From: Arcobacter arenosus
GTDB lineage: Bacteria > Campylobacterota > Campylobacteria > Campylobacterales > Arcobacteraceae
Direction of reading: 5' to 3'
DNA length: 64,000 bases
NCBI RefSeq assembly: GCF_005771535.1
Contig: NZ_VANU01000006.1
Location: forward strand, 124,001 to 188,000
Shown here: piece after piece, positions 1 through 64,000 of the stretch
Position numbering within the stretch: the stretch's first letter is position 1
Layout: each line of letters opens with the position of its first letter
Notes under the pieces: generated by a model
What the model saw: only the letters and a program-made list of their open reading frames with translations
What the model was told of the DNA's origin: nothing
The model's database searches: none
Made by a program: the position numbers and the translations under genes

Positions 1-2
1 CT

Positions 3-131
3 GAAAAAGATTATGTAAAGCTACAAAACTTTGTTTTTGATAATATCTACCTTGCAAAACTTGATTTAGAGATTATTTCTAAAGATAAACTTTCTTTAAT
101 AAACAAGTATATAAAAATAAATAAAATTTAA
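3..131 (+). CDS. C-terminal end of an unidentified protein (cut by window edge)
   Basis: An open frame runs from the first bases of the window to a TAA at 129-131 and gives 42 residues of a lysine- and isoleucine-rich, probably helical C-terminus ending in KINKI. The start lies outside the window. The fragment is too short and too compositionally biased to assign to a family. It is followed by the promoter of the diguanylate cyclase gene, so it probably ends its own transcription unit. Confidence 0.55.
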   Translation, partial: EKDYVKLQNFVFDNIYLAKLDLEIISKDKLSLINKYIKINKI

Positions 132-150
132 TATATTAATTATTATATGT

Positions 151-187
151 TATAATTTTATATAAGTACTAGTTTTAGTACAGAAGG
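151..187 (+). promoter_or_regulatory. Promoter -10, 6-bp inverted repeat and RBS of the PAS-GGDEF gene
   Basis: TATAAT lies at 151-156. Around the expected transcription start is a perfect inverted repeat, GTACTA (166-171), GTTT, TAGTAC (176-181). An AGAAGGAA ribosome site lies at 182-189, just before the ATG at 196. The repeat could be a repressor operator or a small 5' hairpin next to the ribosome site. The sequence alone does not decide between these. Confidence 0.5.
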
Positions 188-195
188 AAATTACT

Positions 196-1110
196 ATGAA
201 GTTTTTTGATGATCAATCCTTTAATAACATAGAAAAATTAAAAGAAATAGAGTCTCTATTTTTTTATTTACTTAAGACTACTCCCGATTATATTTTTATA
301 AAAGATAAAGAACATAAATTTTTATATGCTAGTGATACCATTGCAAAAAATTGTGGTTTTGAAAAAGGTTCACAATTAGTAGGAAAAACTGATTTTGAAA
401 TATTTCCAGAAGAGTTTGCAAAAATATATTATGAAGAGGAAAAGAAAGTTTTAGAAGAGGGAAAACATCTTACTGAAAGAGAAGAACCTTACTTAAAAAA
501 TGGGAAAATAGGTTATGTAAGTACTTCAAAAAGACCAATTTTTGATAAAGATGGAAATATAATTGGTGTTTTTGCAATATGTAGGGACATAACAAAAAGA
601 AAAAAACTAGAAGAGGGTTTACAAAGAAATGCGGATTTTGACACCTTAACAAAGCTTTATAATAGAAGAATGTTCTTTGAACAATCAAAAAAACTACTTG
701 AATTATGTAAAAGAGAATGTAAGGAAGCAGTATTATATTTTATTGATTTGGATGATTTTAAAAATATAAATGATAATTATGGTCATGATGCAGGTGATGA
801 AGTTTTAAAGGTTATTGCAAATAGATTAAAAGAAAACTTTAGAGCATCTGATGTAATAAGTCGATTTGGAGGAGATGAGTTTTTAATCTTTACTATCTCT
901 CAAAATGAAGAACAAGTTCATGAGACAATAAAAAAAGAGATAAAACAATTAATTTCAAAAAGAATAGAATTTAAAAATGAGAGTTTTTTTGTAAAATGTA
1001 GTATTGGTATCTCACTTTTCCCTGAAGATGGGAAAGATATTGAAAAGTTAATATCAATAGCAGATTTAAGAATGTATGAAGAGAAAAAAATACACCATTC
1101 AATAAGATAA
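196..1110 (+). CDS. PAS-GGDEF diguanylate cyclase
   Basis: Makes the second messenger cyclic di-GMP from two GTP. A PAS sensor domain covers about residues 20-135 (the segment ending in FAICRDITKRKK is the classical PAS/PAC end). A GGDEF domain covers about 145-300. The catalytic GGDEF signature is at 225-229, and the inhibitory I-site RASD is at 216-219, five residues upstream as in feedback-inhibited cyclases, so the enzyme looks active and product-regulated. There is no signal peptide or membrane segment, so it is cytoplasmic, and the PAS ligand (heme, flavin or small molecule) is not predictable. The start is supported by AGAAGGAA. It appears monocistronic and convergent with the gene that follows. 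Confidence 0.93.
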   Translation: MKFFDDQSFNNIEKLKEIESLFFYLLKTTPDYIFIKDKEHKFLYASDTIAKNCGFEKGSQLVGKTDFEIFPEEFAKIYYEEEKKVLEEGKHLTEREEPYLKNGKIGYVSTSKRPIFDKDGNIIGVFAICRDITKRKKLEEGLQRNADFDTLTKLYNRRMFFEQSKKLLELCKRECKEAVLYFIDLDDFKNINDNYGHDAGDEVLKVIANRLKENFRASDVISRFGGDEFLIFTISQNEEQVHETIKKEIKQLISKRIEFKNESFFVKCSIGISLFPEDGKDIEKLISIADLRMYEEKKIHHSIR

Positions 1111-1120
1111 GTTTTTAAAC

Positions 1121-2299
1121 CTATCTTATTATATGACCTACAAATTTTGACATATTATTTAAAATTTTTTCGCCTCTTCTAAATCCTAAAGCTGATGCTT
1201 CATAAGCGTAAAATACACCAGCTTGGTAAGAGTTTCCATTTTCATCAGTTGGAAGTTCTACATATTCTTGGAAAATTGCTTTATGCCCTTCATATTCACC
1301 ATGTGTTTCACAATCAATTGAACCATCAGCATTTATGATTTTTGTATTTGCTCCTTCTCTTCCAAAACATCTTTTTTCTACTTGTTTTTTCCCTTTTAAT
1401 GGTTCAAAAGAAGTTTCTAAAAGAAGAGGGTGATTTGGATATAAATCCCAAAGTATTTTCATGAAACCTTTTGATTGAAACATCAAAGTGTAAGCAGGAT
1501 TAAAAATAATAGCTTTTTTTTCTTTTACAATTTCTGTTAACATTAATGCAAGTTCACTCTCCTCAATGGCAATATCTTCCCAAGGAATAAGCTTAAACCA
1601 AAACTCAAAAAGTTCATCTTCTTTGTAAATACCTTCATCATTAAATTGAACATTTTCAATATATTCAAAGTCTGTATTAAAACCAGCTTCACTTGCTAGA
1701 TGCTGAAGAAGTTTAGTTGTATTTATATCTTCACTCGAGCTAGAGATTGATGAGAATAATATTTTCCATCCAAGTTTTGAATAATATTCTTCAAACTTTT
1801 CTATATCCGAATCTAAAGTAATAATTCTTTTAAAATTCTCTTTTAATGCCTCCGCAAGATTATTAAATTGACTTGCATCATCAAGTCCATTTTTCTTTAG
1901 AAGTGCCCATTGAATTATAGCTGTTTCAAATAATGATGTTGGTGTATCAGCGTTAAATTCAATTAATTTTATAGGTTTACCATCAATACCACCAGCTAAA
2001 TCAAATCTTGAATATAGATGCCAATGAACATCATTTTCCCATGATTCTTTTATTAACTCAACAAGATTAAAAGGGATATTTATATCATGAAACAAATTGT
2101 TTTCTATTACATATTCACCCGCTTCACAAAACATATCATAAAGCTCATTTGTAGCTTCATAAAATGCATTTGCTTCATCTTCAGTAATTTGTACAATTTC
2201 ATCTGCTACATATGAAGAGTCATCCTCATCAGTATGCCAAACAAAACCTATTGATTCTAGATATTCGTCTGTTAAAGGTTGAAGTTTTTCTAAATTCAT
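1121..2299 (-). CDS. Glutathionylspermidine synthase-family ATP-grasp protein
   Basis: 392 residues matching the glutathionylspermidine synthase C-terminal (YgiC/YjfC-like) family, an ATP-grasp carboxylate-amine ligase fold. The N-terminal stretch with FNADTPTSLFE and the C-terminal GREGANTKI segment, likely part of the nucleotide site, are the recognisable parts. The amidase half of bifunctional Gsp synthetase is missing, as in other stand-alone homologues, so the true substrate is unknown; ligation of a peptide or polyamine is an inference. It sits 5 bp downstream of the UPF0323 lipoprotein gene on the same strand. The same pairing is known in Campylobacter (from memory), which suggests a shared envelope role. 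Confidence 0.85.
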   Translation of the reverse strand: MNLEKLQPLTDEYLESIGFVWHTDEDDSSYVADEIVQITEDEANAFYEATNELYDMFCEAGEYVIENNLFHDINIPFNLVELIKESWENDVHWHLYSRFDLAGGIDGKPIKLIEFNADTPTSLFETAIIQWALLKKNGLDDASQFNNLAEALKENFKRIITLDSDIEKFEEYYSKLGWKILFSSISSSSEDINTTKLLQHLASEAGFNTDFEYIENVQFNDEGIYKEDELFEFWFKLIPWEDIAIEESELALMLTEIVKEKKAIIFNPAYTLMFQSKGFMKILWDLYPNHPLLLETSFEPLKGKKQVEKRCFGREGANTKIINADGSIDCETHGEYEGHKAIFQEYVELPTDENGNSYQAGVFYAYEASALGFRRGEKILNNMSKFVGHIIR

Positions 2300-2304
2300 T
2301 TTTT

Positions 2305-2949
2305 TTATCCACCAAATCCTGAACTTTTTCCAAATAATGAAGTAGATTTTGATGTTCCTGATTTACTCCCAAAAAATCCACTTTTTTTACTACTAGTACT
2401 TGATGTAGAAGTTTTAGCTGCTTTAGTAAATGAACTTTGTGATCTACTATATGTTTGAGGTGATTTATATTGAGCTTTTCTTTGATTTTGATAATTTTGA
2501 TTGTTAAACAGCTTATTTCCAATCCAAGAACCAAGCATAGCCCCTGCAATAGAAGATAATAAAACTCCACCAAGCCCCATTCCACTTGACATTTCTGGAT
2601 TTGTTAAACCCGATGTCCCATTATCAATTTTTACTGCTTCTTCTTTAATTAAAGCATCAATCTCTGCTTGAGAAAGAATTCTTTCACTTCCATCTAATTC
2701 TCTTAAAACAATTGTAGTTTTAGAAGCTGGGAATTCATCTGCAATAGTGTATCCCCCACCTTGAAGTTTTTCAATGATTACAAAAGCTTCTTGTTTTTGA
2801 GAAGCACTTGTAAAAGCGTTGTTTTGAGCTTGGTTTTGATTGTTTGCAGATTTATCTTCACATCCTGTTAATCCTGCAATTAAAATTGCTCCAAGACCAC
2901 CAACTATAGTATAATTTGATATTTTTTTTATATGATTATTTCTTTTCAA
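2305..2949 (-). CDS. UPF0323-family lipoprotein
   Basis: 214 residues. The start is TTG at 2949, preceded by AAAAGGAAGA. A lipoprotein signal peptide ends in the lipobox LTGC with the lipidated cysteine at position 30. A conserved middle region has an IIEKLQGGGYTIADEFPA-type segment and a short hydrophobic Gly/Ala patch (GLGGVLLSSIAGAMLGSWIG). The C-terminal tail is Ser/Lys/Gly-rich low complexity ending in GFGG. The family is restricted to Campylobacterota, and its members have been linked to motility and envelope function, but no biochemical activity is established. It lies between aroE and the Gsp-synthase-like gene in one minus-strand operon. Confidence 0.85.
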   Translation of the reverse strand: MKRNNHIKKISNYTIVGGLGAILIAGLTGCEDKSANNQNQAQNNAFTSASQKQEAFVIIEKLQGGGYTIADEFPASKTTIVLRELDGSERILSQAEIDALIKEEAVKIDNGTSGLTNPEMSSGMGLGGVLLSSIAGAMLGSWIGNKLFNNQNYQNQRKAQYKSPQTYSRSQSSFTKAAKTSTSSTSSKKSGFFGSKSGTSKSTSLFGKSSGFGG

Positions 2950-2960
2950 TATTCTTCCTT

Positions 2961-3752
2961 TTATTCTTTTAGTGCTTTTCTCATAGTTTCTATAATCTCT
3001 TGAGTTGCTTTTTGTTTAGTGAAATATTCAAATGCTAAAACACCTTGATATAAAAGCATGTCTTCACCATCTTTAACTTCACAATTTTTATCTTTAGCAA
3101 GTGCTAAAAATGGTGTTATTTTCCCATAAACACAATCAAAAGCAAATGAGGCTTTTTCTAAAACTTCATCTAAAATCTCTTTAGGAGCTGGTAAATATTC
3201 ATCTTTTAGTCCTGCACTTGTAGAGTTTACTACTAAATCAAAATCACAAGTTTCAAAACTATCCCAAGTAGAACATTTAATGCCTTCATTTTTGAAAAAA
3301 TCTAATTTTCCTTCACTTCTATTTAAAACAGTTACATTGATATTACTTTCTTGCAAGGCTAGAGCAATTGCTTTAGCTGTACCACCTGCACCTAACAAAA
3401 GTACATTTTTAATAACTCCAAAAGATTCAATCGCCTTTAAAAAACCAGGAGCATCAGTATTATATGCAACAATCTTATCATTTTCATATATATAAGTATT
3501 TACAGCTTTAATCTTATTTGCAATGCCCCTAACTTCATCGGCTTCATTAAAAGCTACCTCTTTGTGAGGAACAGTGATATTCGCACCTAAATATCTTTTT
3601 TGTAAAAAAGTATTTTTAAGAGTATTTGGATCTTCTATCAAATGTTTTACATACTCACCATCAAAATTTAGTTTTTTAAATCCTGCATTGTGCATTTGTG
3701 GTGATTTAGAATGTGCTACTGGGTTTCCAAAAATTGCAAATTTATTTATCAT
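2961..3752 (-). CDS. aroE: Shikimate dehydrogenase
   Basis: Reduces 3-dehydroshikimate to shikimate with NADPH in aromatic amino acid and chorismate synthesis. The 263-residue length is typical. The N-terminal substrate domain shows GNPVAHSKSP and the catalytic lysine in NITVPHKE. The Rossmann domain shows the glycine motif GAGGTAKA near residue 120, NSTSAGL, and a C-terminal QG motif in MLLYQGVLAF. The ATG is preceded by AAAGGA. It is the first gene of a minus-strand unit with the UPF0323 lipoprotein and the Gsp-like gene, and is divergent from pgeF. Confidence 0.96.
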   Translation of the reverse strand: MINKFAIFGNPVAHSKSPQMHNAGFKKLNFDGEYVKHLIEDPNTLKNTFLQKRYLGANITVPHKEVAFNEADEVRGIANKIKAVNTYIYENDKIVAYNTDAPGFLKAIESFGVIKNVLLLGAGGTAKAIALALQESNINVTVLNRSEGKLDFFKNEGIKCSTWDSFETCDFDLVVNSTSAGLKDEYLPAPKEILDEVLEKASFAFDCVYGKITPFLALAKDKNCEVKDGEDMLLYQGVLAFEYFTKQKATQEIIETMRKALKE

Positions 3753-3848
3753 TATAATCCTTTAAGTGTGGCGATTTTATCAAAAAAACAATAAGAGTAA
3801 ATTAAATTATAATAAGTACAATAACTATAAAAATTAATTGGATTTTAT

Positions 3849-4517
3849 ATGGATAAAATATTCTTTACTTTTACAAATATTGATGATGGAAATCTTGCTT
3901 TCCATGTTCCAGATACTAAGGACAATGTTGATAAAAATAGAAAAAAACTTTTAAAAAAATATAATTTGGAAAATAAAAAATTAATCTCTATGAATCAAGT
4001 TCATGGTAACAATATCAAAATTGTTGATTCTTCTTCCCCCAATATAATCGATAATTGTGATGGGATAATTACAAATGATAAAGATGTTGTTTTGATGGTT
4101 ATGGTAGCAGATTGCATTCCAATTATATTTATTGATAGAAAAAAAGGTGTTATAGCTGCAGTTCATGCAGGTAGAAATTCTACTTTTTTAAAGATTTCTG
4201 AACTTACAGCTAAAAAAATGGTTAATGAGTTTAATTGTAACTATACTGATATTGAAGTGCATATGGGTCCATCAATACAAAAATGTTGTTATGAAGTAAG
4301 TGATGAAATGGTTACCATTGTTGAAAAAAGTTTTGGTAAAGGGTTTGTAAATGGAAGATTTATTGACCTTCAAGGGATAAATTTAAGCTTATTAAAGAGC
4401 TTAAATATTAGTAATATAACTATATCTAATACTTGTACGAAGTGCTCAAATGAGCCATATTTCTCATATAGAGTAGATAATAAATGTGGTAGATTTGCTG
4501 GAATTGTCACAAAATAG
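3849..4517 (+). CDS. pgeF: Multicopper-oxidase-like purine nucleosidase/polyphenol oxidase (YfiH/PgeF family)
   Basis: 222-residue cytoplasmic enzyme of the YfiH/LACC1 family. Members are reported to act as purine nucleoside phosphorylase/adenosine deaminase and, in E. coli, to edit peptidoglycan precursors by removing L-Ser from UDP-MurNAc. The zinc-site motifs are visible: QVHG, VADCIPI and AVHAGR. The C-terminal region has the conserved SYR(V)DN segment. It is divergent from aroE and followed by a 150-bp spacer before the malic enzyme gene. The family call is secure, while the physiological substrate is not. Confidence 0.9.
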   Translation: MDKIFFTFTNIDDGNLAFHVPDTKDNVDKNRKKLLKKYNLENKKLISMNQVHGNNIKIVDSSSPNIIDNCDGIITNDKDVVLMVMVADCIPIIFIDRKKGVIAAVHAGRNSTFLKISELTAKKMVNEFNCNYTDIEVHMGPSIQKCCYEVSDEMVTIVEKSFGKGFVNGRFIDLQGINLSLLKSLNISNITISNTCTKCSNEPYFSYRVDNKCGRFAGIVTK

Positions 4518-4628
4518 GCACTTATGTAAAAATTATGTATATTTCATGTAAATATTATGTCTCTTAAAGAAATATTAAAGTTCATAAGCTTAAATTATGA
4601 TTTTCTTCTTTTTTGTAAGTTTTAATGA

Positions 4629-4644
4629 GTTACAATTTGGTAAC
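4629..4644. promoter_or_regulatory. Inverted repeat GTTAC-N6-GTAAC upstream of the malic enzyme gene
   Basis: GTTAC at 4629-4633 and GTAAC at 4640-4644 form an inverted repeat separated by AATTTG, ending 26 bp before the ATG. It is placed where a repressor operator or small 5' hairpin would act. Only symmetry supports it. Confidence 0.3.
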
Positions 4645-4670
4645 CCCTAAACAAAGAGAGAGGATAAAAA

Positions 4671-5933
4671 ATGAGTAAACAACCTGTTACTAGAGAAGAG
4701 GCGTTGGAGTATCACCAATACCCAAGAGCTGGAAAATTAGCTATTGAAACAACAACTGAATTAAAAACTCAAGAAGATTTATCAAAAGCTTATACTCCAG
4801 GTGTTGCATTCCCATGCTTAGAGATTGAAGAAAATCCAGAAAATGCATATAAATATACTGCAAAAAGAAATCTTGTTGCAGTAATTACAAATGGTACAGC
4901 TGTATTAGGACTTGGTAATATTGGAGCATTAGCTGCTAAGCCAGTTATGGAAGGGAAGTCAGTATTATTTAAGAAGTTTTCAGCAATTGATTCTTTTGAT
5001 ATTGAAGTTGATGAAGAAAATCCAGAAAAATTTATTGATGTATGTAAAGCTATCGCACCAACATTTGGTGGAATTAACTTAGAAGATATAAAATCACCTG
5101 AGTGTTTTGAAATTGAAAAAAGATTAATTGAAGAGCTTGATATACCAGTTATGCATGATGATCAACATGGAACAGCTATTATTACATCTGCTGGTGTAAT
5201 TAATGCTTGTGATATTTTAGGAAAAAAACTTGAAGAATTAAAAGTTGTTGTTGTTGGAGCAGGTGCAGCAGCGATTTCTTGTTCAAGAATGTACAAAGCT
5301 ATTGGAATTAAAAACATTATTATGATAGATTCAAAAGGTGTTTGTCACGATGGCAGAGATGATTTAAATAAATTTAAAAAAGAGTTTTCAGTAAAAGAAC
5401 CAATGACAAAAATGGATGCGTTTAGGGAAGCAGACATGGTTCTAGGATTATCTAGACCTGGAACTTTTACACAAGAACATATTGCTGTTATGGCAGATGA
5501 ACCAATCGTATTTACATTGGCTAACCCAACTCCAGAATTATTTCCTGATGAGATTTTAGCAATTAGAGATAAAGCTTTAGTTGGTACAGGAAGAAGTGAT
5601 TTTAATAACCAAGTAAATAATGTAATTGGATTTCCTTTTATTTTTAGAGGAGCACTAGACGTAAAAGCTAAAAAAATAAACATGGCAATGAAAAAAGCTG
5701 CTGCATATGCAATTGCAGATTTAGCTAAAAAACCAGTTACAGATGATATCAAAGCTATTTTTGGTGATCATATTACTTATTCAAAAGAGTATATTATTCC
5801 AAAACCGTTTGATAAAAGACTTATTGTTGAAATTTCAAGTGCTGTGGCAAAAGCTGCAGTTGAATCTGGTGTTGCTAGAGAGAAAAATTATGACCATGAG
5901 GCGTATAGAGAACAACTATCTAAAATGATTTAA
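4671..5933 (+). CDS. Malic enzyme (malate dehydrogenase, oxaloacetate-decarboxylating)
   Basis: Oxidatively decarboxylates malate to pyruvate with NAD(P)+, linking the TCA cycle to pyruvate and gluconeogenesis. Visible motifs are YTPGVAFPC near residue 43, TNGTAVLGLGNIGA, the divalent-metal segment HDDQHGTAI and the Rossmann motif VVVGAGAAA. At 420 residues it is the short single-domain type without the C-terminal phosphotransacetylase-like domain of MaeB. NAD versus NADP preference cannot be assigned with confidence. The start is supported by GAGAGAGGA upstream. It appears monocistronic, because a hairpin separates it from purU. Confidence 0.93.
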   Translation: MSKQPVTREEALEYHQYPRAGKLAIETTTELKTQEDLSKAYTPGVAFPCLEIEENPENAYKYTAKRNLVAVITNGTAVLGLGNIGALAAKPVMEGKSVLFKKFSAIDSFDIEVDEENPEKFIDVCKAIAPTFGGINLEDIKSPECFEIEKRLIEELDIPVMHDDQHGTAIITSAGVINACDILGKKLEELKVVVVGAGAAAISCSRMYKAIGIKNIIMIDSKGVCHDGRDDLNKFKKEFSVKEPMTKMDAFREADMVLGLSRPGTFTQEHIAVMADEPIVFTLANPTPELFPDEILAIRDKALVGTGRSDFNNQVNNVIGFPFIFRGALDVKAKKINMAMKKAAAYAIADLAKKPVTDDIKAIFGDHITYSKEYIIPKPFDKRLIVEISSAVAKAAVESGVAREKNYDHEAYREQLSKMI

Positions 5934-5945
5934 ATCTTTATTTTG

Positions 5946-5982
5946 GTATTATTCCATTCTTAATTTTAGGATGGAATAATAC
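5946..5982 (+). promoter_or_regulatory. 12-bp hairpin overlapping the purU ribosome-binding site
   Basis: GTATTATTCCAT (5946-5957) is perfectly complementary to ATGGAATAATAC (5971-5982), with a 13-base loop. The 3' arm ends one base before the purU ATG at 5984, and the only Shine-Dalgarno-like sequence (AGGATGGA, 5968-5975) lies partly inside the stem. No T-tract follows, so it is not an intrinsic terminator. It looks like a structure that can hide the purU ribosome site. Confidence 0.6.
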
Positions 5983-5983
5983 T

Positions 5984-6817
5984 ATGAAAGAATATATACT
6001 TTTAATTGATACTTTTGATGCAAAAGGACTTGTTTACAATGTCTCAAAAGTTCTTTTTGCAAACAATTTAAATATTGAACAAAATGCTGAATATGTTGAT
6101 AAAGAAACAAACAAGTTTTTTATGAGAACTGTTATCTCTGGTGATTTAAATGAAAATATTTTACTTAAAGAGTTAACTGAGGTTTTACCAAAAGAATCAA
6201 CAATTAAACTAAACAAAAAATCAAAGAAAAATATTGTAATTTTAGCTACAAAAGAATCACATGTTTTAGGTGATTTATTAATCAGATATATTGATGGTGA
6301 ACTTGATGCAAATATTCAAGCTGTTATTGCTAATCATGATTATTTACAAGATTTAGTTGAAAAATTTAATATTCCATTTCACTGTATAAGTGCAGAAAAT
6401 ATGGAACGAGAAGACCATGAAAATTTAGTAATTGAAAAAATCAATGAATATAATCCTGAGTTAATAGTTTTAGCTAAATATATGAGAATTTTAACTCCAA
6501 AATTTGTTGAAACTTACCCTAGAAAAGTTTTAAATATTCACCACTCTTTCTTACCTGCATTTATTGGTGCAAATCCATATAAACAAGCACACCATAGAGG
6601 TGTTAAGATTATTGGAGCAACTGCACACTATGTAACTGATGATTTGGATGAAGGTCCGATTATATCTCAAGATGTAGTAAGAGTTGACCATACATACTCT
6701 TGGCAAGATATGAGAAGAGCTGGAAGAAACGTAGAAAAAGTTGTATTATCAAATGCTTTACAACTTCTTTTAGAAGACAAAGTATTTGTTTATGGAAATA
6801 AAACGGTAGTCTTATAA
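5984..6817 (+). CDS. purU: Formyltetrahydrofolate deformylase
   Basis: Hydrolyses 10-formyl-THF to formate plus THF, balancing one-carbon pools and supplying formate. An N-terminal ACT domain (about residues 1-75) is followed by a formyltransferase-fold catalytic domain with NIHHSFLPAF and GATAHYV, the conserved catalytic Asn/His region, and D in DDLDEGPI. The 277-residue length is typical. The ATG overlaps a strong hairpin that includes its ribosome site. The stop TAA overlaps the trmL ATG (6817), so the two genes are translationally coupled. Confidence 0.95.
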   Translation: MKEYILLIDTFDAKGLVYNVSKVLFANNLNIEQNAEYVDKETNKFFMRTVISGDLNENILLKELTEVLPKESTIKLNKKSKKNIVILATKESHVLGDLLIRYIDGELDANIQAVIANHDYLQDLVEKFNIPFHCISAENMEREDHENLVIEKINEYNPELIVLAKYMRILTPKFVETYPRKVLNIHHSFLPAFIGANPYKQAHHRGVKIIGATAHYVTDDLDEGPIISQDVVRVDHTYSWQDMRRAGRNVEKVVLSNALQLLLEDKVFVYGNKTVVL

Positions 6818-7281
6818 TGTTTAATTTAGTACTTCATGAACCAAGAATTCCAGGAAATGTTGGGACAATAGGAAGATTAGCATTTGCTCTTGATTGTACA
6901 CTTCATTTAATTAAACCATATGGTTTTGGTGAGATTACAGAAAAAGAGGTTAGAAGAGCAGGGCTTGATTATTGGTTTGATTTAGATGTTAGAGAATATG
7001 AAAACATTGATGATTTTTGGTCAAAAAATCCTTTAAGTGATAGACATTTCTTTGCAACTACAAAAACAAAACAAGTTTATTTTGATATGGAATATAAAAA
7101 AGGTGACTATTTTTATTTTGGGAGGGAAGATGCAGGGTTACCTGAATCTATTATGAATAAAAATAAGCAAGGATGCATTACTATTCCTATGACAAATGAT
7201 GCTAGAAGTTTAAATATTGCAAATTCTGTATCAATTGTTGCATATGAGGCATTAAGACAAAACTTTAAAGAGTTTAACTAA
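6817..7281 (+). CDS. trmL: tRNA (cytidine/uridine-34 2'-O) methyltransferase
   Basis: SPOUT-class, SAM-dependent enzyme that methylates the wobble ribose in tRNA-Leu isoacceptors. The 154 residues show the family signatures: EPRIPGNVGTIGRLA at the N-terminus, GREDAGLPESI in the knot, and IPMTNDARSLNIANSVSI forming the SAM site. It overlaps purU by one base and is convergent with the minus-strand 77-residue gene only 3 bp away. No clear terminator separates them. Confidence 0.94.
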   Translation: MFNLVLHEPRIPGNVGTIGRLAFALDCTLHLIKPYGFGEITEKEVRRAGLDYWFDLDVREYENIDDFWSKNPLSDRHFFATTKTKQVYFDMEYKKGDYFYFGREDAGLPESIMNKNKQGCITIPMTNDARSLNIANSVSIVAYEALRQNFKEFN

Positions 7282-7284
7282 ATA

Positions 7285-7518
7285 TTAGTATAAACTCTTT
7301 TTTGCTTTTTTTATTAATTTTTTTATTGCTTTTAATTTTTTATTTAAGTCAACTTTTTCTTCTAGATTTTCTTCTTTTTTAATCTTTTTCTCTAGTTTTT
7401 TTCTTTTTTGTGTAAGATTTTTCATTAAGTCATCAATTTCAGTTTTATTCTCTTTTATTTCACTTTTATTCCAAGAAAAAACATTTTCAAAGTTTTCAAA
7501 TAACTCTTTAATTTTCAT
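7285..7518 (-). CDS. Small lysine/glutamate-rich coiled-coil protein, unknown function
   Basis: 77 residues, almost entirely charged and helical, with runs of Lys and Glu from residue 35 onward that suggest a coiled coil. No signal peptide, cysteine motif or known family is recognised. It is likely real: the ATG is preceded by GGGGAGATAGAAA, and its first codons overlap the end of the phosphate cotransporter-like gene by 11 bp, implying translational coupling. Its partner could be that transporter's cytoplasmic PhoU-like domain, but this is only a positional guess. Confidence 0.7.
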   Translation of the reverse strand: MKIKELFENFENVFSWNKSEIKENKTEIDDLMKNLTQKRKKLEKKIKKEENLEEKVDLNKKLKAIKKLIKKAKKSLY

Positions 7519-9277
7519 TTTCTATCTCCCCTAACTTTCTTAAACTTTCATCTCTAATAAATATAATATTTGCAATTCTTAGTAGGTTTGTACAAATATT
7601 ATAAGTTGTTGTTGAATCATTTATCAACGAAGTTGCCATTTTTGATGTAATTTTTTCATTTCTAATTAGTTCATCTATATGATTGTTTATTGATGTATTA
7701 AAAGTTTCAGTTATATCTTTTTGCTCTTGAATCATAATAGATGTATCCAATTCATTTATTGTTGGATCTTTTACTGTATTAACTAAAAGGATTGTACTAG
7801 CTAATTCCCTTTTTATTTCAAGATATTCTTTTTTTATGTACTCATTTTTACTATTTAAATAAAAATTCATATTTTTTTGTATATCTCTTGTATCTTTTAA
7901 AATTTTTACAATTATATTTGAAGCAAGTTTCAATTGGGCTACATACTCATTTTGTTCTTTATTCATATTTTGTTGAGAAAGTAATGCAAATTCAATAATC
8001 TCACTATAAAGAAGCTTTAAATTATTTTGGTAAAATGAATCTAAATCAGTATCAATTTTTTTAACTTCTGCGTTTATAATTCTATCAAGGTCTTCTTTTG
8101 TTTTTAATTCAGTTGAATGGATAGATATTGCATGAAGTATAGCTTTTTGAGCATTATCATATAGATGATGTAGCTCTTTTTGAATTGAAACCATTGCATT
8201 ATATGGTATTTTAATATTAGCTTTATCAAGATAGATTGGTTTTGAAGGTTTTTTATATTTTTCATCACTAATAAATTTTTTCGAAAGATTTACAATTATT
8301 TGTATAAATGGGTAAAGAACTATTATCCCTAAAAGGTTGAATATTGTATGAAATAATGCAAGTTTCATAGAATAATTTTTTTCTTCTATCCCTATATAAA
8401 GGGATAAAAAGTCTACTAAATCTTTTAAAATATATATTAATGCAACTGCAATTAATCCTGTTGAAATATTAAATATAAAATGCCCAAATGCAAGACGTTT
8501 ACCATTTTGATTAGAGGTTAATGAGCCAAGAATAGCTGTAACTGTTGTACCTATATTTGCACCTATTGCAAGGGCAAGGGCATCGATATAGAGGATATTT
8601 CCCCCTGCAAGTGCTGTAATTATAATTGCCATTGTTGCACTACTAGATTGAATAATTACAGTTGAAACAGCTCCAATTAAAATATAAATAAAAATTCCTA
8701 AATATCCACCAACAGAATATTTTGCCAAATCAATAGAAGCACTTAATGTGTCAAATCCCTCTTTCATGTAAGAGATTCCTAAAAAAATAAAACCTAAACC
8801 TAATAAAATATTTCCTAATCCAACATATGTAGAGGATTTAGAAAATCTAAAAATTACACCAAATATAATCATTGGCATAGCATATAGTGAAATTTTCAAC
8901 TTTAATCCAAATGCTGAAACAATCCATGCAGTTGTTGTACTTCCTAAATTTGCACCAAAAACTATTGCAATTGCTTTTGTAAGGGAAATTAATTCAACAG
9001 ACAAAAAAGATATTACAATTACAGATATCAAAGAAGAGCTTTGTACAATTGATGTTGTAATAAAACCTGTTAATACAGATTTAAATGAACTTGAAGTGAA
9101 TTTTTTTAAAACATTTTCTAGGGTTCCCCCTGAAAAAAGTTTAAAACCATCCTCCATAAAGTGCATCCCAATTAGGAAAATTGCAATACCTGCTAAAATT
9201 GTTTTTATATTATCTTCGGATATAACATAAAATGCAGTGATTATTAATACACATAATATAAAAATTCTTTTTATCAT
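7508..9277 (-). CDS. Na/Pi-cotransporter family membrane protein with PhoU-like C-terminus
   Basis: 589 residues. After an N-terminal hydrophobic segment come two NptA/PNaS-type repeats, each with the QSSS signature (QSSSLISV and QSSSATMAI) paired with GANLGSTTT or GANIGTTVT. This duplicated core carries Na+-coupled phosphate transport in the family. From about residue 350 the protein becomes soluble, helical and PhoU-like. Phosphate is the expected substrate, but the direction (uptake or export) is not defined for many bacterial members. It is followed by the coupled 77-residue gene, and is divergent from the two-component system at 9409. Confidence 0.9.
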   Translation of the reverse strand: MIKRIFILCVLIITAFYVISEDNIKTILAGIAIFLIGMHFMEDGFKLFSGGTLENVLKKFTSSSFKSVLTGFITTSIVQSSSLISVIVISFLSVELISLTKAIAIVFGANLGSTTTAWIVSAFGLKLKISLYAMPMIIFGVIFRFSKSSTYVGLGNILLGLGFIFLGISYMKEGFDTLSASIDLAKYSVGGYLGIFIYILIGAVSTVIIQSSSATMAIIITALAGGNILYIDALALAIGANIGTTVTAILGSLTSNQNGKRLAFGHFIFNISTGLIAVALIYILKDLVDFLSLYIGIEEKNYSMKLALFHTIFNLLGIIVLYPFIQIIVNLSKKFISDEKYKKPSKPIYLDKANIKIPYNAMVSIQKELHHLYDNAQKAILHAISIHSTELKTKEDLDRIINAEVKKIDTDLDSFYQNNLKLLYSEIIEFALLSQQNMNKEQNEYVAQLKLASNIIVKILKDTRDIQKNMNFYLNSKNEYIKKEYLEIKRELASTILLVNTVKDPTINELDTSIMIQEQKDITETFNTSINNHIDELIRNEKITSKMATSLINDSTTTYNICTNLLRIANIIFIRDESLRKLGEIENEN

Positions 9278-9350
9278 CTCTTTGCCTATATTTTATTACT
9301 TTAAGAAATAATGATAAATAAATAAAGTAAAAAATTAACTTAAATCATAA

Positions 9351-9383
9351 ATTAATAATATTTTAACTTAGTAACAATATAAT
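9351..9383 (+). promoter_or_regulatory. Two-component-system promoter: 11-bp direct repeat plus TATAAT (site A)
   Basis: ATTAAT (9351-9356) and TTTAAC (9362-9367) form half-sites with an 11-bp period. Ten bases later is a perfect -10 TATAAT (9378-9383). This is the same layout, with weaker half-sites, as sites B, C and D at 10954, 19647 and 24099. A further ATTAAC lies at 9334-9339. It suggests that the response regulator controls its own gene. Confidence 0.65.
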
Positions 9384-9408
9384 AAAATAAATATTTTTTG
9401 GAGCTTCC

Positions 9409-10068
9409 TTGCATAAAATACTTGTTTTAGAAGATGATGAATTATTCCTTGAAACACTTGAAGATTTCCTAGAAGATGAAGGTTTTGAAATAAAAACTGC
9501 ATCAAATGGTGAAGAGGTTTTAAGTATTACATATGAGAATAATTTTGATTTATACCTTTTTGATATTAATGTTCCCCTTATTGATGGAATTAGTCTCTTA
9601 AAAGAGTTAAGAAACTCTGGAGATAATACCCCTGCTATTTATCTAACTTCATATAAAGATAAAGAAAAATTAACCCAAGGATTTTTAACTGGTTGTGATG
9701 ATTATTTAAAAAAACCTATTGATCTTGATGAACTTCTACTTAGAATTCAATCTTTATTAAAAAGAAGTGGAAAATCCTTTGAAGATATTAAATTAACAGA
9801 ATATTTAACTTTTGACCCGATGAATAGAAGGGTTTTGTCAAATGGTACAGATATAAATCTTGCAGCTAAGGTTATTGATTTACTTGAACTATTTTTAGAA
9901 AAAAAAGAAAAGATTATAACTAAAGAGATGATTATTGATAGGCTTTGGGGCTGTTCTGAAGGTTATAGTGAAGGTTCAATTAGAGTTTATATTAATAACC
10001 TTAAAAAACTTCTTGGAAAAGATTCAATCAAAAATATAAAAGGTATTGGGTATAAAATTGAATTATAA
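9409..10068 (+). CDS. OmpR/PhoB-family response regulator
   Basis: 219 residues. The receiver domain has the acidic pocket LEDD at 8-10, the phosphoacceptor D52 (LFDINVPLIDG) and the conserved lysine in YLKKPID. It is followed by a winged-helix DNA-binding domain (about 125-219) with RVYINNLKKLLG and the terminal IKGIGYKI typical of the OmpR class. The start is TTG at 9409 after TTTGGAG. It overlaps the sensor kinase gene. OmpR-class regulators bind tandem half-sites one helical turn apart. Exactly such repeats (ATTAAC, 11-bp period) precede this gene, the TonB-receptor operon, exbB and the NosL region, so it is the likely regulator of those promoters (inference). Confidence 0.92.
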   Translation: MHKILVLEDDELFLETLEDFLEDEGFEIKTASNGEEVLSITYENNFDLYLFDINVPLIDGISLLKELRNSGDNTPAIYLTSYKDKEKLTQGFLTGCDDYLKKPIDLDELLLRIQSLLKRSGKSFEDIKLTEYLTFDPMNRRVLSNGTDINLAAKVIDLLELFLEKKEKIITKEMIIDRLWGCSEGYSEGSIRVYINNLKKLLGKDSIKNIKGIGYKIEL

Positions 10069-10909
10069 AAAAAGAAACTTTTTAATCACTAATTCAATAA
10101 TTGTTTTATTTGTTTTATTATTATCATTACTTTTAAATTTTTATTTAAATTCATTTATTGGTTTTAATCAAGAAACATTTATGTTTATTACTTTAACAGT
10201 TTTATTTTTTGGTTTAGGTTTATATCTTTTATTAAGTAAATCTATCTTTGAACCACTTTTCAAAAGTGATGAAAATCTACAAAAAACTGTAAAAGAGACC
10301 TTACATGAATTAAATATTCCTGTTTCTACAATTAATTTAAATACTCAAATGTTAGAAAAAAAGATTACAGATGAAAAGGCATTAAAAAGACTAAGTCGAA
10401 TAAAAAAAGCCTCAAATGAATTATTAAGACTTTATGAGGATATGGAATATCAGATAAAAAAAGAGATTGATAAAGTTGATGTTTCTGTATTTAATTTAAA
10501 AGATGTTACTTTTAATAGTTTAGATAAATTTGAAGATTTAAAAAAAGATATAAAAATAGAAGTAAATATTGAAGATTGTCAATTGAAAACTGATTTAAAT
10601 GGTTTTTCTAAAATGCTTGATAATCTTATTTCGAATGCTTTAAAATATAATTTAGAAGAAAATGGTTTAATAAAAATCACATATAACAATAATATTTTAT
10701 CTATTTATAATACTGGAAAAGAGATTGATACAAAAAACTTATTTATTATCTTTGATAAGTTTTTTCAAGAAGACTCTTCAAAGAATGGTTTTGGACTAGG
10801 ACTTTCTATGGTAAAAGAGTTTTGTGATAAAAATAAAATTGCCATAAAAATTGAACCATCTGCCAAGGGAAATAAATTTATTTTAAATTTTAAAAATATC
10901 ATAAACTAA
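10058..10909 (+). CDS. Sensor histidine kinase with minimal periplasmic loop
   Basis: About 283 residues from TTG at 10058 (an in-frame TTG at 10046 would add four). Two membrane helices lie near the N-terminus, with only a few residues between them. Next come a HisKA dimerisation helix with the phospho-accepting His in LHELNIPVS and an HATPase domain showing the N-box NLISNALKY, the G1 region YNTGKEID and the G2 motif GFGLGLSM. It lacks a PAS, HAMP or periplasmic sensor domain, so it resembles intramembrane-sensing kinases that read a membrane partner or event. It overlaps the regulator gene and is the natural cognate kinase. The TonB-receptor operon follows on the same strand. Confidence 0.88.
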   Translation: MNYKKRNFLITNSIIVLFVLLLSLLLNFYLNSFIGFNQETFMFITLTVLFFGLGLYLLLSKSIFEPLFKSDENLQKTVKETLHELNIPVSTINLNTQMLEKKITDEKALKRLSRIKKASNELLRLYEDMEYQIKKEIDKVDVSVFNLKDVTFNSLDKFEDLKKDIKIEVNIEDCQLKTDLNGFSKMLDNLISNALKYNLEENGLIKITYNNNILSIYNTGKEIDTKNLFIIFDKFFQEDSSKNGFGLGLSMVKEFCDKNKIAIKIEPSAKGNKFILNFKNIIN

Positions 10910-10953
10910 TAATTAACTCAAATATTTAAAAAAAATCTAAGACTTCTCAAAAT

Positions 10954-10991
10954 ATTAACACTTAATTAACAAATTGTAATTAATATTACAA
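10954..10991 (+). promoter_or_regulatory. Promoter of the TonB/double-cubane operon: ATTAAC tandem repeat plus palindrome on the -10 (site B)
   Basis: ATTAAC at 10954-10959 and at 10965-10970 have an 11-bp period. After exactly 10 bp comes a -10 TAATAT (10981-10986). Overlaying that -10 is an inverted repeat, TTGTAAT (10974-10980), TAAT, ATTACAA (10985-10991). Its core TGTAATTAATATTACA differs by one base from the Campylobacter CmeR operator as I remember it. The promoter thus shows an activator site in place of a -35 and a possible repressor site over the -10. Confidence 0.65.
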
Positions 10992-10992
10992 C

Positions 10993-11118
10993 ATTAAATC
11001 TCCCATCTAAACAAAGTTTGGCGACCTAGATAGATGGAAGATAGTGAATTAACACCACTTCTATTATACTGAAATATTCTTTCATATTTTAAAGTGGTAA
11101 TTAAAGTATGGAGAAGAA
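10993..11118 (+). other. Structured 5' leader of the TonB-receptor mRNA
   Basis: The predicted untranslated leader is about 125 nt. CCATCTA (11003-11009) can pair with TAGATGG (11031-11037). ACCACTT (11054-11060) can pair either with an upstream GAAGATAGTG region (11038-11047) or with AAGTGGT (11092-11098) near the ribosome site GGAGAAG. The two pairings exclude each other, as in regulatory leaders. It matches no riboswitch class I recognise, and the cobalamin-box sequence is absent. Confidence 0.35.
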
Positions 11119-13209
11119 ATGCCTAAAATAAAAAAATCTATAAGTTTAGTAACATCCTTAATATTGGTTAATAGTTTGAATGCAGTTGAATTAGAATCAA
11201 TAAATGTTGTTTCATCAACTATTGATGATAAATATGAAGAAAAATTAAATAGTACTTCAAACACTTTTATTATAGATAATGAAGAAATAGAAAAAATGGA
11301 CCCTACAAATGTAGAAGATATTTTAAATACTATTCCTGGAATCACAGCTTCAAATGTTGGAAATGATAGAGTGAAAATCCACATTAGAGGTATTGATAAT
11401 CAAATGTACATGGGTGAAAGACCTGGTGTGGCTATAGTTATTGATGGTGTACCAGTTCAAGAAACTACTGGAAAAATTAATCTAGATTTAGACAATATTG
11501 AATCAATTAAAGTTATAAAGGGAAGTGCTTCATATTTGTATGGAAATGATGCAATTGGTGGTGCTTTAGTAATTACAACAAAAAGACCAAAAGGTATTAG
11601 TACTTCAAAATTTGAAACTGAAGTTGGTAGTTTTGGATTTAAAAGAGCTTTACTTGGTACAAATCAAAGTTTTGATAACAGTTCATTACAATTACAAGCT
11701 TCTTATAGAGATACAGATGGTTATTGGCATGATGCATATTTAAATCATAAATCAATTAATGGTAAATATCAATATTACTTAAATGATAATAGTGATTTAA
11801 CATTTGGGCTTGATTACACAAAAAGAAAATCTGGTGATGGAACTAGTGTTCATGGAATTGATGCAGTTATAAACGATCCTAAAAGTGTCAATGAAGTCTC
11901 TTATGCAGGGTTTTATGATACCTCTTTAATAAAAACATTTTTAACTTACTCAAATGATATTGATGATACTTCAAATTTTATGGCAGTTATTTCTAGATAT
12001 CAAGATGATACAACAAGTAGATCATCTAGAGATAGTACGGATACTTTCCATTTAAAAAATAATGATGAAAAATGGATTCAAAATACATTTAAATCAGAAT
12101 ATAGAAAATCTTTTGGAAATATAGCCGCTATGATTGGTGTAAATTTAGAAAAAAATTCACAAGACAATGAATCAGTTCAAAGGGTAACATATGGTTCACC
12201 ATGGACTGGTATTACAACAGCTGGAACACTATTATCTGATAATAATACAGATGAAAATATTTCTGCAATATATTTGGAATTGCAATATAAAATCACACCT
12301 AAATTAAATATAGTAGGAAACTATAGATATGATTATATCTCATATGATTATAAAAATAACATGGATAGTTCATTAAATGTTGATCCAAGCTATAATAATA
12401 GCTCATTTAAATTGGGTTTAAATTATGAGTTAGATGAAAACAACTATTTATATACTAGTTACTCAACAGGTTTTAGAGCTCCAACTGCAGGTCAGATTAG
12501 TGGAAATTTAAGTCTTTTACAATCAAATCCTGCTTTAGATATTCCAACTGAATTAGATCCAGAAAAAACACAAAATTTTGAAGTTGGAATAAAAGGAACA
12601 TTTAAAAATATCAACTATGATTTATCAGCTTATCAGTTAGATAGAATTGATTATATTGGTAAAAAAGCAGGTAGTTATATTTGGTCTACAGATGATGATG
12701 AATATTTAGCCGTTGATAATGTAGGTGACATGAGAAGTAGAGGAATTGAACTTGCAATAAATAGTAAAATCAATGATAGCTTTTCTTACAATTTAGCATA
12801 TACCTTTTTAGATGCTAAATTAATAGATTATTCTGTTAATCCAAATGATGGTAATCCTGAAATTGAACTAGATGGAAATTATGTTCCTAGAACATCAAGA
12901 CATACATTAAATTTTGGTCTTGATTGGAATGTTAATCAAAAATTTGTTTTATCTCCAGAAGTAGTGGCTAAAAGTAGTTATTACGCAGATGAAGCAAACT
13001 TATATAAACAACCAGGTTATGCAGTTATAAATTTAAGAGGTAATTATAAGATTACAGATTCTTTAGAAGTTTTTGGAAAGATTACAAATTTATTAGATAA
13101 AAACTACTATCAATTTGTAAATGTATCTTATGGAAGTGATATGACTGATGCAACAATTAGAGTAGCTCATCCAAGAGCATTCTATGCAGGTTTAAGATAT
13201 AAATTTTAG
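11119..13209 (+). CDS. TonB-dependent outer-membrane receptor
   Basis: 696 residues. There is an N-terminal signal peptide (cleavage near LNA-VE) and a TonB-box-like segment close to ESINVVSS. A plug domain contains VEDILNTIPGI, HIRGIDNQ and GNDAIGGALVI. A long beta-barrel with many Tyr/Asn-rich strands follows and ends in the outer-membrane insertion signature GLRYKF. The protein imports a scarce, large or metal-complexed ligand using energy from TonB-ExbBD. It heads an operon with Fe-S membrane proteins and a double-cubane-type reductase, and the exbBD-tonB genes follow the operon. The ligand is unknown. The NosL and His-rich domains downstream favour a metal or metal complex. The ATG has GGAGAAGAA upstream. 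Confidence 0.92.
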   Translation: MPKIKKSISLVTSLILVNSLNAVELESINVVSSTIDDKYEEKLNSTSNTFIIDNEEIEKMDPTNVEDILNTIPGITASNVGNDRVKIHIRGIDNQMYMGERPGVAIVIDGVPVQETTGKINLDLDNIESIKVIKGSASYLYGNDAIGGALVITTKRPKGISTSKFETEVGSFGFKRALLGTNQSFDNSSLQLQASYRDTDGYWHDAYLNHKSINGKYQYYLNDNSDLTFGLDYTKRKSGDGTSVHGIDAVINDPKSVNEVSYAGFYDTSLIKTFLTYSNDIDDTSNFMAVISRYQDDTTSRSSRDSTDTFHLKNNDEKWIQNTFKSEYRKSFGNIAAMIGVNLEKNSQDNESVQRVTYGSPWTGITTAGTLLSDNNTDENISAIYLELQYKITPKLNIVGNYRYDYISYDYKNNMDSSLNVDPSYNNSSFKLGLNYELDENNYLYTSYSTGFRAPTAGQISGNLSLLQSNPALDIPTELDPEKTQNFEVGIKGTFKNINYDLSAYQLDRIDYIGKKAGSYIWSTDDDEYLAVDNVGDMRSRGIELAINSKINDSFSYNLAYTFLDAKLIDYSVNPNDGNPEIELDGNYVPRTSRHTLNFGLDWNVNQKFVLSPEVVAKSSYYADEANLYKQPGYAVINLRGNYKITDSLEVFGKITNLLDKNYYQFVNVSYGSDMTDATIRVAHPRAFYAGLRYKF

Positions 13210-13218
13210 TAAATATTG

Positions 13219-13872
13219 ATGGAAATTATAACTTTATTTTCTCTTTTTATTCTTGGAATATCCTATGGATCAACGGCATGCATGTTTTCATGTATGCCAT
13301 TTTTAACACCACTTTTAGTTACAAATTCTGGTTCTATCGCAAGTGCTAATAAAGTGGTTATCCCTTTTTCTTTAGGTAGAGTTACAAGTTATATTTTCAT
13401 CTCTATGATTGCTTCATATAGTGCTATTTTTACAAAAAATATTATCAAAGATACGCAAACATTTCAAATACTTTTAGGTCTTTTTACAATATCTATGAGT
13501 CTTTATCTTTTTTACAAAATTTTTAATAAAAATAGTTCATGTGGTTCATCAAATGTAAAAGTTAAAACAAAAGGGTCATTTGCAATTTTTACAATGGGTC
13601 TTTTGATTTCACTAAATCCATGTGTTCCAGTTTTAACACTAATTTCATTTTCTGCTAATACTACAACTTTAAGTGAAGGCTTTCTTTATGGTCTTTTCTT
13701 TGGATTTGGTGCAGTAATTACACCCTATGTATTTTACACACTTTTAGTATCAAATATTGTTAGTGGTTTAATTGAAGCCTTTAAAAAATATTCAAAAATC
13801 ATAGAGTTAAGCTCTATTGCTTTTTTATTTTTAGTGGGTTGTTTGATTTTACTTGGAAAAGTTAATTTATAA
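13219..13872 (+). CDS. DsbD/CcdA- or SafE-like six-helix membrane protein
   Basis: 217 residues from the ATG (a TTG one codon earlier is possible) with about six membrane helices. Helix 1 carries TACMFSCMPFL and helix 4 carries LNPCVPVL. Paired cysteine/proline motifs in matching helices are the hallmark of the CcdA/DsbD and TauE/SafE (UreH_2) superfamily, which move reducing equivalents or metal across the inner membrane. It starts 10 bp after the TonB receptor stop and ends 12 bp before the Fe-S/NosL fusion, so it belongs to that operon. Its role is probably thiol-reductant or copper handling for the periplasmic domains. The exact subfamily is uncertain. Confidence 0.75.
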   Translation: MEIITLFSLFILGISYGSTACMFSCMPFLTPLLVTNSGSIASANKVVIPFSLGRVTSYIFISMIASYSAIFTKNIIKDTQTFQILLGLFTISMSLYLFYKIFNKNSSCGSSNVKVKTKGSFAIFTMGLLISLNPCVPVLTLISFSANTTTLSEGFLYGLFFGFGAVITPYVFYTLLVSNIVSGLIEAFKKYSKIIELSSIAFLFLVGCLILLGKVNL

Positions 13873-13884
13873 GGAAAAAATTTA

Positions 13885-16608
13885 ATGATTGATTTTGTTA
13901 AAAGAGATAACAACGATATCTTTAAAAACTCTATTTTAGGCTTTTTATTTAAAAACAAAAAGTTTTTATTAGCTTTAAGAATAGCAGTTACAGCTTTATT
14001 TTTTTATGCAATTTATTATGGATTTGTAAATCCTGGTCGTGATAATATTTTTACAGGAGCAGTTTTCTGGGGAATATTTTGGGCTTTATTTATGGTTGTA
14101 ACTTTATCTACTTTTGGGAGAATTTTTTGTGGTATTTGTCCCCATGGATTTTTAGGAAAATATATCACAAAGTTTGGTTTGAAAAAAACAATGCCAAAAT
14201 GGATGCAAAATAGATATATTGGTATTTTGATTTTAGTTATTGGTTGGTGGGGTGTTTATTATACCTTTGATGGTTTTTGGAAGTCTGCATTTAATACTGC
14301 ACTAATGTTTTCAGTACTAACACTACTTTCTTTTATTATATATTATATTTATAAAGATATGAGTTATTGCAAATATATTTGTCCTATAGGAACTCTTACA
14401 AGGGCATATGATAAACTATCTTTTACTAAATTAGAAACTTATACACAGCATTGTAAAGATTGTAAAACTTTTGAGTGTGCAAATGCTTGTGAGTATAATT
14501 TAAAACCTTTTACTTTTGCAAAAAAGAATCAAACAGATGATTGTACTTTATGTATGGATTGTGCCACTTCTTGTGAAGCAGTAAGTTTTAAATTCACAAA
14601 ACCTGCTGAACAATTAAATAAAAAATTAAAAATTCTGAATGCAGAAATATGGACATATATTTTAATCTTGGCTTCAATACCTGTATCAATGGGCTTTGCC
14701 CATGGTTTAAATAGAAGCAATATAGCTGAAGAGTTTATTTGGAATAAAACAGCAGCTTTTTTTGATTTAACACAATATGCTGGTGGTTTTGCTTTCCTTT
14801 ATGCTGTTATATTTACAGTTTTCTTCTCATTTTTAGGACTTTTTTTAGCTTCTAAAGTATTAAAAAAAGAGTTCAATCAAATATTTACAACATTAGGAAT
14901 TGCATTTATTCCACTTTTTATTTTTGCTTCACTAGGGCATACTTTAGAGATGTTCTTTATAAAAGATTATGTAAAAATAGTTGAAGGTTTTGCACAAGCT
15001 TTTGGAATGAGTGTTGATGTTGTACCCTTAGCTAAAAGAGGTGATGCTTGGTTACATTACTTTAAACTATTTAAATGGATTGGTGTAATTTGGGCTTTTA
15101 TTATCCTTTACAAAAGAATAAAACTTATTGATAGTACAAAAGTAAGAAAACTATTTGGGTTTTTCTTTGCTTCCTTTGCCATACTATTTTATATAGGTCT
15201 TAATATTTACACTGGTTATATTTTCTCTAAATATGGAGCAAAAGCTAGAGGTGGACATTCTCATGGTGGAAATGCTTCTGGAAAAATGTTTCAAACTGTT
15301 TCCTTTAAAGATGCAACTTTAATCCAAGAGGGAAAAGATAAAACAAGTGGTGTTGTTTGTGGTATGAACTTACCAATGTTTTATAAAACAAACCATAGTA
15401 CAACTTTAGATGGAAAACCTAGACAATACTGTTCTATTCATTGTTTAACTGAAGATTTAAAAATAAAAAAACTTTCCCTTGAAAATATAAAAGTAGTTGA
15501 TGTAACTACTTTAAAGTTTATTGATGCAAAAAGTGCTTTTTATGTAGTTGGAAGTAGACAAAAAGGTACTATGTCAATGGTTAGTAAATATGCCTTTGCA
15601 AATAAAAAAGATGCATTTGTTTTTAGTAAAAAATATGGAGGAGAAGTTGTTGATTTCCAAAAAGCAATGGAAAAAGCAATGGAAGATTTTAAACCAAAAA
15701 AATCATGGGGTAAAAAAGCTTCTATAAATCCAAAACAAGAGTTTTACTTGTCTTTAACAGATCCAACTGCAAAGAAAAAATCTTATGGTGGACATATGCA
15801 TGGTGGTGGAGGTAAACCATCATCAAAAAAAGTTATTCCAACAAAAAAACTTTATTTAGCCTATGAAAACAGAGGTAAAAAATCAATTTATCCTACAAAA
15901 AATATTAGTTTTTATGTCTTTGATAAAAATCAAAATCAAAAAGATATTATTGAAGAGAATTCGAGGGGTAAAAAAGTTTATAAATTTGAAACTCCTAGCA
16001 ATGGATATTATAATATCTTTGCAATTGAGCAAACAAAAGTAGATGAGAAATCATATTATAAAGTTGCAAAGCTAGAGCATCTTCAAGGCAAACATGGAAG
16101 TGATGATATTTATACTAAAGATATAAAAAAAGAGTTAAATCAAAATGTATCAAAAATAGATTTAATTAGAATTAAAAGTGAAGATGAAGATAGCTTTTTT
16201 TATAGACTTAGTATGGGAGATACTCTAAGTTTCAAAGCTTTATTTAATGGAAAACCACTAAAAGATGCACCACTAAAAATAAAACTTCAAAGTGGATGGG
16301 TAAAAAGATTTAAAACTGATGACAATGGTTTAGTAAATATTACACTTATTAGAGACTATTTCCCAAATTGGGAAGATTTTGACAAAAGATATAAACAGGA
16401 GTTAATGTTAACTTTAGAGTATGAAGTTGAAAATGAAAAGTATATTTTAACTTATCCTGCTTTTTATTATCCAAATAAAAGCGACTATGAGTCATACTCA
16501 TATGGTCTGATAATTCTTTTAATAACTTCACTAATAGGTGGTTTTATAGTTTATAGATTTAGAAAAAATAGAACAAAAGCCTTTGCAGAGACTAGATATG
16601 TTAAGTAG
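13885..16608 (+). CDS. Membrane Fe-S polyferredoxin fused to NosL and DUF4198-like periplasmic domains
   Basis: A 907-residue fusion. Residues 1-240 are a NapH/NosR-type membrane ferredoxin: CGICP (82-86), CKYICP (162-167), and two cysteine clusters at 190-202 and 220-230 able to hold 4Fe-4S centres. Residues 250-450 form a second set of helices. A His-rich linker (GGHSHGG, 456-462) leads to a NosL-like copper-binding domain (about 465-605) with CGMNLPM (492-498), CSIHC (516-520) and YVVGS. A second His-rich loop (GGHMHGGGG, 635-643) precedes a DUF4198-like beta domain and a C-terminal membrane anchor near 875-895. It probably moves electrons across the inner membrane and handles a metal in the periplasm. 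I know of no characterised protein with this full architecture. Confidence 0.85.
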   Translation: MIDFVKRDNNDIFKNSILGFLFKNKKFLLALRIAVTALFFYAIYYGFVNPGRDNIFTGAVFWGIFWALFMVVTLSTFGRIFCGICPHGFLGKYITKFGLKKTMPKWMQNRYIGILILVIGWWGVYYTFDGFWKSAFNTALMFSVLTLLSFIIYYIYKDMSYCKYICPIGTLTRAYDKLSFTKLETYTQHCKDCKTFECANACEYNLKPFTFAKKNQTDDCTLCMDCATSCEAVSFKFTKPAEQLNKKLKILNAEIWTYILILASIPVSMGFAHGLNRSNIAEEFIWNKTAAFFDLTQYAGGFAFLYAVIFTVFFSFLGLFLASKVLKKEFNQIFTTLGIAFIPLFIFASLGHTLEMFFIKDYVKIVEGFAQAFGMSVDVVPLAKRGDAWLHYFKLFKWIGVIWAFIILYKRIKLIDSTKVRKLFGFFFASFAILFYIGLNIYTGYIFSKYGAKARGGHSHGGNASGKMFQTVSFKDATLIQEGKDKTSGVVCGMNLPMFYKTNHSTTLDGKPRQYCSIHCLTEDLKIKKLSLENIKVVDVTTLKFIDAKSAFYVVGSRQKGTMSMVSKYAFANKKDAFVFSKKYGGEVVDFQKAMEKAMEDFKPKKSWGKKASINPKQEFYLSLTDPTAKKKSYGGHMHGGGGKPSSKKVIPTKKLYLAYENRGKKSIYPTKNISFYVFDKNQNQKDIIEENSRGKKVYKFETPSNGYYNIFAIEQTKVDEKSYYKVAKLEHLQGKHGSDDIYTKDIKKELNQNVSKIDLIRIKSEDEDSFFYRLSMGDTLSFKALFNGKPLKDAPLKIKLQSGWVKRFKTDDNGLVNITLIRDYFPNWEDFDKRYKQELMLTLEYEVENEKYILTYPAFYYPNKSDYESYSYGLIILLITSLIGGFIVYRFRKNRTKAFAETRYVK

Positions 16609-17584
16609 ATTAAAAAGAACAGTAAATAATGTAAATCTGATTAGATTTAGAAATATTATTCAAATTTTAACTTTTATTCTTTTTATTTATGGTGGCTATT
16701 TTGCAATAGATCTTGGCTCAAGACTTCCAATATTTGCTTGTCCATATAATGACACAACATCAGGCGCATGTTATTTGATTCCTTTACAGCATCAACTTTC
16801 AATGCCTACACAAGTTTTATTGGGTGGGGCTTCAATAGCTGTAATAACTGGAATTTTAGTCTTTTTATTTTGGTTTGTATTTTTAAATAAAGCTTGGTGT
16901 GGATATGTTTGTCCTTTTGGGACTTTACAAGATTGGATGACTAAACTTAGAAAATCTATTGGTATAAGATATTCAACTTATACACAACATCAATTTGAAA
17001 AACTCTCAAAAATAAAATATATCTTTTTATTTATAGTTTTGGTTTTTCCTTTACTAATGGGAGTTGGTCTTTTAGGTTCAGAGTGGTCAGCAGCTTTTTG
17101 TAAAATTTGTCCAGCAAGAATAATTACACCAATGTTTAGTGGTGATTTTTCACAATGGGCAATTGATTTTTCAAGTAAAACAGCAATTTTACTAACAACC
17201 CTTGGGGTTGTTTTTGCAGGACTTTTCTTTATTGGTAGTTTTATTAAAAAAAGATTCTTTTGCTTTTTTTGCCCTATGAGTGCATTACACTATATTTTTT
17301 CAAAAATCTCAATAGTTCAGTTTAAAAAAGATGGAAGTAAGTGTACAAGATGTGGGGATTGTTATGCTGTTTGTGATATGCAAATAAAAGATATAGCTGA
17401 TAATGTAACTGATACAAATATTTTGAGGGATGATTGTATTTTATGTTTAAAATGTATAGCTGCGTGTCCTGAGGATGATGTACTACATTTTGATATTTTT
17501 AAGATAAAAGCTTTCACTTCCACAAAAGAGGGCTTTGAAAAAAGAATGGGAATAGAATATTTAAAGGCAAACAATGACAAGTAA
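16598..17584 (+). CDS. NapH/NosH-like membrane polyferredoxin
   Basis: About 328 residues from the ATG at 16598, which lies inside the end of the preceding gene (a TTG at 16583 is the alternative). Four to five membrane helices carry CGYVCPFG and FCFFCPMS motifs. The C-terminus has two 4Fe-4S ferredoxin motifs, CTRCGDCYAVC and CILCLKCIAACP. The NapH/NosH/MauN family accepts electrons from menaquinol or passes them between periplasm and cytoplasm. No napA, nosZ or nitrate/N2O reductase gene is nearby. The overlap with the double-cubane-type gene (17574) instead suggests it supplies or withdraws electrons for that system. Confidence 0.85.
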   Translation: MLSRLKRTVNNVNLIRFRNIIQILTFILFIYGGYFAIDLGSRLPIFACPYNDTTSGACYLIPLQHQLSMPTQVLLGGASIAVITGILVFLFWFVFLNKAWCGYVCPFGTLQDWMTKLRKSIGIRYSTYTQHQFEKLSKIKYIFLFIVLVFPLLMGVGLLGSEWSAAFCKICPARIITPMFSGDFSQWAIDFSSKTAILLTTLGVVFAGLFFIGSFIKKRFFCFFCPMSALHYIFSKISIVQFKKDGSKCTRCGDCYAVCDMQIKDIADNVTDTNILRDDCILCLKCIAACPEDDVLHFDIFKIKAFTSTKEGFEKRMGIEYLKANNDK

Positions 17585-18851
17585 ATTTAAACATGATATA
17601 GAATCACCACTTCAAAAACAAAATCGTCATAAAGCTATGGAAGCTATTAGAATTATAAATACTTTAAAAGATGATTTTAAAAATCCAATTGAGAGTATGA
17701 ATTACTTTTATAAGCTTTTTGAAGATGTATTTTGTAATCAAAAATCTTTGCATGATGGAAAATTAAAAGTTGGAACGATGTGTATACAAATACCAAGTGA
17801 GATTATATACGCTTTAGATGCCGTTCCAATTAGACTTTGTAATGGGTTTTATAGTGATGATGAGATTGGTAGTGATTATATGCCCCAAAAATCGTGTCCT
17901 TTAGTTCGTTCAACAGTAGGACATTTTGCTTCAGGAAACTTTTCTGATAAACCTCATTTAATTTACTCTCCAACAACTTGTGATCAAAAAACAAAAGCGG
18001 GAGTTACAATAGAAAGCTTTGGATACGAAGTTGTTGATGTTGATTTTCCAAGAGTTAAAGATAGTGAGATTAGTAGGGAGTATTTTAGAAGAAGTATTAG
18101 AGAGTTTGCAATAGATTTATCAAAAAAAACTGGAAATAAACTAAATAAAAAGAGTTTAAAACAAAGTATTGCAAAGATTGGCTATGCACAATCACTCTAT
18201 CATAAACTATGTGAATATAGAAAAAAGAAAAATATTGTAATTAGTGGAAATGATATGTTTTTTGTGACAAATGCATTTTTTTTTGACAAAATTGATTCAT
18301 GGATAGATGCTTGTGAAAATCTTTTAAAAGAGTGCAAACAAAGGGAGGATGAAAACCTGTTTGTAAATGGAAAAATTAGTCCTAGAATAGTTTATACAGG
18401 TTCACCTCCAATTTTCCCAAATTATAAAGTTCCTATAGTAATTGAAGAATCAGATGGAATTATTGTTGCAGATGAAACCTGTAGTTCAAATAGAATGTTC
18501 AATGATAGAGTTGCAGTTGATGAGTGGTTTGTAAATGATATGTTAGATTCAATGGCAGATAAATATTTAAAAGCTTGTACTTGTCCCATCTTTACTAAAA
18601 ATGATGACCGAATTAGAAGAATAATTGATTTAGTAAAAACTTATAGTGCCGATGGAGTTGTTTATCAATCATTTGCAGGTTGTACAGTTTATGAAGCAGA
18701 ACAAAGAAGTGTTTTAGAAGCAATGGAAAAAGAGGGAATTCCTATTTTATATATTGAAAGTGATTATAGTCCATCGCAAGGTGGACAATTAACTACTAGA
18801 GTTGAAGCATTTATAGAGTCATTAAAAACAAGAAAGAGGATAAAAAAGTGA
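17574..18851 (+). CDS. 2-hydroxyacyl-CoA dehydratase-fold protein of the double-cubane-cluster (DCCP/YjiM) type
   Basis: 425 residues of the HgdB/BcrC/FldB superfamily. Cysteines at 70, 89, 108, 136, 303, 335, 337 and 370 are candidate Fe-S ligands. CIQIPSEIIYALDAVPIRLC and the C-terminal ESDYSPSQGGQLTTRVEAF are the diagnostic segments. In the single-subunit DCCP branch, which has no second dehydratase subunit or CoA-transferase nearby (as here), a double-cubane Fe-S cluster is reduced by an ATP-driven partner. It is reported to reduce small molecules such as acetylene, azide and hydrazine. The activase gene overlaps its stop codon, so the pair is complete. It is cytoplasmic, and its natural substrate is unknown. 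Confidence 0.85.
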   Translation: MTSKFKHDIESPLQKQNRHKAMEAIRIINTLKDDFKNPIESMNYFYKLFEDVFCNQKSLHDGKLKVGTMCIQIPSEIIYALDAVPIRLCNGFYSDDEIGSDYMPQKSCPLVRSTVGHFASGNFSDKPHLIYSPTTCDQKTKAGVTIESFGYEVVDVDFPRVKDSEISREYFRRSIREFAIDLSKKTGNKLNKKSLKQSIAKIGYAQSLYHKLCEYRKKKNIVISGNDMFFVTNAFFFDKIDSWIDACENLLKECKQREDENLFVNGKISPRIVYTGSPPIFPNYKVPIVIEESDGIIVADETCSSNRMFNDRVAVDEWFVNDMLDSMADKYLKACTCPIFTKNDDRIRRIIDLVKTYSADGVVYQSFAGCTVYEAEQRSVLEAMEKEGIPILYIESDYSPSQGGQLTTRVEAFIESLKTRKRIKK

Positions 18852-19651
18852 AATATTTTGTAGGTATAGATATAGGTTCAACATCAATAAAAATTTCTAT
18901 TATTGATGAAAAGAAAAATTTAATTGGTTCAAAAACTAGTGCTAGTGGAAGTATGTTTTATAAATATGCCCAAGAAACTTTAGATTTACTTTTAAAAGAA
19001 CTTGAAATATCACCAAAGGATGTTGTTTATACTGTATCAACGGGATATGGAAGAAAACTTTATAAAGAAGCTGATGAAAATATTAGTGAGATTACAGCAA
19101 ATGCAATTGGAGCAAGAGCAAGTGCTAAAGAGTTTGGAGAGATTAAAACCATCATAAACATTGGAGGTCAAGATAGTAAAGCAATCTCTTTAGATAATGA
19201 TGGAAATGTAACTAATTTTGCAATGAATGATAGATGTGCAGCTGGGACTGGAAAATTTCTTGATGTAGTTGCCTTAAAACTTGAAATGGGTGTTGATGAA
19301 TTAGGTGAGAAACATTTTAAGGCTAAAGGAACACCTTTAGGTGTAAGTAGTACTTGTGCAGTATTTGCAGAGAGTGAAATTATTGGACTCCTTGGAAATA
19401 ATCATAGTGTTGAAGATATTGTTTGTGGAGTTCATTATTCTATTGCAAAAAGAATTGTAAAACTTGTAAAAAGAGTTGGGGTAAAAGAAGGTATCTATTT
19501 TGATGGAGGTCCTGCACTAAATGAAGGTTTGGTAAATGCTATTGAAAATGAATTAGGAAAAAGAGTATTTATTCCAAAGTTTCCACAAGTAACTACTTCT
19601 TATGGTGCAGCTATTATGGGTGTAGATTCATTTTTATATGATCAAAATTAA
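18848..19651 (+). CDS. ATP-dependent activase/reductase of the BadF/HgdC family (DCCP reductase)
   Basis: 267-residue ASKHA-fold ATPase starting at GTG inside the stop of the preceding gene. Visible motifs are GIDIGSTSIK (phosphate 1), NIGGQDSK (phosphate 2), DRCAAGTGKF with C130, STCAVFAESE with C170, and FDGGPALN (adenosine site). The dimer holds one 4Fe-4S cluster between subunits through the two cysteines (HgdC C127 and C166 are the recalled equivalents). It uses ATP hydrolysis to push an electron into the partner dehydratase/DCCP at very low potential. Its presence confirms that the 17574 gene is a redox enzyme that needs strong reduction. Confidence 0.92.
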   Translation: MKYFVGIDIGSTSIKISIIDEKKNLIGSKTSASGSMFYKYAQETLDLLLKELEISPKDVVYTVSTGYGRKLYKEADENISEITANAIGARASAKEFGEIKTIINIGGQDSKAISLDNDGNVTNFAMNDRCAAGTGKFLDVVALKLEMGVDELGEKHFKAKGTPLGVSSTCAVFAESEIIGLLGNNHSVEDIVCGVHYSIAKRIVKLVKRVGVKEGIYFDGGPALNEGLVNAIENELGKRVFIPKFPQVTTSYGAAIMGVDSFLYDQN

Positions 19652-19679
19652 CTTAAAATTAACACATCTTATATAAAAT
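19647..19679 (+). promoter_or_regulatory. exbB promoter: ATTAAC tandem repeat and -10 (site C)
   Basis: ATTAAC at 19647-19652 and 19658-19663 (11-bp period) is followed after exactly 10 bp by TAAAAT (19674-19679). The first half-site overlaps the stop codon of the activase gene. The layout equals sites B and D. The exbB ATG is at 19706 with TTAGGAGAAG upstream. Confidence 0.65.
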
Positions 19680-19705
19680 TAAGTTGGTTTTTAGGAGAAG
19701 AAAAA

Positions 19706-20131
19706 ATGAATATTGAGTTTTTAAAACATTCTGTTGATTATGGAGTTATTGCATTGCTACTTTTTATGAGTTTTATAGCCGTAATGTTTTTTATTGAAAG
19801 ACTTTTTTTCTATAGAAAACTTGATGTTAATAAATATAAAAATAAAAAGCAGCTTGATGTTGCCCTTACAAAAAATCTAACTTTTATAGGGACTATTGCT
19901 TCTAACTCACCTTATATAGGACTTCTTGGTACTGTATTAGCTATCATGCTTACATTTATGACTATGAGTGAAGGTGATATTGTTGCAACTAAAATAATGA
20001 GTTCCTTAGCACTTGCCTTAAAAGCAACAGCTGTTGGTTTAGTTGTGGCAATTATATCAATGGTTTTTTATAATATTTTAAGTCGATACGCAGAAGTTTT
20101 GGAAAGCAGATATGAAAATCAAGAAATATGA
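19706..20131 (+). CDS. exbB: ExbB-like proton channel subunit
   Basis: 141-residue MotA/TolQ/ExbB-family inner-membrane protein with an N-terminal helix (about 14-31) and two C-terminal helices around LGLLGTVLAIMLTF and LALALKATAVGLVVAI. These contain the conserved Gly and Thr residues that line the proton path. With ExbD it converts the proton motive force into TonB movement. It overlaps exbD by 20 bp and has its own promoter with the shared ATTAAC repeats, so it can be co-induced with the TonB receptor genes. The short form lacking a long cytoplasmic loop is common in Campylobacterota. Confidence 0.9.
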   Translation: MNIEFLKHSVDYGVIALLLFMSFIAVMFFIERLFFYRKLDVNKYKNKKQLDVALTKNLTFIGTIASNSPYIGLLGTVLAIMLTFMTMSEGDIVATKIMSSLALALKATAVGLVVAIISMVFYNILSRYAEVLESRYENQEI

Positions 20132-20495
20132 TTCAATAAATGTAATACCGTTTATTGATGTTCTTTTGGTACTTTTAGCAATAGTTTTAATGACATCAAC
20201 TTTTATTGCAAAAGGTGTAATCCCTGTATCTCTTCCAAAGGCTAGTTCAGCTGATAATCAAAAAATCAAAAAAGAGTTAAGTATTTATATAAAGAATACT
20301 GGACAAATTTATCTTGACAAAGAAGAGTTGATAGTTGAAGAATTAATAAATAGAATTTCAGAAGAACAAAAAGATAGACCAATTTTAATAAATAGTGACA
20401 AAGATGCAAAATTTGAAATATTTGTATCTATTTTAGACACTTTAAAATCAAATGAATTTGAAAATATATCAATAGTAACGGTAAAACAACAATGA
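20112..20495 (+). CDS. exbD: ExbD-like proton channel subunit
   Basis: 127 residues with a short cytoplasmic N-terminus and a single membrane helix carrying the essential Asp in NVIPFIDVLLVLLAIVLM. The periplasmic domain (about 45-127) ends in the peptidoglycan-binding-like fold typical of ExbD/TolR. It overlaps both exbB and tonB. It assembles with ExbB to energise TonB. Confidence 0.92.
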   Translation: MKIKKYDSINVIPFIDVLLVLLAIVLMTSTFIAKGVIPVSLPKASSADNQKIKKELSIYIKNTGQIYLDKEELIVEELINRISEEQKDRPILINSDKDAKFEIFVSILDTLKSNEFENISIVTVKQQ

Positions 20496-21193
20496 GATAT
20501 TTAAACTCTTTTTTCTTAACCACTTTACTTTATGTAAGTTTGGCAACTTTACTTTTATTTGCAAACCCCTTTGATAAATTGCAGTCTCAAAATAAAGAAG
20601 AAAAGAAAAAAGTCTCTTTAAATTATGTTCAAATTATAAAACCTAAACCTATTGAACCAATAGTTGAAGAAAAGGTAGAAAAAAACCTTGAGCCAGAAAT
20701 TAAAAAAATAGTAAAAAAAGAGCCTAAAAAGAAAGTGATAAAAAAAGTAGAAAAGAAAAAAGTAGTTAAAAAGAAGATTGATAAGATAGTAAAAAAAGAG
20801 CCAATAAAAAAGCAAAAAACAAAAAAATTTGAAGAAACTATTATTGATAAGGTAGTTAAAAAAGAGATTCCTCAAAAAGTTATACAAAAAAATATCAACA
20901 AAAACATCAACTATGAAGAAGATTTTTTAGCAAATCATTTACATATGATAAAAAAAGAGATACAAAAAAATATAATGTACTCAAAAAGAGCAAGAAAACT
21001 TAAGATTGAAGGTAAAGTTTTAGTAGAGTTTTGTTTAACTAAATCTGGTGAAATAAAAAAAGTTAAAACACTCAAAGGACATAAACTATTACAAAAGTCC
21101 ACAATAGAAGCAATATATAGTGCCTCAGCAAATTTCCCCAAGGTTCAAAAAACAATTACTATAAGAGTTCCTATTGAATACAGATTAATTTAA
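20492..21193 (+). CDS. tonB: TonB energy transducer
   Basis: 233 residues. An N-terminal membrane anchor (about 6-23) is followed by a long rigid periplasmic spacer of Lys/Glu/Pro-rich repeats (about 45-145, with blocks such as KKEPKKKVIKKVEKKK). The C-terminal TonB domain (about 150-233) shows the VEFCLTKSGEIKKVK strand and the terminal PIEYRL. Unlike classical TonB, the spacer is dominated by Lys-Val-Lys rather than Pro-Glu/Pro-Lys dipeptides. It probably serves the three TonB receptors in this window. It overlaps exbD by 4 bp. Confidence 0.9.
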   Translation: MRYLNSFFLTTLLYVSLATLLLFANPFDKLQSQNKEEKKKVSLNYVQIIKPKPIEPIVEEKVEKNLEPEIKKIVKKEPKKKVIKKVEKKKVVKKKIDKIVKKEPIKKQKTKKFEETIIDKVVKKEIPQKVIQKNINKNINYEEDFLANHLHMIKKEIQKNIMYSKRARKLKIEGKVLVEFCLTKSGEIKKVKTLKGHKLLQKSTIEAIYSASANFPKVQKTITIRVPIEYRLI

Positions 21194-21288
21194 GTTTTTA
21201 AAAAGTTTATATTAATAGTAGGTTAAAAAATCAATTATATAATTATATTAAAGGATGGAGTTAGAATGTCTATTACAAGGAGATTGTT

Positions 21289-21684
21289 ATGAAAACTTCA
21301 AAAATTATTCTAAGTGGTTTATTGGTATTTGGTGCAACATTTATGTTTGCTGAAACGTTACCAAGTTTTGGTCCTGTAGCTTTTTCAGCATATGATACGA
21401 ATAAAGATGGTCAAATTAGTCCTGCTGAATTTAATGCAGTAAAAGAAAAAAGAATGACTCAAAAAGCTGAACAAGGTAGACTTATGATGAATGCTAAGAA
21501 TTCACCTTCTTTTTCTGATGTTGATACAAATGGTGATGGTATCATTTCACAAAATGAACTTCAAATTCATCAACAAGCTAGATTTCAAAATAGAGTAAAT
21601 CAAAAAAATAATATGATGAATGGTCAAGGCATGGGCAAAGGAATGGGACAAGGTATGGCACCTGGAAAAGGACGAAACTGGTAA
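21289..21684 (+). CDS. Secreted EF-hand protein with Met/Gly-rich tail
   Basis: 131 residues: a signal peptide (cleavage near MFA-ET), two EF-hand calcium loops (DTNKDGQISPAE at 36-47 and DTNGDGIISQNE at 79-90), and a C-terminal Gly/Met-rich tail from 108 with MM, MGKGMGQGM and no cysteine. The EF-hands should bind Ca2+. Regularly spaced methionines in a periplasmic tail resemble Cu(I)-binding Met motifs, which would fit the NosL/His-rich domains upstream, but this is an inference. It sits 95 bp after tonB with its own AAGGAGA ribosome site. An intrinsic terminator follows. Confidence 0.85.
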   Translation: MKTSKIILSGLLVFGATFMFAETLPSFGPVAFSAYDTNKDGQISPAEFNAVKEKRMTQKAEQGRLMMNAKNSPSFSDVDTNGDGIISQNELQIHQQARFQNRVNQKNNMMNGQGMGKGMGQGMAPGKGRNW

Positions 21685-21715
21685 AAAAAGGAAGAGTTAA
21701 TTCTCTTCCCTTTTT
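21683..21715. terminator. Bidirectional intrinsic terminator
   Basis: GGAAGAG (21690-21696), TTAATT loop, CTCTTCC (21703-21709), flanked by an A-run before and a T-run after (21711-21715). It serves the EF-hand gene on the plus strand. On the minus strand the stem lies over the end of the 56-residue gene. Confidence 0.8.
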
Positions 21716-21867
21716 AATGTTACACTCCACGCTTCATATTTAGGGTCATTTTCAATCTCTTCAATTTGTTTTTTTGTTAAATTAGGATAACTCATTTTTT
21801 TGCCATCAAATACTATACATTCATAAGTTTTTTCTTTTTTGAAAATATTTTTGATTTTATCAAACAT
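21697..21867 (-). CDS. Small 56-residue cytoplasmic protein, unknown function
   Basis: The minus-strand reading frame runs from ATG at 21867 to TAA at 21697-21699 and encodes 56 residues starting MFDKIKNIFKK. The central part has YECIVFDGKKMSYPNLTKKQ, and the end has YEAWSVTLKREEN. It is preceded by AAAGGCTTGAA. The even composition, clear start region and use of an otherwise empty gap support a real gene. The fold suggests a short beta-hairpin plus helix, and no family is recognised. Its stop lies in the loop of the terminator it shares with the convergent EF-hand gene. Confidence 0.6.
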   Translation of the reverse strand: MFDKIKNIFKKEKTYECIVFDGKKMSYPNLTKKQIEEIENDPKYEAWSVTLKREEN

Positions 21868-21938
21868 TTCAAGCCTTTAATTTTGTATTTTATTTTACTT
21901 TCAATACAATAACAAAAAAAATTTATAAAAGAATAAAA

Positions 21939-23375
21939 ATGTGTGACTATAGAAAAAAACTAACTACTAATAGAGAGTTCTATCCAATCAAAGATTTAGA
22001 TATCTCAGTTGAAAGTGATAGGGGAAGAATTCTTTCCGCTCCATCTTTAAGACGTTTACAAAAGAAAACGCAAGTATTTCCTTTAGAGTTAAATGCAGCT
22101 GTAAGAAGTAGACTAACCCACTCTTTAGAAGTATCTCAAACAGCAAGATTTATTGCAAAAACTATTTTAAAAAAATGTGAAGGAAAATTTTATTTAAATG
22201 AAGTTAGGGATGCTTTTATTTCAACTTCTGAAATGACAAGTTTGATTCATGATATAGGAAACCCACCATTTGGTCATTTTGCAGAAGTTGCATTGAACTC
22301 TTGGATGAAAAATAAGGGTATAAAGATATTTGATAATCTAATTGAGGTTGATGAAAAAAATTCAGAGTTAAAAAATCTTTTGATTAATGACCTTTGTAAT
22401 TTTGATGGAAATGCTCAAGGGATTAGAATAATTACAAAACTACAAAGACTTAACCTTTCATATTCTCAAATTATCTCTATGCTTAAATATACAAGAGGCG
22501 CCTTTGAACCTAAACCTTTAAAAAATGAAAAATACTCTTACATGAGAAAAAAACCAGGGTATTATTATTCAGAAAGGGATATTGTTTCAAAAATTAAAGA
22601 CTCTTTAGATATCCAAGAAGGATGTAGATTTCCAATCACTTATATAATGGAAGCAGCTGATGATATTAGTTATTTAAATGCAGATATGGAAGATGCAGTT
22701 GATAAAAAGATTTTAACTTTTGAAAAGGTTTATTCACTTATAAAACAAGAGTGCGAAAAGATGGATGAAACTTATCTTTTAGAGTTAGTAGAGGAGTATT
22801 ATCAAAAAGCAAAAGAAAATGAGAGTGAACCATACCAATTTAATCTGTTTTTAACTCTTACACGGGCTAAGTTAACCCATGCTTTAGTTGAACATGTGTC
22901 ACAAGTTTTTGTTGATAATCATGAAGATATTTTTAATGGAAGATTTGATGCTGCACTTTTAGAATTTGATAAAAATAGTAAATATACAAAGGCTGTAAAA
23001 GTATTACAAAATATCTCAATAGAACATATTTACAATAATAAAGATATTCAAACTTTAGAGTTAAAGGGACAGAAAATATTAAGTACTTTATGTGAAAATT
23101 ATAAACCACTTTTAGAACTTGAAGCCCAAGAGTTTGAAGATTTAGTTCATGGAAAAAGAATATCTTGTTTTATCTCTCAAAGATTAATTAGAAGATTGTC
23201 TTCAAAACATATAGTTGCATATAAAGATAGTGTTGAAAAACTTTCAAAAGATGATATTGTAAAATATAAACTTAAAGAGTGGTATTTCAGAGCTAGATTA
23301 ATATTTGATTATATTTCTGGTATGACAGATGATTTTGCTTTAAACGAGTATAAAACTTTACAAGCTTTAATCTAA
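21939..23375 (+). CDS. dgt: dGTP triphosphohydrolase
   Basis: 478 residues of the HD-superfamily dNTPase. It cleaves dGTP (or other dNTPs) to the nucleoside plus triphosphate and so tunes dNTP pools. Motifs: RLQKKTQVFPL near the N-terminus, H in RLTHSLEV, the HD doublet in SLIHDIGNPPFGHFAE, and D in MEAADDISYLNADMEDA. The metal-binding H...HD...D set is complete, so the enzyme looks active. It is convergent with the HAD phosphatase gene. Confidence 0.92.
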   Translation: MCDYRKKLTTNREFYPIKDLDISVESDRGRILSAPSLRRLQKKTQVFPLELNAAVRSRLTHSLEVSQTARFIAKTILKKCEGKFYLNEVRDAFISTSEMTSLIHDIGNPPFGHFAEVALNSWMKNKGIKIFDNLIEVDEKNSELKNLLINDLCNFDGNAQGIRIITKLQRLNLSYSQIISMLKYTRGAFEPKPLKNEKYSYMRKKPGYYYSERDIVSKIKDSLDIQEGCRFPITYIMEAADDISYLNADMEDAVDKKILTFEKVYSLIKQECEKMDETYLLELVEEYYQKAKENESEPYQFNLFLTLTRAKLTHALVEHVSQVFVDNHEDIFNGRFDAALLEFDKNSKYTKAVKVLQNISIEHIYNNKDIQTLELKGQKILSTLCENYKPLLELEAQEFEDLVHGKRISCFISQRLIRRLSSKHIVAYKDSVEKLSKDDIVKYKLKEWYFRARLIFDYISGMTDDFALNEYKTLQALI

Positions 23376-23402
23376 AATTTAATTTTAAGATTTTTGATTT
23401 AG

Positions 23403-24029
23403 TTAGGCTTTAAACTTTTCAAAAATCTTTTTTTCTAATTCTTCAATACTTGAAATTGCATCTTCCTCATGATTTGAAAATCCCCAGTTTACTAAAACTG
23501 AATCAATCCCTGCATTATTTGCAGCCATAATGTCTTTGTGTGAATCGCCTATTAATTGAGCTTTTTCTTTTTGTATATTGTGTGTATCAAGGATTTTATA
23601 AACCATTTCAGGATGTGGTTTTGCTTGTTTTACTGAATCAAAACCTAAAATTGTTTCAAAATATTTTCCAACTTCAAGATGGTCAAGCATTTTTTTTGCA
23701 AAAACTGAATTTGCATTTGTTGCAACAGTTAAAGTAAACTCTTGGTTTAAATCATCAATAAGCTTTGCCATCCCATCGTATAACTCTAAACCATTTAAAC
23801 AGTTTGCATTATAATGTTCTTCAAATAATTCTTTTTGTTGAAGGGTAAAATCATCAGTTCCATAAAAAAATTTTGAGGCATTTATATTTGGGTCATTTAC
23901 TTTTTCAAGAGCATAGTGCTTTTCTAACTTTTCAAAGCCTAAAGCTTCTCTAACATGATTTATGGTGTTTACAATTGCAGTTCCACTATCTAAAATCGTA
24001 CCATCCATATCAAAAATAAGTAATGCCAT
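23403..24029 (-). CDS. HAD-superfamily phosphatase, phosphoglycolate-phosphatase-like
   Basis: 208 residues with all four HAD motifs: DMDGT (nucleophile D7 and D9), TVATNAN (motif II), the lysine in KQAKPHPE (motif III) and GDSHKDIMAANNAG (motif IV). A helical cap lies between motifs I and II, as in the Gph/PGP group. It dephosphorylates a small phosphometabolite, with 2-phosphoglycolate the default prediction. It is the only minus-strand gene in this part. Its upstream region is shared with the candidate small RNA on the other strand. Confidence 0.88.
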   Translation of the reverse strand: MALLIFDMDGTILDSGTAIVNTINHVREALGFEKLEKHYALEKVNDPNINASKFFYGTDDFTLQQKELFEEHYNANCLNGLELYDGMAKLIDDLNQEFTLTVATNANSVFAKKMLDHLEVGKYFETILGFDSVKQAKPHPEMVYKILDTHNIQKEKAQLIGDSHKDIMAANNAGIDSVLVNWGFSNHEEDAISSIEELEKKIFEKFKA

Positions 24030-24098
24030 TAAAATCCTTTTTAAAAGATGACATTATAATTTTTTTATTATTAAAAAGTAGTGCTTAGATGTATAGGA

Positions 24099-24131
24099 AT
24101 TAACAAATAATTAACATTTTAAAGATAGTAT
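24099..24131 (+). promoter_or_regulatory. Promoter of the small RNA/NosL region: ATTAAC tandem repeat and -10 (site D)
   Basis: ATTAAC at 24099-24104 and 24110-24115 (11-bp period) is followed after exactly 10 bp by TAGTAT (24126-24131). A stronger-looking TATAAA overlaps at 24129-24134. The arrangement matches sites B and C, and no separate -35 is visible. Confidence 0.65.
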
Positions 24132-24137
24132 AAATAT

Positions 24138-24220
24138 CGGAAAATTAATCTCCTATAGTATATTTAATTTTCTCAAAAATCTTTGTGTTTTCAAAGCCCC
24201 ATAGTAAATGGGGCTTTTTT
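24138..24220 (+). ncRNA. Candidate small RNA (about 80 nt) or terminated leader
   Basis: Just after site D, GAAAATTAA (24140-24148) can pair with TTAATTTTC (24164-24172) to give a 5' hairpin. A single-stranded U/A-rich stretch follows (24173-24192). A strong intrinsic terminator closes the unit: AAAGCCCCAT (24193-24202), loop, ATGGGGCTTT (24208-24217) plus a T-run. No open frame fits. It is either a free small RNA induced with the metal/TonB regulon or an attenuated leader of the NosL-like gene at 24280. It is too short for a cobalamin riboswitch. Confidence 0.6.
24193..24220 (+). terminator. Intrinsic terminator upstream of the NosL-like gene
   Basis: A perfect 10-bp stem AAAGCCCCAT/ATGGGGCTTT with a 5-base loop and a T-tract to 24220. 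It is GC-rich compared with its surroundings and lies 60 bp before the next gene start. Confidence 0.85.
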
Positions 24221-24279
24221 ATTTTAGCTATTTATCAAGATGCTTTATATATCATTTCAATTATTTTTCAGGAATTTGA

Positions 24280-24783
24280 ATGAAGAAACTTTTACCTATT
24301 TTTACTATTATTGTATTAATACTTATTATTGTTGGTATCTTTTTGTCAATGTCAAATCAAAAACAAATGGTTGTTATTCATGAGGGAAACCATGAACATA
24401 AACCAATAGATATTACTTTAAATCATTTCCAAGACACTCAATGTGGTATGACTATTACTTCAAACAAACATTCAGCACAAGCAATTGCTCCTGATGGTAG
24501 AACTTGGTTTTTTGATGATCCTGGTTGTTTAGCTTTATGGTATAAAAATATAGAGTTTCAGAAAGATGCCATTATATGGGTTTTCTCAAATGATACAAAT
24601 GAATATATAGATGGTAAAAAAGCTTGGTATGATAAAACTTCGAATACAACAATGGGGTATGGATTTGGAGCTTATAAAAACAAAAAAGAGGGTATGATTA
24701 GTTTTGATGAAATGATAATCAAAATGTACAGAGGTGAAAATTTAACCAACCCTTTAATTAGAAACAAACTTTTAGGAAAATAA
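24280..24783 (+). CDS. NosL-like membrane-anchored copper-binding protein
   Basis: 167 residues. An N-terminal membrane anchor (about 5-24) precedes a periplasmic domain with DTQCGMTIT (C55, M57), a short helix region and FDDPGCLALW (C83). These fit the NosL fold, which binds Cu(I) through Cys/Met and hands it to partner proteins. A His-containing linker (HEGNHEHKP, 34-42) adds possible metal ligands. It overlaps the following SafE-like gene by one base, and the two probably act together. There is no nosZ in the window, so the recipient is unknown. Candidates are the cytochrome oxidase or the domain-rich protein at 13885. Confidence 0.75.
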   Translation: MKKLLPIFTIIVLILIIVGIFLSMSNQKQMVVIHEGNHEHKPIDITLNHFQDTQCGMTITSNKHSAQAIAPDGRTWFFDDPGCLALWYKNIEFQKDAIIWVFSNDTNEYIDGKKAWYDKTSNTTMGYGFGAYKNKKEGMISFDEMIIKMYRGENLTNPLIRNKLLGK

Positions 24784-25493
24784 TGGAAAGTGTAAGTATA
24801 CTAACAATTATATCGATTGCTTTTTTAGGTTCTTTTGGTCATTGTATTGGCATGTGTGGAGGAATTGTAGTCGCTTATTCAAGTACTAAAATTGATTCTT
24901 CATGGACTAAAGCTAAACAATCAATCTCTCATGTATTATATTCATTTGGTAGAATCACAACTTATATTATTCTTGGGTTTATTTTTGGTTTTGTAGGTGG
25001 AGTTGTAACTTTTGATAATATGACTAGTGGTATTTTACTTTTAACAACAGGTGTGTTAATGATACTAGTTGGTTTATCTTTAAGTGGAAAACTAAAATTC
25101 TTAACTTCATTAGAGCACTCAGTTTCTAAATCTGCTATATATCAACAAACCTTTAGGGCTTTAATAGGTTCGAATAGTTTAACAAGTTTTTATTTACTTG
25201 GAATGTTAAATGGTTTATTACCTTGTGGTTTTGTTTATGTTTTTGCAATCACTGCTGCTAGTACAGGAAGCCCATTTTGGGGAGCTTTTGTAATGCTGGT
25301 TTTTGGTCTTAGTACACTTCCTGCGATGTTTTCTTTAGGTTTCTTTGTAGGGGTATTTAAACAAATGGCTTTACGAAGTTTATTTATTAATATAGCTTCA
25401 GTTCTTGTAATCTTATTTGGATTTTATATTATGTATCAAGGATATGAATATATTATTGACCCAAATAAATCTATTTTAAGCTGTCATATATAA
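24783..25493 (+). CDS. TauE/SafE (UreH_2)-family membrane protein
   Basis: 236 residues, six or more helices, with the family signature GHCIGMCGG in helix 1 and LLPCGFVYVF in helix 4. This group is widespread beside cytochrome oxidase and copper-handling genes in Campylobacterota. Sulfite export is the historic label, but copper or reductant movement across the inner membrane is equally likely. It is coupled to the NosL-like gene upstream by a one-base overlap. A new promoter (TATAAT at 25535) separates it from the cobalamin uptake genes. Confidence 0.85.
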   Translation: MESVSILTIISIAFLGSFGHCIGMCGGIVVAYSSTKIDSSWTKAKQSISHVLYSFGRITTYIILGFIFGFVGGVVTFDNMTSGILLLTTGVLMILVGLSLSGKLKFLTSLEHSVSKSAIYQQTFRALIGSNSLTSFYLLGMLNGLLPCGFVYVFAITAASTGSPFWGAFVMLVFGLSTLPAMFSLGFFVGVFKQMALRSLFINIASVLVILFGFYIMYQGYEYIIDPNKSILSCHI

Positions 25494-25534
25494 CCTTAAA
25501 AATTTTTAATTTCATATATTTATACCTTTTTTAC

Positions 25535-25567
25535 TATAATACGCGAAAATTTTTGTAAAGGAGGGAA
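25535..25567 (+). promoter_or_regulatory. Promoter -10 and strong RBS of the cobalamin-uptake operon
   Basis: TATAAT lies at 25535-25540 followed by ACGCG, and the leader is only about 25 nt long. A very strong AAAGGAGGG ribosome site (about 25558-25566) precedes the ATG at 25573. The leader is far too short for a cobalamin riboswitch, so control must be at the promoter or elsewhere. No ATTAAC repeat is present here. Confidence 0.6.
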
Positions 25568-25572
25568 TAAAT

Positions 25573-25758
25573 ATGACTACTAGAAAGAAAAGCTACTTCT
25601 CATTTTTTGGTATTTTATGTGCAACTGTAAATAGAAAAATGCACTCACAATTTAGTTCAATAGAAACTACAATAAATCAAAATATGCCAAAAATCATAAA
25701 GCTGTTATTATCATCACAATTAAAACCAGCTAAACAATATTCAACAAATAATTTATAA
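25573..25758 (+). CDS. Small 61-residue protein at the head of the cobalamin-uptake operon
   Basis: 61 residues starting MTTRKKSYFSFF, with one cysteine (C16), a short hydrophobic N-terminal stretch and a basic, amphipathic C-terminal half (KIIKLLLSSQLKP). It has one of the strongest ribosome sites in the window (AAAGGAGGG) and lies 22 bp before the TonB receptor gene, so it is very likely translated. I recognise no family. It could be a membrane-associated small protein or a leader peptide that couples translation to the receptor. Confidence 0.6.
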   Translation: MTTRKKSYFSFFGILCATVNRKMHSQFSSIETTINQNMPKIIKLLLSSQLKPAKQYSTNNL

Positions 25759-25780
25759 AAATATAGGATAAATAAAACAC

Positions 25781-27688
25781 ATGGAAAACAAAAAATTAAC
25801 TACAAGCTTAGTTGCAAGCTTTCTTTTAGCAACAAATCTTTACTCTAATGATACAAATCAAATCTCAAGCGTTACTATTTCAAGTTCATTAATAGAAACA
25901 AATGAAAAAGATGCTACATATACAACAGAAATTTACACTAAAGAAGATATTGAAAGTTCAAAATCAAAAGATATATATGAGTTCTTAAATTCACAAACAT
26001 CACTTGTAATAGCTCCTAATGGAGGAAATACATTTACTCAAAAAATTGATTTAAGGGGATATGGTATTACAGATGGTTATCAAAATTTAGTTGTTACTGT
26101 AAATGGAAGAAGATTAAATAATATTGACATGACTTCACAACTTCTTTCATCTATACCTTTAGAATCAGTTGAGAAAATTGAGATTATAAAAGGTAGTGGT
26201 TCTGTTCAATATGGTGATGGAGCAAATTCAGGTGCAATAAATATTATTACAAATGGAAAAAATGAAAATTATATTAAAACATATTTTGGTAATAATGGAA
26301 CAAAAAATAGTGCATTAAGTTTAGGGTTTAATAATGATAATATAATTTTAAATACATATATGGATTATACAACTACTGATGGTTCTAGAAATTTACAAAG
26401 TGGTACAAAAGATGATAATTATAGTAGAAATAGAAATATAAACCTTATTTACTTTCCTACTGATAATTTAGAAGTAAAAATCGGAAGAAATTTTTCTGAT
26501 ATGAATATTAAATATGCAGGTGCTTTAACATTAAATCAATATAAGTCAAATCCATATCAATTTACTACTATTGGTTGGGATACTGAACAATATTTTAGTT
26601 CTTATGTTACTGATATTGGATTAAAATATGATTTTTTGAGGGATTATTCCTTTGAAACAAATTTTAGTAATGAAGACAAAAAAAGTATGTATTCTTCAGG
26701 CTGGACTTCAAACTATGATTATAAAACTTTAAATTCAAAACTTAACATTAATAAAAATATATATTCTTTAAGTATGGGAATTGATGTTTTTGAGGGAGAT
26801 AGAATAACTTCTTCTAATACTGTAACAAAAGAAAACAAAGCTTTATTTATAACAGGTAATTATTTTGTTTCAAAACAATTCTCTATTTCTTCAGGACTAA
26901 GAAATGAAGAAGTTAAATTTGATCTTTTAGATGCAGGTGGCGTTAACAAAGATATTAGTTTAAATGCATTAGATTTAGGATTCAACTATAAGTTAGATGA
27001 AAACAATTCTTTTTTTGCTAATTTTAATAAATCTTATCAGACTCCAGATTTAGATAGACTTTTTTGGTGGGGTTCTTTTAACGGTTATATTGAACCAGCA
27101 AAGGTTAAAAACTTTAATTTTGGATACACAGGTATTCAAGATAACAATAAATTGAAAATATCTTTATTTTATTCAAAGTTGAAAAATGAAATCTACTTTT
27201 ATAGCGTTGGTGCAACACAAAAAAATACAAATATTGATAAATCACACAAATACGGTATTGAAATTTTTGATAAATATTTAATTAATAAAAATTTATATAC
27301 ATCTTTAAATTATTCGTATATTATTGCAAAAATTGATGAAGAGACTGAAAGTGGAACTGTTTATGATGGAAAAGATTTACCTGGTGTTTCAAATCATAAT
27401 CTTACAGTTAATATAGGCTACGAAATAAATAAATTTTCAGGAGTTTTATCTCATACATATAGAAGTGAAGCTTATGGGGCAGAAGATTTTGGAAATAGTT
27501 TTTCTCAAAAACAAGAAGCCTATAACTCAACAGATTTAAGTGTTTCTTATAAGTATAAAAATTTAGAGGTTTTTGGAAAAATTCAAAACTTATTTGATGA
27601 AGATAATGGTTTATGGATAAATGATGACCAAATATATCCAGTAAATTTTGAAAGAACATATTACGCTGGTATAAAGTATAGATTTTAA
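25781..27688 (+). CDS. TonB-dependent receptor (probably corrinoid or metallophore)
   Basis: 635 residues: signal peptide (cleavage near YSN-DT), TonB-box-like ISSVTISSS, a plug with DLRGYGITDGYQNLVVTVNG and YGDGANSGAINIIT, and a 22-strand-type barrel ending in AGIKYRF. It lies directly before a second receptor and BtuFCD genes. A role in corrinoid uptake is therefore likely, but the plug differs from BtuB and fits a different ligand form (for example a cobamide precursor or another metal complex). It is 5 bp from the next receptor frame. Confidence 0.88.
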   Translation: MENKKLTTSLVASFLLATNLYSNDTNQISSVTISSSLIETNEKDATYTTEIYTKEDIESSKSKDIYEFLNSQTSLVIAPNGGNTFTQKIDLRGYGITDGYQNLVVTVNGRRLNNIDMTSQLLSSIPLESVEKIEIIKGSGSVQYGDGANSGAINIITNGKNENYIKTYFGNNGTKNSALSLGFNNDNIILNTYMDYTTTDGSRNLQSGTKDDNYSRNRNINLIYFPTDNLEVKIGRNFSDMNIKYAGALTLNQYKSNPYQFTTIGWDTEQYFSSYVTDIGLKYDFLRDYSFETNFSNEDKKSMYSSGWTSNYDYKTLNSKLNINKNIYSLSMGIDVFEGDRITSSNTVTKENKALFITGNYFVSKQFSISSGLRNEEVKFDLLDAGGVNKDISLNALDLGFNYKLDENNSFFANFNKSYQTPDLDRLFWWGSFNGYIEPAKVKNFNFGYTGIQDNNKLKISLFYSKLKNEIYFYSVGATQKNTNIDKSHKYGIEIFDKYLINKNLYTSLNYSYIIAKIDEETESGTVYDGKDLPGVSNHNLTVNIGYEINKFSGVLSHTYRSEAYGAEDFGNSFSQKQEAYNSTDLSVSYKYKNLEVFGKIQNLFDEDNGLWINDDQIYPVNFERTYYAGIKYRF

Positions 27689-27720
27689 AAGTAATGAAGT
27701 TAATAGGGAATAATATAAAA

Positions 27721-29523
27721 ATGATAAATAAAAAAATATCCATAAGTCTAATTACAAGTTTATTAACATCAATGAACTTATCTGCTGAAGATAGTGTACA
27801 ACTTTCAAGTATTACTGTTTCAACTGCAACAAAAACTGAACAATCAATACAAGATGTGACCTCAGCTATTGAAGTAATTACAAAAGAGGAATTAGAAGAA
27901 AGACATTTTATTGATGCTATAGATGCTATCTCTTCGCTAGCTGGTGTTAGTTTTAATTCAAATGGTGGATTAGGATCTAAAAAAACTGTCTATATTAGAG
28001 GAATTGATTCTACTAGATTATTAATTTTAGTTGACGGGATTAGGCTTAATGACCCAGCAAATACTCAAGATGGTTCACCTCTTCATCATATTATGATGGA
28101 AAATATTGAAAGAATAGAAGTTCTTAAAGGTGCTCAAAGTGGAGTTTGGGGTGCAGATGCAACGGGTGGTGTTGTAAATATCATTACAAAGAAAAACAAA
28201 TTAGGTACTAATTTCTCTTTTTATTCAGAATATGGTTCATTTAATACGAGAAAATTTGGTATGAATCTTGGATATAACAATGAAATAATTGATTTATCAG
28301 CAAGTTATGATTTTGTTAAAAGTGATTCTTTTAGTGCATATGCTGCATATGGTACCAATATAAATAATTATGAAGATGATGCTTATGAAAACCAAACTTA
28401 TGGAATCAATCTTACTTATAAAATTGATGATAACAATAAAATAAAAACTTCATATACAAAAATAAACTCTTTTGTTAATACAGATTCATCAAGTGCTGAT
28501 TCTTTAAGAACATATGACTATGATACTCAATTGATTAATACAAGTTATAACTTTAAATCAAAAAACTATGAGAGTGATGTTTATTACAATTATTCATTTT
28601 TTGATAGAAATTATGACAAAGTTGGAAGTAATAATTATTATGAAGCAGATGTTCATGAATTAGGGCAAAAAAGTAGACTTGACTATTATAAAGACTCTTA
28701 TTTAGTTTTTGGAGCTGATTTTAAAAGATTTAATGTAAATAAACCTGTTGATAATAATTATAAAAATTTTGGCTTATTTTTTAACAATACAAATAGATTT
28801 TCAGATTTAGTTTTTACTCAAGCATTACGATACGATAATTATAGTAATTTTGAAAATAAACTAACAGGAAAACTTGGTTTAAAATATTATCTTACAAATG
28901 ATTTTGATGTTAGTATTAATGCAAGTAGTGGATATAATATCCCAACAATGAATCAACTTTATGGAACATCGGGAAATATAAATCTAAATCCAGAAAATAC
29001 AACTTCATATGATGTTAATTTACGTTATAAAGATATAAAAATTTCACTATATAATTCGATTATTGAAGATATGTTAGCTTATGATTTTGGAACTAAAACA
29101 TATACAAATTTTAGTGGTGAAAATACATTTAAAGGTTTTGAAATCTCTTACCAAAAAGCTATTGAAACTGATACAATATTAAGTTTATCATATGATAGAG
29201 TAGTTGCTAAAAATAGTGATTCTGAATATATTAGACGAATTCCTTTTGATACATTAAAAATGTCTCTTGATTATTATGGAATCCAAGATTTTCATTTTAA
29301 TCTAAATGGGGAATATATAGGAAAAAGATATAATAGTGATGATAAATCTGGTAGACAAACAGGTAAATATACATTATGGAATAGTGTAGTTAATTATGAT
29401 ATAAATAAAAATTTTAAAGCCTATTTTAAAATCGATAATATTTTAGATAAATATTACCAAACTGTAGATAATTATGCTACTAGTCCAAGAGCATTTTATA
29501 TAGGTATAAAGGCATCTTTCTAA
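27721..29523 (+). CDS. BtuB-like TonB-dependent corrinoid receptor
   Basis: About 600 residues from the ATG at 27721; an in-frame ATG at 27694 has no ribosome site and would spoil the signal peptide. Signal peptide MINKKISISLITSLL ends near LSA. The TonB box is VQLSSITVSTA. The plug is strongly BtuB-like: YIRGIDSTRLLILVDGIRLND and WGADATGGVVNIIT. The barrel ends in YIGIKASF. BtuF follows one base after the stop. It probably imports cobalamin or cobinamide across the outer membrane. Gene symbol withheld because of the neighbouring second receptor. Confidence 0.88.
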   Translation: MINKKISISLITSLLTSMNLSAEDSVQLSSITVSTATKTEQSIQDVTSAIEVITKEELEERHFIDAIDAISSLAGVSFNSNGGLGSKKTVYIRGIDSTRLLILVDGIRLNDPANTQDGSPLHHIMMENIERIEVLKGAQSGVWGADATGGVVNIITKKNKLGTNFSFYSEYGSFNTRKFGMNLGYNNEIIDLSASYDFVKSDSFSAYAAYGTNINNYEDDAYENQTYGINLTYKIDDNNKIKTSYTKINSFVNTDSSSADSLRTYDYDTQLINTSYNFKSKNYESDVYYNYSFFDRNYDKVGSNNYYEADVHELGQKSRLDYYKDSYLVFGADFKRFNVNKPVDNNYKNFGLFFNNTNRFSDLVFTQALRYDNYSNFENKLTGKLGLKYYLTNDFDVSINASSGYNIPTMNQLYGTSGNINLNPENTTSYDVNLRYKDIKISLYNSIIEDMLAYDFGTKTYTNFSGENTFKGFEISYQKAIETDTILSLSYDRVVAKNSDSEYIRRIPFDTLKMSLDYYGIQDFHFNLNGEYIGKRYNSDDKSGRQTGKYTLWNSVVNYDINKNFKAYFKIDNILDKYYQTVDNYATSPRAFYIGIKASF

Positions 29524-29524
29524 T

Positions 29525-30355
29525 ATGAAAAAAATAGTTTCTCTTATATTATTTAGTTTAAGCTTATTTGCACAAGAAAGGATTGTTACCTTAGCACCTT
29601 CAATAAATGAGATAGTTTATGCTTTGGATATGGGTAAAAACGTTGTAGCAAACACAAAACACTGTTCATACCCTGAAGAAGCAAAAAGTGTAATGAAAAT
29701 TGGTGGATATGCTTCAATATCAATTGAGAAAATTTTAAGCACAAAACCAACAGTTGTAATAGGGCAAAATTATGATGAAAAACTAAATAGTAATTTAGAG
29801 AAACTAGGAATAAGAACAAAAATATATAAAACCACTTCTATGAATGATATTAAAAATACTATTACCGATTTAGGAAGTTATTTTCATAAAGATGAAATAG
29901 CTTCAAAAATCGTTAATAATATAAACAATTCCTTAGATAGTCTTCAAGGTATAGTAGATAATAAAAAAGTATTAGTTGTTATAAGTCCTAAGAAAGATTT
30001 GCAAAGACAAATATATGTATCTGGTAACTATTTATATTTTGATGATATTATTAATGCTAGTGGAAATAAAAATGCCTATTTCTCAACTTCAAGTATGCAA
30101 CCAGTTGTAAATATTGAAAAAATTATAAAGATGAATCCTGATATTATAGTTTTATTAGCACCTTTTTATGATGGAAAACCAAAAGAGTTAGCAAAGTTAA
30201 TTGATTCATGGAAAGATCTTCCAATAAATGCTTCACGAAATAGTAACATTTATGCAGTTGACAAACTATATGCAGGGATTCCAAGTGATAGAGTAATCTA
30301 TTTTATTAAAGATTTTAAAAAGATTTTAGAAAATGTTAGAAATAAAAAATTATAG
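29525..30355 (+). CDS. btuF: BtuF-like periplasmic corrinoid-binding protein
   Basis: 276 residues: a signal peptide (cleavage near FAQ-ER), then the two-lobed helical-backbone binding fold of the BtuF/FecB class. Opening VTLAPSINEIVYALDMGKNVVANTKHC and the second-lobe VNIEKIIKMNPDIIVLL are typical. It delivers the ligand to the ABC importer encoded next. Its gene overlaps the ATPase gene by 23 bp. Confidence 0.88.
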   Translation: MKKIVSLILFSLSLFAQERIVTLAPSINEIVYALDMGKNVVANTKHCSYPEEAKSVMKIGGYASISIEKILSTKPTVVIGQNYDEKLNSNLEKLGIRTKIYKTTSMNDIKNTITDLGSYFHKDEIASKIVNNINNSLDSLQGIVDNKKVLVVISPKKDLQRQIYVSGNYLYFDDIINASGNKNAYFSTSSMQPVVNIEKIIKMNPDIIVLLAPFYDGKPKELAKLIDSWKDLPINASRNSNIYAVDKLYAGIPSDRVIYFIKDFKKILENVRNKKL

Positions 30356-31031
30356 TAGTTTTATTTTAAATGATATTTCATTTAAATTAGAAGAGAATGA
30401 AAATCTAATAATTCTAGGTCAAAATGGGGCAGGGAAGTCTACTTTAGCCAAAGTATTATCAAATCTAATTAATAATAATCAAGTTTTTTTAGATAATGAA
30501 GATATCTCTAGCATTGATGATTTAAAAAGAGCTAAGTTTATAAACTATATTCCACCTGGACTTACAATTTTTGATGAATATATAACTTTAAAAGAGTTTT
30601 TAGAACTTTCTTTTGTTTCTACTGTTGATAATCAAAAGGTTTCAAATATAATTAGTTTATTAAAAATGGAAAAATTAAAAGATAAGTTTTGCAAATCTTT
30701 TAGTTCAGGGGAAAAACAATTAGTTCTTTTGGCTTCTGCAATTATACATGATGCAAAAATAACTATTTTTGATGAGCTTACTGCCAATTTGGATATAAAT
30801 AGATTAAAAGATGTTTATGATATTTTTAAATCAGATTTATTAAATCAAAAAATTATAATTACACATAATCTTGATTTGGCTTATGCTTTAAAATTTAAAA
30901 TACTATTTTTAAAAGATGGGAAAATAGAGTTTTTCGGTTCAAACGAAGAGTTTTTTGAAAATAGTAATTTAGAAAAATTTTATAATAAATCTATTCAGAA
31001 AGTAAATAATCACTTGGTGGTAAATCTATGA
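30333..31031 (+). CDS. btuD: ABC transporter ATPase (BtuD/FecE type)
   Basis: 232-residue nucleotide-binding subunit with Walker A GQNGAGKSTL, the Q-loop region, the ABC signature FSSGEKQLVL (a slightly divergent form of LSGGQ), Walker B ITIFDELTANLD and the H-loop ITHNLD. It powers import of corrinoid through the permease at 31028, which it overlaps by 4 bp. The binding-protein gene sits immediately upstream. The short length and compact order are normal for this class. Confidence 0.88.
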   Translation: MLEIKNYSSFILNDISFKLEENENLIILGQNGAGKSTLAKVLSNLINNNQVFLDNEDISSIDDLKRAKFINYIPPGLTIFDEYITLKEFLELSFVSTVDNQKVSNIISLLKMEKLKDKFCKSFSSGEKQLVLLASAIIHDAKITIFDELTANLDINRLKDVYDIFKSDLLNQKIIITHNLDLAYALKFKILFLKDGKIEFFGSNEEFFENSNLEKFYNKSIQKVNNHLVVNL

Positions 31032-31987
31032 AAAAAATTGTTTACTTATTAAGTGTTGTATTACTTATACTATCTCCTTTTTTAGGTGAAATAAATTTAG
31101 ATTTTAGGGATATTCTAAATAATGACTCTATGTCATATACTGTTTTTTGGGATTTAAGAATTCCAAGAATTATATTAGCTTTTTTTGTTGGGGGAGTTTT
31201 AGCCTTAGGTGGTCTAATTTTTCAAATAGTATTTAAAAACCAATTAATTACACCCTATACTTTAGGAATATCAAGTGGTACCACACTTTTTACAGCTATA
31301 TCTATAGTTTTTTTCCCTTTCATAAATATCTCTATTTCAGCTATATTTGGTTCAATTTTAACTGTAATGATTTTATATTATATTTCAAGACAAATGAACA
31401 AGTCATCAATTGCAGTTTCAACAAACTCTCTACTTCTTACTGGTATTGCTTTATCATATTTTTATGGTTCTGCTTTGATGTTAGTGTTTTATATGAGTAA
31501 TTTACAGGAGAATTATTCAATTGTTAGGTTTACCCTAGGTAGCTTAGATACAGTTGGATATTTAAACTCTATCATTATGCTTGTAATAAGTTTGATTTTT
31601 TATTTTGTAGTAAATTTCTATAAAAAAGATATTAGGCTATTACTTATATCAAACGATACAGCCTTTTTAAAAGGTTTAAATGTAAATAAACTTAATATTA
31701 TATTATTGGTATTAGTATCTTTATGTGTTGGTGTATCTATCAGTTTTGTGGGACCAATTGGATTTATAGGTCTTGTAATCCCTCATATTATAAAACTAAT
31801 TTATAAAAAAAGTGCTGATAAACTATTTTTACCTGTCTTTTTTTATGGTGGCCTTTTTCTTGTTGTAAGTGATTTAATATCTAGAAATTTAAATACTGAT
31901 TCCTCTTTACCTATTGGGGTAGTTACAGCTTTTATTGGTGCTCCATTTTTTGTATATTTATTAATAAAAAGAACTAAAAAGGATTAG
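31028..31987 (+). CDS. btuC: ABC transporter permease (BtuC/FecCD type)
   Basis: 319 residues, about nine to ten membrane helices. The FecCD signatures are visible: LRIPRIILAFFVGGVLALGGLIFQ near the N-terminus and GPIGFIGLVIPHIIKL near residue 245, which forms the coupling region with the ATPase. With the ATPase and BtuF-like protein it forms a complete importer. It is followed 5 bp later by cbiA, tying uptake to corrinoid processing. Confidence 0.9.
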   Translation: MKKIVYLLSVVLLILSPFLGEINLDFRDILNNDSMSYTVFWDLRIPRIILAFFVGGVLALGGLIFQIVFKNQLITPYTLGISSGTTLFTAISIVFFPFINISISAIFGSILTVMILYYISRQMNKSSIAVSTNSLLLTGIALSYFYGSALMLVFYMSNLQENYSIVRFTLGSLDTVGYLNSIIMLVISLIFYFVVNFYKKDIRLLLISNDTAFLKGLNVNKLNIILLVLVSLCVGVSISFVGPIGFIGLVIPHIIKLIYKKSADKLFLPVFFYGGLFLVVSDLISRNLNTDSSLPIGVVTAFIGAPFFVYLLIKRTKKD

Positions 31988-31992
31988 TCTTT

Positions 31993-33252
31993 ATGAAAGC
32001 TATATGTATAAGTGCAACAGCATCAAACCAAGGTAAAACAGTATTAACAACTGCACTTTTATATCATTATAGAGATTCTATTCAGCCATTTAAGATAGGT
32101 CCAGATTATATTGATCCACAGTTTCATAAAATAGTGTGTGGTACTCCTAGTATTAACCTTGATAGATTTATGATGAATAAAAAACAATTATCTTGGCTTT
32201 TTAATCATTACAGTAAAAAAGAGGTTTCTATTTGTGAAGGCGTAATGGGTTTTTATGATGGAAGTGATAAAAAATCTTCCGCATATGATATCTCTAAACT
32301 TTTAAAAATACCTACAATAATTTTACTTGACGGAAGCGGAAGTTACATTACTGTTTCAGCCCTTTTAAAAGGTCTTAAAACCTATAAAAAAGATAATACT
32401 ATAAAAGGTGTTGTTTTAAATAAAATAGCTTCTCAAAGTCACTATTTATTAATAAAAAATATTATTGAAAAAGACTTTGATAATATTAAAGTTATTGGTT
32501 GGATAAAAAAAGATATTGAAGCTTTAAGTGATACTCATTTAGGCCTTGATTTAAATGACCTTTCAAAAATTGAAGCTATTTCAAAAGAGGTATTAATAAA
32601 TATTGATATTAAGTCATTAGAGAAGATTAGTACAATTTCAAAACAAGAAAATATAGAATACCCTTTTAAAAAAGTAAAAAAACAAAAAGCCAAATTGGCA
32701 ATTGTAAATGATTCTAATTTTTCTTTTTTATATCATGATAATCTAAATTTTTTAAAAGAGATTTTTAGTGATGTTATAATTATAGATTCAACAAATGATG
32801 AAGAGATACCAAAAGATACTGATATTGTTTATATTTGTGGTGGATATGTTGAAACAAATAAAGCATACGAAAAAATCAAAACTTCAAAAAACTTCAAAAA
32901 ATCATTAATTAAACATGCTAAAACAAAAAGAGTTTATGGTGAGTGTGCTGGTTTACTTTATTTAGGACAAAGTGTTGATGAAAAACAAATGAGTGGCATT
33001 TTAGATATCTCTTTTTCAAAGGAAAATAGATTTCAAAGAATGGGATATTATTACAGTGAAAGTGGATTAAAAGGTCATGCTTTTCATTACACAAAAGCAA
33101 AAAATCCTGAAAATGGTTTTGATAAACTTTCTAAAATAAAAGAGGGTGATGGTATAAATGGAAGTTTTCAAAAAAATAAAGTTTACGGAACATATTTACA
33201 CTCAATGTTTAGGGGCAATAAAAAACTTATTATGAGTAGGTTAATTCTCTAA
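31993..33252 (+). CDS. cbiA: Cobyrinic acid a,c-diamide synthase
   Basis: 419 residues. It amidates the a and c side chains of cobyrinic acid with glutamine and ATP. The N-terminal P-loop-like ATPase domain has SATASNQGKTVLTTAL. The central segment contains KIGPDYIDPQFH. The C-terminal triad-type glutaminase domain has the nucleophile Cys in YGECAGLLYLG and the His in YGTYLHSMF. It ends one base before the stop of the minus-strand acpH-like gene. Its presence implies that the cell handles cobyrinic acid or earlier corrinoids. Confidence 0.92.
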   Translation: MKAICISATASNQGKTVLTTALLYHYRDSIQPFKIGPDYIDPQFHKIVCGTPSINLDRFMMNKKQLSWLFNHYSKKEVSICEGVMGFYDGSDKKSSAYDISKLLKIPTIILLDGSGSYITVSALLKGLKTYKKDNTIKGVVLNKIASQSHYLLIKNIIEKDFDNIKVIGWIKKDIEALSDTHLGLDLNDLSKIEAISKEVLINIDIKSLEKISTISKQENIEYPFKKVKKQKAKLAIVNDSNFSFLYHDNLNFLKEIFSDVIIIDSTNDEEIPKDTDIVYICGGYVETNKAYEKIKTSKNFKKSLIKHAKTKRVYGECAGLLYLGQSVDEKQMSGILDISFSKENRFQRMGYYYSESGLKGHAFHYTKAKNPENGFDKLSKIKEGDGINGSFQKNKVYGTYLHSMFRGNKKLIMSRLIL

Positions 33253-33253
33253 T

Positions 33254-33859
33254 TTAAATTTTCCAATGGTTTAGTTTTGAACTATTTAAATCTTTTTTTA
33301 CCTCTTCACAAAGTTTTGGAAAGAAATCTAAAAAATCCTCTTCGAGTTTTTCTATATTATCTTTAATCAATGGCAAGTAACTTAGGGCTGAATCTCTTTT
33401 TGATAAACGACTTGATACTCTCATATCAACTCTTCTTAAAGAGTCTTCAAGATTTTCATAGGTATCGAAATTTAATAGTTTTTTATTTTTTATATTGATT
33501 AATACTTGCTTTGGAAAAGATGGGTAATTGTTTTCTACACTGTTTGTATAAAATTGATTTCTAAACTCTTTTAATGTTACATTACAAAATTTATCCCAGT
33601 TTTTAGTTAATAGATAATCATAGGTAAAATCAATGACAATTCCCCTTAATATACCTTTTTCTTTTAATCTTTTTTTACTTTGAATAAAATGTATATCTTT
33701 ATCGGAAAATGAATCTATAAGGATATGGGTTCTCATACCTTTTTGTAACTCATAACTACTATTATTCCAAGGTTTTGCTTTTAATGGGTCTGCAAGAATA
33801 TTGCCAACTTGAAAATCAATATTCTCTTCTGATAAAAAAAGATGAGCTAACCAATTCAT
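33254..33859 (-). CDS. Acyl-carrier-protein phosphodiesterase-like protein (AcpH/DUF479 family)
   Basis: 201 residues matching the AcpH family: NWLAHLFLSEENIDFQVGNILAD at the N-terminus, HILIDSFSD, and DFTYDYLLTKNW. AcpH removes the 4'-phosphopantetheine group from holo-ACP through an HD-like helical fold and needs Mn2+. It overlaps cbiB by 4 bp on the minus strand, so it is co-transcribed with cobalamin genes although no direct link is known. Whether it acts on ACP or on another phosphodiester is open. Confidence 0.82.
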   Translation of the reverse strand: MNWLAHLFLSEENIDFQVGNILADPLKAKPWNNSSYELQKGMRTHILIDSFSDKDIHFIQSKKRLKEKGILRGIVIDFTYDYLLTKNWDKFCNVTLKEFRNQFYTNSVENNYPSFPKQVLINIKNKKLLNFDTYENLEDSLRRVDMRVSSRLSKRDSALSYLPLIKDNIEKLEEDFLDFFPKLCEEVKKDLNSSKLNHWKI

Positions 33860-34749
33860 AGAAAAAACTCACTTATTAAATAGATAATAAAAAAAGAAAC
33901 CATAAATAAATCAAACTTTGATTTAAACTCTAAAGCTTTTGAGATATCTGTTTTCTCAATATTCTCTTTACCCTCCCCAAAAAAAGGTTTATCTTTAATT
34001 TTACCAAAATATGATGTTGGTCCCCCAAGTTTTATATTTAAAGCTAAAGCCATAGCTGAAATTGGTAAGCCAGCATTTAGGCTTTCATGTTTTTTTCCAT
34101 ATTTTGTAAACTCTTTAAAAGCTTTTTTTGATTTAAAAAATAAAGCAATTAAAATTGCTGTGATTCTTGCTGGAATATAATTTAAAATATCATCTAGAAT
34201 TGCACTAACTTTGCCAAACTTTTCATAACGTTTATTTCTATATCCAACCATTGAGTCTAAAGTATTTACACCTTTATATATAAATGCACCAACTAAACCA
34301 AATAGTAAAATATAAAACATAGGGGCAATAACACCATCACTTAAGTTTTCTGCATAAGTTTCTACTGCTGCTTTATTTATATCACTATTGCTTAAGTTTG
34401 TTGTATCTCGACTTACAAGCATTGAAATATCATATCTTGGGTTAGTTGAAGTAGTTATTTTCTTTACACTATCGTAAAGCATTTTAGAACTAATTGCAAA
34501 GGAGCAAAGAAATGCTTCTAATATAAATATATCAAATAACTCAATTATTGAAGTTATTATAAATATAATTAATAAAAGTGAAAATGTTAATAAAAATCCA
34601 CGAAAAATTGAATCTTTGTAAAATTTTTTTTCAAACCATTTTATATAATTTCCAATGATTATAATAGGATGTTTAAAATATTTTAGATTCTCAAACTCTC
34701 CAAATAAAAAGTCGATAAAATATGCAATAAATACTAAAGCAAGATACAC
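33856..34749 (-). CDS. cbiB: Adenosylcobinamide-phosphate synthase (membrane)
   Basis: 297 residues with four to five membrane helices. It attaches (R)-1-amino-2-propanol O-phosphate (or ethanolamine phosphate) to adenosylcobyric acid. Family motifs are present: YFIDFLFGEFENL near the start, KMLYDSVKKIT, AVETYAENLSDGVIAPMFY, DSMVGYRN and the C-terminal MALALNIKLGGPTSYFG. It overlaps cobD by one base, so the amine-phosphate donor enzyme and its user are coupled. Confidence 0.93.
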   Translation of the reverse strand: MYLALVFIAYFIDFLFGEFENLKYFKHPIIIIGNYIKWFEKKFYKDSIFRGFLLTFSLLLIIFIITSIIELFDIFILEAFLCSFAISSKMLYDSVKKITTSTNPRYDISMLVSRDTTNLSNSDINKAAVETYAENLSDGVIAPMFYILLFGLVGAFIYKGVNTLDSMVGYRNKRYEKFGKVSAILDDILNYIPARITAILIALFFKSKKAFKEFTKYGKKHESLNAGLPISAMALALNIKLGGPTSYFGKIKDKPFFGEGKENIEKTDISKALEFKSKFDLFMVSFFIIYLISEFFL

Positions 34750-35783
34750 TATTTAATCTTTTTTTGAATATATTTTAAAGCTTTAATAAAAAGTTTCATT
34801 TTATCTTTTTCTTTTATCGCAATTCTTACAAAACTTTCATCTAAAAAATCAAAGTTTGAGCAATCCCTTATCATAATTTTGTATTTAGCCAATTCTTCTT
34901 GTAAGAAACTTACTTTTATATTATTAAGTTTTAAAAGTAAAAAGTTTGCATCTGAGTGGAAAATCTCTTTTATCAAATCTATTTTATCTAAATTTTTCAA
35001 TGTGTAATCTTTTGATTTATTTGTCTTTTTTATTGTTTTTTTTATAAACTTTTTATCTTTTAAAACCTCTTTTATATATGTTTGATCAAATTCAGAAATC
35101 TTCCAAATAGGTTCTTTCTCTTTTATTTTTAAAATATTTTTTTTATTTGATAAGATAATTCCAAGTCTAATACCAGCCGAACTATAAAACTTTGTAAGAG
35201 ATTTTAGTACATAAAGTTTTTTATATTTATTTATCATATTAGAGATAGAAGTTTTTTGTGAAAACTCTAAGAAAGATTCATCTATAAATATTGTACAGTT
35301 TTTTTCAATCCATATTTTTAGTAAATCATTAAGATTATAAAATCTTCCATCGGGTGTTGATGGATTTACAAATATTACTAAAGAGTTTTCTTTTATTGTA
35401 GGATTTTCGTCACTAAATCGATTAATAAAAGTTGTTTTAATATTAAATACTTTTGCCGCTTTTTTATACTCTAAATATGCTGGAGAATAAATTACACACT
35501 CTTTTATTTTTGTTTCTTTAAAAAAAGAAAATATAGCAGAACTTCCTCCATTAAATATTTCAAGTTCTGAAGCTTTTACACTATATTTTTTTGCTAAAAT
35601 TTCGTATAGTTTTTCATAAGATGGGTAAGAAGAGATATCCAAATTATTAAAATCAGATTTTATTTTTGGTTTTAAAAAATTTATATTTGAAGATAAATCA
35701 ATAATATCTTCTTCTTTAATATTCATTTTACTTGAAAATTTTTTTATATCCCCACCATGAGAAAATTGTTTTAGATTATTCAA
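34749..35783 (-). CDS. cobD: Threonine/serine-phosphate decarboxylase (PLP enzyme)
   Basis: 344 residues of the class I/II aminotransferase fold. The enzyme decarboxylates L-threonine O-3-phosphate to aminopropanol phosphate for the cobalamin nucleotide loop. It starts FSHGGDIKKF as in CobD. Other key segments are FNGGSSAIFSF, VNPSTPDGRFY, IDESFLEF and the PLP lysine in LKSLTKFYSSAGIRLG. Some Campylobacterota use L-serine phosphate instead and make norcobamides, so the substrate needs testing. It overlaps cbiB and is divergent from bluB across 60 bp. Confidence 0.9.
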   Translation of the reverse strand: MNNLKQFSHGGDIKKFSSKMNIKEEDIIDLSSNINFLKPKIKSDFNNLDISSYPSYEKLYEILAKKYSVKASELEIFNGGSSAIFSFFKETKIKECVIYSPAYLEYKKAAKVFNIKTTFINRFSDENPTIKENSLVIFVNPSTPDGRFYNLNDLLKIWIEKNCTIFIDESFLEFSQKTSISNMINKYKKLYVLKSLTKFYSSAGIRLGIILSNKKNILKIKEKEPIWKISEFDQTYIKEVLKDKKFIKKTIKKTNKSKDYTLKNLDKIDLIKEIFHSDANFLLLKLNNIKVSFLQEELAKYKIMIRDCSNFDFLDESFVRIAIKEKDKMKLFIKALKYIQKKIK

Positions 35784-35843
35784 TAAGACTCTTTTTTTCT
35801 GGATGTTACTATAAATTCAATAATAAAAAAGTTAAGGTATTCT

Positions 35844-36464
35844 TTGAAAGAATTTAATTCAAAAGATATTGAGGTTCTTAAAAAAATCATCAAAAATAGA
35901 CGAGATATTAGAGGTAATAGGTTTTTAGATAAACCAATAAACAAAGAGATTTTAGAAGATATTTTAGATGCCGCGAATTCAGCTCCTTCAGTAGGTTTTT
36001 CTCAACCATGGAAATTTATTATAATTGAAGATGAAGAAACTAAAAATAGAATCTATAATAATTTTATAAAAGAAAACAATAAAGCAAAAAAAATATTTAA
36101 AGATAAAGAATTATATCCGAAGCTAAAACTAGAAGGTATAAAAGAATCTTTTATAAATATTGCAGTTTTTTATGAAAAAAATCATAAAGATATTTTAGGA
36201 CAAACAAGCCAAAAAAGAGTAGGTGAGTATTCTGTGGTTTGTGCAATACAAAATATATGGCTTATGGCAAGGGCATATAATATTGGACTTGGATGGGTAT
36301 CTATTTTAAAACCTAAAAAAGTAAAAAAGATACTAGGAATTGGAAAAGATAAAAAACTAATTGCATACCTAACTTTGGGTTATGTAAGTGAGTTTTTAGA
36401 AGAACCAGAGTTATTAAAACTTAATTGGGAAAAGAAAAAAGAATTAAAAGATATTGTAATTTAG
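35844..36464 (+). CDS. bluB: 5,6-dimethylbenzimidazole synthase
   Basis: 206 residues of the flavin destructase BluB, which fragments reduced FMN with O2 to give the lower ligand of cobalamin. Signatures: RRDIRGNRFLDKPI, NSAPSVGFSQPWKFI and YNIGLGWVSILKP. The start is TTG at 35844 after AAGGT. Its presence implies DMB-type cobalamin made under oxic or microoxic conditions. The kinase-like gene follows after one base. Confidence 0.92.
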   Translation: MKEFNSKDIEVLKKIIKNRRDIRGNRFLDKPINKEILEDILDAANSAPSVGFSQPWKFIIIEDEETKNRIYNNFIKENNKAKKIFKDKELYPKLKLEGIKESFINIAVFYEKNHKDILGQTSQKRVGEYSVVCAIQNIWLMARAYNIGLGWVSILKPKKVKKILGIGKDKKLIAYLTLGYVSEFLEEPELLKLNWEKKKELKDIVI

Positions 36465-36465
36465 C

Positions 36466-37230
36466 ATGGGTATTAAAACAAAAATTACTATTGATGATAT
36501 AGATACAAACTTTAATATTTCATCTTTAAAAGAGACTTTAGATGGAAATAGTGACACTGTTTATATTTTAGATGAAAATTATATATTAAAAATATATGAA
36601 GATAGCTATTTTAAAATTGAACATGAAGAAAAAGTTTTAAATCTTTGCAAAGAGTTAAAAGTTCCTAAGGTTATACATAAATTTAATATAAAAGGTAAAA
36701 ATGCAATCATATTCAATAAAGCTATTGGACAAAGTCTAAAAATAGCAAATAAAAACCATCTTTTTCAAATAGCTACTTTTTTAAAGAATTTTCATAATAT
36801 CACAAAAAATAAATCTTTTAATACAAGTTACTCTTATGATAAAAAATATTTAGAAAATTTAATTAAACAATCTAAAAATGAATATTTTGAAAAATGGTAT
36901 TTAAATTTAGATGTAAAATTAAAAAATGATGGAATAATTCATGGGGATTTATTTATAGATAATGCTATGTTTTATGAAGATAAACTAAGTTGTGTTTTTG
37001 ATTTTAGTGATTCTTGTAGTGGTGATTTTCTTTTTGATTTGGCCGTAGTTGCACTATCTTGGTGCCAAACCATTGATGACATAAAGGTATTGATTAATTA
37101 TTATGATAAATCATTAGATTTAAATATCTTTTTAGAATATGTAAAATATGCATCTTTATTTTATTGTGCTAAAAGAGTTACAGAAAATAGAAGTTTTGAT
37201 GATATAGACTATTTTAAAAAGTTTCAATGA
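36466..37230 (+). CDS. APH/choline-kinase-like phosphotransferase inside the cobalamin cluster
   Basis: 254 residues with an aminoglycoside-phosphotransferase/ThrB-II-type kinase fold. Visible: an ATP-site region around YILKIYEDS, the catalytic loop IIHGDLFIDNAMF (H159, G160, D161), and the metal-binding VFDFSDSC. It lies tightly between bluB and cobT. No PduX-type L-threonine kinase is in the window, and CobD needs L-threonine phosphate, so I infer that this may be the L-threonine (or serine) kinase. An alternative is an alpha-ribazole kinase for lower-ligand salvage. Confidence 0.75.
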   Translation: MGIKTKITIDDIDTNFNISSLKETLDGNSDTVYILDENYILKIYEDSYFKIEHEEKVLNLCKELKVPKVIHKFNIKGKNAIIFNKAIGQSLKIANKNHLFQIATFLKNFHNITKNKSFNTSYSYDKKYLENLIKQSKNEYFEKWYLNLDVKLKNDGIIHGDLFIDNAMFYEDKLSCVFDFSDSCSGDFLFDLAVVALSWCQTIDDIKVLINYYDKSLDLNIFLEYVKYASLFYCAKRVTENRSFDDIDYFKKFQ

Positions 37231-37276
37231 CTTTTAGCTAGAATACGCCTAAATTTGATAGTTTATAGGATTTATT

Positions 37277-38335
37277 TTGATTAATACAATTACAGGAAAA
37301 AAAGATTTAATAGAATACTTAAGAGGTAAAAGTGCAAGTTTTCTTTTAAGTCTAAGTAATACAAAAACGGCAAATATAGAAGGAATTACACAAGCAGGAA
37401 TTCCAGGGCTTATTTACTTAACTCCAACCCTTGATAGTGAATTTGTTTGTACAGGAGAAGTTAGAAGTTTAGAAAATATAGCTGAAACGCCAAAAGGTGT
37501 ACCAACACCTGCTTTAATAACAAGGGCGATTCATCTTTTAAAACCATATTCAAATATTGAAGTTTTAAATTTAGGATTAGAAATAAAACCAAAAGTAGAC
37601 TATTTTAAATTAAATGATTTTGATATAAATCCATCAAATCAGATTGATTTAGGTGCACAAATTGATGCAATGGGTGTTTTTCAAAAAGGTTTAGAATTTG
37701 GAAAAAACTATGAAACAAAAGATGATTATATTATATTGGCTGAATCAGTACCTAGTGGTACTACAACAGCTGCGGCAACAGCATTAGCCTTAGGATATGA
37801 TTGTAAAGATTTATTTAGTAGTTCTTTTAAAACTGTACCAAACTCTATTAGAACTCAAACTATAAATAAGGCTTTAGAAAACATTGACAGTAAAGACGAG
37901 TTATTTGATATATTAGGAAAAATTTCAGATAATATGCTTATTTTTAATGCAGGATTTATTTTAGGTTTAAACAATAAAAAACCACTTATTTTAGCAGGTG
38001 GAACTCAAATGGCTTGTGTTCTTTTAATTGTAAATAAAATATTAGAAATTATGGGCGGAGAGTTTGATACTAGTAGATTAGCTTTATGTACAACAAAATG
38101 GGTATATGAAGATAAAAATAGTGATATAAAAGCATTATTAGAGATGTTAGATTTTGAGATTAATTCATATTATGCAGATTTTGATTTTTCATTATCATCC
38201 CATCCTGCTTTGAAACTTTATGATGAAGGTGAAGCAAAAGAGGGTGTTGGAGCAGGTGGATGCTTAGTTTATGGATTATTAAATGGTTTATCAAAACAAC
38301 AAATAACAAATCAAGTCGAGTCTTTTCTTGGATAA
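37277..38335 (+). CDS. cobT: Phosphoribosyltransferase for the cobalamin lower ligand (UPF0284/TIGR00303 CobT type)
   Basis: 352 residues matching the nicotinate-nucleotide-dependent phosphoribosyltransferase group typical of archaea and cyanobacteria rather than the enterobacterial CobT. Segments: DLGAQIDAMGVFQKGLEFG, AESVPSGTTTAAATALALGY and FNAGFILG, plus GAGGCLVYGL near the C-terminus. It converts DMB into alpha-ribazole phosphate. The start is TTG after AGGA. It overlaps cobU by 8 bp. Confidence 0.82.
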   Translation: MINTITGKKDLIEYLRGKSASFLLSLSNTKTANIEGITQAGIPGLIYLTPTLDSEFVCTGEVRSLENIAETPKGVPTPALITRAIHLLKPYSNIEVLNLGLEIKPKVDYFKLNDFDINPSNQIDLGAQIDAMGVFQKGLEFGKNYETKDDYIILAESVPSGTTTAAATALALGYDCKDLFSSSFKTVPNSIRTQTINKALENIDSKDELFDILGKISDNMLIFNAGFILGLNNKKPLILAGGTQMACVLLIVNKILEIMGGEFDTSRLALCTTKWVYEDKNSDIKALLEMLDFEINSYYADFDFSLSSHPALKLYDEGEAKEGVGAGGCLVYGLLNGLSKQQITNQVESFLG

Positions 38336-38834
38336 TAATAAAAAAATCCTCTATTTTGGTGGGCAAAAAAGTGGAAAAAGTCTTTTAGCTGAGAAAAAGG
38401 CATGTGAACTAAGCCAACATAAAAAACCTTTTTATATAGCAACCTATGACAATAGTTTTGGTGATGAAGAGATGATAAAAAGGGTTCATAAACACCAAAA
38501 TCAAAGGCTTGATAAATTTATAACTTTAGAAGAAACAAAAGAGTTATCTAAAGTTATCAAAGAAGATGAAAGCTATTTGATTGATTGTATCTCAATGTGG
38601 ATTTTGAATAGACTTGATGATAATGAAGATATTTTATTAGAAGAGTTAGAAAAAATCTCAAAAATTAAAGCGAACATAGTTTTTGTTTTAAATGATGTAA
38701 ATTCAGGGGTAATTCCTATGGATAAGATTTCACGTAAGTATATTGATTTAAGTGGAGTTATTGGTCAGAAGTTAGCTTCTTTTTGTGATGAAGTTTATGA
38801 AGTAAAACTTGGGCTTCCTCAGAGGTTAAAATAG
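38328..38834 (+). CDS. cobU: Adenosylcobinamide kinase / GTP transferase
   Basis: 168 residues. It phosphorylates adenosylcobinamide and then transfers GMP to give AdoCbi-GDP. The P-loop is GGQKSGKS. Other CobU segments are HKHQNQRLDKFITLEE and YLIDCISMWILNRL, and the C-terminal GLPQRLK closes it. The guanylylated histidine is likely in the RVHKHQNQR region. The start is a TTG inside the end of cobT. It abuts cobQ. Confidence 0.9.
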   Translation: MDNNKKILYFGGQKSGKSLLAEKKACELSQHKKPFYIATYDNSFGDEEMIKRVHKHQNQRLDKFITLEETKELSKVIKEDESYLIDCISMWILNRLDDNEDILLEELEKISKIKANIVFVLNDVNSGVIPMDKISRKYIDLSGVIGQKLASFCDEVYEVKLGLPQRLK

Positions 38835-40228
38835 TGAAAAATATCTCTATTTTTGGAACATCATCTGATGCAGGTAAATCAACTATAACCTTTGTTATTG
38901 CAAAAATATTGCAAGAAAAAGGATTAAATGTAGTTCCTTTTAAAGCCCAAAATGTCTCAAATAATGCCCATGTATGTGATGATGGAAGAGAAATTGCTAT
39001 AGCACAATATTTTCAAGCAAATGTATTAGGAATAGATACTTCATATCATTTAAATCCAGTATTATTAAAATCTGGACGTGGAAGTAGTGCTTCTGTTATT
39101 GTTGAAGGTAGGGTTGTTGAATCAAAAGATGTAAGAGCATATTATAAAGACTTAAATTTATTGAAACCAGCAGTAAAAAGATGTTTTGAGTATTTAGATT
39201 CAAAGTATGATGTGGTTGTTTGTGAGGGGGCGGGAAGCCCAGTAGAATTAAATCTTATGGATAAAGATTTATCAAATATATTTATAGCTGATGAATATAA
39301 TACAAAAATAATACTTGTTGCAGATATAGAAAAAGGTGGAGTATTTGCTTCCATTTATGGAGTTTATAATCTCCTTCCCAAAAAGCTTAGAGAAAATGTA
39401 ATTGGTGTTATTGTAAATAAATTTCGTGGAGATATAACTTTATTTGATGAGGGTATAAAAATTATTGAAAATGATTTTAATATACCAGTACTTGGCGTAT
39501 TGCCATATTTACCTTTTAATCTAGGGTTTGAAGATTCTCAAAGTTTAAAAAACTATGTGCAAATAAAAGAAAATCCAATTATAAATGTAGGGGTTATTTC
39601 ATATCCCTATATGAGTAATTATAATGATTTCGAGCCCTTAATTGCTGATAAATCAATAAATCTACAGTTTATCGAAACAAATATTCTTCTTGATAAGTTT
39701 GATATGATAATTTTGCCTGGTTCTAAACTTGTAATTAAAGATTTATTATGGATGAAATCAACTGGTTTATTTAATACAATAAAAGGTTTTGAGAAAACTA
39801 TTTTGGGTTTATGTGGAGGATATGAAATGATGTTTGAAAATCTTTTCGATAAATATGCTCTTGAAAACCATGAATCAACAAAAGAAGATGGATTTGGTTT
39901 TATAGTAGATGATATAATATTTGAAAAAGAGAAAATATTGAAAAAATCTTCATATGAAATTTTTGGATGTGATATAAAAGGTTTTGAAATTCATCATGGT
40001 CAAAGTAAAAAATATCCATTGTCTTATGAGTCTAAGAAAATCAAAGGTACCTTTGTCCATGGTATTTTTGATAATGACAATTTACGAAATAAAATATTTA
40101 GTGAAATTAACTCTATGTATAAACCTTTCAATTTTAAAGAGTATAAGTTTAATGAGATAGATAGTTTTATTAATACTTTAAAATCAAAATTAAATATTGA
40201 TTTAGTAATGGAAAAAATAAATGAGTAA
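38834..40228 (+). CDS. cobQ: Cobyric acid synthase
   Basis: 464 residues, GTG start. It amidates the four remaining side chains (b, d, e, g) of adenosylcobyrinic a,c-diamide. The ATP site is GTSSDAGKST. The characteristic PFKAQNVSNNAHV and LKSGRGSSASVIVEG follow. The C-terminal glutaminase domain has the nucleophile Cys in LGLCGGYEMMF and the His in IHHGQSK/VHGIFDN. It is slightly shorter than many CobQ but complete. It overlaps cobS by 8 bp. Confidence 0.93.
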   Translation: MKNISIFGTSSDAGKSTITFVIAKILQEKGLNVVPFKAQNVSNNAHVCDDGREIAIAQYFQANVLGIDTSYHLNPVLLKSGRGSSASVIVEGRVVESKDVRAYYKDLNLLKPAVKRCFEYLDSKYDVVVCEGAGSPVELNLMDKDLSNIFIADEYNTKIILVADIEKGGVFASIYGVYNLLPKKLRENVIGVIVNKFRGDITLFDEGIKIIENDFNIPVLGVLPYLPFNLGFEDSQSLKNYVQIKENPIINVGVISYPYMSNYNDFEPLIADKSINLQFIETNILLDKFDMIILPGSKLVIKDLLWMKSTGLFNTIKGFEKTILGLCGGYEMMFENLFDKYALENHESTKEDGFGFIVDDIIFEKEKILKKSSYEIFGCDIKGFEIHHGQSKKYPLSYESKKIKGTFVHGIFDNDNLRNKIFSEINSMYKPFNFKEYKFNEIDSFINTLKSKLNIDLVMEKINE

Positions 40229-40976
40229 AATAAATGATATAAAATTAGGTCTTAAATTTTCAGTTAGCTATTTCTCTATATTACCTATAAATTTTAAAGA
40301 AAATGATGATTTATCAAAAAAAGATATATTAAATTATATGCTTTTTTTCTTTCCTTTTGTTGGTTTTATTTTAGGATTGATAACTCTAACAATTCTAAAT
40401 TTAACCACCAATCTTGCTTGGATAAGTAGTATAATTGCTGCTGTTGTATATATGGTTCTTTATGGTTTTTTACATACTGAAGCAATACTTGATGTAGTTG
40501 ATGCAATATATGCCAAGCATTCAAATAAAGATGCCTATGAAGTTATAAAAGACCCAACAGTTGGAGCAATGGGAGTTTTATATTCTGTGGTTTTTGTAAT
40601 ATTAAAAATATCTTTTTTAGTCTTTTTATTTAAAAATCATTATGAATTTCATCTTTTAGTAGTATTAATGTTAAGTCGTTTAATGGTTTTATATAATATA
40701 AAACTATTTGATTTTAAATCATATTTTGTAGAAACTTTAAAAAAATCATTGAGCTCGAATTGTTTGATTTTTTCAACTATTTTTGTATCTATCTTATCTA
40801 TTTTTATTATTGGTTTTAAATTTTTATGGATTCTTATACTTTCTTTTATTTTCTTAATTGTTGTTACAAACTTTTTGAAAAATAAACTTGGATTTTTAAA
40901 TGGGGACACAATAGGAGCAACCTTGGAATTAAATGAATTGTTTATGTTGTTTACTATATTAATATTTTTTGTATGA
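40221..40976 (+). CDS. cobS: Cobalamin (5'-phosphate) synthase
   Basis: 251 residues, about six membrane helices. It joins AdoCbi-GDP and alpha-ribazole (phosphate) at the inner membrane. Family segments visible: FSVSYFSILP near the N-terminus and the acidic metal-binding region. The acidic region here reads LHTEAILDVVDAIY followed by KDPTVGAMG, where most homologues have LHLDG(L)xDxxD. The first Asp-Gly is thus Glu-Ala, while the DxxD and KDPTVGAMG parts are kept. It overlaps cobC by 4 bp. Confidence 0.88.
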   Translation: MSKINDIKLGLKFSVSYFSILPINFKENDDLSKKDILNYMLFFFPFVGFILGLITLTILNLTTNLAWISSIIAAVVYMVLYGFLHTEAILDVVDAIYAKHSNKDAYEVIKDPTVGAMGVLYSVVFVILKISFLVFLFKNHYEFHLLVVLMLSRLMVLYNIKLFDFKSYFVETLKKSLSSNCLIFSTIFVSILSIFIIGFKFLWILILSFIFLIVVTNFLKNKLGFLNGDTIGATLELNELFMLFTILIFFV

Positions 40977-41485
40977 TTACATTACTTAGACATGCTCCAT
41001 TACCAATAAAATATCAAAAAAGATATATTGGACATTCGGATATTAATATAGATTATTCTTTAATTGATAAAGAAAAAATTAAAAAATTATCTAATATAAA
41101 TTATGACTTACTTTATTCATCAGATTTAATACGATGTCAAAAAACTTTAAAACTCATTACAACAAAAGATTTTATTATGAGTGAACAGTTAAGGGAAGTA
41201 AAATTTAAATCTTTTATTGAAGAAAAAAATTTTGAAGAGATATCAAAACTTACAATTTATGATGAAAAATATCTTGAATCTGAGTATTTATGGCATTCTT
41301 TTATTTGTGATGAAACAAAAAGCGAGTTTCAAAATAGATTAATAAATTTTATAAATAATCTTCCTAAAAATAAAAACATATTAATATGCACCCATGCGGG
41401 TGTTATAAAAGAATTAGCTTTTTTTTTTAAAAAAGAACAAATAAACACTATAGATTATTTAGAAACTTATAGTTTTGATTTATAA
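40973..41485 (+). CDS. cobC: Alpha-ribazole phosphatase-like histidine phosphatase
   Basis: 170 residues with the histidine phosphatase signature LLRHAPLP (H7) at the N-terminus, the acid motif REVKF, and the second catalytic His in CTHAGVI. As last gene of the cobalamin operon it is expected to remove the phosphate from alpha-ribazole 5'-phosphate or adenosylcobalamin phosphate. A weak, A/T-rich end follows with no clear terminator. Confidence 0.88.
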   Translation: MITLLRHAPLPIKYQKRYIGHSDINIDYSLIDKEKIKKLSNINYDLLYSSDLIRCQKTLKLITTKDFIMSEQLREVKFKSFIEEKNFEEISKLTIYDEKYLESEYLWHSFICDETKSEFQNRLINFINNLPKNKNILICTHAGVIKELAFFFKKEQINTIDYLETYSFDL

Positions 41486-41560
41486 ATATAACTAAAACTT
41501 ATTATACTTTTATAACTTAATTTAATAATAAATTAAACTTAATTAAAATATAATTCACCA

Positions 41561-41575
41561 TTATAATGGTTTGAT
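41561..41575. repeat. Inverted-repeat copy 1, overlapping the 67-residue gene stop
   Basis: TTATAATGGTTTGAT, perfectly complementary to 41779-41793. It contains the gene's stop codon on the minus strand and a TATAAT reading inward on the plus strand. Confidence 0.85.
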
Positions 41576-41764
41576 TTTTGCTTTTAAACTTTTTGGCAAA
41601 TGAGCAAATACAATTTTACTGTTTTTCAAATGTTCTCCTTTTTCAAATATACTAACGTCCAGAGTCATATTTGAGGTATTAAAAGATAGTAATTTAATTG
41701 TTTGATTGTTTTGTTCATACGAGAAATTTTTAAGTTTCAAGTCAATAATTGTTTTTTTAGCCAT
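41561..41764 (-). CDS. Small 67-residue cytoplasmic protein flanked by inverted repeats
   Basis: 67 residues, basic with mixed beta/helix pattern and no cysteine or signal. The start codon has a strong AGAAGGAG ribosome site, so translation is likely. I recognise no family. Perfect 15-bp inverted repeats lie at both ends (41561-41575 and 41779-41793). One covers the stop codon and the other contains the minus-strand -10 TATAAT. It is divergent from the TDT transporter gene. Confidence 0.65.
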   Translation of the reverse strand: MAKKTIIDLKLKNFSYEQNNQTIKLLSFNTSNMTLDVSIFEKGEHLKNSKIVFAHLPKSLKAKIKPL

Positions 41765-41778
41765 GAGTCTCCTTCTGT

Positions 41779-41793
41779 ATCAAACCATTATAA
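41779..41793. repeat. Inverted-repeat copy 2, promoter of the 67-residue gene
   Basis: ATCAAACCATTATAA, the inverse of 41561-41575. On the minus strand it supplies the -10 TATAAT, and the expected 5' end of the mRNA (GGTTTGAT) is complementary to the 3' end of the same mRNA. Confidence 0.85.
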
Positions 41794-41816
41794 AAAAAGA
41801 TTTCTTAAAGGATTTT

Positions 41817-42797
41817 ATGATGGGTCAAAAAGAACATATTACAGCAATACCCTCAAATAGATTACAGTATTTCCCCGTTATGATGTTTGCAGTTGTTATG
41901 GGGTTTTCAGGATTAACATTAGTTATTGGAAAGTTACAACATGAACTATTCTTTCCTCACTTTATTGTTTCATTTTTCATATTTTTAACAACATCTTTAT
42001 TTTTTGTAATTTCATTTTTTTATTTAAAAAAACTTATTACTTATAAAGAAGAGGTTAAAAAAGAGTTCACACATCCAATTAGAATCAATTTTTTTGCAGC
42101 AATATCAATCTCAATGCTTTTGTTAGGACTTATATATAAAAATTCAATTGCTGAATTATCACATATATTTTTTATTTTAGGTGCTTCTTTACACTTGTTT
42201 TTAACATTTTACACAATTAAGTATTGGATTAACAATAATCTTGAAATACAACACTCTAATCCTGCTTGGTTTATACCAATTGTTGGAAATATTATTGTTC
42301 CAATTGTAGGAAAAGGATTTGTTGGGGATTCTATTTTATATTTTTTCTTTTCAATTGGTATTTTCTTTTGGATTGTATTATTTGCAATTATTTTAAATAG
42401 AATTATTTTTCATAATCAATTTGCACCAAAATTTATGCCAACACTATTTATTTTAATAGCACCACCTGCTATTGGTTTTATCTCATATATAAAACTTGAA
42501 GGAAATTTAGACTTTTTTGCACATATGCTTTATAGTTTAGGTTTATTTTTTACTATTTTAGTATTTGTAATGTACAAAAACTACATTAAGATTAAGTTTT
42601 TTATCTCTTGGTGGGCCTTTACCTTTCCTATGGCAGCTATTTCATTAGCTACTATTTTAATGTTCGAACTTACAAATAATTGGATATATGCAATGTTGTC
42701 TTATTTTTTAGCAATGGTTACAATATTTGTGGTATTTTTAGTTGCAAAGGAGACAATAATCCATATGTTCAAAAAAGAGATATGTATTTTAGAATAA
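41817..42797 (+). CDS. TDT/SLAC1-family (TehA-like) transporter
   Basis: 326 residues from ATG 41817, preceded by TTAAAGGATTTT. A longer frame from 41706 would overlap the divergent gene and lacks a ribosome site. About ten membrane helices; the start QYFPVMMFAVVMGFSGLTL is typical of the tellurite-resistance/dicarboxylate transporter and SLAC1 anion-channel family. The true substrate is unknown (anion, dicarboxylate or sulfite are family options; sulfite would fit the sox genes later in the window but is not demonstrated). Confidence 0.85.
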   Translation: MMGQKEHITAIPSNRLQYFPVMMFAVVMGFSGLTLVIGKLQHELFFPHFIVSFFIFLTTSLFFVISFFYLKKLITYKEEVKKEFTHPIRINFFAAISISMLLLGLIYKNSIAELSHIFFILGASLHLFLTFYTIKYWINNNLEIQHSNPAWFIPIVGNIIVPIVGKGFVGDSILYFFFSIGIFFWIVLFAIILNRIIFHNQFAPKFMPTLFILIAPPAIGFISYIKLEGNLDFFAHMLYSLGLFFTILVFVMYKNYIKIKFFISWWAFTFPMAAISLATILMFELTNNWIYAMLSYFLAMVTIFVVFLVAKETIIHMFKKEICILE

Positions 42798-42810
42798 ACT
42801 AAAATACATA
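42781..42810 (+). terminator. Hairpin at the end of the TDT transporter gene (weak terminator)
   Basis: TATGTATTTTAG (42781-42792) pairs perfectly with CTAAAATACATA (42799-42810). The loop contains the stop codon. A T-run only appears some 15 bp later (about 42823), so termination may be inefficient. Confidence 0.45.
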
Positions 42811-42845
42811 TAGATATACTCTATTTTTTACTAAAAGGAGTTAAT

Positions 42846-43865
42846 TTGAAATATAATTATATTGGAAAAAGTGGACTTAGAGTAACTCCTATTTGCTTAG
42901 GAACTATGACTTTTGGGTCAACTACAGATAAAAAAGAAGCTTTTGAAATTATGGATAAAGCTTATGATAGAGGAATAAATTTTTACGATACGGCGGAACT
43001 TTATCCTGTTCCACCTAAAGCTTCATATGAAGGAACTACTGAAAAAATAGTAGGTGAATGGCTTAAAACAAAACCTAGAGAGTCTGTTATTATAGCCTCA
43101 AAAATATCTGGTGCTGCTTCTGGATGGTTTGTACCACCAACAAGACATGGTCTTACTGCAATTGACTCATTTCATATTAAAAGGGCAATAGAAGGAAGCT
43201 TAAAAAGATTAGATACAGATTATATCGATCTTTATCAAATGCATTGGCCTGATACTGTTGTTCCAATAGAAGAGAGCATGAGAGCCTTTGATGATTTAGT
43301 TAAAGAGGGAAAGGTTAGATACCTAGGAACCTCAAATGATACTGCCTATGGACTTACAAAAGCAAATGAGATATCAAAATATGAAAAATTAGCTAGATTT
43401 GAGTCTATTCAAAATAATTTTTCGTTAAATAACCCTAGATTTTTAGATGAACTAGCAAATGTTTGTAGAAGAGAAAATATCTCTTTACTTCCTTATTCTC
43501 CAATAGGAGGAGGGGTATTATCGGGGAAATATAATGGTGGTTTATATCCTGAAGATTCAAGATTTGGTATTTATATGGCAAATAAAAATCCAAGAGTTCA
43601 AGCTATGGCAAATAGATTTGTAAATGAAAAAACTCTAGAAACAACAAAAAAATATATGGACCTTGCAAAAGAGTATGGAATTTCACCAGTAACATTAGCC
43701 GTTGCTTATTCTAAACACTTTGATTTTGTAGCTTCTACAATAATTGGTGCTAGAAAATTATCTCAACTTGATGAATCATTAGCTGCTTTAAATTTTGAAA
43801 TTGATAACGAGTTAATGTCAAAAATTGAAGAGGTTCAAAAAGAGATTTTATATCCTATGGGATAA
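42846..43865 (+). CDS. Aldo/keto reductase
   Basis: 339 residues. The TTG start is preceded by AAAAGGAG. The (alpha/beta)8 NADPH-dependent reductase motifs are visible: FYDTAELYP (Asp and Tyr), ASKISGA (Lys) and LYQMHWPD (His) form the catalytic tetrad, with the NADP-binding end STIIGARKLSQLDE. It resembles the Tas/YakC-GSP69 subgroup that acts on aldehydes. The natural substrate is unknown. Stand-alone gene. Confidence 0.92.
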   Translation: MKYNYIGKSGLRVTPICLGTMTFGSTTDKKEAFEIMDKAYDRGINFYDTAELYPVPPKASYEGTTEKIVGEWLKTKPRESVIIASKISGAASGWFVPPTRHGLTAIDSFHIKRAIEGSLKRLDTDYIDLYQMHWPDTVVPIEESMRAFDDLVKEGKVRYLGTSNDTAYGLTKANEISKYEKLARFESIQNNFSLNNPRFLDELANVCRRENISLLPYSPIGGGVLSGKYNGGLYPEDSRFGIYMANKNPRVQAMANRFVNEKTLETTKKYMDLAKEYGISPVTLAVAYSKHFDFVASTIIGARKLSQLDESLAALNFEIDNELMSKIEEVQKEILYPMG

Positions 43866-43922
43866 AAAAGAGTATAGGGTTTCTTATACATAATATAAAA
43901 ATTGAATACAAAGTAAGAAAAA

Positions 43923-44291
43923 ATGAAAATAAGAGTATATTATGAAGATACAGATATTGGTGGAGTTGTATATTATGCAAACTATTTAAAATTTTGCGAG
44001 AGGGCAAGAAGTGAAATATTTTTCAAAAAAGGTGCCTCTCCTCACAATGATAATCAATTTTTTGTTGTAAAAAAAGTTGAAGCTGATTATATAAAATCAG
44101 CAATATTCGCAGATGAATTAGAAGTAACAACTAAACTTTTATCAAAAAAAGCTGCTTCATTAGAGGTTTTTCATGAGATTTATAGAGCAGATGAGTTAAT
44201 TTTTACAGCAAAAATCAAACTTGCATACCTAAAAGATTATAAGCCTACAAAAATACCAAAAGAAATTTTAGAATTTTTTAGCTCAATATAA
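43923..44291 (+). CDS. ybgC: YbgC/FadM-type acyl-CoA thioesterase
   Basis: 122-residue single hot-dog-fold enzyme. The signature YEDTDIGGVVYYANYLKFCERARSE carries the catalytic Asp of the 4-hydroxybenzoyl-CoA thioesterase class. It cleaves short-chain acyl-CoA or acyl-ACP and is often linked to the Tol-Pal envelope system. It has a weak ribosome site (AAGTAAGAAAA) and no close partner. Confidence 0.9.
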   Translation: MKIRVYYEDTDIGGVVYYANYLKFCERARSEIFFKKGASPHNDNQFFVVKKVEADYIKSAIFADELEVTTKLLSKKAASLEVFHEIYRADELIFTAKIKLAYLKDYKPTKIPKEILEFFSSI

Positions 44292-44454
44292 TAAAATACT
44301 TTATTATCACAAGCGAATTTATCAACATTTATAAGGTATAATAATATTTTATAATAAAAAGATAATTTTATTATATATTTGTTACTAATTGTTTACTTAA
44401 AGTTTAATACAAAAGTAGCTAAAATCTTTAAATTTTATTAGGAAAAAATTCGAA

Positions 44455-45465
44455 ATGGGTAAATTTGTAATAGCATGTATTGAAAGTGATGTTGAGATTT
44501 TAGACTCTTTATATAATAAAATTTCAAGAATTGTTGATAGTGATTATATAATTGAAAGTTATGTAAATGCAGAGCAGGCACTAATAAGCTGTTATAATTA
44601 TATCATTTCAGGTAATGAAATATTAATTGCAATAATAGGTGATAATAGATCTAATATGACTTTAGATGATTTTATTGTCGAATTACATAAAAACTCTCCT
44701 AATACAAAAAATATACTTTTTAAAGATGTATGTAATGTATCAACTTTAGAAAGAATAATCAATGAAGCTACAATTTATCAGATGATTCCAAGAAAATTTG
44801 AAAGAATCGATTTTGAACTTATAATTTTAGAAGCAATCAAACAAAATGCCCAAGATAGAAGACTTAAAGATTATCAGAAAGTTTTAGAAAGTGCCGTTGA
44901 AAAAAGAACTAGAGAACTTAATGATATTAATGTAAAACTTGAAATTTTAGCTACTACTGACTCTTTATGTGGTGTAAATAACAGAAGAGCTTTTTATGAA
45001 TCATCAGCTCCTATGATTAAATACACAAGAAGAGAAGGTAAAAAACTTGCAGTTTTAATGATAGATATTGATAAGTTCAAAATGATAAATGATATTTATG
45101 GACATAATATTGGTGATGAAATCATTAAACTTATGGCTTCTAAAACAGAAAATACTTTAAGAAAATCTGATATTTTTGGTAGATTAGGTGGTGAAGAGTT
45201 TGCTGCTGTTTTACCTAATACCTCTGAAAGGGGTGCTTTAAAGGCAGCGGAAAATATAAGATTTGAAATTGAGAATTCTGAATATATTACACAAAAAAAC
45301 GAGAAGATTAGATTTACAGTTAGTATTGGAGTAGCAATATTAAATTCTGATGATTTAGATTTAGAATCAATATTACATAGAGCAGATTTAGCACTTTATG
45401 ACGCAAAAAGAAATGGAAGAAATAAAGTTGTTTTATTTAAAGATGGTTCAGAACAAGAAAACTAA
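44455..45465 (+). CDS. Response-regulator-like receiver fused to GGDEF diguanylate cyclase
   Basis: 336 residues. A receiver-like domain (about 1-125) is divergent but keeps a plausible phospho-accepting D63 in IIGDNRSNM. A coiled linker (about 130-160) leads to the GGDEF domain (about 165-330) with GGEEF at 245-249 and the feedback I-site RKSD at 236-239. The start acidic pair of normal receivers is only partly kept (ESD), so signalling may be by a non-canonical phospho-receiver. It produces cyclic di-GMP, is cytoplasmic and stands alone. Confidence 0.9.
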   Translation: MGKFVIACIESDVEILDSLYNKISRIVDSDYIIESYVNAEQALISCYNYIISGNEILIAIIGDNRSNMTLDDFIVELHKNSPNTKNILFKDVCNVSTLERIINEATIYQMIPRKFERIDFELIILEAIKQNAQDRRLKDYQKVLESAVEKRTRELNDINVKLEILATTDSLCGVNNRRAFYESSAPMIKYTRREGKKLAVLMIDIDKFKMINDIYGHNIGDEIIKLMASKTENTLRKSDIFGRLGGEEFAAVLPNTSERGALKAAENIRFEIENSEYITQKNEKIRFTVSIGVAILNSDDLDLESILHRADLALYDAKRNGRNKVVLFKDGSEQEN

Positions 45466-45535
45466 TTATACAATTTAATTTACCACAAGTTTAATACGAT
45501 AAAATACCCAAAAATAATAGTTAAAGGATTATTCT

Positions 45536-46795
45536 GTGCTAGAAATATTTGTTTTGGGCTATTGCCTATATTTTTTTCTAACAATATACACATCATTTAT
45601 GCAAATAGGATTTGTTAAAAATGCAAAGAAACTTCAACCAATTATATTAGATAATGAAAAATATGAAGTTGCTGCAAATTACTCAATTGAAAAAGAGAAA
45701 ATTTCTATTGTTTCATCTTTTTATAGTTTTTTAATTTTCATATTTTGGATTAGCTATGGTCTTAATATATTAGATTCTTTAGTTAGTTTTGAATCAACTA
45801 TTTTAAAAGCTGTAGTTTTTGTAAATCTATTTATCATTATTAATTGGATATTGGGTTTACCTTTTGATTTATATTCAACTTTTAAACTTGATAAAAAATA
45901 TGGTTTTTCTAATATGACACCAGCTTTATTTATTAAAGATACACTAAAAACAGGGATTTTGTTTTTAGTATTTGGTTCTGCTGTTATTGCAATTATTTCA
46001 TGGATTATTAGTACTTTAAGTTCATGGTGGATTTGGGGATTTGTTTTTATTTTTGCAGTTATTATTGCTATAAATATGTTATATCCTGTAATTAGAGACA
46101 AGATGTTTGATAAATTTGAACCTTTAAAAGATAAAGAATTAGAAGCAAAAATCGAAAAACTTTTAGATGAAGTTGGTTTTAAAAGTTCTGGAGTTTTTTC
46201 TGTTGATGCAAGTAAAAGAGACAATAGATTAAATGCTTATTTTGGTGGTTTAGGAAGTACAAAAAGAGTAGTTTTATTTGATACATTAATCGAAAAACTT
46301 TCTCATAATGAATTACTTGCTGTTTTAGGTCATGAGTTAGGACACTTTAAAAATGGTGATATTGTTAAAAATATAGGAATAATGGGATTTGTAATGTTTG
46401 TATTTTTCGCAATTTTTGGAAATTTAAGTGAAGAGATATTTTTAGGATTAAAGCTACAAAATGAATCATATGCGATAATTACTGTATTTTTAATCTTTTC
46501 TCCAATTTTATCATTTTTCTTAATGCCTTTAATTTCATTGATTAGTAGATATAATGAATACGCAGCAGATGAATTTGGGTCAAATATGCAATCAAAAGAA
46601 GATTTAATAAGTGCACTTTTAAAACTTGCAAATGAAAATAAATCATTTCCTCTTTCTCACCCAATTTATATATTTTTCTACTACTCTCATCCACCTTTAG
46701 TGGAAAGATTTAAAGAATTAGGTTATGACGTTCATCAAAACAATAATGACGATGCTCTAAAAGATAGTATTTTTAATTTAAAAACTCATGGATAA
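45536..46795 (+). CDS. M48-family membrane metalloprotease (Ste24-like)
   Basis: 419 residues, GTG start after AAAGGA. Several membrane helices (N-terminal pair, a group near 100-190, and a C-terminal pair near 280-330) surround the zinc motif GHELGHFKNGD (H266, E267, H270) with the third ligand Glu in NEYAADEFGS. This is the CAAX-protease-like integral peptidase branch, which in bacteria probably degrades membrane or misfolded envelope proteins. It overlaps rmuC by 8 bp. Confidence 0.92.
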   Translation: MLEIFVLGYCLYFFLTIYTSFMQIGFVKNAKKLQPIILDNEKYEVAANYSIEKEKISIVSSFYSFLIFIFWISYGLNILDSLVSFESTILKAVVFVNLFIIINWILGLPFDLYSTFKLDKKYGFSNMTPALFIKDTLKTGILFLVFGSAVIAIISWIISTLSSWWIWGFVFIFAVIIAINMLYPVIRDKMFDKFEPLKDKELEAKIEKLLDEVGFKSSGVFSVDASKRDNRLNAYFGGLGSTKRVVLFDTLIEKLSHNELLAVLGHELGHFKNGDIVKNIGIMGFVMFVFFAIFGNLSEEIFLGLKLQNESYAIITVFLIFSPILSFFLMPLISLISRYNEYAADEFGSNMQSKEDLISALLKLANENKSFPLSHPIYIFFYYSHPPLVERFKELGYDVHQNNNDDALKDSIFNLKTHG

Positions 46796-48113
46796 CTTAA
46801 ATATATTAGCTATAGTTTCAGCTCTTTTTGGGCTGATTCTAGGTGGATTAATTGTTTGGTTAATTTTAAGACAAAAAATAAATCTTTTAGAAGAAAAACT
46901 TATTTTTAGTGAAGCCTCAATTTCAAAATTAGAAAATGACTTAATTTTTCAAAAAGATTCAAATATTGAAAAAGCAGAATTGCTAGAGTCTAAATTTTTA
47001 GATAATTTGGAGTTTGAAAGAAGTAAATCAAATCTTCAACAAGAGCAATTAAGAAATGAGTTTGCAATAAAAGAGGAAAACTTAAAAGAAAAAATTGAAC
47101 TTTTGGAAAACTCTAAAGAGAGTTTAAAACAAGAATTTCAAAACTTAGCAAATAAACTTTTTGAAGAGAATACAAAAAAATCCAATACCAATTTAAATCA
47201 AATATTAACTCCTTTTAAAGAACAGTTAAATATGTTTGGAAAAAGAGTAAATGATATTTACAGTGAAGAAACAAAACAAAGAACTTCACTTTTAACAGAA
47301 ATAAAGAACTTAAAAGATTTAAACAATCAAATCTCACAAGATGCTATTAACTTAACCAAAGCATTAAAAGGTGAGAATAAAACTCAAGGTGATTGGGGAG
47401 AATTGATTCTTTCTAAAATTCTTGAACAAACAGGACTTAGAGAAGGTATTGAATATACTACACAAGGCTCTTTCACTGACAATGATGGTAAAAGATTAAG
47501 ACCTGATGTTATTGTACATTTACCAGCTAATAAAGATATAGTTATTGACTCAAAAGTTAGTTTAAATGCATATTTAAAATTTACAGAGTCCAATAATGAA
47601 GTTGAAAGAGAATTGGCTGCAAAAGAGTTGATAAAATCAATTTATACACATATAAAAGGTCTAAGTGTAAAAAGCTATGAAAATATTGATGCTGTTAAGA
47701 CTTTAGACTTTGTATTGATGTTTATTCCAATTGAGGGTGCTTTTATGCTTGCAGCATCAAAAGATAATAACCTTTTTAAAACAGCTTTCGAAAACAATAT
47801 TATGCTAGTTTCCCCTTCAACACTTTTTGCAACACTTAGAACAGTTGAAAATATTTGGAGATATGAACATCAAAATGAAAATGCATTAATAATTTCAAAA
47901 AAAGCTGCGGATTTATACGATAAATTTGCAAGTTTTGTAAATGATATAGAAACAATTGGAATAAATATTAATAGAACACAAAAAGCTTATGATGATGCAA
48001 TGAAAAAATTAAGTTTAGGGAAAGGTAATCTACTTAGACGAAGTGAAGAGTTTATAGAACTTGGTGTAAAAGCAAAAAAGAAAATTGATACAACAAAGCT
48101 ACTTGATGAATAG
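46788..48113 (+). CDS. rmuC: RmuC-family DNA recombination protein
   Basis: 441 residues: an N-terminal membrane anchor (about 5-25), a long coiled coil (about 27-200) and the PD-(D/E)XK-type RmuC domain (about 205-390) with WGELILSKILEQ, LRPDVIVHLP and VIDSKVSLNAY. It limits recombination at inverted repeats in E. coli, and its nuclease activity is inferred. It overlaps the M48 protease gene upstream and the DUF922-like gene downstream. Confidence 0.93.
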   Translation: MDNLNILAIVSALFGLILGGLIVWLILRQKINLLEEKLIFSEASISKLENDLIFQKDSNIEKAELLESKFLDNLEFERSKSNLQQEQLRNEFAIKEENLKEKIELLENSKESLKQEFQNLANKLFEENTKKSNTNLNQILTPFKEQLNMFGKRVNDIYSEETKQRTSLLTEIKNLKDLNNQISQDAINLTKALKGENKTQGDWGELILSKILEQTGLREGIEYTTQGSFTDNDGKRLRPDVIVHLPANKDIVIDSKVSLNAYLKFTESNNEVERELAAKELIKSIYTHIKGLSVKSYENIDAVKTLDFVLMFIPIEGAFMLAASKDNNLFKTAFENNIMLVSPSTLFATLRTVENIWRYEHQNENALIISKKAADLYDKFASFVNDIETIGININRTQKAYDDAMKKLSLGKGNLLRRSEEFIELGVKAKKKIDTTKLLDE

Positions 48114-48678
48114 ATTTTTTTTCTTTAGTATATTGTTTTGTTCTATTTTAAATGCAAATCCAATTATAAAAAAACATTTTAGTTACTATGATATATACCC
48201 TATAAATAAACATAAACTTGAAGATAGTATGGATGAAACTTCTCCTATATATAATAATGGGAATGTAAGACATGGTACAGTTAACTGGAAAATTAAATAT
48301 TTTTATAAAACAGTTAGAAAAAATGGTATTTGTTCTATTGCTGAGGCTAAAACAAAAGTAGATATAACATATTATGTACCTAAACTTGCAAGTAACTATA
48401 CACTCCCAGATGGCACAAGAACAGTTTTTCAAAGATATTATAATATTTTAAAAAACTACTTGGATAAGCACACCTCTTTTGCTCTTGATGCAGCTTTAGA
48501 AATAGAAGAACAATTGCCTAAGGTAGAAAAAGTTAGTAACGATTGTAATATAGTAAAACAAAACGCAAAAAATCTTGCAAAATCAATTTTAAAAAAGTAC
48601 AAAAAGAAAAATAAAGATTTTGAAATAAGAACATATGAAGGATTCTTAGAGGGTGTTAGAAAAGAAAACCTTCTATAA
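48106..48678 (+). CDS. Secreted DUF922-like protein, zinc-protease motif not conserved
   Basis: About 190 residues from the ATG at 48106, which overlaps the rmuC stop (an upstream in-frame ATG at 48085 would break the signal peptide). Signal peptide MNRFFFFSILFCSILNA. The body has TVNWKIKYFYKT, GICSIAEAKTKVDITYYVP and a helical segment KNYLDKHTSFALDAALEIEEQL, which looks like DUF922 (a putative secreted Zn-dependent protease). The expected HExxH is not present in the helix, so it may be inactive. The family call is moderate. Confidence 0.6.
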   Translation: MNRFFFFSILFCSILNANPIIKKHFSYYDIYPINKHKLEDSMDETSPIYNNGNVRHGTVNWKIKYFYKTVRKNGICSIAEAKTKVDITYYVPKLASNYTLPDGTRTVFQRYYNILKNYLDKHTSFALDAALEIEEQLPKVEKVSNDCNIVKQNAKNLAKSILKKYKKKNKDFEIRTYEGFLEGVRKENLL

Positions 48679-49566
48679 TTATTTAAAGAAGGTTCTTATT
48701 TTTAAATCATTTAATATATAAATAGCTATAACAGCACAAATAGTTCCAAGTAATGTATTAAAACTAACTTTTTCATTTAAAAAAATCGCACTTAAAATCA
48801 ACGCAGAAGAGGGTACTAAAAATATAAATGAACTAACTTTTTTTGTTCCAAGTTTTTCAGTTCCAACAAAATAAAAAGATGTAGCAAAAGTTGTTGAAAG
48901 TAAACTAATACTAATAAGATTAATCCAGAATATATAATCAAAATTAACTATTTTAGTAATTATATTAAAATCAATGAAAAAAACACCTACTATAATTGTT
49001 GTTATTGTATATACATAAAAGGTAAATACAAAAGGTGAGATGTTACTTGCTTTTGAACTTGTAATTGTTAGTAAAGGCCAAAGAATTGAAGCTAAAAGAA
49101 AATATATGTTTTGTATCGAAAAAATTTCATTAATATCAAATTGCCAAATATTTAACATAGTTATAACTCCAAAACCACCAAGAATTAGAGCAAATGAGTG
49201 TTTTAGGGATATTGTTTTTTTATGCCAAAGTGCCAATATTACAAAAGTATTAATTGGGATTAAAGTAGTTACTAAAGCTCCACCAAGCCCAGCTGTACCA
49301 TTTTTTACACCAAGGAAAAACATTATTGAGTATAAAAGTAGTATCAATGAAGCTATAAGTATTAAAGCACTTGATTTTAGATTTAGTCTAAAATCTTGTT
49401 TTAAGTAAATCATTACAGGAATCATTGCTAAAATTGAAATTCCCATTCTGAAAAATACTACTTCGTAAGCATTTATATAATTTGTCAAAAACTTAACATT
49501 TACCCAAGATGCACCCCAAAATACCATTGAGAAAATCATCATAATATAAAAAAATCTTTTATTCAT
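48679..49566 (-). CDS. EamA/DMT-family transporter
   Basis: 295 residues, ten membrane helices in two EamA repeats. Typical pieces are GASWVNVKFLTNYINAYEVVFFR at the start and SALILSAIFLNEKVSFNTLLGTI near the end. It exports or imports a small metabolite (amino acids, purines or similar), and the substrate is unknown. It overlaps its paralogue at 49563 by 4 bp, and the pair may form a heterodimeric or tandem transporter. Confidence 0.88.
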   Translation of the reverse strand: MNKRFFYIMMIFSMVFWGASWVNVKFLTNYINAYEVVFFRMGISILAMIPVMIYLKQDFRLNLKSSALILIASLILLLYSIMFFLGVKNGTAGLGGALVTTLIPINTFVILALWHKKTISLKHSFALILGGFGVITMLNIWQFDINEIFSIQNIYFLLASILWPLLTITSSKASNISPFVFTFYVYTITTIIVGVFFIDFNIITKIVNFDYIFWINLISISLLSTTFATSFYFVGTEKLGTKKVSSFIFLVPSSALILSAIFLNEKVSFNTLLGTICAVIAIYILNDLKIRTFFK

Positions 49567-50462
49567 ATTTTTTTCTTTTTTAAAAATAAAGATAAATAAA
49601 TACCAAGAGCTATAAATATAGCCCCGACAAAATGGAAAGATTCTAATCTTTCACCTAAGAAAACAAAGGCTAACATTGAACCAAAGATAGGCATTAAATG
49701 TGTAAATTGGCCCGTTTTTTCAGCTCCAATTGTGTCAATTCCTGTATGCCAGAAATAAAAAGATAATAATGAAGCAAAAAATGAAACATATAAAAAGAAA
49801 TGCCAATTCTCTTTTAGTATGCTAATTTCTCTTTCTATTGTATAATCTTGGTAAAAATACCAAGGAAGTAAAAGTATAAATCCAACATAAATTATTGTAA
49901 GGAATAACTCTATATGGTTTAATTCTTTTGGTTTTAATTTTATAATTGTAGAATATGTTGCCCAAACAATAGAACTAGCAACAACCCATAAATCGCCCTT
50001 TGAAAAGCTTAAATCTAAAATTGAAGAGATATCTCCTTTTAATATTAAAAATATCACTCCAAAAGTTGATAATAATATTCCAAAAGTTTGAATCTTTGAA
50101 ATCCTAGTTTTTAAAATTAGAAAAGAAAATACTAAAATTAAAATTGGAATAATTGAATTAATCAAAAGTGCATTAGTAGCTGTGGTGAAATTTAAAGCAA
50201 TATATAAAAAAGTATTAAATAGTGTGATTCCTAAAAAAGAGCATAATGTAAGAAACAAAAAATTCTCTTTATATACTTTAATAATTTTTTTTAAATCAAG
50301 AAAAAACAATAAAGGTGATGTTAAAAGTAAAACAAAAAGCCATCTGAAAAAAGCTAGTTCTAATGGTTGTATATTAGAACTAACAAATCTTCCTAAAATA
50401 AAATTTCCTGACCAAAATAAAACACAAAGTGCTAATAAAATATAAACTCTTTGAGTTGTCAT
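49563..50462 (-). CDS. EamA/DMT-family transporter (paralogue)
   Basis: 299 residues, ten helices, with LFWSGNFILGRFVSSNIQPLELAFFRW and GSMLAFVFLGERLESFHFVGA as the two EamA signatures. It starts one base before the moeA stop region on the same strand, so moeA and both transporters form one minus-strand unit. There is no evidence that substrate is related to molybdenum cofactor. Confidence 0.88.
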   Translation of the reverse strand: MTTQRVYILLALCVLFWSGNFILGRFVSSNIQPLELAFFRWLFVLLLTSPLLFFLDLKKIIKVYKENFLFLTLCSFLGITLFNTFLYIALNFTTATNALLINSIIPILILVFSFLILKTRISKIQTFGILLSTFGVIFLILKGDISSILDLSFSKGDLWVVASSIVWATYSTIIKLKPKELNHIELFLTIIYVGFILLLPWYFYQDYTIEREISILKENWHFFLYVSFFASLLSFYFWHTGIDTIGAEKTGQFTHLMPIFGSMLAFVFLGERLESFHFVGAIFIALGIYLSLFLKKKKI

Positions 50463-51683
50463 TTATTTTAGTTCATTCAACAAAAGAATATCTACTAATT
50501 CTCCTGCTTTTATATCTTTACTATCTTCTTTTTGGATTAATAATGCAGGATTTCCTAACATATTAGTTAATATTGCACTTGTCCCTTGTTTTTTCCCTTC
50601 AAAGTCAATTGAGTATTCATTGTTTTCATATTTTACATTACAAGCTGTAAATATTGTTTTGTTCATCTTTAATGGAAAGTCTTGGTTTATTCTAGCTTTA
50701 ACAATTGGAAGTTTTTTATTAGCACCTTCGTAATTGTAAATTAGTGGTAATAAATATAAAATTGCACAAACTGTTGATGAGTATGCAAAACCAGGTAAAG
50801 CTAATATAACCTTCTCATCTTTTTTTGCTAAAAGTATATGCATTCCAGGTTTAACTGTTACACCATGAAAAAGAACTTCTGCATTAAGTTTTTCTTTTAT
50901 AACATCTTGAACAAAATCATAATCACCAACTGAAACACCACCTGTTGTAACAACTATATCAGCTTTTTCAAGCCCACTTTCTAAAAGCTTTGTAATCGAA
51001 TCTATATCATCTTTTACTACACCCATTTGGATAGTATTTGCACCAGCTTTTTTTGCTAAGGCTTCAATTGTTAGATGATTAGAGCTTCTAATTTGAGATT
51101 CATTTATTTGTTCTTCACCTAAATCAAGTATTTCACTACCTGTACTAGCAATAGCAACATTAGGCATACAATAAACAGGAATTTGAGAAATATTTAAAGA
51201 AGCAAGTACACCAATCTCTGCAAAACCTATAATTGTTCCCTCTTTAATTAAAACTTCACCTTTTTTGTAGTTTTCACCAATCTCTCTAATTGCAAAACCT
51301 TTAGGTACCTCTTTTGTAACTTTTATTTTATTATTTATAACTTCAACATTTTCAATTGGTATTAAAGTATCAGCACCATTTGGAATTAAAGAACCAGTAA
51401 AAGTTTTAATACAAACACCATTTGAAACTTCAGATTCAACAACACAACCTGCAGGATTTTTATCAATTATTTCAATAAAATCATTTTTTTGATCTTCAAA
51501 TTTTATTGCATATCCATCCATTGCCGATGTTGGATATTGAGGTGAATTTTCATCTGCTGAAATATTGCAAGCCAAGACTCTACCGATACAATTTGTAAGA
51601 AAAAGTTTTTCCTTTGTTTTAGCTTTAAAAATTATATTATTTAAAATTGTTAATGACTCATCATAACTTATAAATCTTTTCAT
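50463..51683 (-). CDS. moeA: Molybdopterin molybdenumtransferase
   Basis: 406 residues. It inserts molybdenum into adenylylated molybdopterin. I choose the ATG at 51683 because GGAG in ATGGAGATTTATATG gives the right spacing; an in-frame ATG lies four codons upstream at 51695. Motifs: SPQYPTSAMDGYAI, TGSLIPNGADTLIP, STGSEILDLGE and TTGGVSVGDYDFVQDV. It lies divergently from soxC, whose product needs the cofactor, an apt arrangement. Confidence 0.94.
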   Translation of the reverse strand: MKRFISYDESLTILNNIIFKAKTKEKLFLTNCIGRVLACNISADENSPQYPTSAMDGYAIKFEDQKNDFIEIIDKNPAGCVVESEVSNGVCIKTFTGSLIPNGADTLIPIENVEVINNKIKVTKEVPKGFAIREIGENYKKGEVLIKEGTIIGFAEIGVLASLNISQIPVYCMPNVAIASTGSEILDLGEEQINESQIRSSNHLTIEALAKKAGANTIQMGVVKDDIDSITKLLESGLEKADIVVTTGGVSVGDYDFVQDVIKEKLNAEVLFHGVTVKPGMHILLAKKDEKVILALPGFAYSSTVCAILYLLPLIYNYEGANKKLPIVKARINQDFPLKMNKTIFTACNVKYENNEYSIDFEGKKQGTSAILTNMLGNPALLIQKEDSKDIKAGELVDILLLNELK

Positions 51684-52044
51684 ATAAATCTCCATGTAAT
51701 AGTAGCGCTATAGTAGCATAGGGTATAAAAAAAGTAACTTTAGCAAGATTATTTTAAGATTTTTTGACATAAAAATAACATAAACGTTATAATTATGATT
51801 ATATTGTTACAAAACTAAACGATTTATTCTTTTTTAATTTAAAATAATTGACAAGTGACAAAAAAGTGGCGATAATGAAGACATCAATGTATAAGTAAAT
51901 CTTATATAATTGGCTGTTATGTTTTGCATAAGAAAAAGTTAACAACTGTTTAAGATGCTCGTTTATATCGAATCTTATAATTAAAATAACTTTTACTTAA
52001 TTAACTTTTCTTAAGCTAACGTAACCAATTTCTAAGGAGGAATA
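51684..52044. other. 361-bp divergent control region between moeA and soxC
   Basis: The only gene-free stretch above 300 bp. It contains the consensus promoter at 51848-51876 for sox. Further A/T-rich blocks near 51785-51800 (such as ATAATTATGATTATATTG) could be the moeA -10 region, and ATTAAC occurs once at 52000-52005 without a tandem partner. No open frame, strong terminator or repeat element is visible. Confidence 0.6.
51848..51876 (+). promoter_or_regulatory. Sigma-70 promoter for soxC
   Basis: TTGACA (51848-51853), a 17-bp spacer and GATAAT (51871-51876). This is the best full -35/-10 promoter in the window. Transcription would begin near 51884, giving a leader of about 160 nt to the soxC ATG, which has a strong AAGGAGG. 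Confidence 0.7.
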
Positions 52045-53391
52045 ATGACGAAAGTAACAAAGACTTCTGAAAAAGAATTATCTACTATTTCTGAGGATAA
52101 ATTAAGTAGAAGAGACTTTTTTAGAAAAACTGCAGCATATTCTGTTGGTGCAATTGCAGCAGCGAATGTGTTATCACCTGTTGAGTTAAAAGCTGCTACT
52201 GATGATCCTGCAATCATGAATGAAGCACCATGGGGAACTAAACTAGGTGATCCAGTTGACCATAATTTATATGGATTACCATCACCATATGAGCATAATA
52301 ATATCAGAAGAACACACTCTTTATTTTCTTCTGGGGATTACTATGCATCTGTAGCGATGTGTCCAATTCATGAATCACAAGGTATTGTGACACCTAATGG
52401 TCTGTTCTTTGTAAGAGATCATGGAGGAACTGCACATATTGACCCAAAAGAGTGGAGATTAATGATTCATGGTGATCAAGTTGAAAGAGAAATAGTATTA
52501 ACTTTAGATGACCTAAAAAAATATCCAAGTGAAAGTAGAATTTACTTTATTGAGTGTCCAGCAAATGGTGCTCCTGAATGGAGAGGACCACAGTTTAATT
52601 CATTACAATTTCAAAAAGGTTTAATGAGTGCTGCAGAGTGGACAGGTGTAATGCTTAAGACAATTTTAGAAGATGTTGGTCTTAAAAAAGATGCTGTTTG
52701 GATGCTTGCTGAAGGAAGTGATAATGCTTCAAACCCTAGAACAATTCCAGTTGAAAAAGCATTAGATGATGTAATGGTTGTTTGGGGACAAAATGGTGAA
52801 GCATTAAGAGCTGAGCAAGGTTACCCTGTAAGACTAATCGTTCCAGGATGGGAAGGTAACTTAAATACTAAATGGTTAAGAAGACTTGAAATTTCTGACA
52901 AACCATGGCATTCAAAAGAGGAAACTTCAAAATATACTATGGTTCAACCAGGTGGTAAAGCTATTAGATATTTCTGGGTAAACGAAGTTAACTCAGTAAT
53001 CACTTCACCATGTCCAGAAAAACCATGGACTCACTTAAAAAAAGGTGATATGGTAGAAGTTGAAGGAATTGCTTGGACAGGACATGGAACTATCACAGGA
53101 GTTGATATCTCTTTAGATGGTGGTGACAATTGGGTTGAGGCAAAACTTAAAGGACTTGTTTTACCTAAATCATGGACTAGATTTTCATATGTTATGAAGT
53201 GGGATGGAAAACCATTATTAATGGCATCACGTGCAAGAGATGACTTTGGAAATATTCAACCTACAATTGATGAAGAAACTACAGCAGTTGGTGTTGAATC
53301 TGTTTACCATAGAAATGCAATTGTAACTTGGGAAATAACTGAAAAAGGAGAGTGTAATAATGTTCAAATTAGAAAACACAAAAAAGCTTAG
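52045..53391 (+). CDS. soxC: Sulfane/sulfite dehydrogenase molybdoenzyme subunit SoxC
   Basis: 448 residues. A Tat signal (LSRRDFFRKTAAYSVGAIAAA, 20-40, but shown here as SRRDFF plus hydrophobic core) exports the folded protein. The sulfite oxidase fold follows, with the probable Mo-binding Cys171 in IECPANGAPEW. The C-terminal domain is the dimerisation part. With SoxD it oxidises the sulfane sulfur bound to SoxY and passes electrons to cytochrome c. The start has TAAGGAGGAATA. It overlaps soxD by 32 bp. It needs molybdenum cofactor, and moeA sits divergent. Confidence 0.93.
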   Translation: MTKVTKTSEKELSTISEDKLSRRDFFRKTAAYSVGAIAAANVLSPVELKAATDDPAIMNEAPWGTKLGDPVDHNLYGLPSPYEHNNIRRTHSLFSSGDYYASVAMCPIHESQGIVTPNGLFFVRDHGGTAHIDPKEWRLMIHGDQVEREIVLTLDDLKKYPSESRIYFIECPANGAPEWRGPQFNSLQFQKGLMSAAEWTGVMLKTILEDVGLKKDAVWMLAEGSDNASNPRTIPVEKALDDVMVVWGQNGEALRAEQGYPVRLIVPGWEGNLNTKWLRRLEISDKPWHSKEETSKYTMVQPGGKAIRYFWVNEVNSVITSPCPEKPWTHLKKGDMVEVEGIAWTGHGTITGVDISLDGGDNWVEAKLKGLVLPKSWTRFSYVMKWDGKPLLMASRARDDFGNIQPTIDEETTAVGVESVYHRNAIVTWEITEKGECNNVQIRKHKKA

Positions 53392-54571
53392 TTCTATTAT
53401 TCTAGGATTTGGATTATCTGCACTTTTAGCTTCTTCTTTAGTTGCAAGTAATGAGATGTCTGTTGATGGTGCAGTAAAATATCCTACTAAAGATGGAAAA
53501 TATGGACCATATCATGTTAATGATCAAGATGTTAAATATAAAAATGGAAGAAAAGCTACACATAATGAAATTGAAAGATGGAATGTTGATGTAAGACCTG
53601 ATGGAACTGGACTTCCAAAATATGATGAGAAACTTGGTGAGCCAATTTTAGATGATGATGGAAAACCTGCTATTGCTGAAGGTTCAGTAGAGTGGGGTGA
53701 AGAATTATACGATGCACAATGTGCAATGTGCCATGGTGAATTTGGTGCTGGTGGTAAAGGTTATCCAACTCTAGCAGGTGGAAAAACTAAAGATTTAGTT
53801 ATCCAAAGACTGAATCCTGCAGATGAAAATCCTAATCCAGATGTTGCACTTAAAACTATTGGTTCATATTGGCCATATGCAAGTACTTTATGGTGGTATA
53901 TTAAGGACTCTATGCCTTTTACAGCACCAAAAACGTTAAGTCATAGTGAGACTTATGCTATTACAGCATTTTTACTTTATTCAAATGGAATTAAAGTAAA
54001 TGGCAAAGAGATGGATTATGAATTTGTTTTAAATAAAGAAAACTTTAACCAAATTGTAATGCCAAATGTAAATGGTTTTTACCCAGAAGTAGATACAAAA
54101 GACCCTCACCAAGGGCCTAAAAACATGCAAAAACTTTTATCTGATCCAACTATTTATGGTAAGGGTACAAGATGTATGAGTAATTGTATTGAAAAACAGT
54201 ATGGTAAAGGTAAAACTGTTGATGATCTTTTATTAAAAATAAAAGTTGATTTAGCTCCAACTGTTAATCAACCAATTTCTGTTGAAAGAACTTGGAAAGA
54301 ACCTAAAAAAGAAGTTGCAAATGGAGTTGATCCAGTTGTAGCAGAAAATTACGCAACTTATTGTTCTGCTTGTCATGCTAATAAAGCAATTGGTGCACCA
54401 GTATTAGGTGATAAAGATGCCTGGGCAAGTGTTTTAGAAAAAGGTATTGATGAAGTTTATGATAATGCTATTAATGGTATAAATGCAATGCCTCCTAAGG
54501 GAACGGCAATGAATTTATCTGATGATGAATTCAAAAAAATCGTTGATTACATTATCGATCAAAGTAAATAA
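53360..54571 (+). CDS. soxD: Diheme cytochrome c subunit SoxD
   Basis: 403 residues: signal peptide (about 1-30, cleavage near VAS-NE), the first heme site CAMCH at 121-125 in a SoxD-type domain, and a second heme CSACH at 335-339 in a C-terminal cytochrome c domain. An extra Cys pair occurs in TRCMSNCIEK. It accepts electrons from SoxC. A strong ribosome site (AAAGGAG) lies within the end of soxC, so the two subunits are coupled. The next gene (soxX) follows after 11 bp. Confidence 0.92.
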   Translation: MFKLENTKKLSSIILGFGLSALLASSLVASNEMSVDGAVKYPTKDGKYGPYHVNDQDVKYKNGRKATHNEIERWNVDVRPDGTGLPKYDEKLGEPILDDDGKPAIAEGSVEWGEELYDAQCAMCHGEFGAGGKGYPTLAGGKTKDLVIQRLNPADENPNPDVALKTIGSYWPYASTLWWYIKDSMPFTAPKTLSHSETYAITAFLLYSNGIKVNGKEMDYEFVLNKENFNQIVMPNVNGFYPEVDTKDPHQGPKNMQKLLSDPTIYGKGTRCMSNCIEKQYGKGKTVDDLLLKIKVDLAPTVNQPISVERTWKEPKKEVANGVDPVVAENYATYCSACHANKAIGAPVLGDKDAWASVLEKGIDEVYDNAINGINAMPPKGTAMNLSDDEFKKIVDYIIDQSK

Positions 54572-54582
54572 GGAGTTAAAGT

Positions 54583-54933
54583 ATGAAATTAATTAAAAAT
54601 TTGTTTTTAGTGGCTGCTATTAGTGGCTTAGCTATGACTGGATCTTATGCAAATGATGATTTAGTAAAGCAAGGTGAAAAAATTTTTACAACTAAAAATT
54701 TAGGTAACTGTATTGCATGCCATGATGCAAATGGTAAAAACATTGATGGACCTGGAAGTATGGGACCAAAATTAACTGCGTTACAATATTGGCCAGAGGA
54801 AGAACTTTATAAAAAGATTTATAATCCTTATACTACTAATCCAATTTCTCAAATGCCTGCATTTGGTAAATCTGGATGGTTAAGTGATGGTGAAATAAAA
54901 GCAGTTGTAGCTTATTTAAAAACAATTCAATAA
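54583..54933 (+). CDS. soxX: Monoheme cytochrome c SoxX
   Basis: 116 residues: signal peptide ending near YAN-DD, the heme site CIACH (43-47), then GPGSMGPKL and the axial Met91 in ISQMPAFG. With SoxA it forms SoxAX, which attaches thiosulfate to the SoxY cysteine. It sits between soxD and soxY in the cluster. Confidence 0.93.
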   Translation: MKLIKNLFLVAAISGLAMTGSYANDDLVKQGEKIFTTKNLGNCIACHDANGKNIDGPGSMGPKLTALQYWPEEELYKKIYNPYTTNPISQMPAFGKSGWLSDGEIKAVVAYLKTIQ

Positions 54934-54951
54934 TAAAAAAAGGATAAAAAG

Positions 54952-55401
54952 ATGATAAATAGAAGAAATTTTTTAGGTTTAGGTTTAGGAGCATTAGCAG
55001 CTTCAGTTGCACCAGTTACATTAAGTGCAACTAATTATAGAGAAACTAAGCCAAAAGCTTGGGATGCTACAAAAGTAGATGCAGCTATTAAAGAGATTTT
55101 TGGTGCAGATGCAACAGAGAGTAAAAAAGTTAAGTTAAAAGCTCCAGATATTGCTGAAAATGGTGCAGTTATTCCTGTAACTGTTGAAGCAAAATCAGCT
55201 ACAAGAGTTGCAATTTTACAAGATGCAAACCCTGAAACTTTAGTTGCAGTATTTGATGTTCCAAAAGGTGGAATTGTTGATTACGGTGTAAGAATTAAAA
55301 TGGCTAAAACTGGAAATGTTTTTGCAGTAATTGAAGATGGTGGAAAGCTTTTAAAAGCATCTAAACAAGTTAAAGTAACTATTGGTGGATGTGGTGGTTG
55401 A
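54952..55401 (+). CDS. soxY: Sulfur carrier SoxY
   Basis: 149 residues. The Tat signal NRRNFLGLGLGALAAS co-exports the SoxYZ pair. The Ig-like domain ends in the flexible swinging arm GGCGG with the substrate-carrying C147. All intermediates of thiosulfate oxidation are bound to this cysteine. It lies before soxZ with a 64-bp spacer. Confidence 0.95.
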   Translation: MINRRNFLGLGLGALAASVAPVTLSATNYRETKPKAWDATKVDAAIKEIFGADATESKKVKLKAPDIAENGAVIPVTVEAKSATRVAILQDANPETLVAVFDVPKGGIVDYGVRIKMAKTGNVFAVIEDGGKLLKASKQVKVTIGGCGG

Positions 55402-55465
55402 TTTAGTTCAACACTTATATAACAAATATTAATAATTTATAAAAAAGAATAAAGGAATAATAAAA

Positions 55466-55783
55466 ATGGCTGGAAAAACTAGAATCAAAGCAAAATTAAA
55501 AAAAGGTGTAGTTACTGTTAAAGCTCTTGCAAAACACGATATGTTATCAAATCAAGAAGCTAAAAGAGCTAAAAAAGAAGCAAACTGGATTACATATATT
55601 GTAGCTAAAGTTGGTGAAACTGTTGTTTATGAAGTATCTACTTCACAATTTTTATCAAAAAACCCTTACTTTAAATTTTCATTTAATGCAGATGAATTAG
55701 GAATTAAAAAAGATGATAAATTATCATTCTCATGGGTTGATTTAAAAGGTAATACTCAATCTGACAGTATGAAAATCAAATAA
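55466..55783 (+). CDS. soxZ: SoxZ, partner of SoxY
   Basis: 105 residues without a signal peptide; it rides out with SoxY through Tat. Ig-like fold with KARIK-like start TRIKAKLKKGVVTVKALAKHDM and the conserved core PYFKFSFNADELG. It is followed by a perfect hairpin before soxA, where the operon message may be processed. Confidence 0.94.
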   Translation: MAGKTRIKAKLKKGVVTVKALAKHDMLSNQEAKRAKKEANWITYIVAKVGETVVYEVSTSQFLSKNPYFKFSFNADELGIKKDDKLSFSWVDLKGNTQSDSMKIK

Positions 55784-55807
55784 TTAGTCACTTTTTAGTG
55801 ACTAATT
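55782..55807 (+). other. Intercistronic 11-bp hairpin between soxZ and soxA
   Basis: AATTAGTCACT (55782-55792), TTTT loop, AGTGACTAATT (55797-55807). It is perfectly paired but followed by an A-run, not a T-run, so it is not a normal intrinsic terminator for the plus strand. It may be an RNase-processing or stability element that sets the SoxYZ to SoxA ratio. Confidence 0.7.
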
Positions 55808-55832
55808 AAAAAAACTACAATAGGAGATATGT

Positions 55833-56771
55833 ATGTTGTTGAAAATAGCTAAAACTACTGCTTTAATTGCATTAACTACTGTTGCGCTAAATGCAGCTGA
55901 CTTTAATGCACAAGCAGAAAAAGATAGAATTGCTTTAATCAAATATTTTGAAGCAAAATTTGAAGATCCATTAAAAAATAGAAATACTTTTTTCCCATAT
56001 TCAACTGATGATGAGTTAAAAAACAATATTCTAGGTGGATTAAAAAAAGATGACTTTGCGAAAGGGAATTATGCTTTTTCTAAAAATGGTCAAGCTTCAT
56101 ATTATGAAATTAAAGAGTTCCCACCAACAGAAGAGTGGGTAGAAGTTGGAGAAAAACTTTATAATGAAGAGTTTGCAAATGGTAAATCTTTTGCATCTTG
56201 TTTCCCAAATCCTGCAGAAGCTGGTGCTATGTATCCATATTTTGATGAAAAAAAGGGCGAAGTACAAACTTTAACTCAGCATATCAATGAGTGCTTAGAA
56301 TCAAATGGTGAAAAAAAATGGGGAACTTCAAAAGGTAAAATGGCTCATTTACAAGCTTTCTTTGCACAAGCAGCTCAAGATGAAGAAAAAACTGTTGATG
56401 TAAAAATTGAAAGTAAAGCAGCAGCTGAAGCTTATGAAAGAGGTAAAGAATATTATTATACTCAAAGAGGTTATCTAAAACTTAACTGTGCAAATTGTCA
56501 CGTACAAGGGGCTGGTCAAAGAGTAAGAAATGAATCTCTATCTCAATTTATTGGTCAAACTACACACTTCCCAGTTTATAGATTAAAATGGGCAGCTGCA
56601 ACACCAAATAATGATGGATTAGGTACATTAGAAAGAAGAATGTCAGGATGTGTTAAGGATCAAGGTCAAGTTCCTCCAGGTAACACAAGTAATGAGATGA
56701 AAGAATTACTATTCTTTATGGCTTACATGAATAATGGTATGAAATTTGATGGTCCAGACTTTAGAAAATAG
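55833..56771 (+). CDS. soxA: SoxA, heme protein of thiosulfate conjugation (monoheme form)
   Basis: 312 residues with a signal peptide (cleavage near LNA-AD). Only one heme site is present: CANCH at 219-223 in the C-terminal domain. The active-site cysteine that forms persulfide ligand is C273 in ERRMSGCVKDQG. The N-terminal domain, which in diheme SoxA also binds heme, keeps only C123 and C154 (likely a disulfide). It therefore belongs to the monoheme group. It forms SoxAX with the gene at 54583 and is 9 bp from the following unknown gene. Confidence 0.92.
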   Translation: MLLKIAKTTALIALTTVALNAADFNAQAEKDRIALIKYFEAKFEDPLKNRNTFFPYSTDDELKNNILGGLKKDDFAKGNYAFSKNGQASYYEIKEFPPTEEWVEVGEKLYNEEFANGKSFASCFPNPAEAGAMYPYFDEKKGEVQTLTQHINECLESNGEKKWGTSKGKMAHLQAFFAQAAQDEEKTVDVKIESKAAAEAYERGKEYYYTQRGYLKLNCANCHVQGAGQRVRNESLSQFIGQTTHFPVYRLKWAAATPNNDGLGTLERRMSGCVKDQGQVPPGNTSNEMKELLFFMAYMNNGMKFDGPDFRK

Positions 56772-56780
56772 GGAGATGAA

Positions 56781-57200
56781 ATGAAAAAATTAATTAACTT
56801 AACAATTGCAGCTACTGCGGCATTAACTTTATCTACATCTCTTTATGCTGACAATCATATGATGGATGAAAAAGCTATGTGCGATATAAAAGCTAATGGC
56901 ATTGAAAAAGTAATTGCAACAGCTAAAAAATACAATGAAATAGCAAAAGAAAAAGGTTTAGAGTTTAGAAGACTTAATGTTAATAATTCTGATTTAATTA
57001 TTTCTGTTGAAGAAGCAATTAAAACTGGTGCAAAAGAGGTAAACCCTAAAACTTTTAAAGGTAAAAAATCTAAAACAGTTTTAGAAACTAATTATGCTGC
57101 TGTTAGAGCTTGTAAATTTGCAATTGCAGCGCTTAATCAGGCTGAAGAGGGTAAAAAAACTTGGCGACTTGCTGTTCCAGGAGATGGATATAAATACTAA
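56781..57200 (+). CDS. Small periplasmic protein of the sox operon, unknown function
   Basis: 139 residues with a signal peptide (cleavage near YAD-NH) and two cysteines (MCDIKANG and RACKFAIAAL). The remainder is helical with a C-terminal WRLAVPGDGYKY. It is co-transcribed with soxA and ends at an intrinsic terminator, so it must act with SoxA or SoxX. SoxAX-binding proteins (SoxK/SAXB) of other sulfur oxidisers have the same location and size, but I cannot claim sequence similarity. Confidence 0.7.
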   Translation: MKKLINLTIAATAALTLSTSLYADNHMMDEKAMCDIKANGIEKVIATAKKYNEIAKEKGLEFRRLNVNNSDLIISVEEAIKTGAKEVNPKTFKGKKSKTVLETNYAAVRACKFAIAALNQAEEGKKTWRLAVPGDGYKY

Positions 57201-57217
57201 AATTTAGTATTGTTAAA

Positions 57218-57247
57218 AAGTCAAGATTTTTAATCTTGGCTTTTTTT
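57218..57247 (+). terminator. Intrinsic terminator after the soxA unit
   Basis: AAGTCAAGAT (57218-57227), loop TTTTA, ATCTTGGCTT (57233-57242), with one G-U pair, followed by a T-run to 57247. It separates soxCDXYZA plus the unknown gene from the rhodanese/soxB part. Confidence 0.8.
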
Positions 57248-57285
57248 ATTTAGATATTATGTATGAAATTAAGGAAATAAAAAAG

Positions 57286-57939
57286 ATGACAATTCTAAAG
57301 AGATTTATAATAACATCGGCAATTGCTGGTATTTGTTCAACTGGAAGTTTTGCAGCAGAGGGTAGTGAAAAGTTTGTTCCTGCATTACCAGGAGTAAAAT
57401 CAATTGAGATGAATCTAAATGGTGAAAAATTTACACTGATGAGAAATCAAACTGCAGGTAATAAAATTTCACCACTTTATGAAACAACTAATAGAGGAAC
57501 TGCTCAACCAATCGTTATCGCACCTGGTGTTGAAACTTTAGGTGAATTAGAGTTTATTGAGTATATGAAAAAAGCTCAAACAGATGAAACTATTGCTGTA
57601 ATTGACTCAAGAAAGCCAGGTTGGTATGCAAAATTAAGAATTCCAGGAGCAGTAAATGTTCCATATACTAATTTTGATGAAAAAGATACAGCAATTGAGA
57701 TGATGGAAGATGAAATGGGTGTTGTTCAAAAAGAAGATGGAACACTTGACTTTTCTAATGCTAAAACTTTAGCATTGTATTGTAATGGTTACTGGTGTGG
57801 ACAAACTCCAGGAATGGTTAAAAAAGCTAAATTTTCACTTTTAAATATGGGATATCCAGCAGAAAAAATCAAATACTACAGAGGTGGTATGCAAGCTTGG
57901 ACTTCTCTTGGATATACTGTTGTAGGTGATGGTAAATAA
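57286..57939 (+). CDS. Periplasmic rhodanese-like protein
   Basis: 217 residues from the ATG at 57286 (after AAGGAAATAAAAAAG); an in-frame ATG at 57259 has no ribosome site. A signal peptide ends near FAA-EG. The rhodanese domain (about 85-215) shows VIDSRKPGWY, IPGAVNVPYTNF and the active-site loop LYCNGYWCG, with C166 as the probable sulfur-carrying cysteine. It probably transfers sulfane sulfur in the periplasm in support of SoxB or SoxYZ. The gene lies 35 bp before soxB. A similar protein is cut off at the end of the window. Confidence 0.88.
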   Translation: MTILKRFIITSAIAGICSTGSFAAEGSEKFVPALPGVKSIEMNLNGEKFTLMRNQTAGNKISPLYETTNRGTAQPIVIAPGVETLGELEFIEYMKKAQTDETIAVIDSRKPGWYAKLRIPGAVNVPYTNFDEKDTAIEMMEDEMGVVQKEDGTLDFSNAKTLALYCNGYWCGQTPGMVKKAKFSLLNMGYPAEKIKYYRGGMQAWTSLGYTVVGDGK

Positions 57940-57974
57940 TTTAGGTTTCTAATATTAGATGAAGGAATTTATTA

Positions 57975-59753
57975 ATGAGTAAATTAAGTAGAAGAGAATT
58001 TGTTTATATGATGGCAGTTTTAGGTTCTGCACCAGTTTTTGCTAATTCACACACAAGAATGCTAGAAACAACTAAGAACTTAGAAGATTATTATAAACTT
58101 AAGCCATATGGTAATGTAAGGCTAATGCATATGACAGATTCACATGCTCAATTACTACCTGTTTATTTTAGAGAACCAAGTGTAAACTTAGGTTTTCATG
58201 GAAATTATGGAAAACCACCACATATCGTAGGTGAAAAATTATTAGATTATTACGGAATTAAAGGTAATAAAAGACTTGAATATGCATACTCAATGGTGAA
58301 TTTTGAGAAACATGCAAAAGCTATGGGAAGAACTGGTGGTTTTGCTCAAATTAAAACCGTAGTTGATTTTTTAAGAAATAGTTTTGGTGCAGATAAATCT
58401 TTACTATTAGATGGTGGTGATACATGGCAAGGTTCATGGACAGCACTTCAAACTAGAGGTAAAGATATGGTTGGTGCAATGAACCTTCTAGGTGTTGATG
58501 TTGCTGTTGGACACTGGGAATTTACTTATAATGCACAAGAAGTTCTTGATAATGTAAAAGAGTTAAAAGCTGAATTCTTAGCACAAAACGTAAAAGTTAA
58601 AGAAGATGCATTATTTAATGAAACTGAAATTGCTCAACAAGCTTACGATCAAGATAATGGTTATGCTTTCAAACCATATACAATCAAAGAAATTGGTGGA
58701 GCAAGAATCGCTATTATTGGTCAAGCATTTCCATATACAACTATTGCAAATCCACAAAGATTTATCGAAGATTGGACATTCTCAATCAATGATGAAGGGA
58801 TGCAAGAATTAGTAGATGAAGTTAGAGAAGAAGAAAAACCAGATGCAGTAATTGTTCTTTCTCATAACGGTTATGATACTGATAAAAAAATGGCAGAAGT
58901 TGTAACTGGTATTGACTTTATTATGGGTGGTCACACTCATGATGGTGTACCTGAAGCATATCCTGTTAAAAATGAAAACGGTGTTACTTATGTATGTAAT
59001 GCTGGATCAAACGGTAAATTCTTAAATGTATTAGATTTAGATGTAAAAGATGGAAAAATTGTAGGTCATAAATTTACTTTACTTCCAATTTTCTCTGATT
59101 TAATTCCAGAAGATCCAGCGATGAAAAAATACATCGAAGATGTAAGAGCACCATTTAAAAAAGACCTAGATAGAGTTATTGCTACAACTGAGCAAACTTT
59201 ATTTAGAAGAGGTAACTTTAATGGTTCTTGGGACCAAATTATTTGTGATGCTTTAATTGATGTAAAAGGTGCTGATATTTCACTTTCTCCTGGATTTAGA
59301 TGGGGAACATCTGTTATGCCTGGTCAAGATATCACATTTGATGACTTAGCTACTCAAACAGCTATGACATATCCTGAAACATACGCAAGAGATATTTCTG
59401 GTAAAGATATTAAATTAATTTTAGAAGATGTAGCAGATAACTTGTTTAATGAAGACCCATTCTACCAACAAGGTGGGGATATGGTTAGAACAGGTGGTAT
59501 CTCATATAAAATTAATCCTACTGCTAAAATGGGAGAAAGAATATCTGAAATTACGCTAACTAAAACTGGTCAAAAACTTGATGCTAATAAATCATATAAA
59601 GTTGCTGGTTGGTCTACTGTTGGTGCAAAATCTCCAGGAGAACCAGTATGGGAAACAGTTGAAACTTATCTTCAAAATGTTAAACATATTGCTAATCTTA
59701 AAGTTGATACTCCAGATATTGTTGGTATCAAAGGAAATCCAGGAATCATTTAA
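57975..59753 (+). CDS. soxB: Thiosulfohydrolase SoxB
   Basis: 592 residues. A Tat-type signal (LSRREFVYMMAVLGS) leads to a 5'-nucleotidase-like di-manganese hydrolase, with metal-site segments MTDSHAQLLP, LDGGDTWQGSW, LSHNGYDTD and GGHTHDGVPE. The VGHWEFTYN segment, where nucleotidases have GNHE, is a SoxB feature. It releases sulfate from SoxY-bound intermediates. It follows the rhodanese gene and ends before a hairpin. Confidence 0.94.
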   Translation: MSKLSRREFVYMMAVLGSAPVFANSHTRMLETTKNLEDYYKLKPYGNVRLMHMTDSHAQLLPVYFREPSVNLGFHGNYGKPPHIVGEKLLDYYGIKGNKRLEYAYSMVNFEKHAKAMGRTGGFAQIKTVVDFLRNSFGADKSLLLDGGDTWQGSWTALQTRGKDMVGAMNLLGVDVAVGHWEFTYNAQEVLDNVKELKAEFLAQNVKVKEDALFNETEIAQQAYDQDNGYAFKPYTIKEIGGARIAIIGQAFPYTTIANPQRFIEDWTFSINDEGMQELVDEVREEEKPDAVIVLSHNGYDTDKKMAEVVTGIDFIMGGHTHDGVPEAYPVKNENGVTYVCNAGSNGKFLNVLDLDVKDGKIVGHKFTLLPIFSDLIPEDPAMKKYIEDVRAPFKKDLDRVIATTEQTLFRRGNFNGSWDQIICDALIDVKGADISLSPGFRWGTSVMPGQDITFDDLATQTAMTYPETYARDISGKDIKLILEDVADNLFNEDPFYQQGGDMVRTGGISYKINPTAKMGERISEITLTKTGQKLDANKSYKVAGWSTVGAKSPGEPVWETVETYLQNVKHIANLKVDTPDIVGIKGNPGII

Positions 59754-59763
59754 TTCCTAATAT

Positions 59764-59796
59764 GAAAAGCATAGAGTTTTATCTCTATGTCTTTTC
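59764..59796 (+). terminator. Hairpin after soxB
   Basis: GAAAAGCATAGAG (59764-59776), loop TTTTAT, CTCTATG with a one-base bulge and CTTTTC (59783-59796). The stem is strong, but the following T-run is broken, so termination may be partial. Confidence 0.6.
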
Positions 59797-59848
59797 AATT
59801 TATTAAAATACTTTTTAAGTTTTTTAATAAGTTGAAAGAAGGAAGAAA

Positions 59849-60649
59849 ATGATTATTAGAAGGACAATTTTTTTATTTACAATCTTAGCTTTTTTTGTAA
59901 GTTTAAAAGCAGATTTTAAAGAGGGGAAAGTTTTATTTGAAGAGAAGTGTGCATCATGCCATGGAGAATATATTTCATTTAAAAAATTAAAAGAGAATTT
60001 TTTTGAAAGAAACAATAATTTATTAAATTTAACTATTCCAACACAAAATATGTTAGCTTGGGCTATTATGGAAGGTAGTAAAAAAGTTGGTGACCCAAAT
60101 GACTCTGAAATGAGGATTGTAGAAATTGAAGAGTATTTAAAAAGTTATCTGGCAAATCCAGATATTAACAATACTGTATGTGATAATCATGTTGTTAAAT
60201 ACTACAAAGAAAAAGAACCAATGGAAATAAGTGAAGATGAAGCTACTTTGTTAGCTGAGTATTTCATGGGATATAAAGCTGATAGATTAAAAAGATTTCC
60301 TAAGCCAGTAAAAGTTTTAAAAGATAATAATGATGGGAAGATTATAAAAGAAGCTTTAGAAAAAAATAAACAAATTATAGTGTTTGCTACAGCTCAAAGT
60401 TGTTATTTTTGTAAGAAGATGAAACATGAAGTGCTTGATTTAACAGAGGTACAAGAAGCAATAGCAGAAGATTATATATTTATAGAAGTTGATGTTGATT
60501 ATGTTGCCTTACCTTTTGGTTTAAATAAAAGATTTAAAGGTATGACACCAACATTTTTTATTTTAACTACTTCGGGACAATTAATTAATACTTATCCTGG
60601 TGCTTGGGATAGAAAAGACTTTTTAGGAATATTAAAGGAAAATTTATGA
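59849..60649 (+). CDS. Cytochrome c-thioredoxin fusion (SoxW-like)
   Basis: 266 residues: a signal peptide (cleavage near LKA-DF), a cytochrome c domain with CASCH at 34-38 (about 22-145), and a thioredoxin-like domain (about 155-266) with the redox motif CYFC (185-188) and cis-Pro 234. Joined heme and thiol redox centres let it move electrons between cytochromes and disulfides in the periplasm. In other sox clusters, SoxW (thioredoxin) keeps SoxYZ reduced. This fusion may do that, with its heme as exit. The RBS is GAAGGAAG. It overlaps the MOSC gene by 4 bp. Confidence 0.85.
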   Translation: MIIRRTIFLFTILAFFVSLKADFKEGKVLFEEKCASCHGEYISFKKLKENFFERNNNLLNLTIPTQNMLAWAIMEGSKKVGDPNDSEMRIVEIEEYLKSYLANPDINNTVCDNHVVKYYKEKEPMEISEDEATLLAEYFMGYKADRLKRFPKPVKVLKDNNDGKIIKEALEKNKQIIVFATAQSCYFCKKMKHEVLDLTEVQEAIAEDYIFIEVDVDYVALPFGLNKRFKGMTPTFFILTTSGQLINTYPGAWDRKDFLGILKENL

Positions 60650-61107
60650 TTATACATAAGGTAATAGATATTTTTAGTGCAAAAAAAGGTCAAAGTGGTT
60701 TACCTAGACCAAAAGTTGATAAATTAGAGTTAATTTTAGATTTTGGGATAAAAGATGATAAATTTGCTGGTAAAGATATAGATAAAGCCGTAATGATTGT
60801 TGGTAAAACTACATATGAATTAGCTAAAGAAAACAATATAAATATTGAGTATGGTAGTTTAGGAGAAAATATATTGTTTGATTTTAATCCTCATGATTAT
60901 CATATTGGAACTATTTTTGAAATTGGTGAAGCACAAATTCAAATCACTGAAAACTGCACTATTTGTAACCACTTAGCAGTATTTGATGATGATTTACCAA
61001 TTATAGTCCAAGATTGTAGGGGAATATATTGTAAAATTCTAAAATCTGGTGAAATAAAAAAAGGTTCAACAGTAAAAATTATAGAAAAGCAACATAACGT
61101 TGCATAA
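60646..61107 (+). CDS. MOSC-domain protein
   Basis: 153 residues, cytoplasmic. MOSC domains bind molybdenum cofactor or transfer sulfur to it through a conserved cysteine. Here LPRPKVDKLELILDFGIKDDKFAG and GSLGENILFDF are typical, and CTICNHLAVF/CRGIYCKILKSG are the cysteine-containing pieces. It lies in the sox region, where SoxC needs molybdenum cofactor. Its role is probably in that cofactor's handling, but this is inferred. Confidence 0.85.
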   Translation: MIIHKVIDIFSAKKGQSGLPRPKVDKLELILDFGIKDDKFAGKDIDKAVMIVGKTTYELAKENNINIEYGSLGENILFDFNPHDYHIGTIFEIGEAQIQITENCTICNHLAVFDDDLPIIVQDCRGIYCKILKSGEIKKGSTVKIIEKQHNVA

Positions 61108-61119
61108 AAAAGGATATAT

Positions 61120-61557
61120 ATGAAAAGTTTTTTAATAGTTATTTTATTAACTGTATTTAGTTTTGCCGAATCAACTTTTAGTGACCCTCAACCAACATTT
61201 GAGAACCCAAGAAAAGTAGCAATACAATTATATGATTCAGACTTAAAAAAAGTAGATCATAATTTGAGTACAATTTATAATATTTTAAAAGAATATCCAG
61301 AAGAGAGTTTAAAAGTAGTTGTAATTGCTTATGGAAATGGTGTTAGAGCATTAATGAAAAATTATGATCAAAAAGCTTTAACAAGAATCAAGTCTTTAAT
61401 GGAATATGATGTAGAGTTTATTATATGTAGAAATACTATGGAAACAATGAAATGGACCGAAGATGATTTTATTGATGATGTTTCTTATGTTCAAGCAGGT
61501 ATCGTTGAAGTTATTGAGAGACAAATATCTGGCTATGTAGGAATAATCGCTTACTAA
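61120..61557 (+). CDS. Periplasmic DsrE-like sulfur-relay protein
   Basis: 145 residues with a signal peptide (cleavage near SFA-ES) and a DsrE/DsrF-like fold (about 30-145): KVAIQLYDSDLKKVDHNLSTI, VVIAYGNGVRALM and VEFIICRNTMETM. C98-type cysteine in FIICRN is the likely active residue. Periplasmic DsrE proteins bind sulfane sulfur. It follows the MOSC gene after 12 bp and ends at a strong terminator. Confidence 0.8.
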   Translation: MKSFLIVILLTVFSFAESTFSDPQPTFENPRKVAIQLYDSDLKKVDHNLSTIYNILKEYPEESLKVVVIAYGNGVRALMKNYDQKALTRIKSLMEYDVEFIICRNTMETMKWTEDDFIDDVSYVQAGIVEVIERQISGYVGIIAY

Positions 61558-61565
61558 ACTTACTA

Positions 61566-61589
61566 AAAAAGAGGGAAACACCTCTTTTT
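61566..61589. terminator. Intrinsic terminator after the sox accessory genes
   Basis: AAAAAGAGG (61566-61574), loop GAAACA, CCTCTTTTT (61581-61589). Perfect 9-bp stem with A and T flanks, so it could work in both directions. It ends the sox region. Confidence 0.85.
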
Positions 61590-61706
61590 AATATTACATT
61601 TAAACATAACTTTACTATAACTTATCTTTATATTTTAGGCTCATTTCTTTATTGTATAAATAAGTTAAATCTTATAAATTATTATAATTATAAAAAGGAG
61701 TTTATT

Positions 61707-62495
61707 ATGTTAAAAAAAGTGTTAATTTTTATCTCGATTTTTTTAGTTTCATTGAGTTTGAATGCAAAAGAAATCTCTAAAAGTGATTGTGACTCTTTAG
61801 GTGAAGATTTTGTTTTTGCAGGTGGTGAATGTATTGAAACAAGAACCTTTGAAGGTGATTCAAATAATCATATTATGATTATAGTTCATGGTACATGGGA
61901 TGAGGGGACAAATACACTTGGAAGATATGCACCCTTTGCAGAAACAATGAATTTAAATACAGATTTAACTACTATAGCAGTAGCTCTTCCTGGATATTCA
62001 AATTCATCAACAAACAAATTCAAAGCATTAGCCCATGAAGGGGTTAAAAATCTTTCTTCAAATAAAGAATATATACTATTTTTAGGTGAGTTAGTAAATG
62101 CTTTAAAAGATAAGTATGAAGCTACAACTGTAACCTATATAGGTCATAGTGCAGGTGCAAGAATGGGCGCAACTTTAACAGGATTAAAACCTGGACTAAT
62201 TCAAAATATAGCATTAGCAGGTGGAAGCTATTTTACAAAAGATGATGAAAAAGGAAAAAACTCAGTATCTTTTAATGATGTAATTAAAAATGCAAATAAA
62301 GACACAAAATATTTATTTATCTATGGAACTGCAGATAAAATTTCAAAACCTGAGGCTACTACTAAATTTTTTGATGTTGCTAAAGAAAATGGCTTAAATG
62401 CAAAACTTGTAAAAGTTGAGGGTGCAGAACATATAGATTTAGATATGACGAATACCTCAGTTGAAGCTATTATTAATATGATAGAGGAAGAGTAA
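61707..62495 (+). CDS. Secreted alpha/beta hydrolase
   Basis: 262 residues: a signal peptide (cleavage near LNA-KE), the oxyanion segment IVHGTWDEG, the nucleophile elbow GHSAGARMG with the catalytic serine, an acidic residue in YGTADKISKPE and His in GAEHIDLD. It is probably a periplasmic or surface esterase/lipase; the substrate is not predictable. The RBS is AAAAAGGAG. Not linked to its neighbours. Confidence 0.88.
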   Translation: MLKKVLIFISIFLVSLSLNAKEISKSDCDSLGEDFVFAGGECIETRTFEGDSNNHIMIIVHGTWDEGTNTLGRYAPFAETMNLNTDLTTIAVALPGYSNSSTNKFKALAHEGVKNLSSNKEYILFLGELVNALKDKYEATTVTYIGHSAGARMGATLTGLKPGLIQNIALAGGSYFTKDDEKGKNSVSFNDVIKNANKDTKYLFIYGTADKISKPEATTKFFDVAKENGLNAKLVKVEGAEHIDLDMTNTSVEAIINMIEEE

Positions 62496-62565
62496 AACTA
62501 CTTTTCTTCTATTTTTAATGGTTTATATTGTAGCATTGCATTTAGAAAATAATTACGGATAAGTT

Positions 62566-63723
62566 ATGAATAAGAAAAAACAGCTACAGTTTAATTTAAA
62601 TAATTTTTTATTATCAATATCTTTAGTACTGGATTTAGTTGAAAAAGATTTAAAAAATACTAAAAAAAATCACTCAAGGAGAATTGCTTTTATTTCTTTG
62701 AAATTAGGGGAAAGATTTCAACTAAGTCCTCAGGAAATGGCAGATTTATGTGCATACTGTTTACTTCATAATGTAGCATTAAAAAAAATCAATGAATATG
62801 ATAAAGAATATTTTAATTTAGCTCAAAATCTAGCAGATAAGCTACCTTTTTTATGTAAATATGATGATGTATTAAAATATCATCAAGAGCACTACGATGG
62901 TTCTTCCTTTTTTGGTTTAAAAGAGAATGAGATCCCTTTTTTATCACAAATTATATCGTTTTCACATATTATTGATACTAATTTTGATTTTTTAGATGAA
63001 AATGTACAATTAAAAAAAGATATTAAAAATTTTATTGAAGAAAATGAAGATAAACTTTTTTCAAAAGATATTTCAGATATGTTTTTAGATATATCATCAA
63101 CCGTAGATTTTTGGCTTGATATTCAAAATGAAAATGACATATTATTTTTTATCTTTTCTACATTATATGATTTTACAATCGAACCAACATTTGAAGAGGT
63201 TTTAGATATTACTTCAACTTTTACTATATTAAATGAAGAGAATGAAAATATACTAGATAAATGTTCAAAAATGGCAGATTTTTATAATTTTGAGCATAAA
63301 GATAAACAAACTTTTTTAATCGCAGCATCATTATATAATATTGGGAAATTAGCTATACCTAGCAAAATTTTAAATAAACCTGGTAACTTAAATGAAAGTG
63401 AATTTGAGATAATGAAAACTTATCCCTATTACACAAAAAAGATTTTAACTAACTTAATGGGTTTTAATGATATTTCAAATTGGGCATCAAGAGCTCAAGA
63501 AAGAGTTGATGGAAAAGGTTATCCTTATAAACTTTCAGGGAAAGACTTAAGTTTAAAAGATAGACTAATGGCCGTTTTAAATGTTTATCAATCACTTACT
63601 ACAAAAAAATCTTATAGAGATAAATATAATCACAAAGAAGCAATTAATATCATGCTAGAGTTGTCAGAAGAGGGCACTTTAGATAAAACTATTGTAAAAG
63701 ATGTAAAAAAACAGTTGGGGTAA
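62566..63723 (+). CDS. Tandem degenerate HD-GYP protein
   Basis: 385 residues with two HD-GYP-like copies. The first (about 30-180) keeps NHSRR, LLHNV in place of HD, HQEHYDG and FSHIIDT. The second (about 225-385) keeps IGKLAIP, KPGNL and ERVDGKGYP, but metal ligands are replaced: YN for HD, YPYYT for the HP segment, AQ for HH, and VLNVYQSLT for the final D. Active HD-GYP enzymes degrade cyclic di-GMP. This one looks non-catalytic in copy two and at best weak in copy one, so a receptor or regulatory role is inferred. There is no signal peptide. Confidence 0.85.
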   Translation: MNKKKQLQFNLNNFLLSISLVLDLVEKDLKNTKKNHSRRIAFISLKLGERFQLSPQEMADLCAYCLLHNVALKKINEYDKEYFNLAQNLADKLPFLCKYDDVLKYHQEHYDGSSFFGLKENEIPFLSQIISFSHIIDTNFDFLDENVQLKKDIKNFIEENEDKLFSKDISDMFLDISSTVDFWLDIQNENDILFFIFSTLYDFTIEPTFEEVLDITSTFTILNEENENILDKCSKMADFYNFEHKDKQTFLIAASLYNIGKLAIPSKILNKPGNLNESEFEIMKTYPYYTKKILTNLMGFNDISNWASRAQERVDGKGYPYKLSGKDLSLKDRLMAVLNVYQSLTTKKSYRDKYNHKEAINIMLELSEEGTLDKTIVKDVKKQLG

Positions 63724-63724
63724 A

Positions 63725-64000
63725 TTACTCCGCAACTGTTGTTAAATTTAAAAGCTTCCATGAATAGATTCCACCTCTATACCATTTAATCTTTTCTTGA
63801 GGGAAACCAAGTTTTATTAAGTTTTCAATTGCGAAACTTGATTGTGGACACCAAGCACCATTACAAAATAAAACTAACTCTTTAGCCTTTGAAAAATCAT
63901 ATTTGTCTTTTGAAATCTCTTTTACCCCAATCATTTCTAATGCATCATAAAAGTCATCAGGGTATTTATTTTTATTAAAATATGTAAAAGGGATATTTTC
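63725..64000 (-). CDS. Rhodanese-like protein, C-terminal 91 residues (cut by window edge)
   Basis: The frame is open from the window end to the TAA at 63725-63727. The visible part starts ENIPFTYFNKNKYPDDFYD and carries the active-site loop LFCNGAWCPQ, then KIKWYRGGIYSWK. The internal ATG at 63934 is not the true start. It is a paralogue of the rhodanese at 57286 (CNGYWCG loop and KYYRGGMQAW), convergent with the HD-GYP-like gene. Function is probably sulfur transfer. The signal peptide, if any, lies outside. Confidence 0.8.
   Translation of the reverse strand, partial: ENIPFTYFNKNKYPDDFYDALEMIGVKEISKDKYDFSKAKELVLFCNGAWCPQSSFAIENLIKLGFPQEKIKWYRGGIYSWKLLNLTTVAE

Follow-up and report, generated by a model that had tools for sequence, protein, structure and literature searches.

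A conserved Campylobacterota operon joining a TonB receptor to a DCCP-like reductase shares a regulator box with copper-type genes

Gene content of the locus

The sequence analysed, hereafter the window, is a 64,000-nt stretch of the genome of Arcobacter arenosus (GCF_005771535.1, NZ_VANU01000006.1, positions 124,001-188,000), and all features described below lie on its + strand. An operon spanning 11119-21193 opens with a TonB-dependent outer-membrane receptor (11119..13209; PF00593, 166 bits) in which His88, Met98 and His595 are conserved, followed by a DsbD_2/SafE-like membrane protein (13216..13872; DsbD_2, 59 bits) with four invariant Cys, a membrane polyferredoxin-NosL fusion (13885..16608) and a NapH-like polyferredoxin (16583..17584). 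These genes precede those for a DCCP-like reductase (17574..18851), an ATP-driven activase (18848..19651), ExbB (19706..20131; TIGR02805, 148 bits, above cut-off), ExbD (20112..20495; TIGR02804, 123.5 bits, at cut-off) and TonB (20492..21193; PF03544, 49 bits). A preliminary description had named the same open reading frames with exbBD-tonB next (19706-21193), and all were recovered on one strand at these coordinates. Its remark on tight spacing and mostly overlapping frames also held: five of the eight junctions overlap when starts are listed mechanically, a count that hangs partly on the choice of start (two starts are TTG), and the remaining gaps measure 6, 12 and 54 bases.

The Fe-S and NosL parts of the proposed fusion were borne out by two stretches of Fer4_5 (47 bits) and a NosL domain (484-593, 57 bits), while the DUF4198 part is a weak likeness of the C-terminal domain, at 21.6 bits below a cut-off of 34. 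The NosL domain is optional, being present in 11 and absent in 7 of 18 aligned relatives (window counted). In the NapH-like protein Cys53, Cys63 and His70 are invariant together with eight ferredoxin Cys, and the protein misses the NapH/MauN cut-offs of TIGR02163 (82.6 bits against 213) and PRK09477 (87.5 against 234). The operon polyferredoxins share the Fer4_5 membrane Fe-S motifs of CcoG, FixG, NosR and NapH but score below the NapH cut-offs, and the fusion adds NosL or C-terminal domains. CcoG has been called a Cu reductase (PMC12617631).

The 17574 protein (PF06050, 306 bits) had been taken for a DCCP-type enzyme rather than a dehydratase. The models agree in kind, although not at equivalog level: double_cubane (NF040772) is its best NCBIfam model with 316 bits, just below the curated equivalog cut-off of 350, against 52-78 bits only for benzoyl-CoA reductase and hydroxyacyl-CoA dehydratase models. 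Another DCCP copy in the home genome reaches 455.6 bits with NF040772. The best structural relative is DCCP (6eno/7yyl; E 1e-54 to 3e-54), and seven of the eight Cys invariant across 34 relatives align with Cys there; identity to ordinary DCCPs from the same bacterial family is 31-34%. As in DCCP, the partner belongs to the activase family: it is of the BadF/BcrA type (TIGR00241, 217 bits, cut-off 125), and Cys130 and Cys170, which we take to be the two bridging, cluster-binding Cys, are invariant in 54 of 54 sequences. No acyl-CoA genes were seen among the identified neighbours of the operon, as the preliminary description had stated.

A conserved operon in Campylobacterota

The operon is a genuine one, conserved among Campylobacterota in sulfur-loving bacteria related to Campylobacter. 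A search of 84,980 species, able to detect close relatives only, gave 36 loci, and all 36 belong to Campylobacterota; among 24 plasmid records one, a Sulfurovum, lay above 60% identity. It is also present in a named isolate, Sulfurovum mangrovi ST1-3, with exact regulator boxes (see below) before two receptors. The 17574 protein belongs to a DCCP-like clade separated at 100/100 support, and this clade keeps distinctive company. A TonB receptor occurs in 27 of its 28 loci against none of 12 ordinary DCCP loci (about 18 kb fetched each; Fisher P 2e-9, nominal since the loci are kin), and NapH in 28 of 28 against none of 12. These counts are confined to the whole-genome set, in which 30 places were found and 28 used (G341 and the window were left out); several loci of this set are the same contigs as loci from a separate contig set. 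The link between receptor and reductase exceeds chance, and the 17574 protein is set apart from ordinary DCCPs by its clade and its NapH company as well as by its score. Near six of the 12 ordinary DCCP loci SelD or YedF is encoded.

The expectation that related genomes would keep these genes together was upheld for the TonB receptor and the polyferredoxins with the reductase, the NosL domain being optional. Receptor-polyferredoxin-exbBD-tonB operons that lack DCCP also exist, in G056, G083 and G067, and the reductase is therefore best described as an add-on.

A regulator box shared with copper-type genes

Upstream of the operon are encoded an OmpR-type response regulator (9409..10068; Response_reg and Trans_reg_C) and its partner, a sensor histidine kinase (10046..10909; HATPase_c above cut-off, HisKA just below). 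The regulator is the presumed reader of an exact direct repeat, TTAACA-N5-TTAACA, found 5' of the operon as TTAACACTTAATTAACA (10955..10971). In G102 and G241 the box also stands ahead of genes for relatives of this regulator, which share 55% and 51% identity with it. A second exact box (24100..24116) brings the exact matches in the window to two, against 0.11 expected. It stands before genes for a NosL-like lipoprotein and another DsbD_2/SafE-like protein (24280..25493); the lipoprotein has no Pfam match but shares 32% identity with a small protein encoded in the nos cluster of G153. Separate NosL genes elsewhere have the same box as the operon. One-mismatch boxes number four in the window against 2.97 expected, which is not above chance, and it is position alone that supports the one at 19648..19664: it ends 42 bases from the exbB start, and in four relatives the corresponding distance, measured from exact boxes, is 41-47 bases.

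The home genome contains five boxes, three of them before the operon or NosL/NosL-like genes. Across 12 relatives 51 boxes were counted, against 14 for a reversed control. Fifty were examined, the 51st overlapping another, and 30 of these precede a gene for an operon-type receptor, ExbB, NosL, an OprC-like receptor, NosZ, SafE, the regulator or an EF-hand protein, compared with 1 of 14 controls, the query gene set having been picked after the hits were seen. Twelve of the 30 precede the operon's own receptor or exbB and 18 lie elsewhere; for the other 20 boxes, seven of them flagged inside ORFs, the next gene was not recognised. In G241 the box is followed by a receptor and then by a protein 50% identical to the PepSY_TM protein of G259. 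The TTAACA-N5-TTAACA box ahead of the operon, common to copper-type genes, is new here. A small EF-hand protein (21289..21684) may also belong to the regulon; its G215 relative has a box directly before the start, while the window gene has no exact box. A scan for promoters gave no signal above chance.

The receptors behind boxes speak to the metal in different ways. In five relatives they are OprC-like, with CxxxM and HxM in five of five, and in L267, the sole receptor aligned, the CxxxM-HxM pair matches OprC (6fok). TIGR01778 (OprC/NosA) is the best model for all five at 161-204 bits, below the equivalog cut-off of 472; by these scores they are homologues, not equivalogs. The window receptor belongs to another receptor family. 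Its scores are those of siderophore, heme or B12 receptors and not of copper receptors: its best model is TIGR01783 (siderophore), at 203 bits just below the cut-off of 223.5, and the 23 models that match it at E 1e-10 or better do not include TIGR01778. Receptors L154 and L172, also behind boxes, give weak siderophore or heme scores. It is from co-regulation only that we infer copper as the probable metal.

The TIGR01783 score would suit uptake of ferric siderophores, with the ATP-driven reductase freeing iron from ferric catecholates, whose potentials are very negative, and with the box common to this operon and copper genes being a sign of general metal stress. We consider this very unlikely, as the box partners from families of known metal (NosL, NosZ and the OprC-like receptors) are of copper types.

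The scores also bear on an anaerobic respiration regulon, whose regulator would sense anaerobiosis, nitrogen oxides or redox state instead of copper and whose receptor would import a different cofactor, for instance iron, heme or a corrinoid. NosZ itself stands behind a box in G153, and boxes in G215 and G435 precede membrane proteins, the former with a cytochrome c domain, which fits such a regulon, as do the siderophore, heme or B12 scores of the operon receptor and the similar weak scores of the two further receptors. The presence of the box before genes for OprC-like copper receptors and before several stand-alone NosL genes argues the other way, as do the operon genomes without NosZ, and we judge this explanation improbable. 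Of the 28 genomes that carry the clade, 15 have NosZ above its cut-off, compared with 111 of the 369 that do not (nominal P 0.02, NosZ and clade counts being taken as the same 397 genomes).

N2O reductase was also considered as the sole client of the operon and rejected, since 13 of the 28 operon genomes have no NosZ above the cut-off.

A structured RNA leader

Between the box and the receptor gene lies a structured RNA leader (10998..11101), made up of a hairpin with an invariant AGTTTGGCGAC loop region and a second long-range stem. In alignment A11 (8 rows chosen by E-value) 14 of 19 pairs are compensated, a count that leans to the model structure because the alignment was fitted to it. Flank shuffles are free of model-structure bias: for ten of 11 leaders no more than 28 of 2000 shuffles did as well, and for L108a 118 did, the linked pair counts coming from the 10 rows with the core kept out of 30 in alignment A10. 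RNA model R2 gives the window leader 72.7 bits, the leader belonging to the model's own seed. Model R1, with the window outside its seed, gives 24.8 bits (E 0.03) with filters off and misses it with default filters. Rfam returned three matches for the window leader, all far below the gathering score, and tRNAs only for five leader-bearing loci.

The same kind of leader precedes the DCCP-less operons of G056 and G083 and, more weakly, G067 (E 0.0022). Scores much like that of G067 were also obtained in G013 (E 0.0023) and in G403 (E 0.0039), but these sites adjoin neither box nor receptor and are counted as the wider motif, not as leaders. Among the weaker matches read (G374, G308, G226, G055 and G094), G374 alone (E 0.06, the same as L112) precedes an operon receptor. 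Because the AGTTTGGCGAC-loop hairpin is found at unrelated intergenic sites too, the first hairpin at least is a wider motif, and we do not claim the leader as a copper riboswitch.

A model for copper uptake

Many Campylobacterota live where copper is scarce, since sulfide binds it. The preliminary description knew of no pathway of this kind and proposed that a metal complex is imported and reduced. The second proposal fits the data, with the regulon pointing to copper and with transport and reduction as putative steps; the first needs narrowing. Copper-regulated TonB receptors paired with a PepSY_TM protein have been published as CrtA/CrpH of Bordetella and relatives (PMC12914433, PMC13038864), where CrpH as a copper reductase is the authors' speculation (PMC13038864). 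A link between a copper TonB receptor system and a double-cubane reductase was not found in the literature searched. The window operon resembles CrtA/CrpH in that a TonB receptor linked to copper is combined with a membrane redox partner, and some CrtA/CrpH systems have ExbBD-TonB (same sources), but it has no PepSY_TM gene and encodes Fe-S polyferredoxins and an ATP-driven DCCP-like reductase. Its receptor gives no more than a weak match to CrtA (9rvq), with E 5e-14.

We propose, at about even confidence, that the operon serves uptake within a copper regulon, and that Fe-S carriers together with ATP-driven reduction stand in for the PepSY protein of CrtA/CrpH. The two-component regulator would turn on the receptor, as the common boxes suggest, and the receptor, powered by its own ExbBD-TonB, would carry a copper chelate into the periplasm. 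There the polyferredoxins of the membrane, which carry Cys/His sites and NosL or C-terminal domains, might reduce the complex and accept the released Cu(I), taking the role proposed for the PepSY_TM protein. In the least certain step, the NapH-DCCP-activase add-on would use ATP to drive electrons of very low potential out of the cytoplasm by way of NapH and into the periplasm, perhaps opening a copper complex that resists reduction.

Operon conservation, clade-specific company, the box partners, the DCCP-less operons behind a leader of the same kind and the invariant Cys/His of the NapH-like and DsbD-like proteins count for the copper reading; the siderophore, heme or B12-type receptor scores, the 20 boxes whose next gene was not recognised, the optional NosL domain and the operon genomes without NosZ count against it. 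The DCCP is also over-powered for plain Cu(II) reduction, because most copper complexes can be reduced without an ATP-driven potential. Weak DUF4198 likeness and PepSY company are not copper-specific, since a gene table of a Caulobacter zinc-regulator study (PMC4176598) lists a receptor together with PepSY_TM and DUF4198 genes, one of each.

The electron flow of NapH could equally run to the activase. On a rival reading, a copper-bound organic ligand might be imported and the cytoplasmic DCCP might reduce its triple-bonded, hydrazine-like or other inert group, with NapH only feeding the activase and an RND pump exporting the product. DCCPs are described as archetypes of a reductase family, with their own biological function stated to be unknown, and they reduce acetylene, hydrazine and azide in vitro (PMC11971306), which is in keeping with this chemistry, as are the two-cluster ferredoxin domain of NapH and the overlap of the napH-like gene with the DCCP gene. 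At 10 of 28 loci the stretch fetched includes a relative of an AcrB-type RND permease, assigned by Pfam at one locus and mostly encoded directly behind the activase gene, where it is also found in Sulfurovum mangrovi. The gene was not found in the other 18 loci or in the window operon, and the operon has no recognised inner-membrane chelate importer; we hold ligand reduction of this kind to be unlikely.

Returning to copper release, we suggest only tentatively, and with some doubt, that an ATP-driven double-cubane reductase is used in metal nutrition, freeing copper from a TonB-imported complex either by electrons sent to the periplasm along a membrane Fe-S wire or by attack on the ligand. The conserved operon and the common box would connect one DCCP-like clade with the supply of copper in Campylobacterota and make copper uptake the first likely job for an orphan DCCP-type enzyme. 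If true, a DCCP-type enzyme, related to the benzoyl-CoA reductases of Birch type, would have its first physiological role, and metal release would gain a new type of step that has a two-component regulator of its own and an undescribed RNA leader. Reductive copper release at the membrane, for CrtA/CrpH too no more than a proposal, may have arisen more than once out of unrelated components.

Gene content of the operon and its DCCP-type protein

ORF listing and family matches placed in the window all of the genes that the preliminary description had named for the operon at 11119-21193 (forward strand): those for a TonB receptor, a DsbD/SafE-like protein, a polyferredoxin fusion (13885-16608), a NapH-like protein, a double-cubane cluster protein (DCCP)-like protein (17574-18851) and its activase, followed by exbB-exbD-tonB. 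The 17574 protein is closest to the DCCP type: the double-cubane model gave it 316 bits, below the cut-off of 350, and acyl-CoA enzyme models at most 78 bits. Seven of its eight invariant cysteines matched cysteines of the solved DCCP in an alignment. The home genome (3.13 Mb, 18 contigs) encodes a second DCCP of the ordinary type on contig 8 (G000:C8:76897-77946, locus L127; 455.6 bits).

Separately, two more TonB receptors, a periplasmic binding protein, an FecCD permease with its ATPase, and CobB/CobQ-type and CbiB genes were found at 25781-34749; this region, which adjoins a NosL-like/SafE-like gene pair (24280-25493), is probably a corrinoid uptake and salvage cluster.

Conservation of the operon

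An alignment of the clade to which the window DCCP belongs was compared with 397 Campylobacterota genomes and matched in 75 of them with scores in two groups, either at least 644 bits (30 places in 28 genomes) or at most 253 bits. In a tree of 67 proteins, which contained no acyl-CoA dehydratase outgroup, one branch with a support of 100/100 parted the 53 clade rows from the rest. Gene company was counted at 28 of the 30 clade places, using tblastn for NapH and the activase and ORF clustering for the other genes. The preliminary description had expected the receptor and NosL genes to stay with the DCCP in relatives, and this was borne out for the TonB receptor (27/28 loci), with NapH present in 28/28, but only in part for NosL, a domain found in 11 of 18 aligned fusion proteins. 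All 28 loci encode the fusion or at least its C-terminal part; the DsbD-like protein was present at 25, tonB at 13, exbB at 12, exbD at 11 and an RND permease at 10. The activase was found at 26, the exceptions (L108 and L112) being second operon copies in genomes that hold another copy with activase. By the same two methods, no receptor, fusion, NapH or DsbD gene was detected at 12 loci of ordinary DCCPs.

Individual residues were also well conserved. NapH retained Cys53, Cys63, His70, three other cysteine pairs and eight ferredoxin cysteines in 51/51 sequences; from NapH topology, we take the Cys53-Cys63-His70 loop to be periplasmic. Four cysteines of the DsbD-like protein were kept in 43/43 sequences and Cys130 and Cys170 of the activase in 54/54, while the receptor kept His88 and Met98 in 34/35 and His595 in 33/35.

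A direct repeat shared with candidate copper-handling genes

Reading of upstream sequences revealed a direct repeat, TTAACA-N5-TTAACA (the box), upstream of many of the operons. Exact boxes occurred twice within the window (0.11 expected) and five times in the whole home genome, against two for the reversed pattern. These five lie before the operon, before the pair at 24280-25493, at a divergent pair of NosL genes on contig 5, and at two places next to no fitting gene. Behind the boxed NosL-domain genes on contig 5 (G000:C5:112277-117362; L144:8278-13363) come genes for an FtsX-type permease, for an ABC ATPase (assigned by eye) and for a membrane protein, and the whole is likely a copper-handling operon of the same regulon. 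In Sulfurovum mangrovi ST1-3, an isolate, the operon (LN246_RS14995 to RS15030) is on a plasmid record with an exact box before each of two receptors; the first receptor of this operon is annotated as two ORFs.

Twelve relatives contained 51 boxes, whereas the reversed control pattern occurred 14 times. Within 400 bases, a recognised gene came next at 30 of 50 box loci and 1 of 14 controls, using a query set picked after the hits were seen; the box having first been noticed at the operon, 18 of these 30 neighbours count as independent of it. The neighbours comprised ten receptors of the operon kind (nine being the operon's own, with a weak match at L172), four exbB genes (three within the operon), five OprC-like receptors, four NosL, three SafE-like and two regulator genes, and one each for NosZ and an EF-hand protein; at the other 20 of the 50 loci no gene was recognised within that distance. 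All five boxed OprC-like receptors fell under the cut-off of the OprC/NosA copper-receptor model TIGR01778 and all five contained CxxxM and HxM, both of which align in the L267 receptor with the copper residues of OprC, whose copper site is described in PMC8610252. The boxed receptors of L154 and L172 scored weakly as siderophore or heme types; that of L172 (G241) precedes a gene related to a PepSY_TM protein, the same arrangement as published for CrtA/CrpH (PMC12914433; PMC13038864).

A box also precedes a membrane-protein pair in G215 (L262:6424-9137), together with an RNA leader, and in G435 (L264:7001-9616). The 464-aa member in G215 has a C-terminal cytochrome c domain, and the pair is possibly a respiratory enzyme of an undescribed type belonging to the regulon.

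A structured RNA leader

The window and ten further leaders share a hairpin whose loop region, AGTTTGGYGAC, is invariant and whose stem varies, and a second stem comes after it; nine of the ten stand before TonB receptors and one before the G215 464-aa protein. Across eight aligned leaders, 97% of pair cells were standard and both sides had changed at 14 of 19 pairs; none of 500 shuffles attained any of the five measures, and slid partners paired in only 31 to 55%. The leader model R2 picked out further leaders, new to it, ahead of receptors in G056 (71 bits, E 3e-10), in G083 (56 bits, E 3e-7) and, more weakly, in G067 (37.5 bits, E 0.002); matches about as weak in G013 and G403 had neither box nor receptor at the site. 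No Rfam family reached its gathering score in the leaders searched.

The same or a nearly identical loop hairpin was observed at box-free sites (L239 in G055, L243 in G094, L245 in G226, L251 in G403, L253 in G083 and L220 in G013), some presumably near excisionase-like genes and one before what looks to us like kdsA. These and the leader's first hairpin appear to form a wider RNA motif, and because that hairpin is found elsewhere too, we assign no function to it.

Operons with alternative electron modules

In G056, G067 and G083, the leader is followed by genes for a receptor, the N-terminal polyferredoxin of the fusion, exbB, exbD and tonB, and NapH, DCCP and activase are absent from these operons; G259 has a receptor and a polyferredoxin. 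The receptors of G056 and G067 are 52% and 49% identical to that of the window, and the G083 receptor belongs to a different family. Next to the G083 operon are relatives of both window regulator proteins (63% and 59%) and of the two proteins encoded at 24280-25493; its receptor gene is split into two ORFs (L259:10556-12430) and is perhaps broken. The reverse case is seen at no fewer than six further loci (L034, L035, L037, L038, L039 and L060, five of them titled Sulfurovum or Sulfurovaceae), where the fusion is matched in its C-terminal domain alone and NapH-DCCP occurs without the N-terminal polyferredoxin. Taken together, the two sets suggest that operon-kind receptors can be paired with either of the electron modules, and that a receptor-polyferredoxin system has gained the DCCP module or lost it. 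At L034, L035, L037 and L060 a different, conserved-looking leader follows the box before the receptor, in several cases starting with GAGGGG or similar, and may be a second structured RNA.

Proposed function

The operon is real and conserved, and we found no paper describing the combination of a TonB receptor with a DCCP in the open-licence literature. It probably serves uptake as part of a copper regulon and contains an electron module of a new kind. Beyond the observed gene set, conservation, clade-specific linkage, common boxes and RNA covariation, we propose that the regulator at 9409-10068 would read the boxes, that the signal sensed would be copper, and that a copper chelate would be imported and reduced by the polyferredoxins, with the DCCP feeding electrons to NapH. 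A receptor, PepSY-associated and DUF4198 genes are listed in a table of a zinc-regulator study (PMC4176598), so PepSY and DUF4198 companions are not specific to copper.

The weakest step of this mechanism is why a potential driven by ATP should be needed. The copper complex met in nature may be exceptionally hard to reduce, the DCCP may act on the ligand instead, or electrons may pass from NapH to the activase, with a cytoplasmic substrate for the DCCP; PMC11971306 describes the biological function of DCCPs as unknown. The uptake part of the proposed copper system resembles known systems, and the link to a DCCP is its surprising and testable part.

Ordinary DCCPs and selenium genes

Among the 12 ordinary-DCCP loci, SelD was near in five and YedF in five, making six loci altogether (L127 of the home genome, L120, L123, L125, L128 and L129), with each identity checked on one representative. 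This proximity in Campylobacterota fits the selenium-linked DCCP of PMC10418091, where a figure legend lists DCCP among selenium-linked genes. At L130, a tandem pair of ordinary DCCP genes is followed by a single activase.
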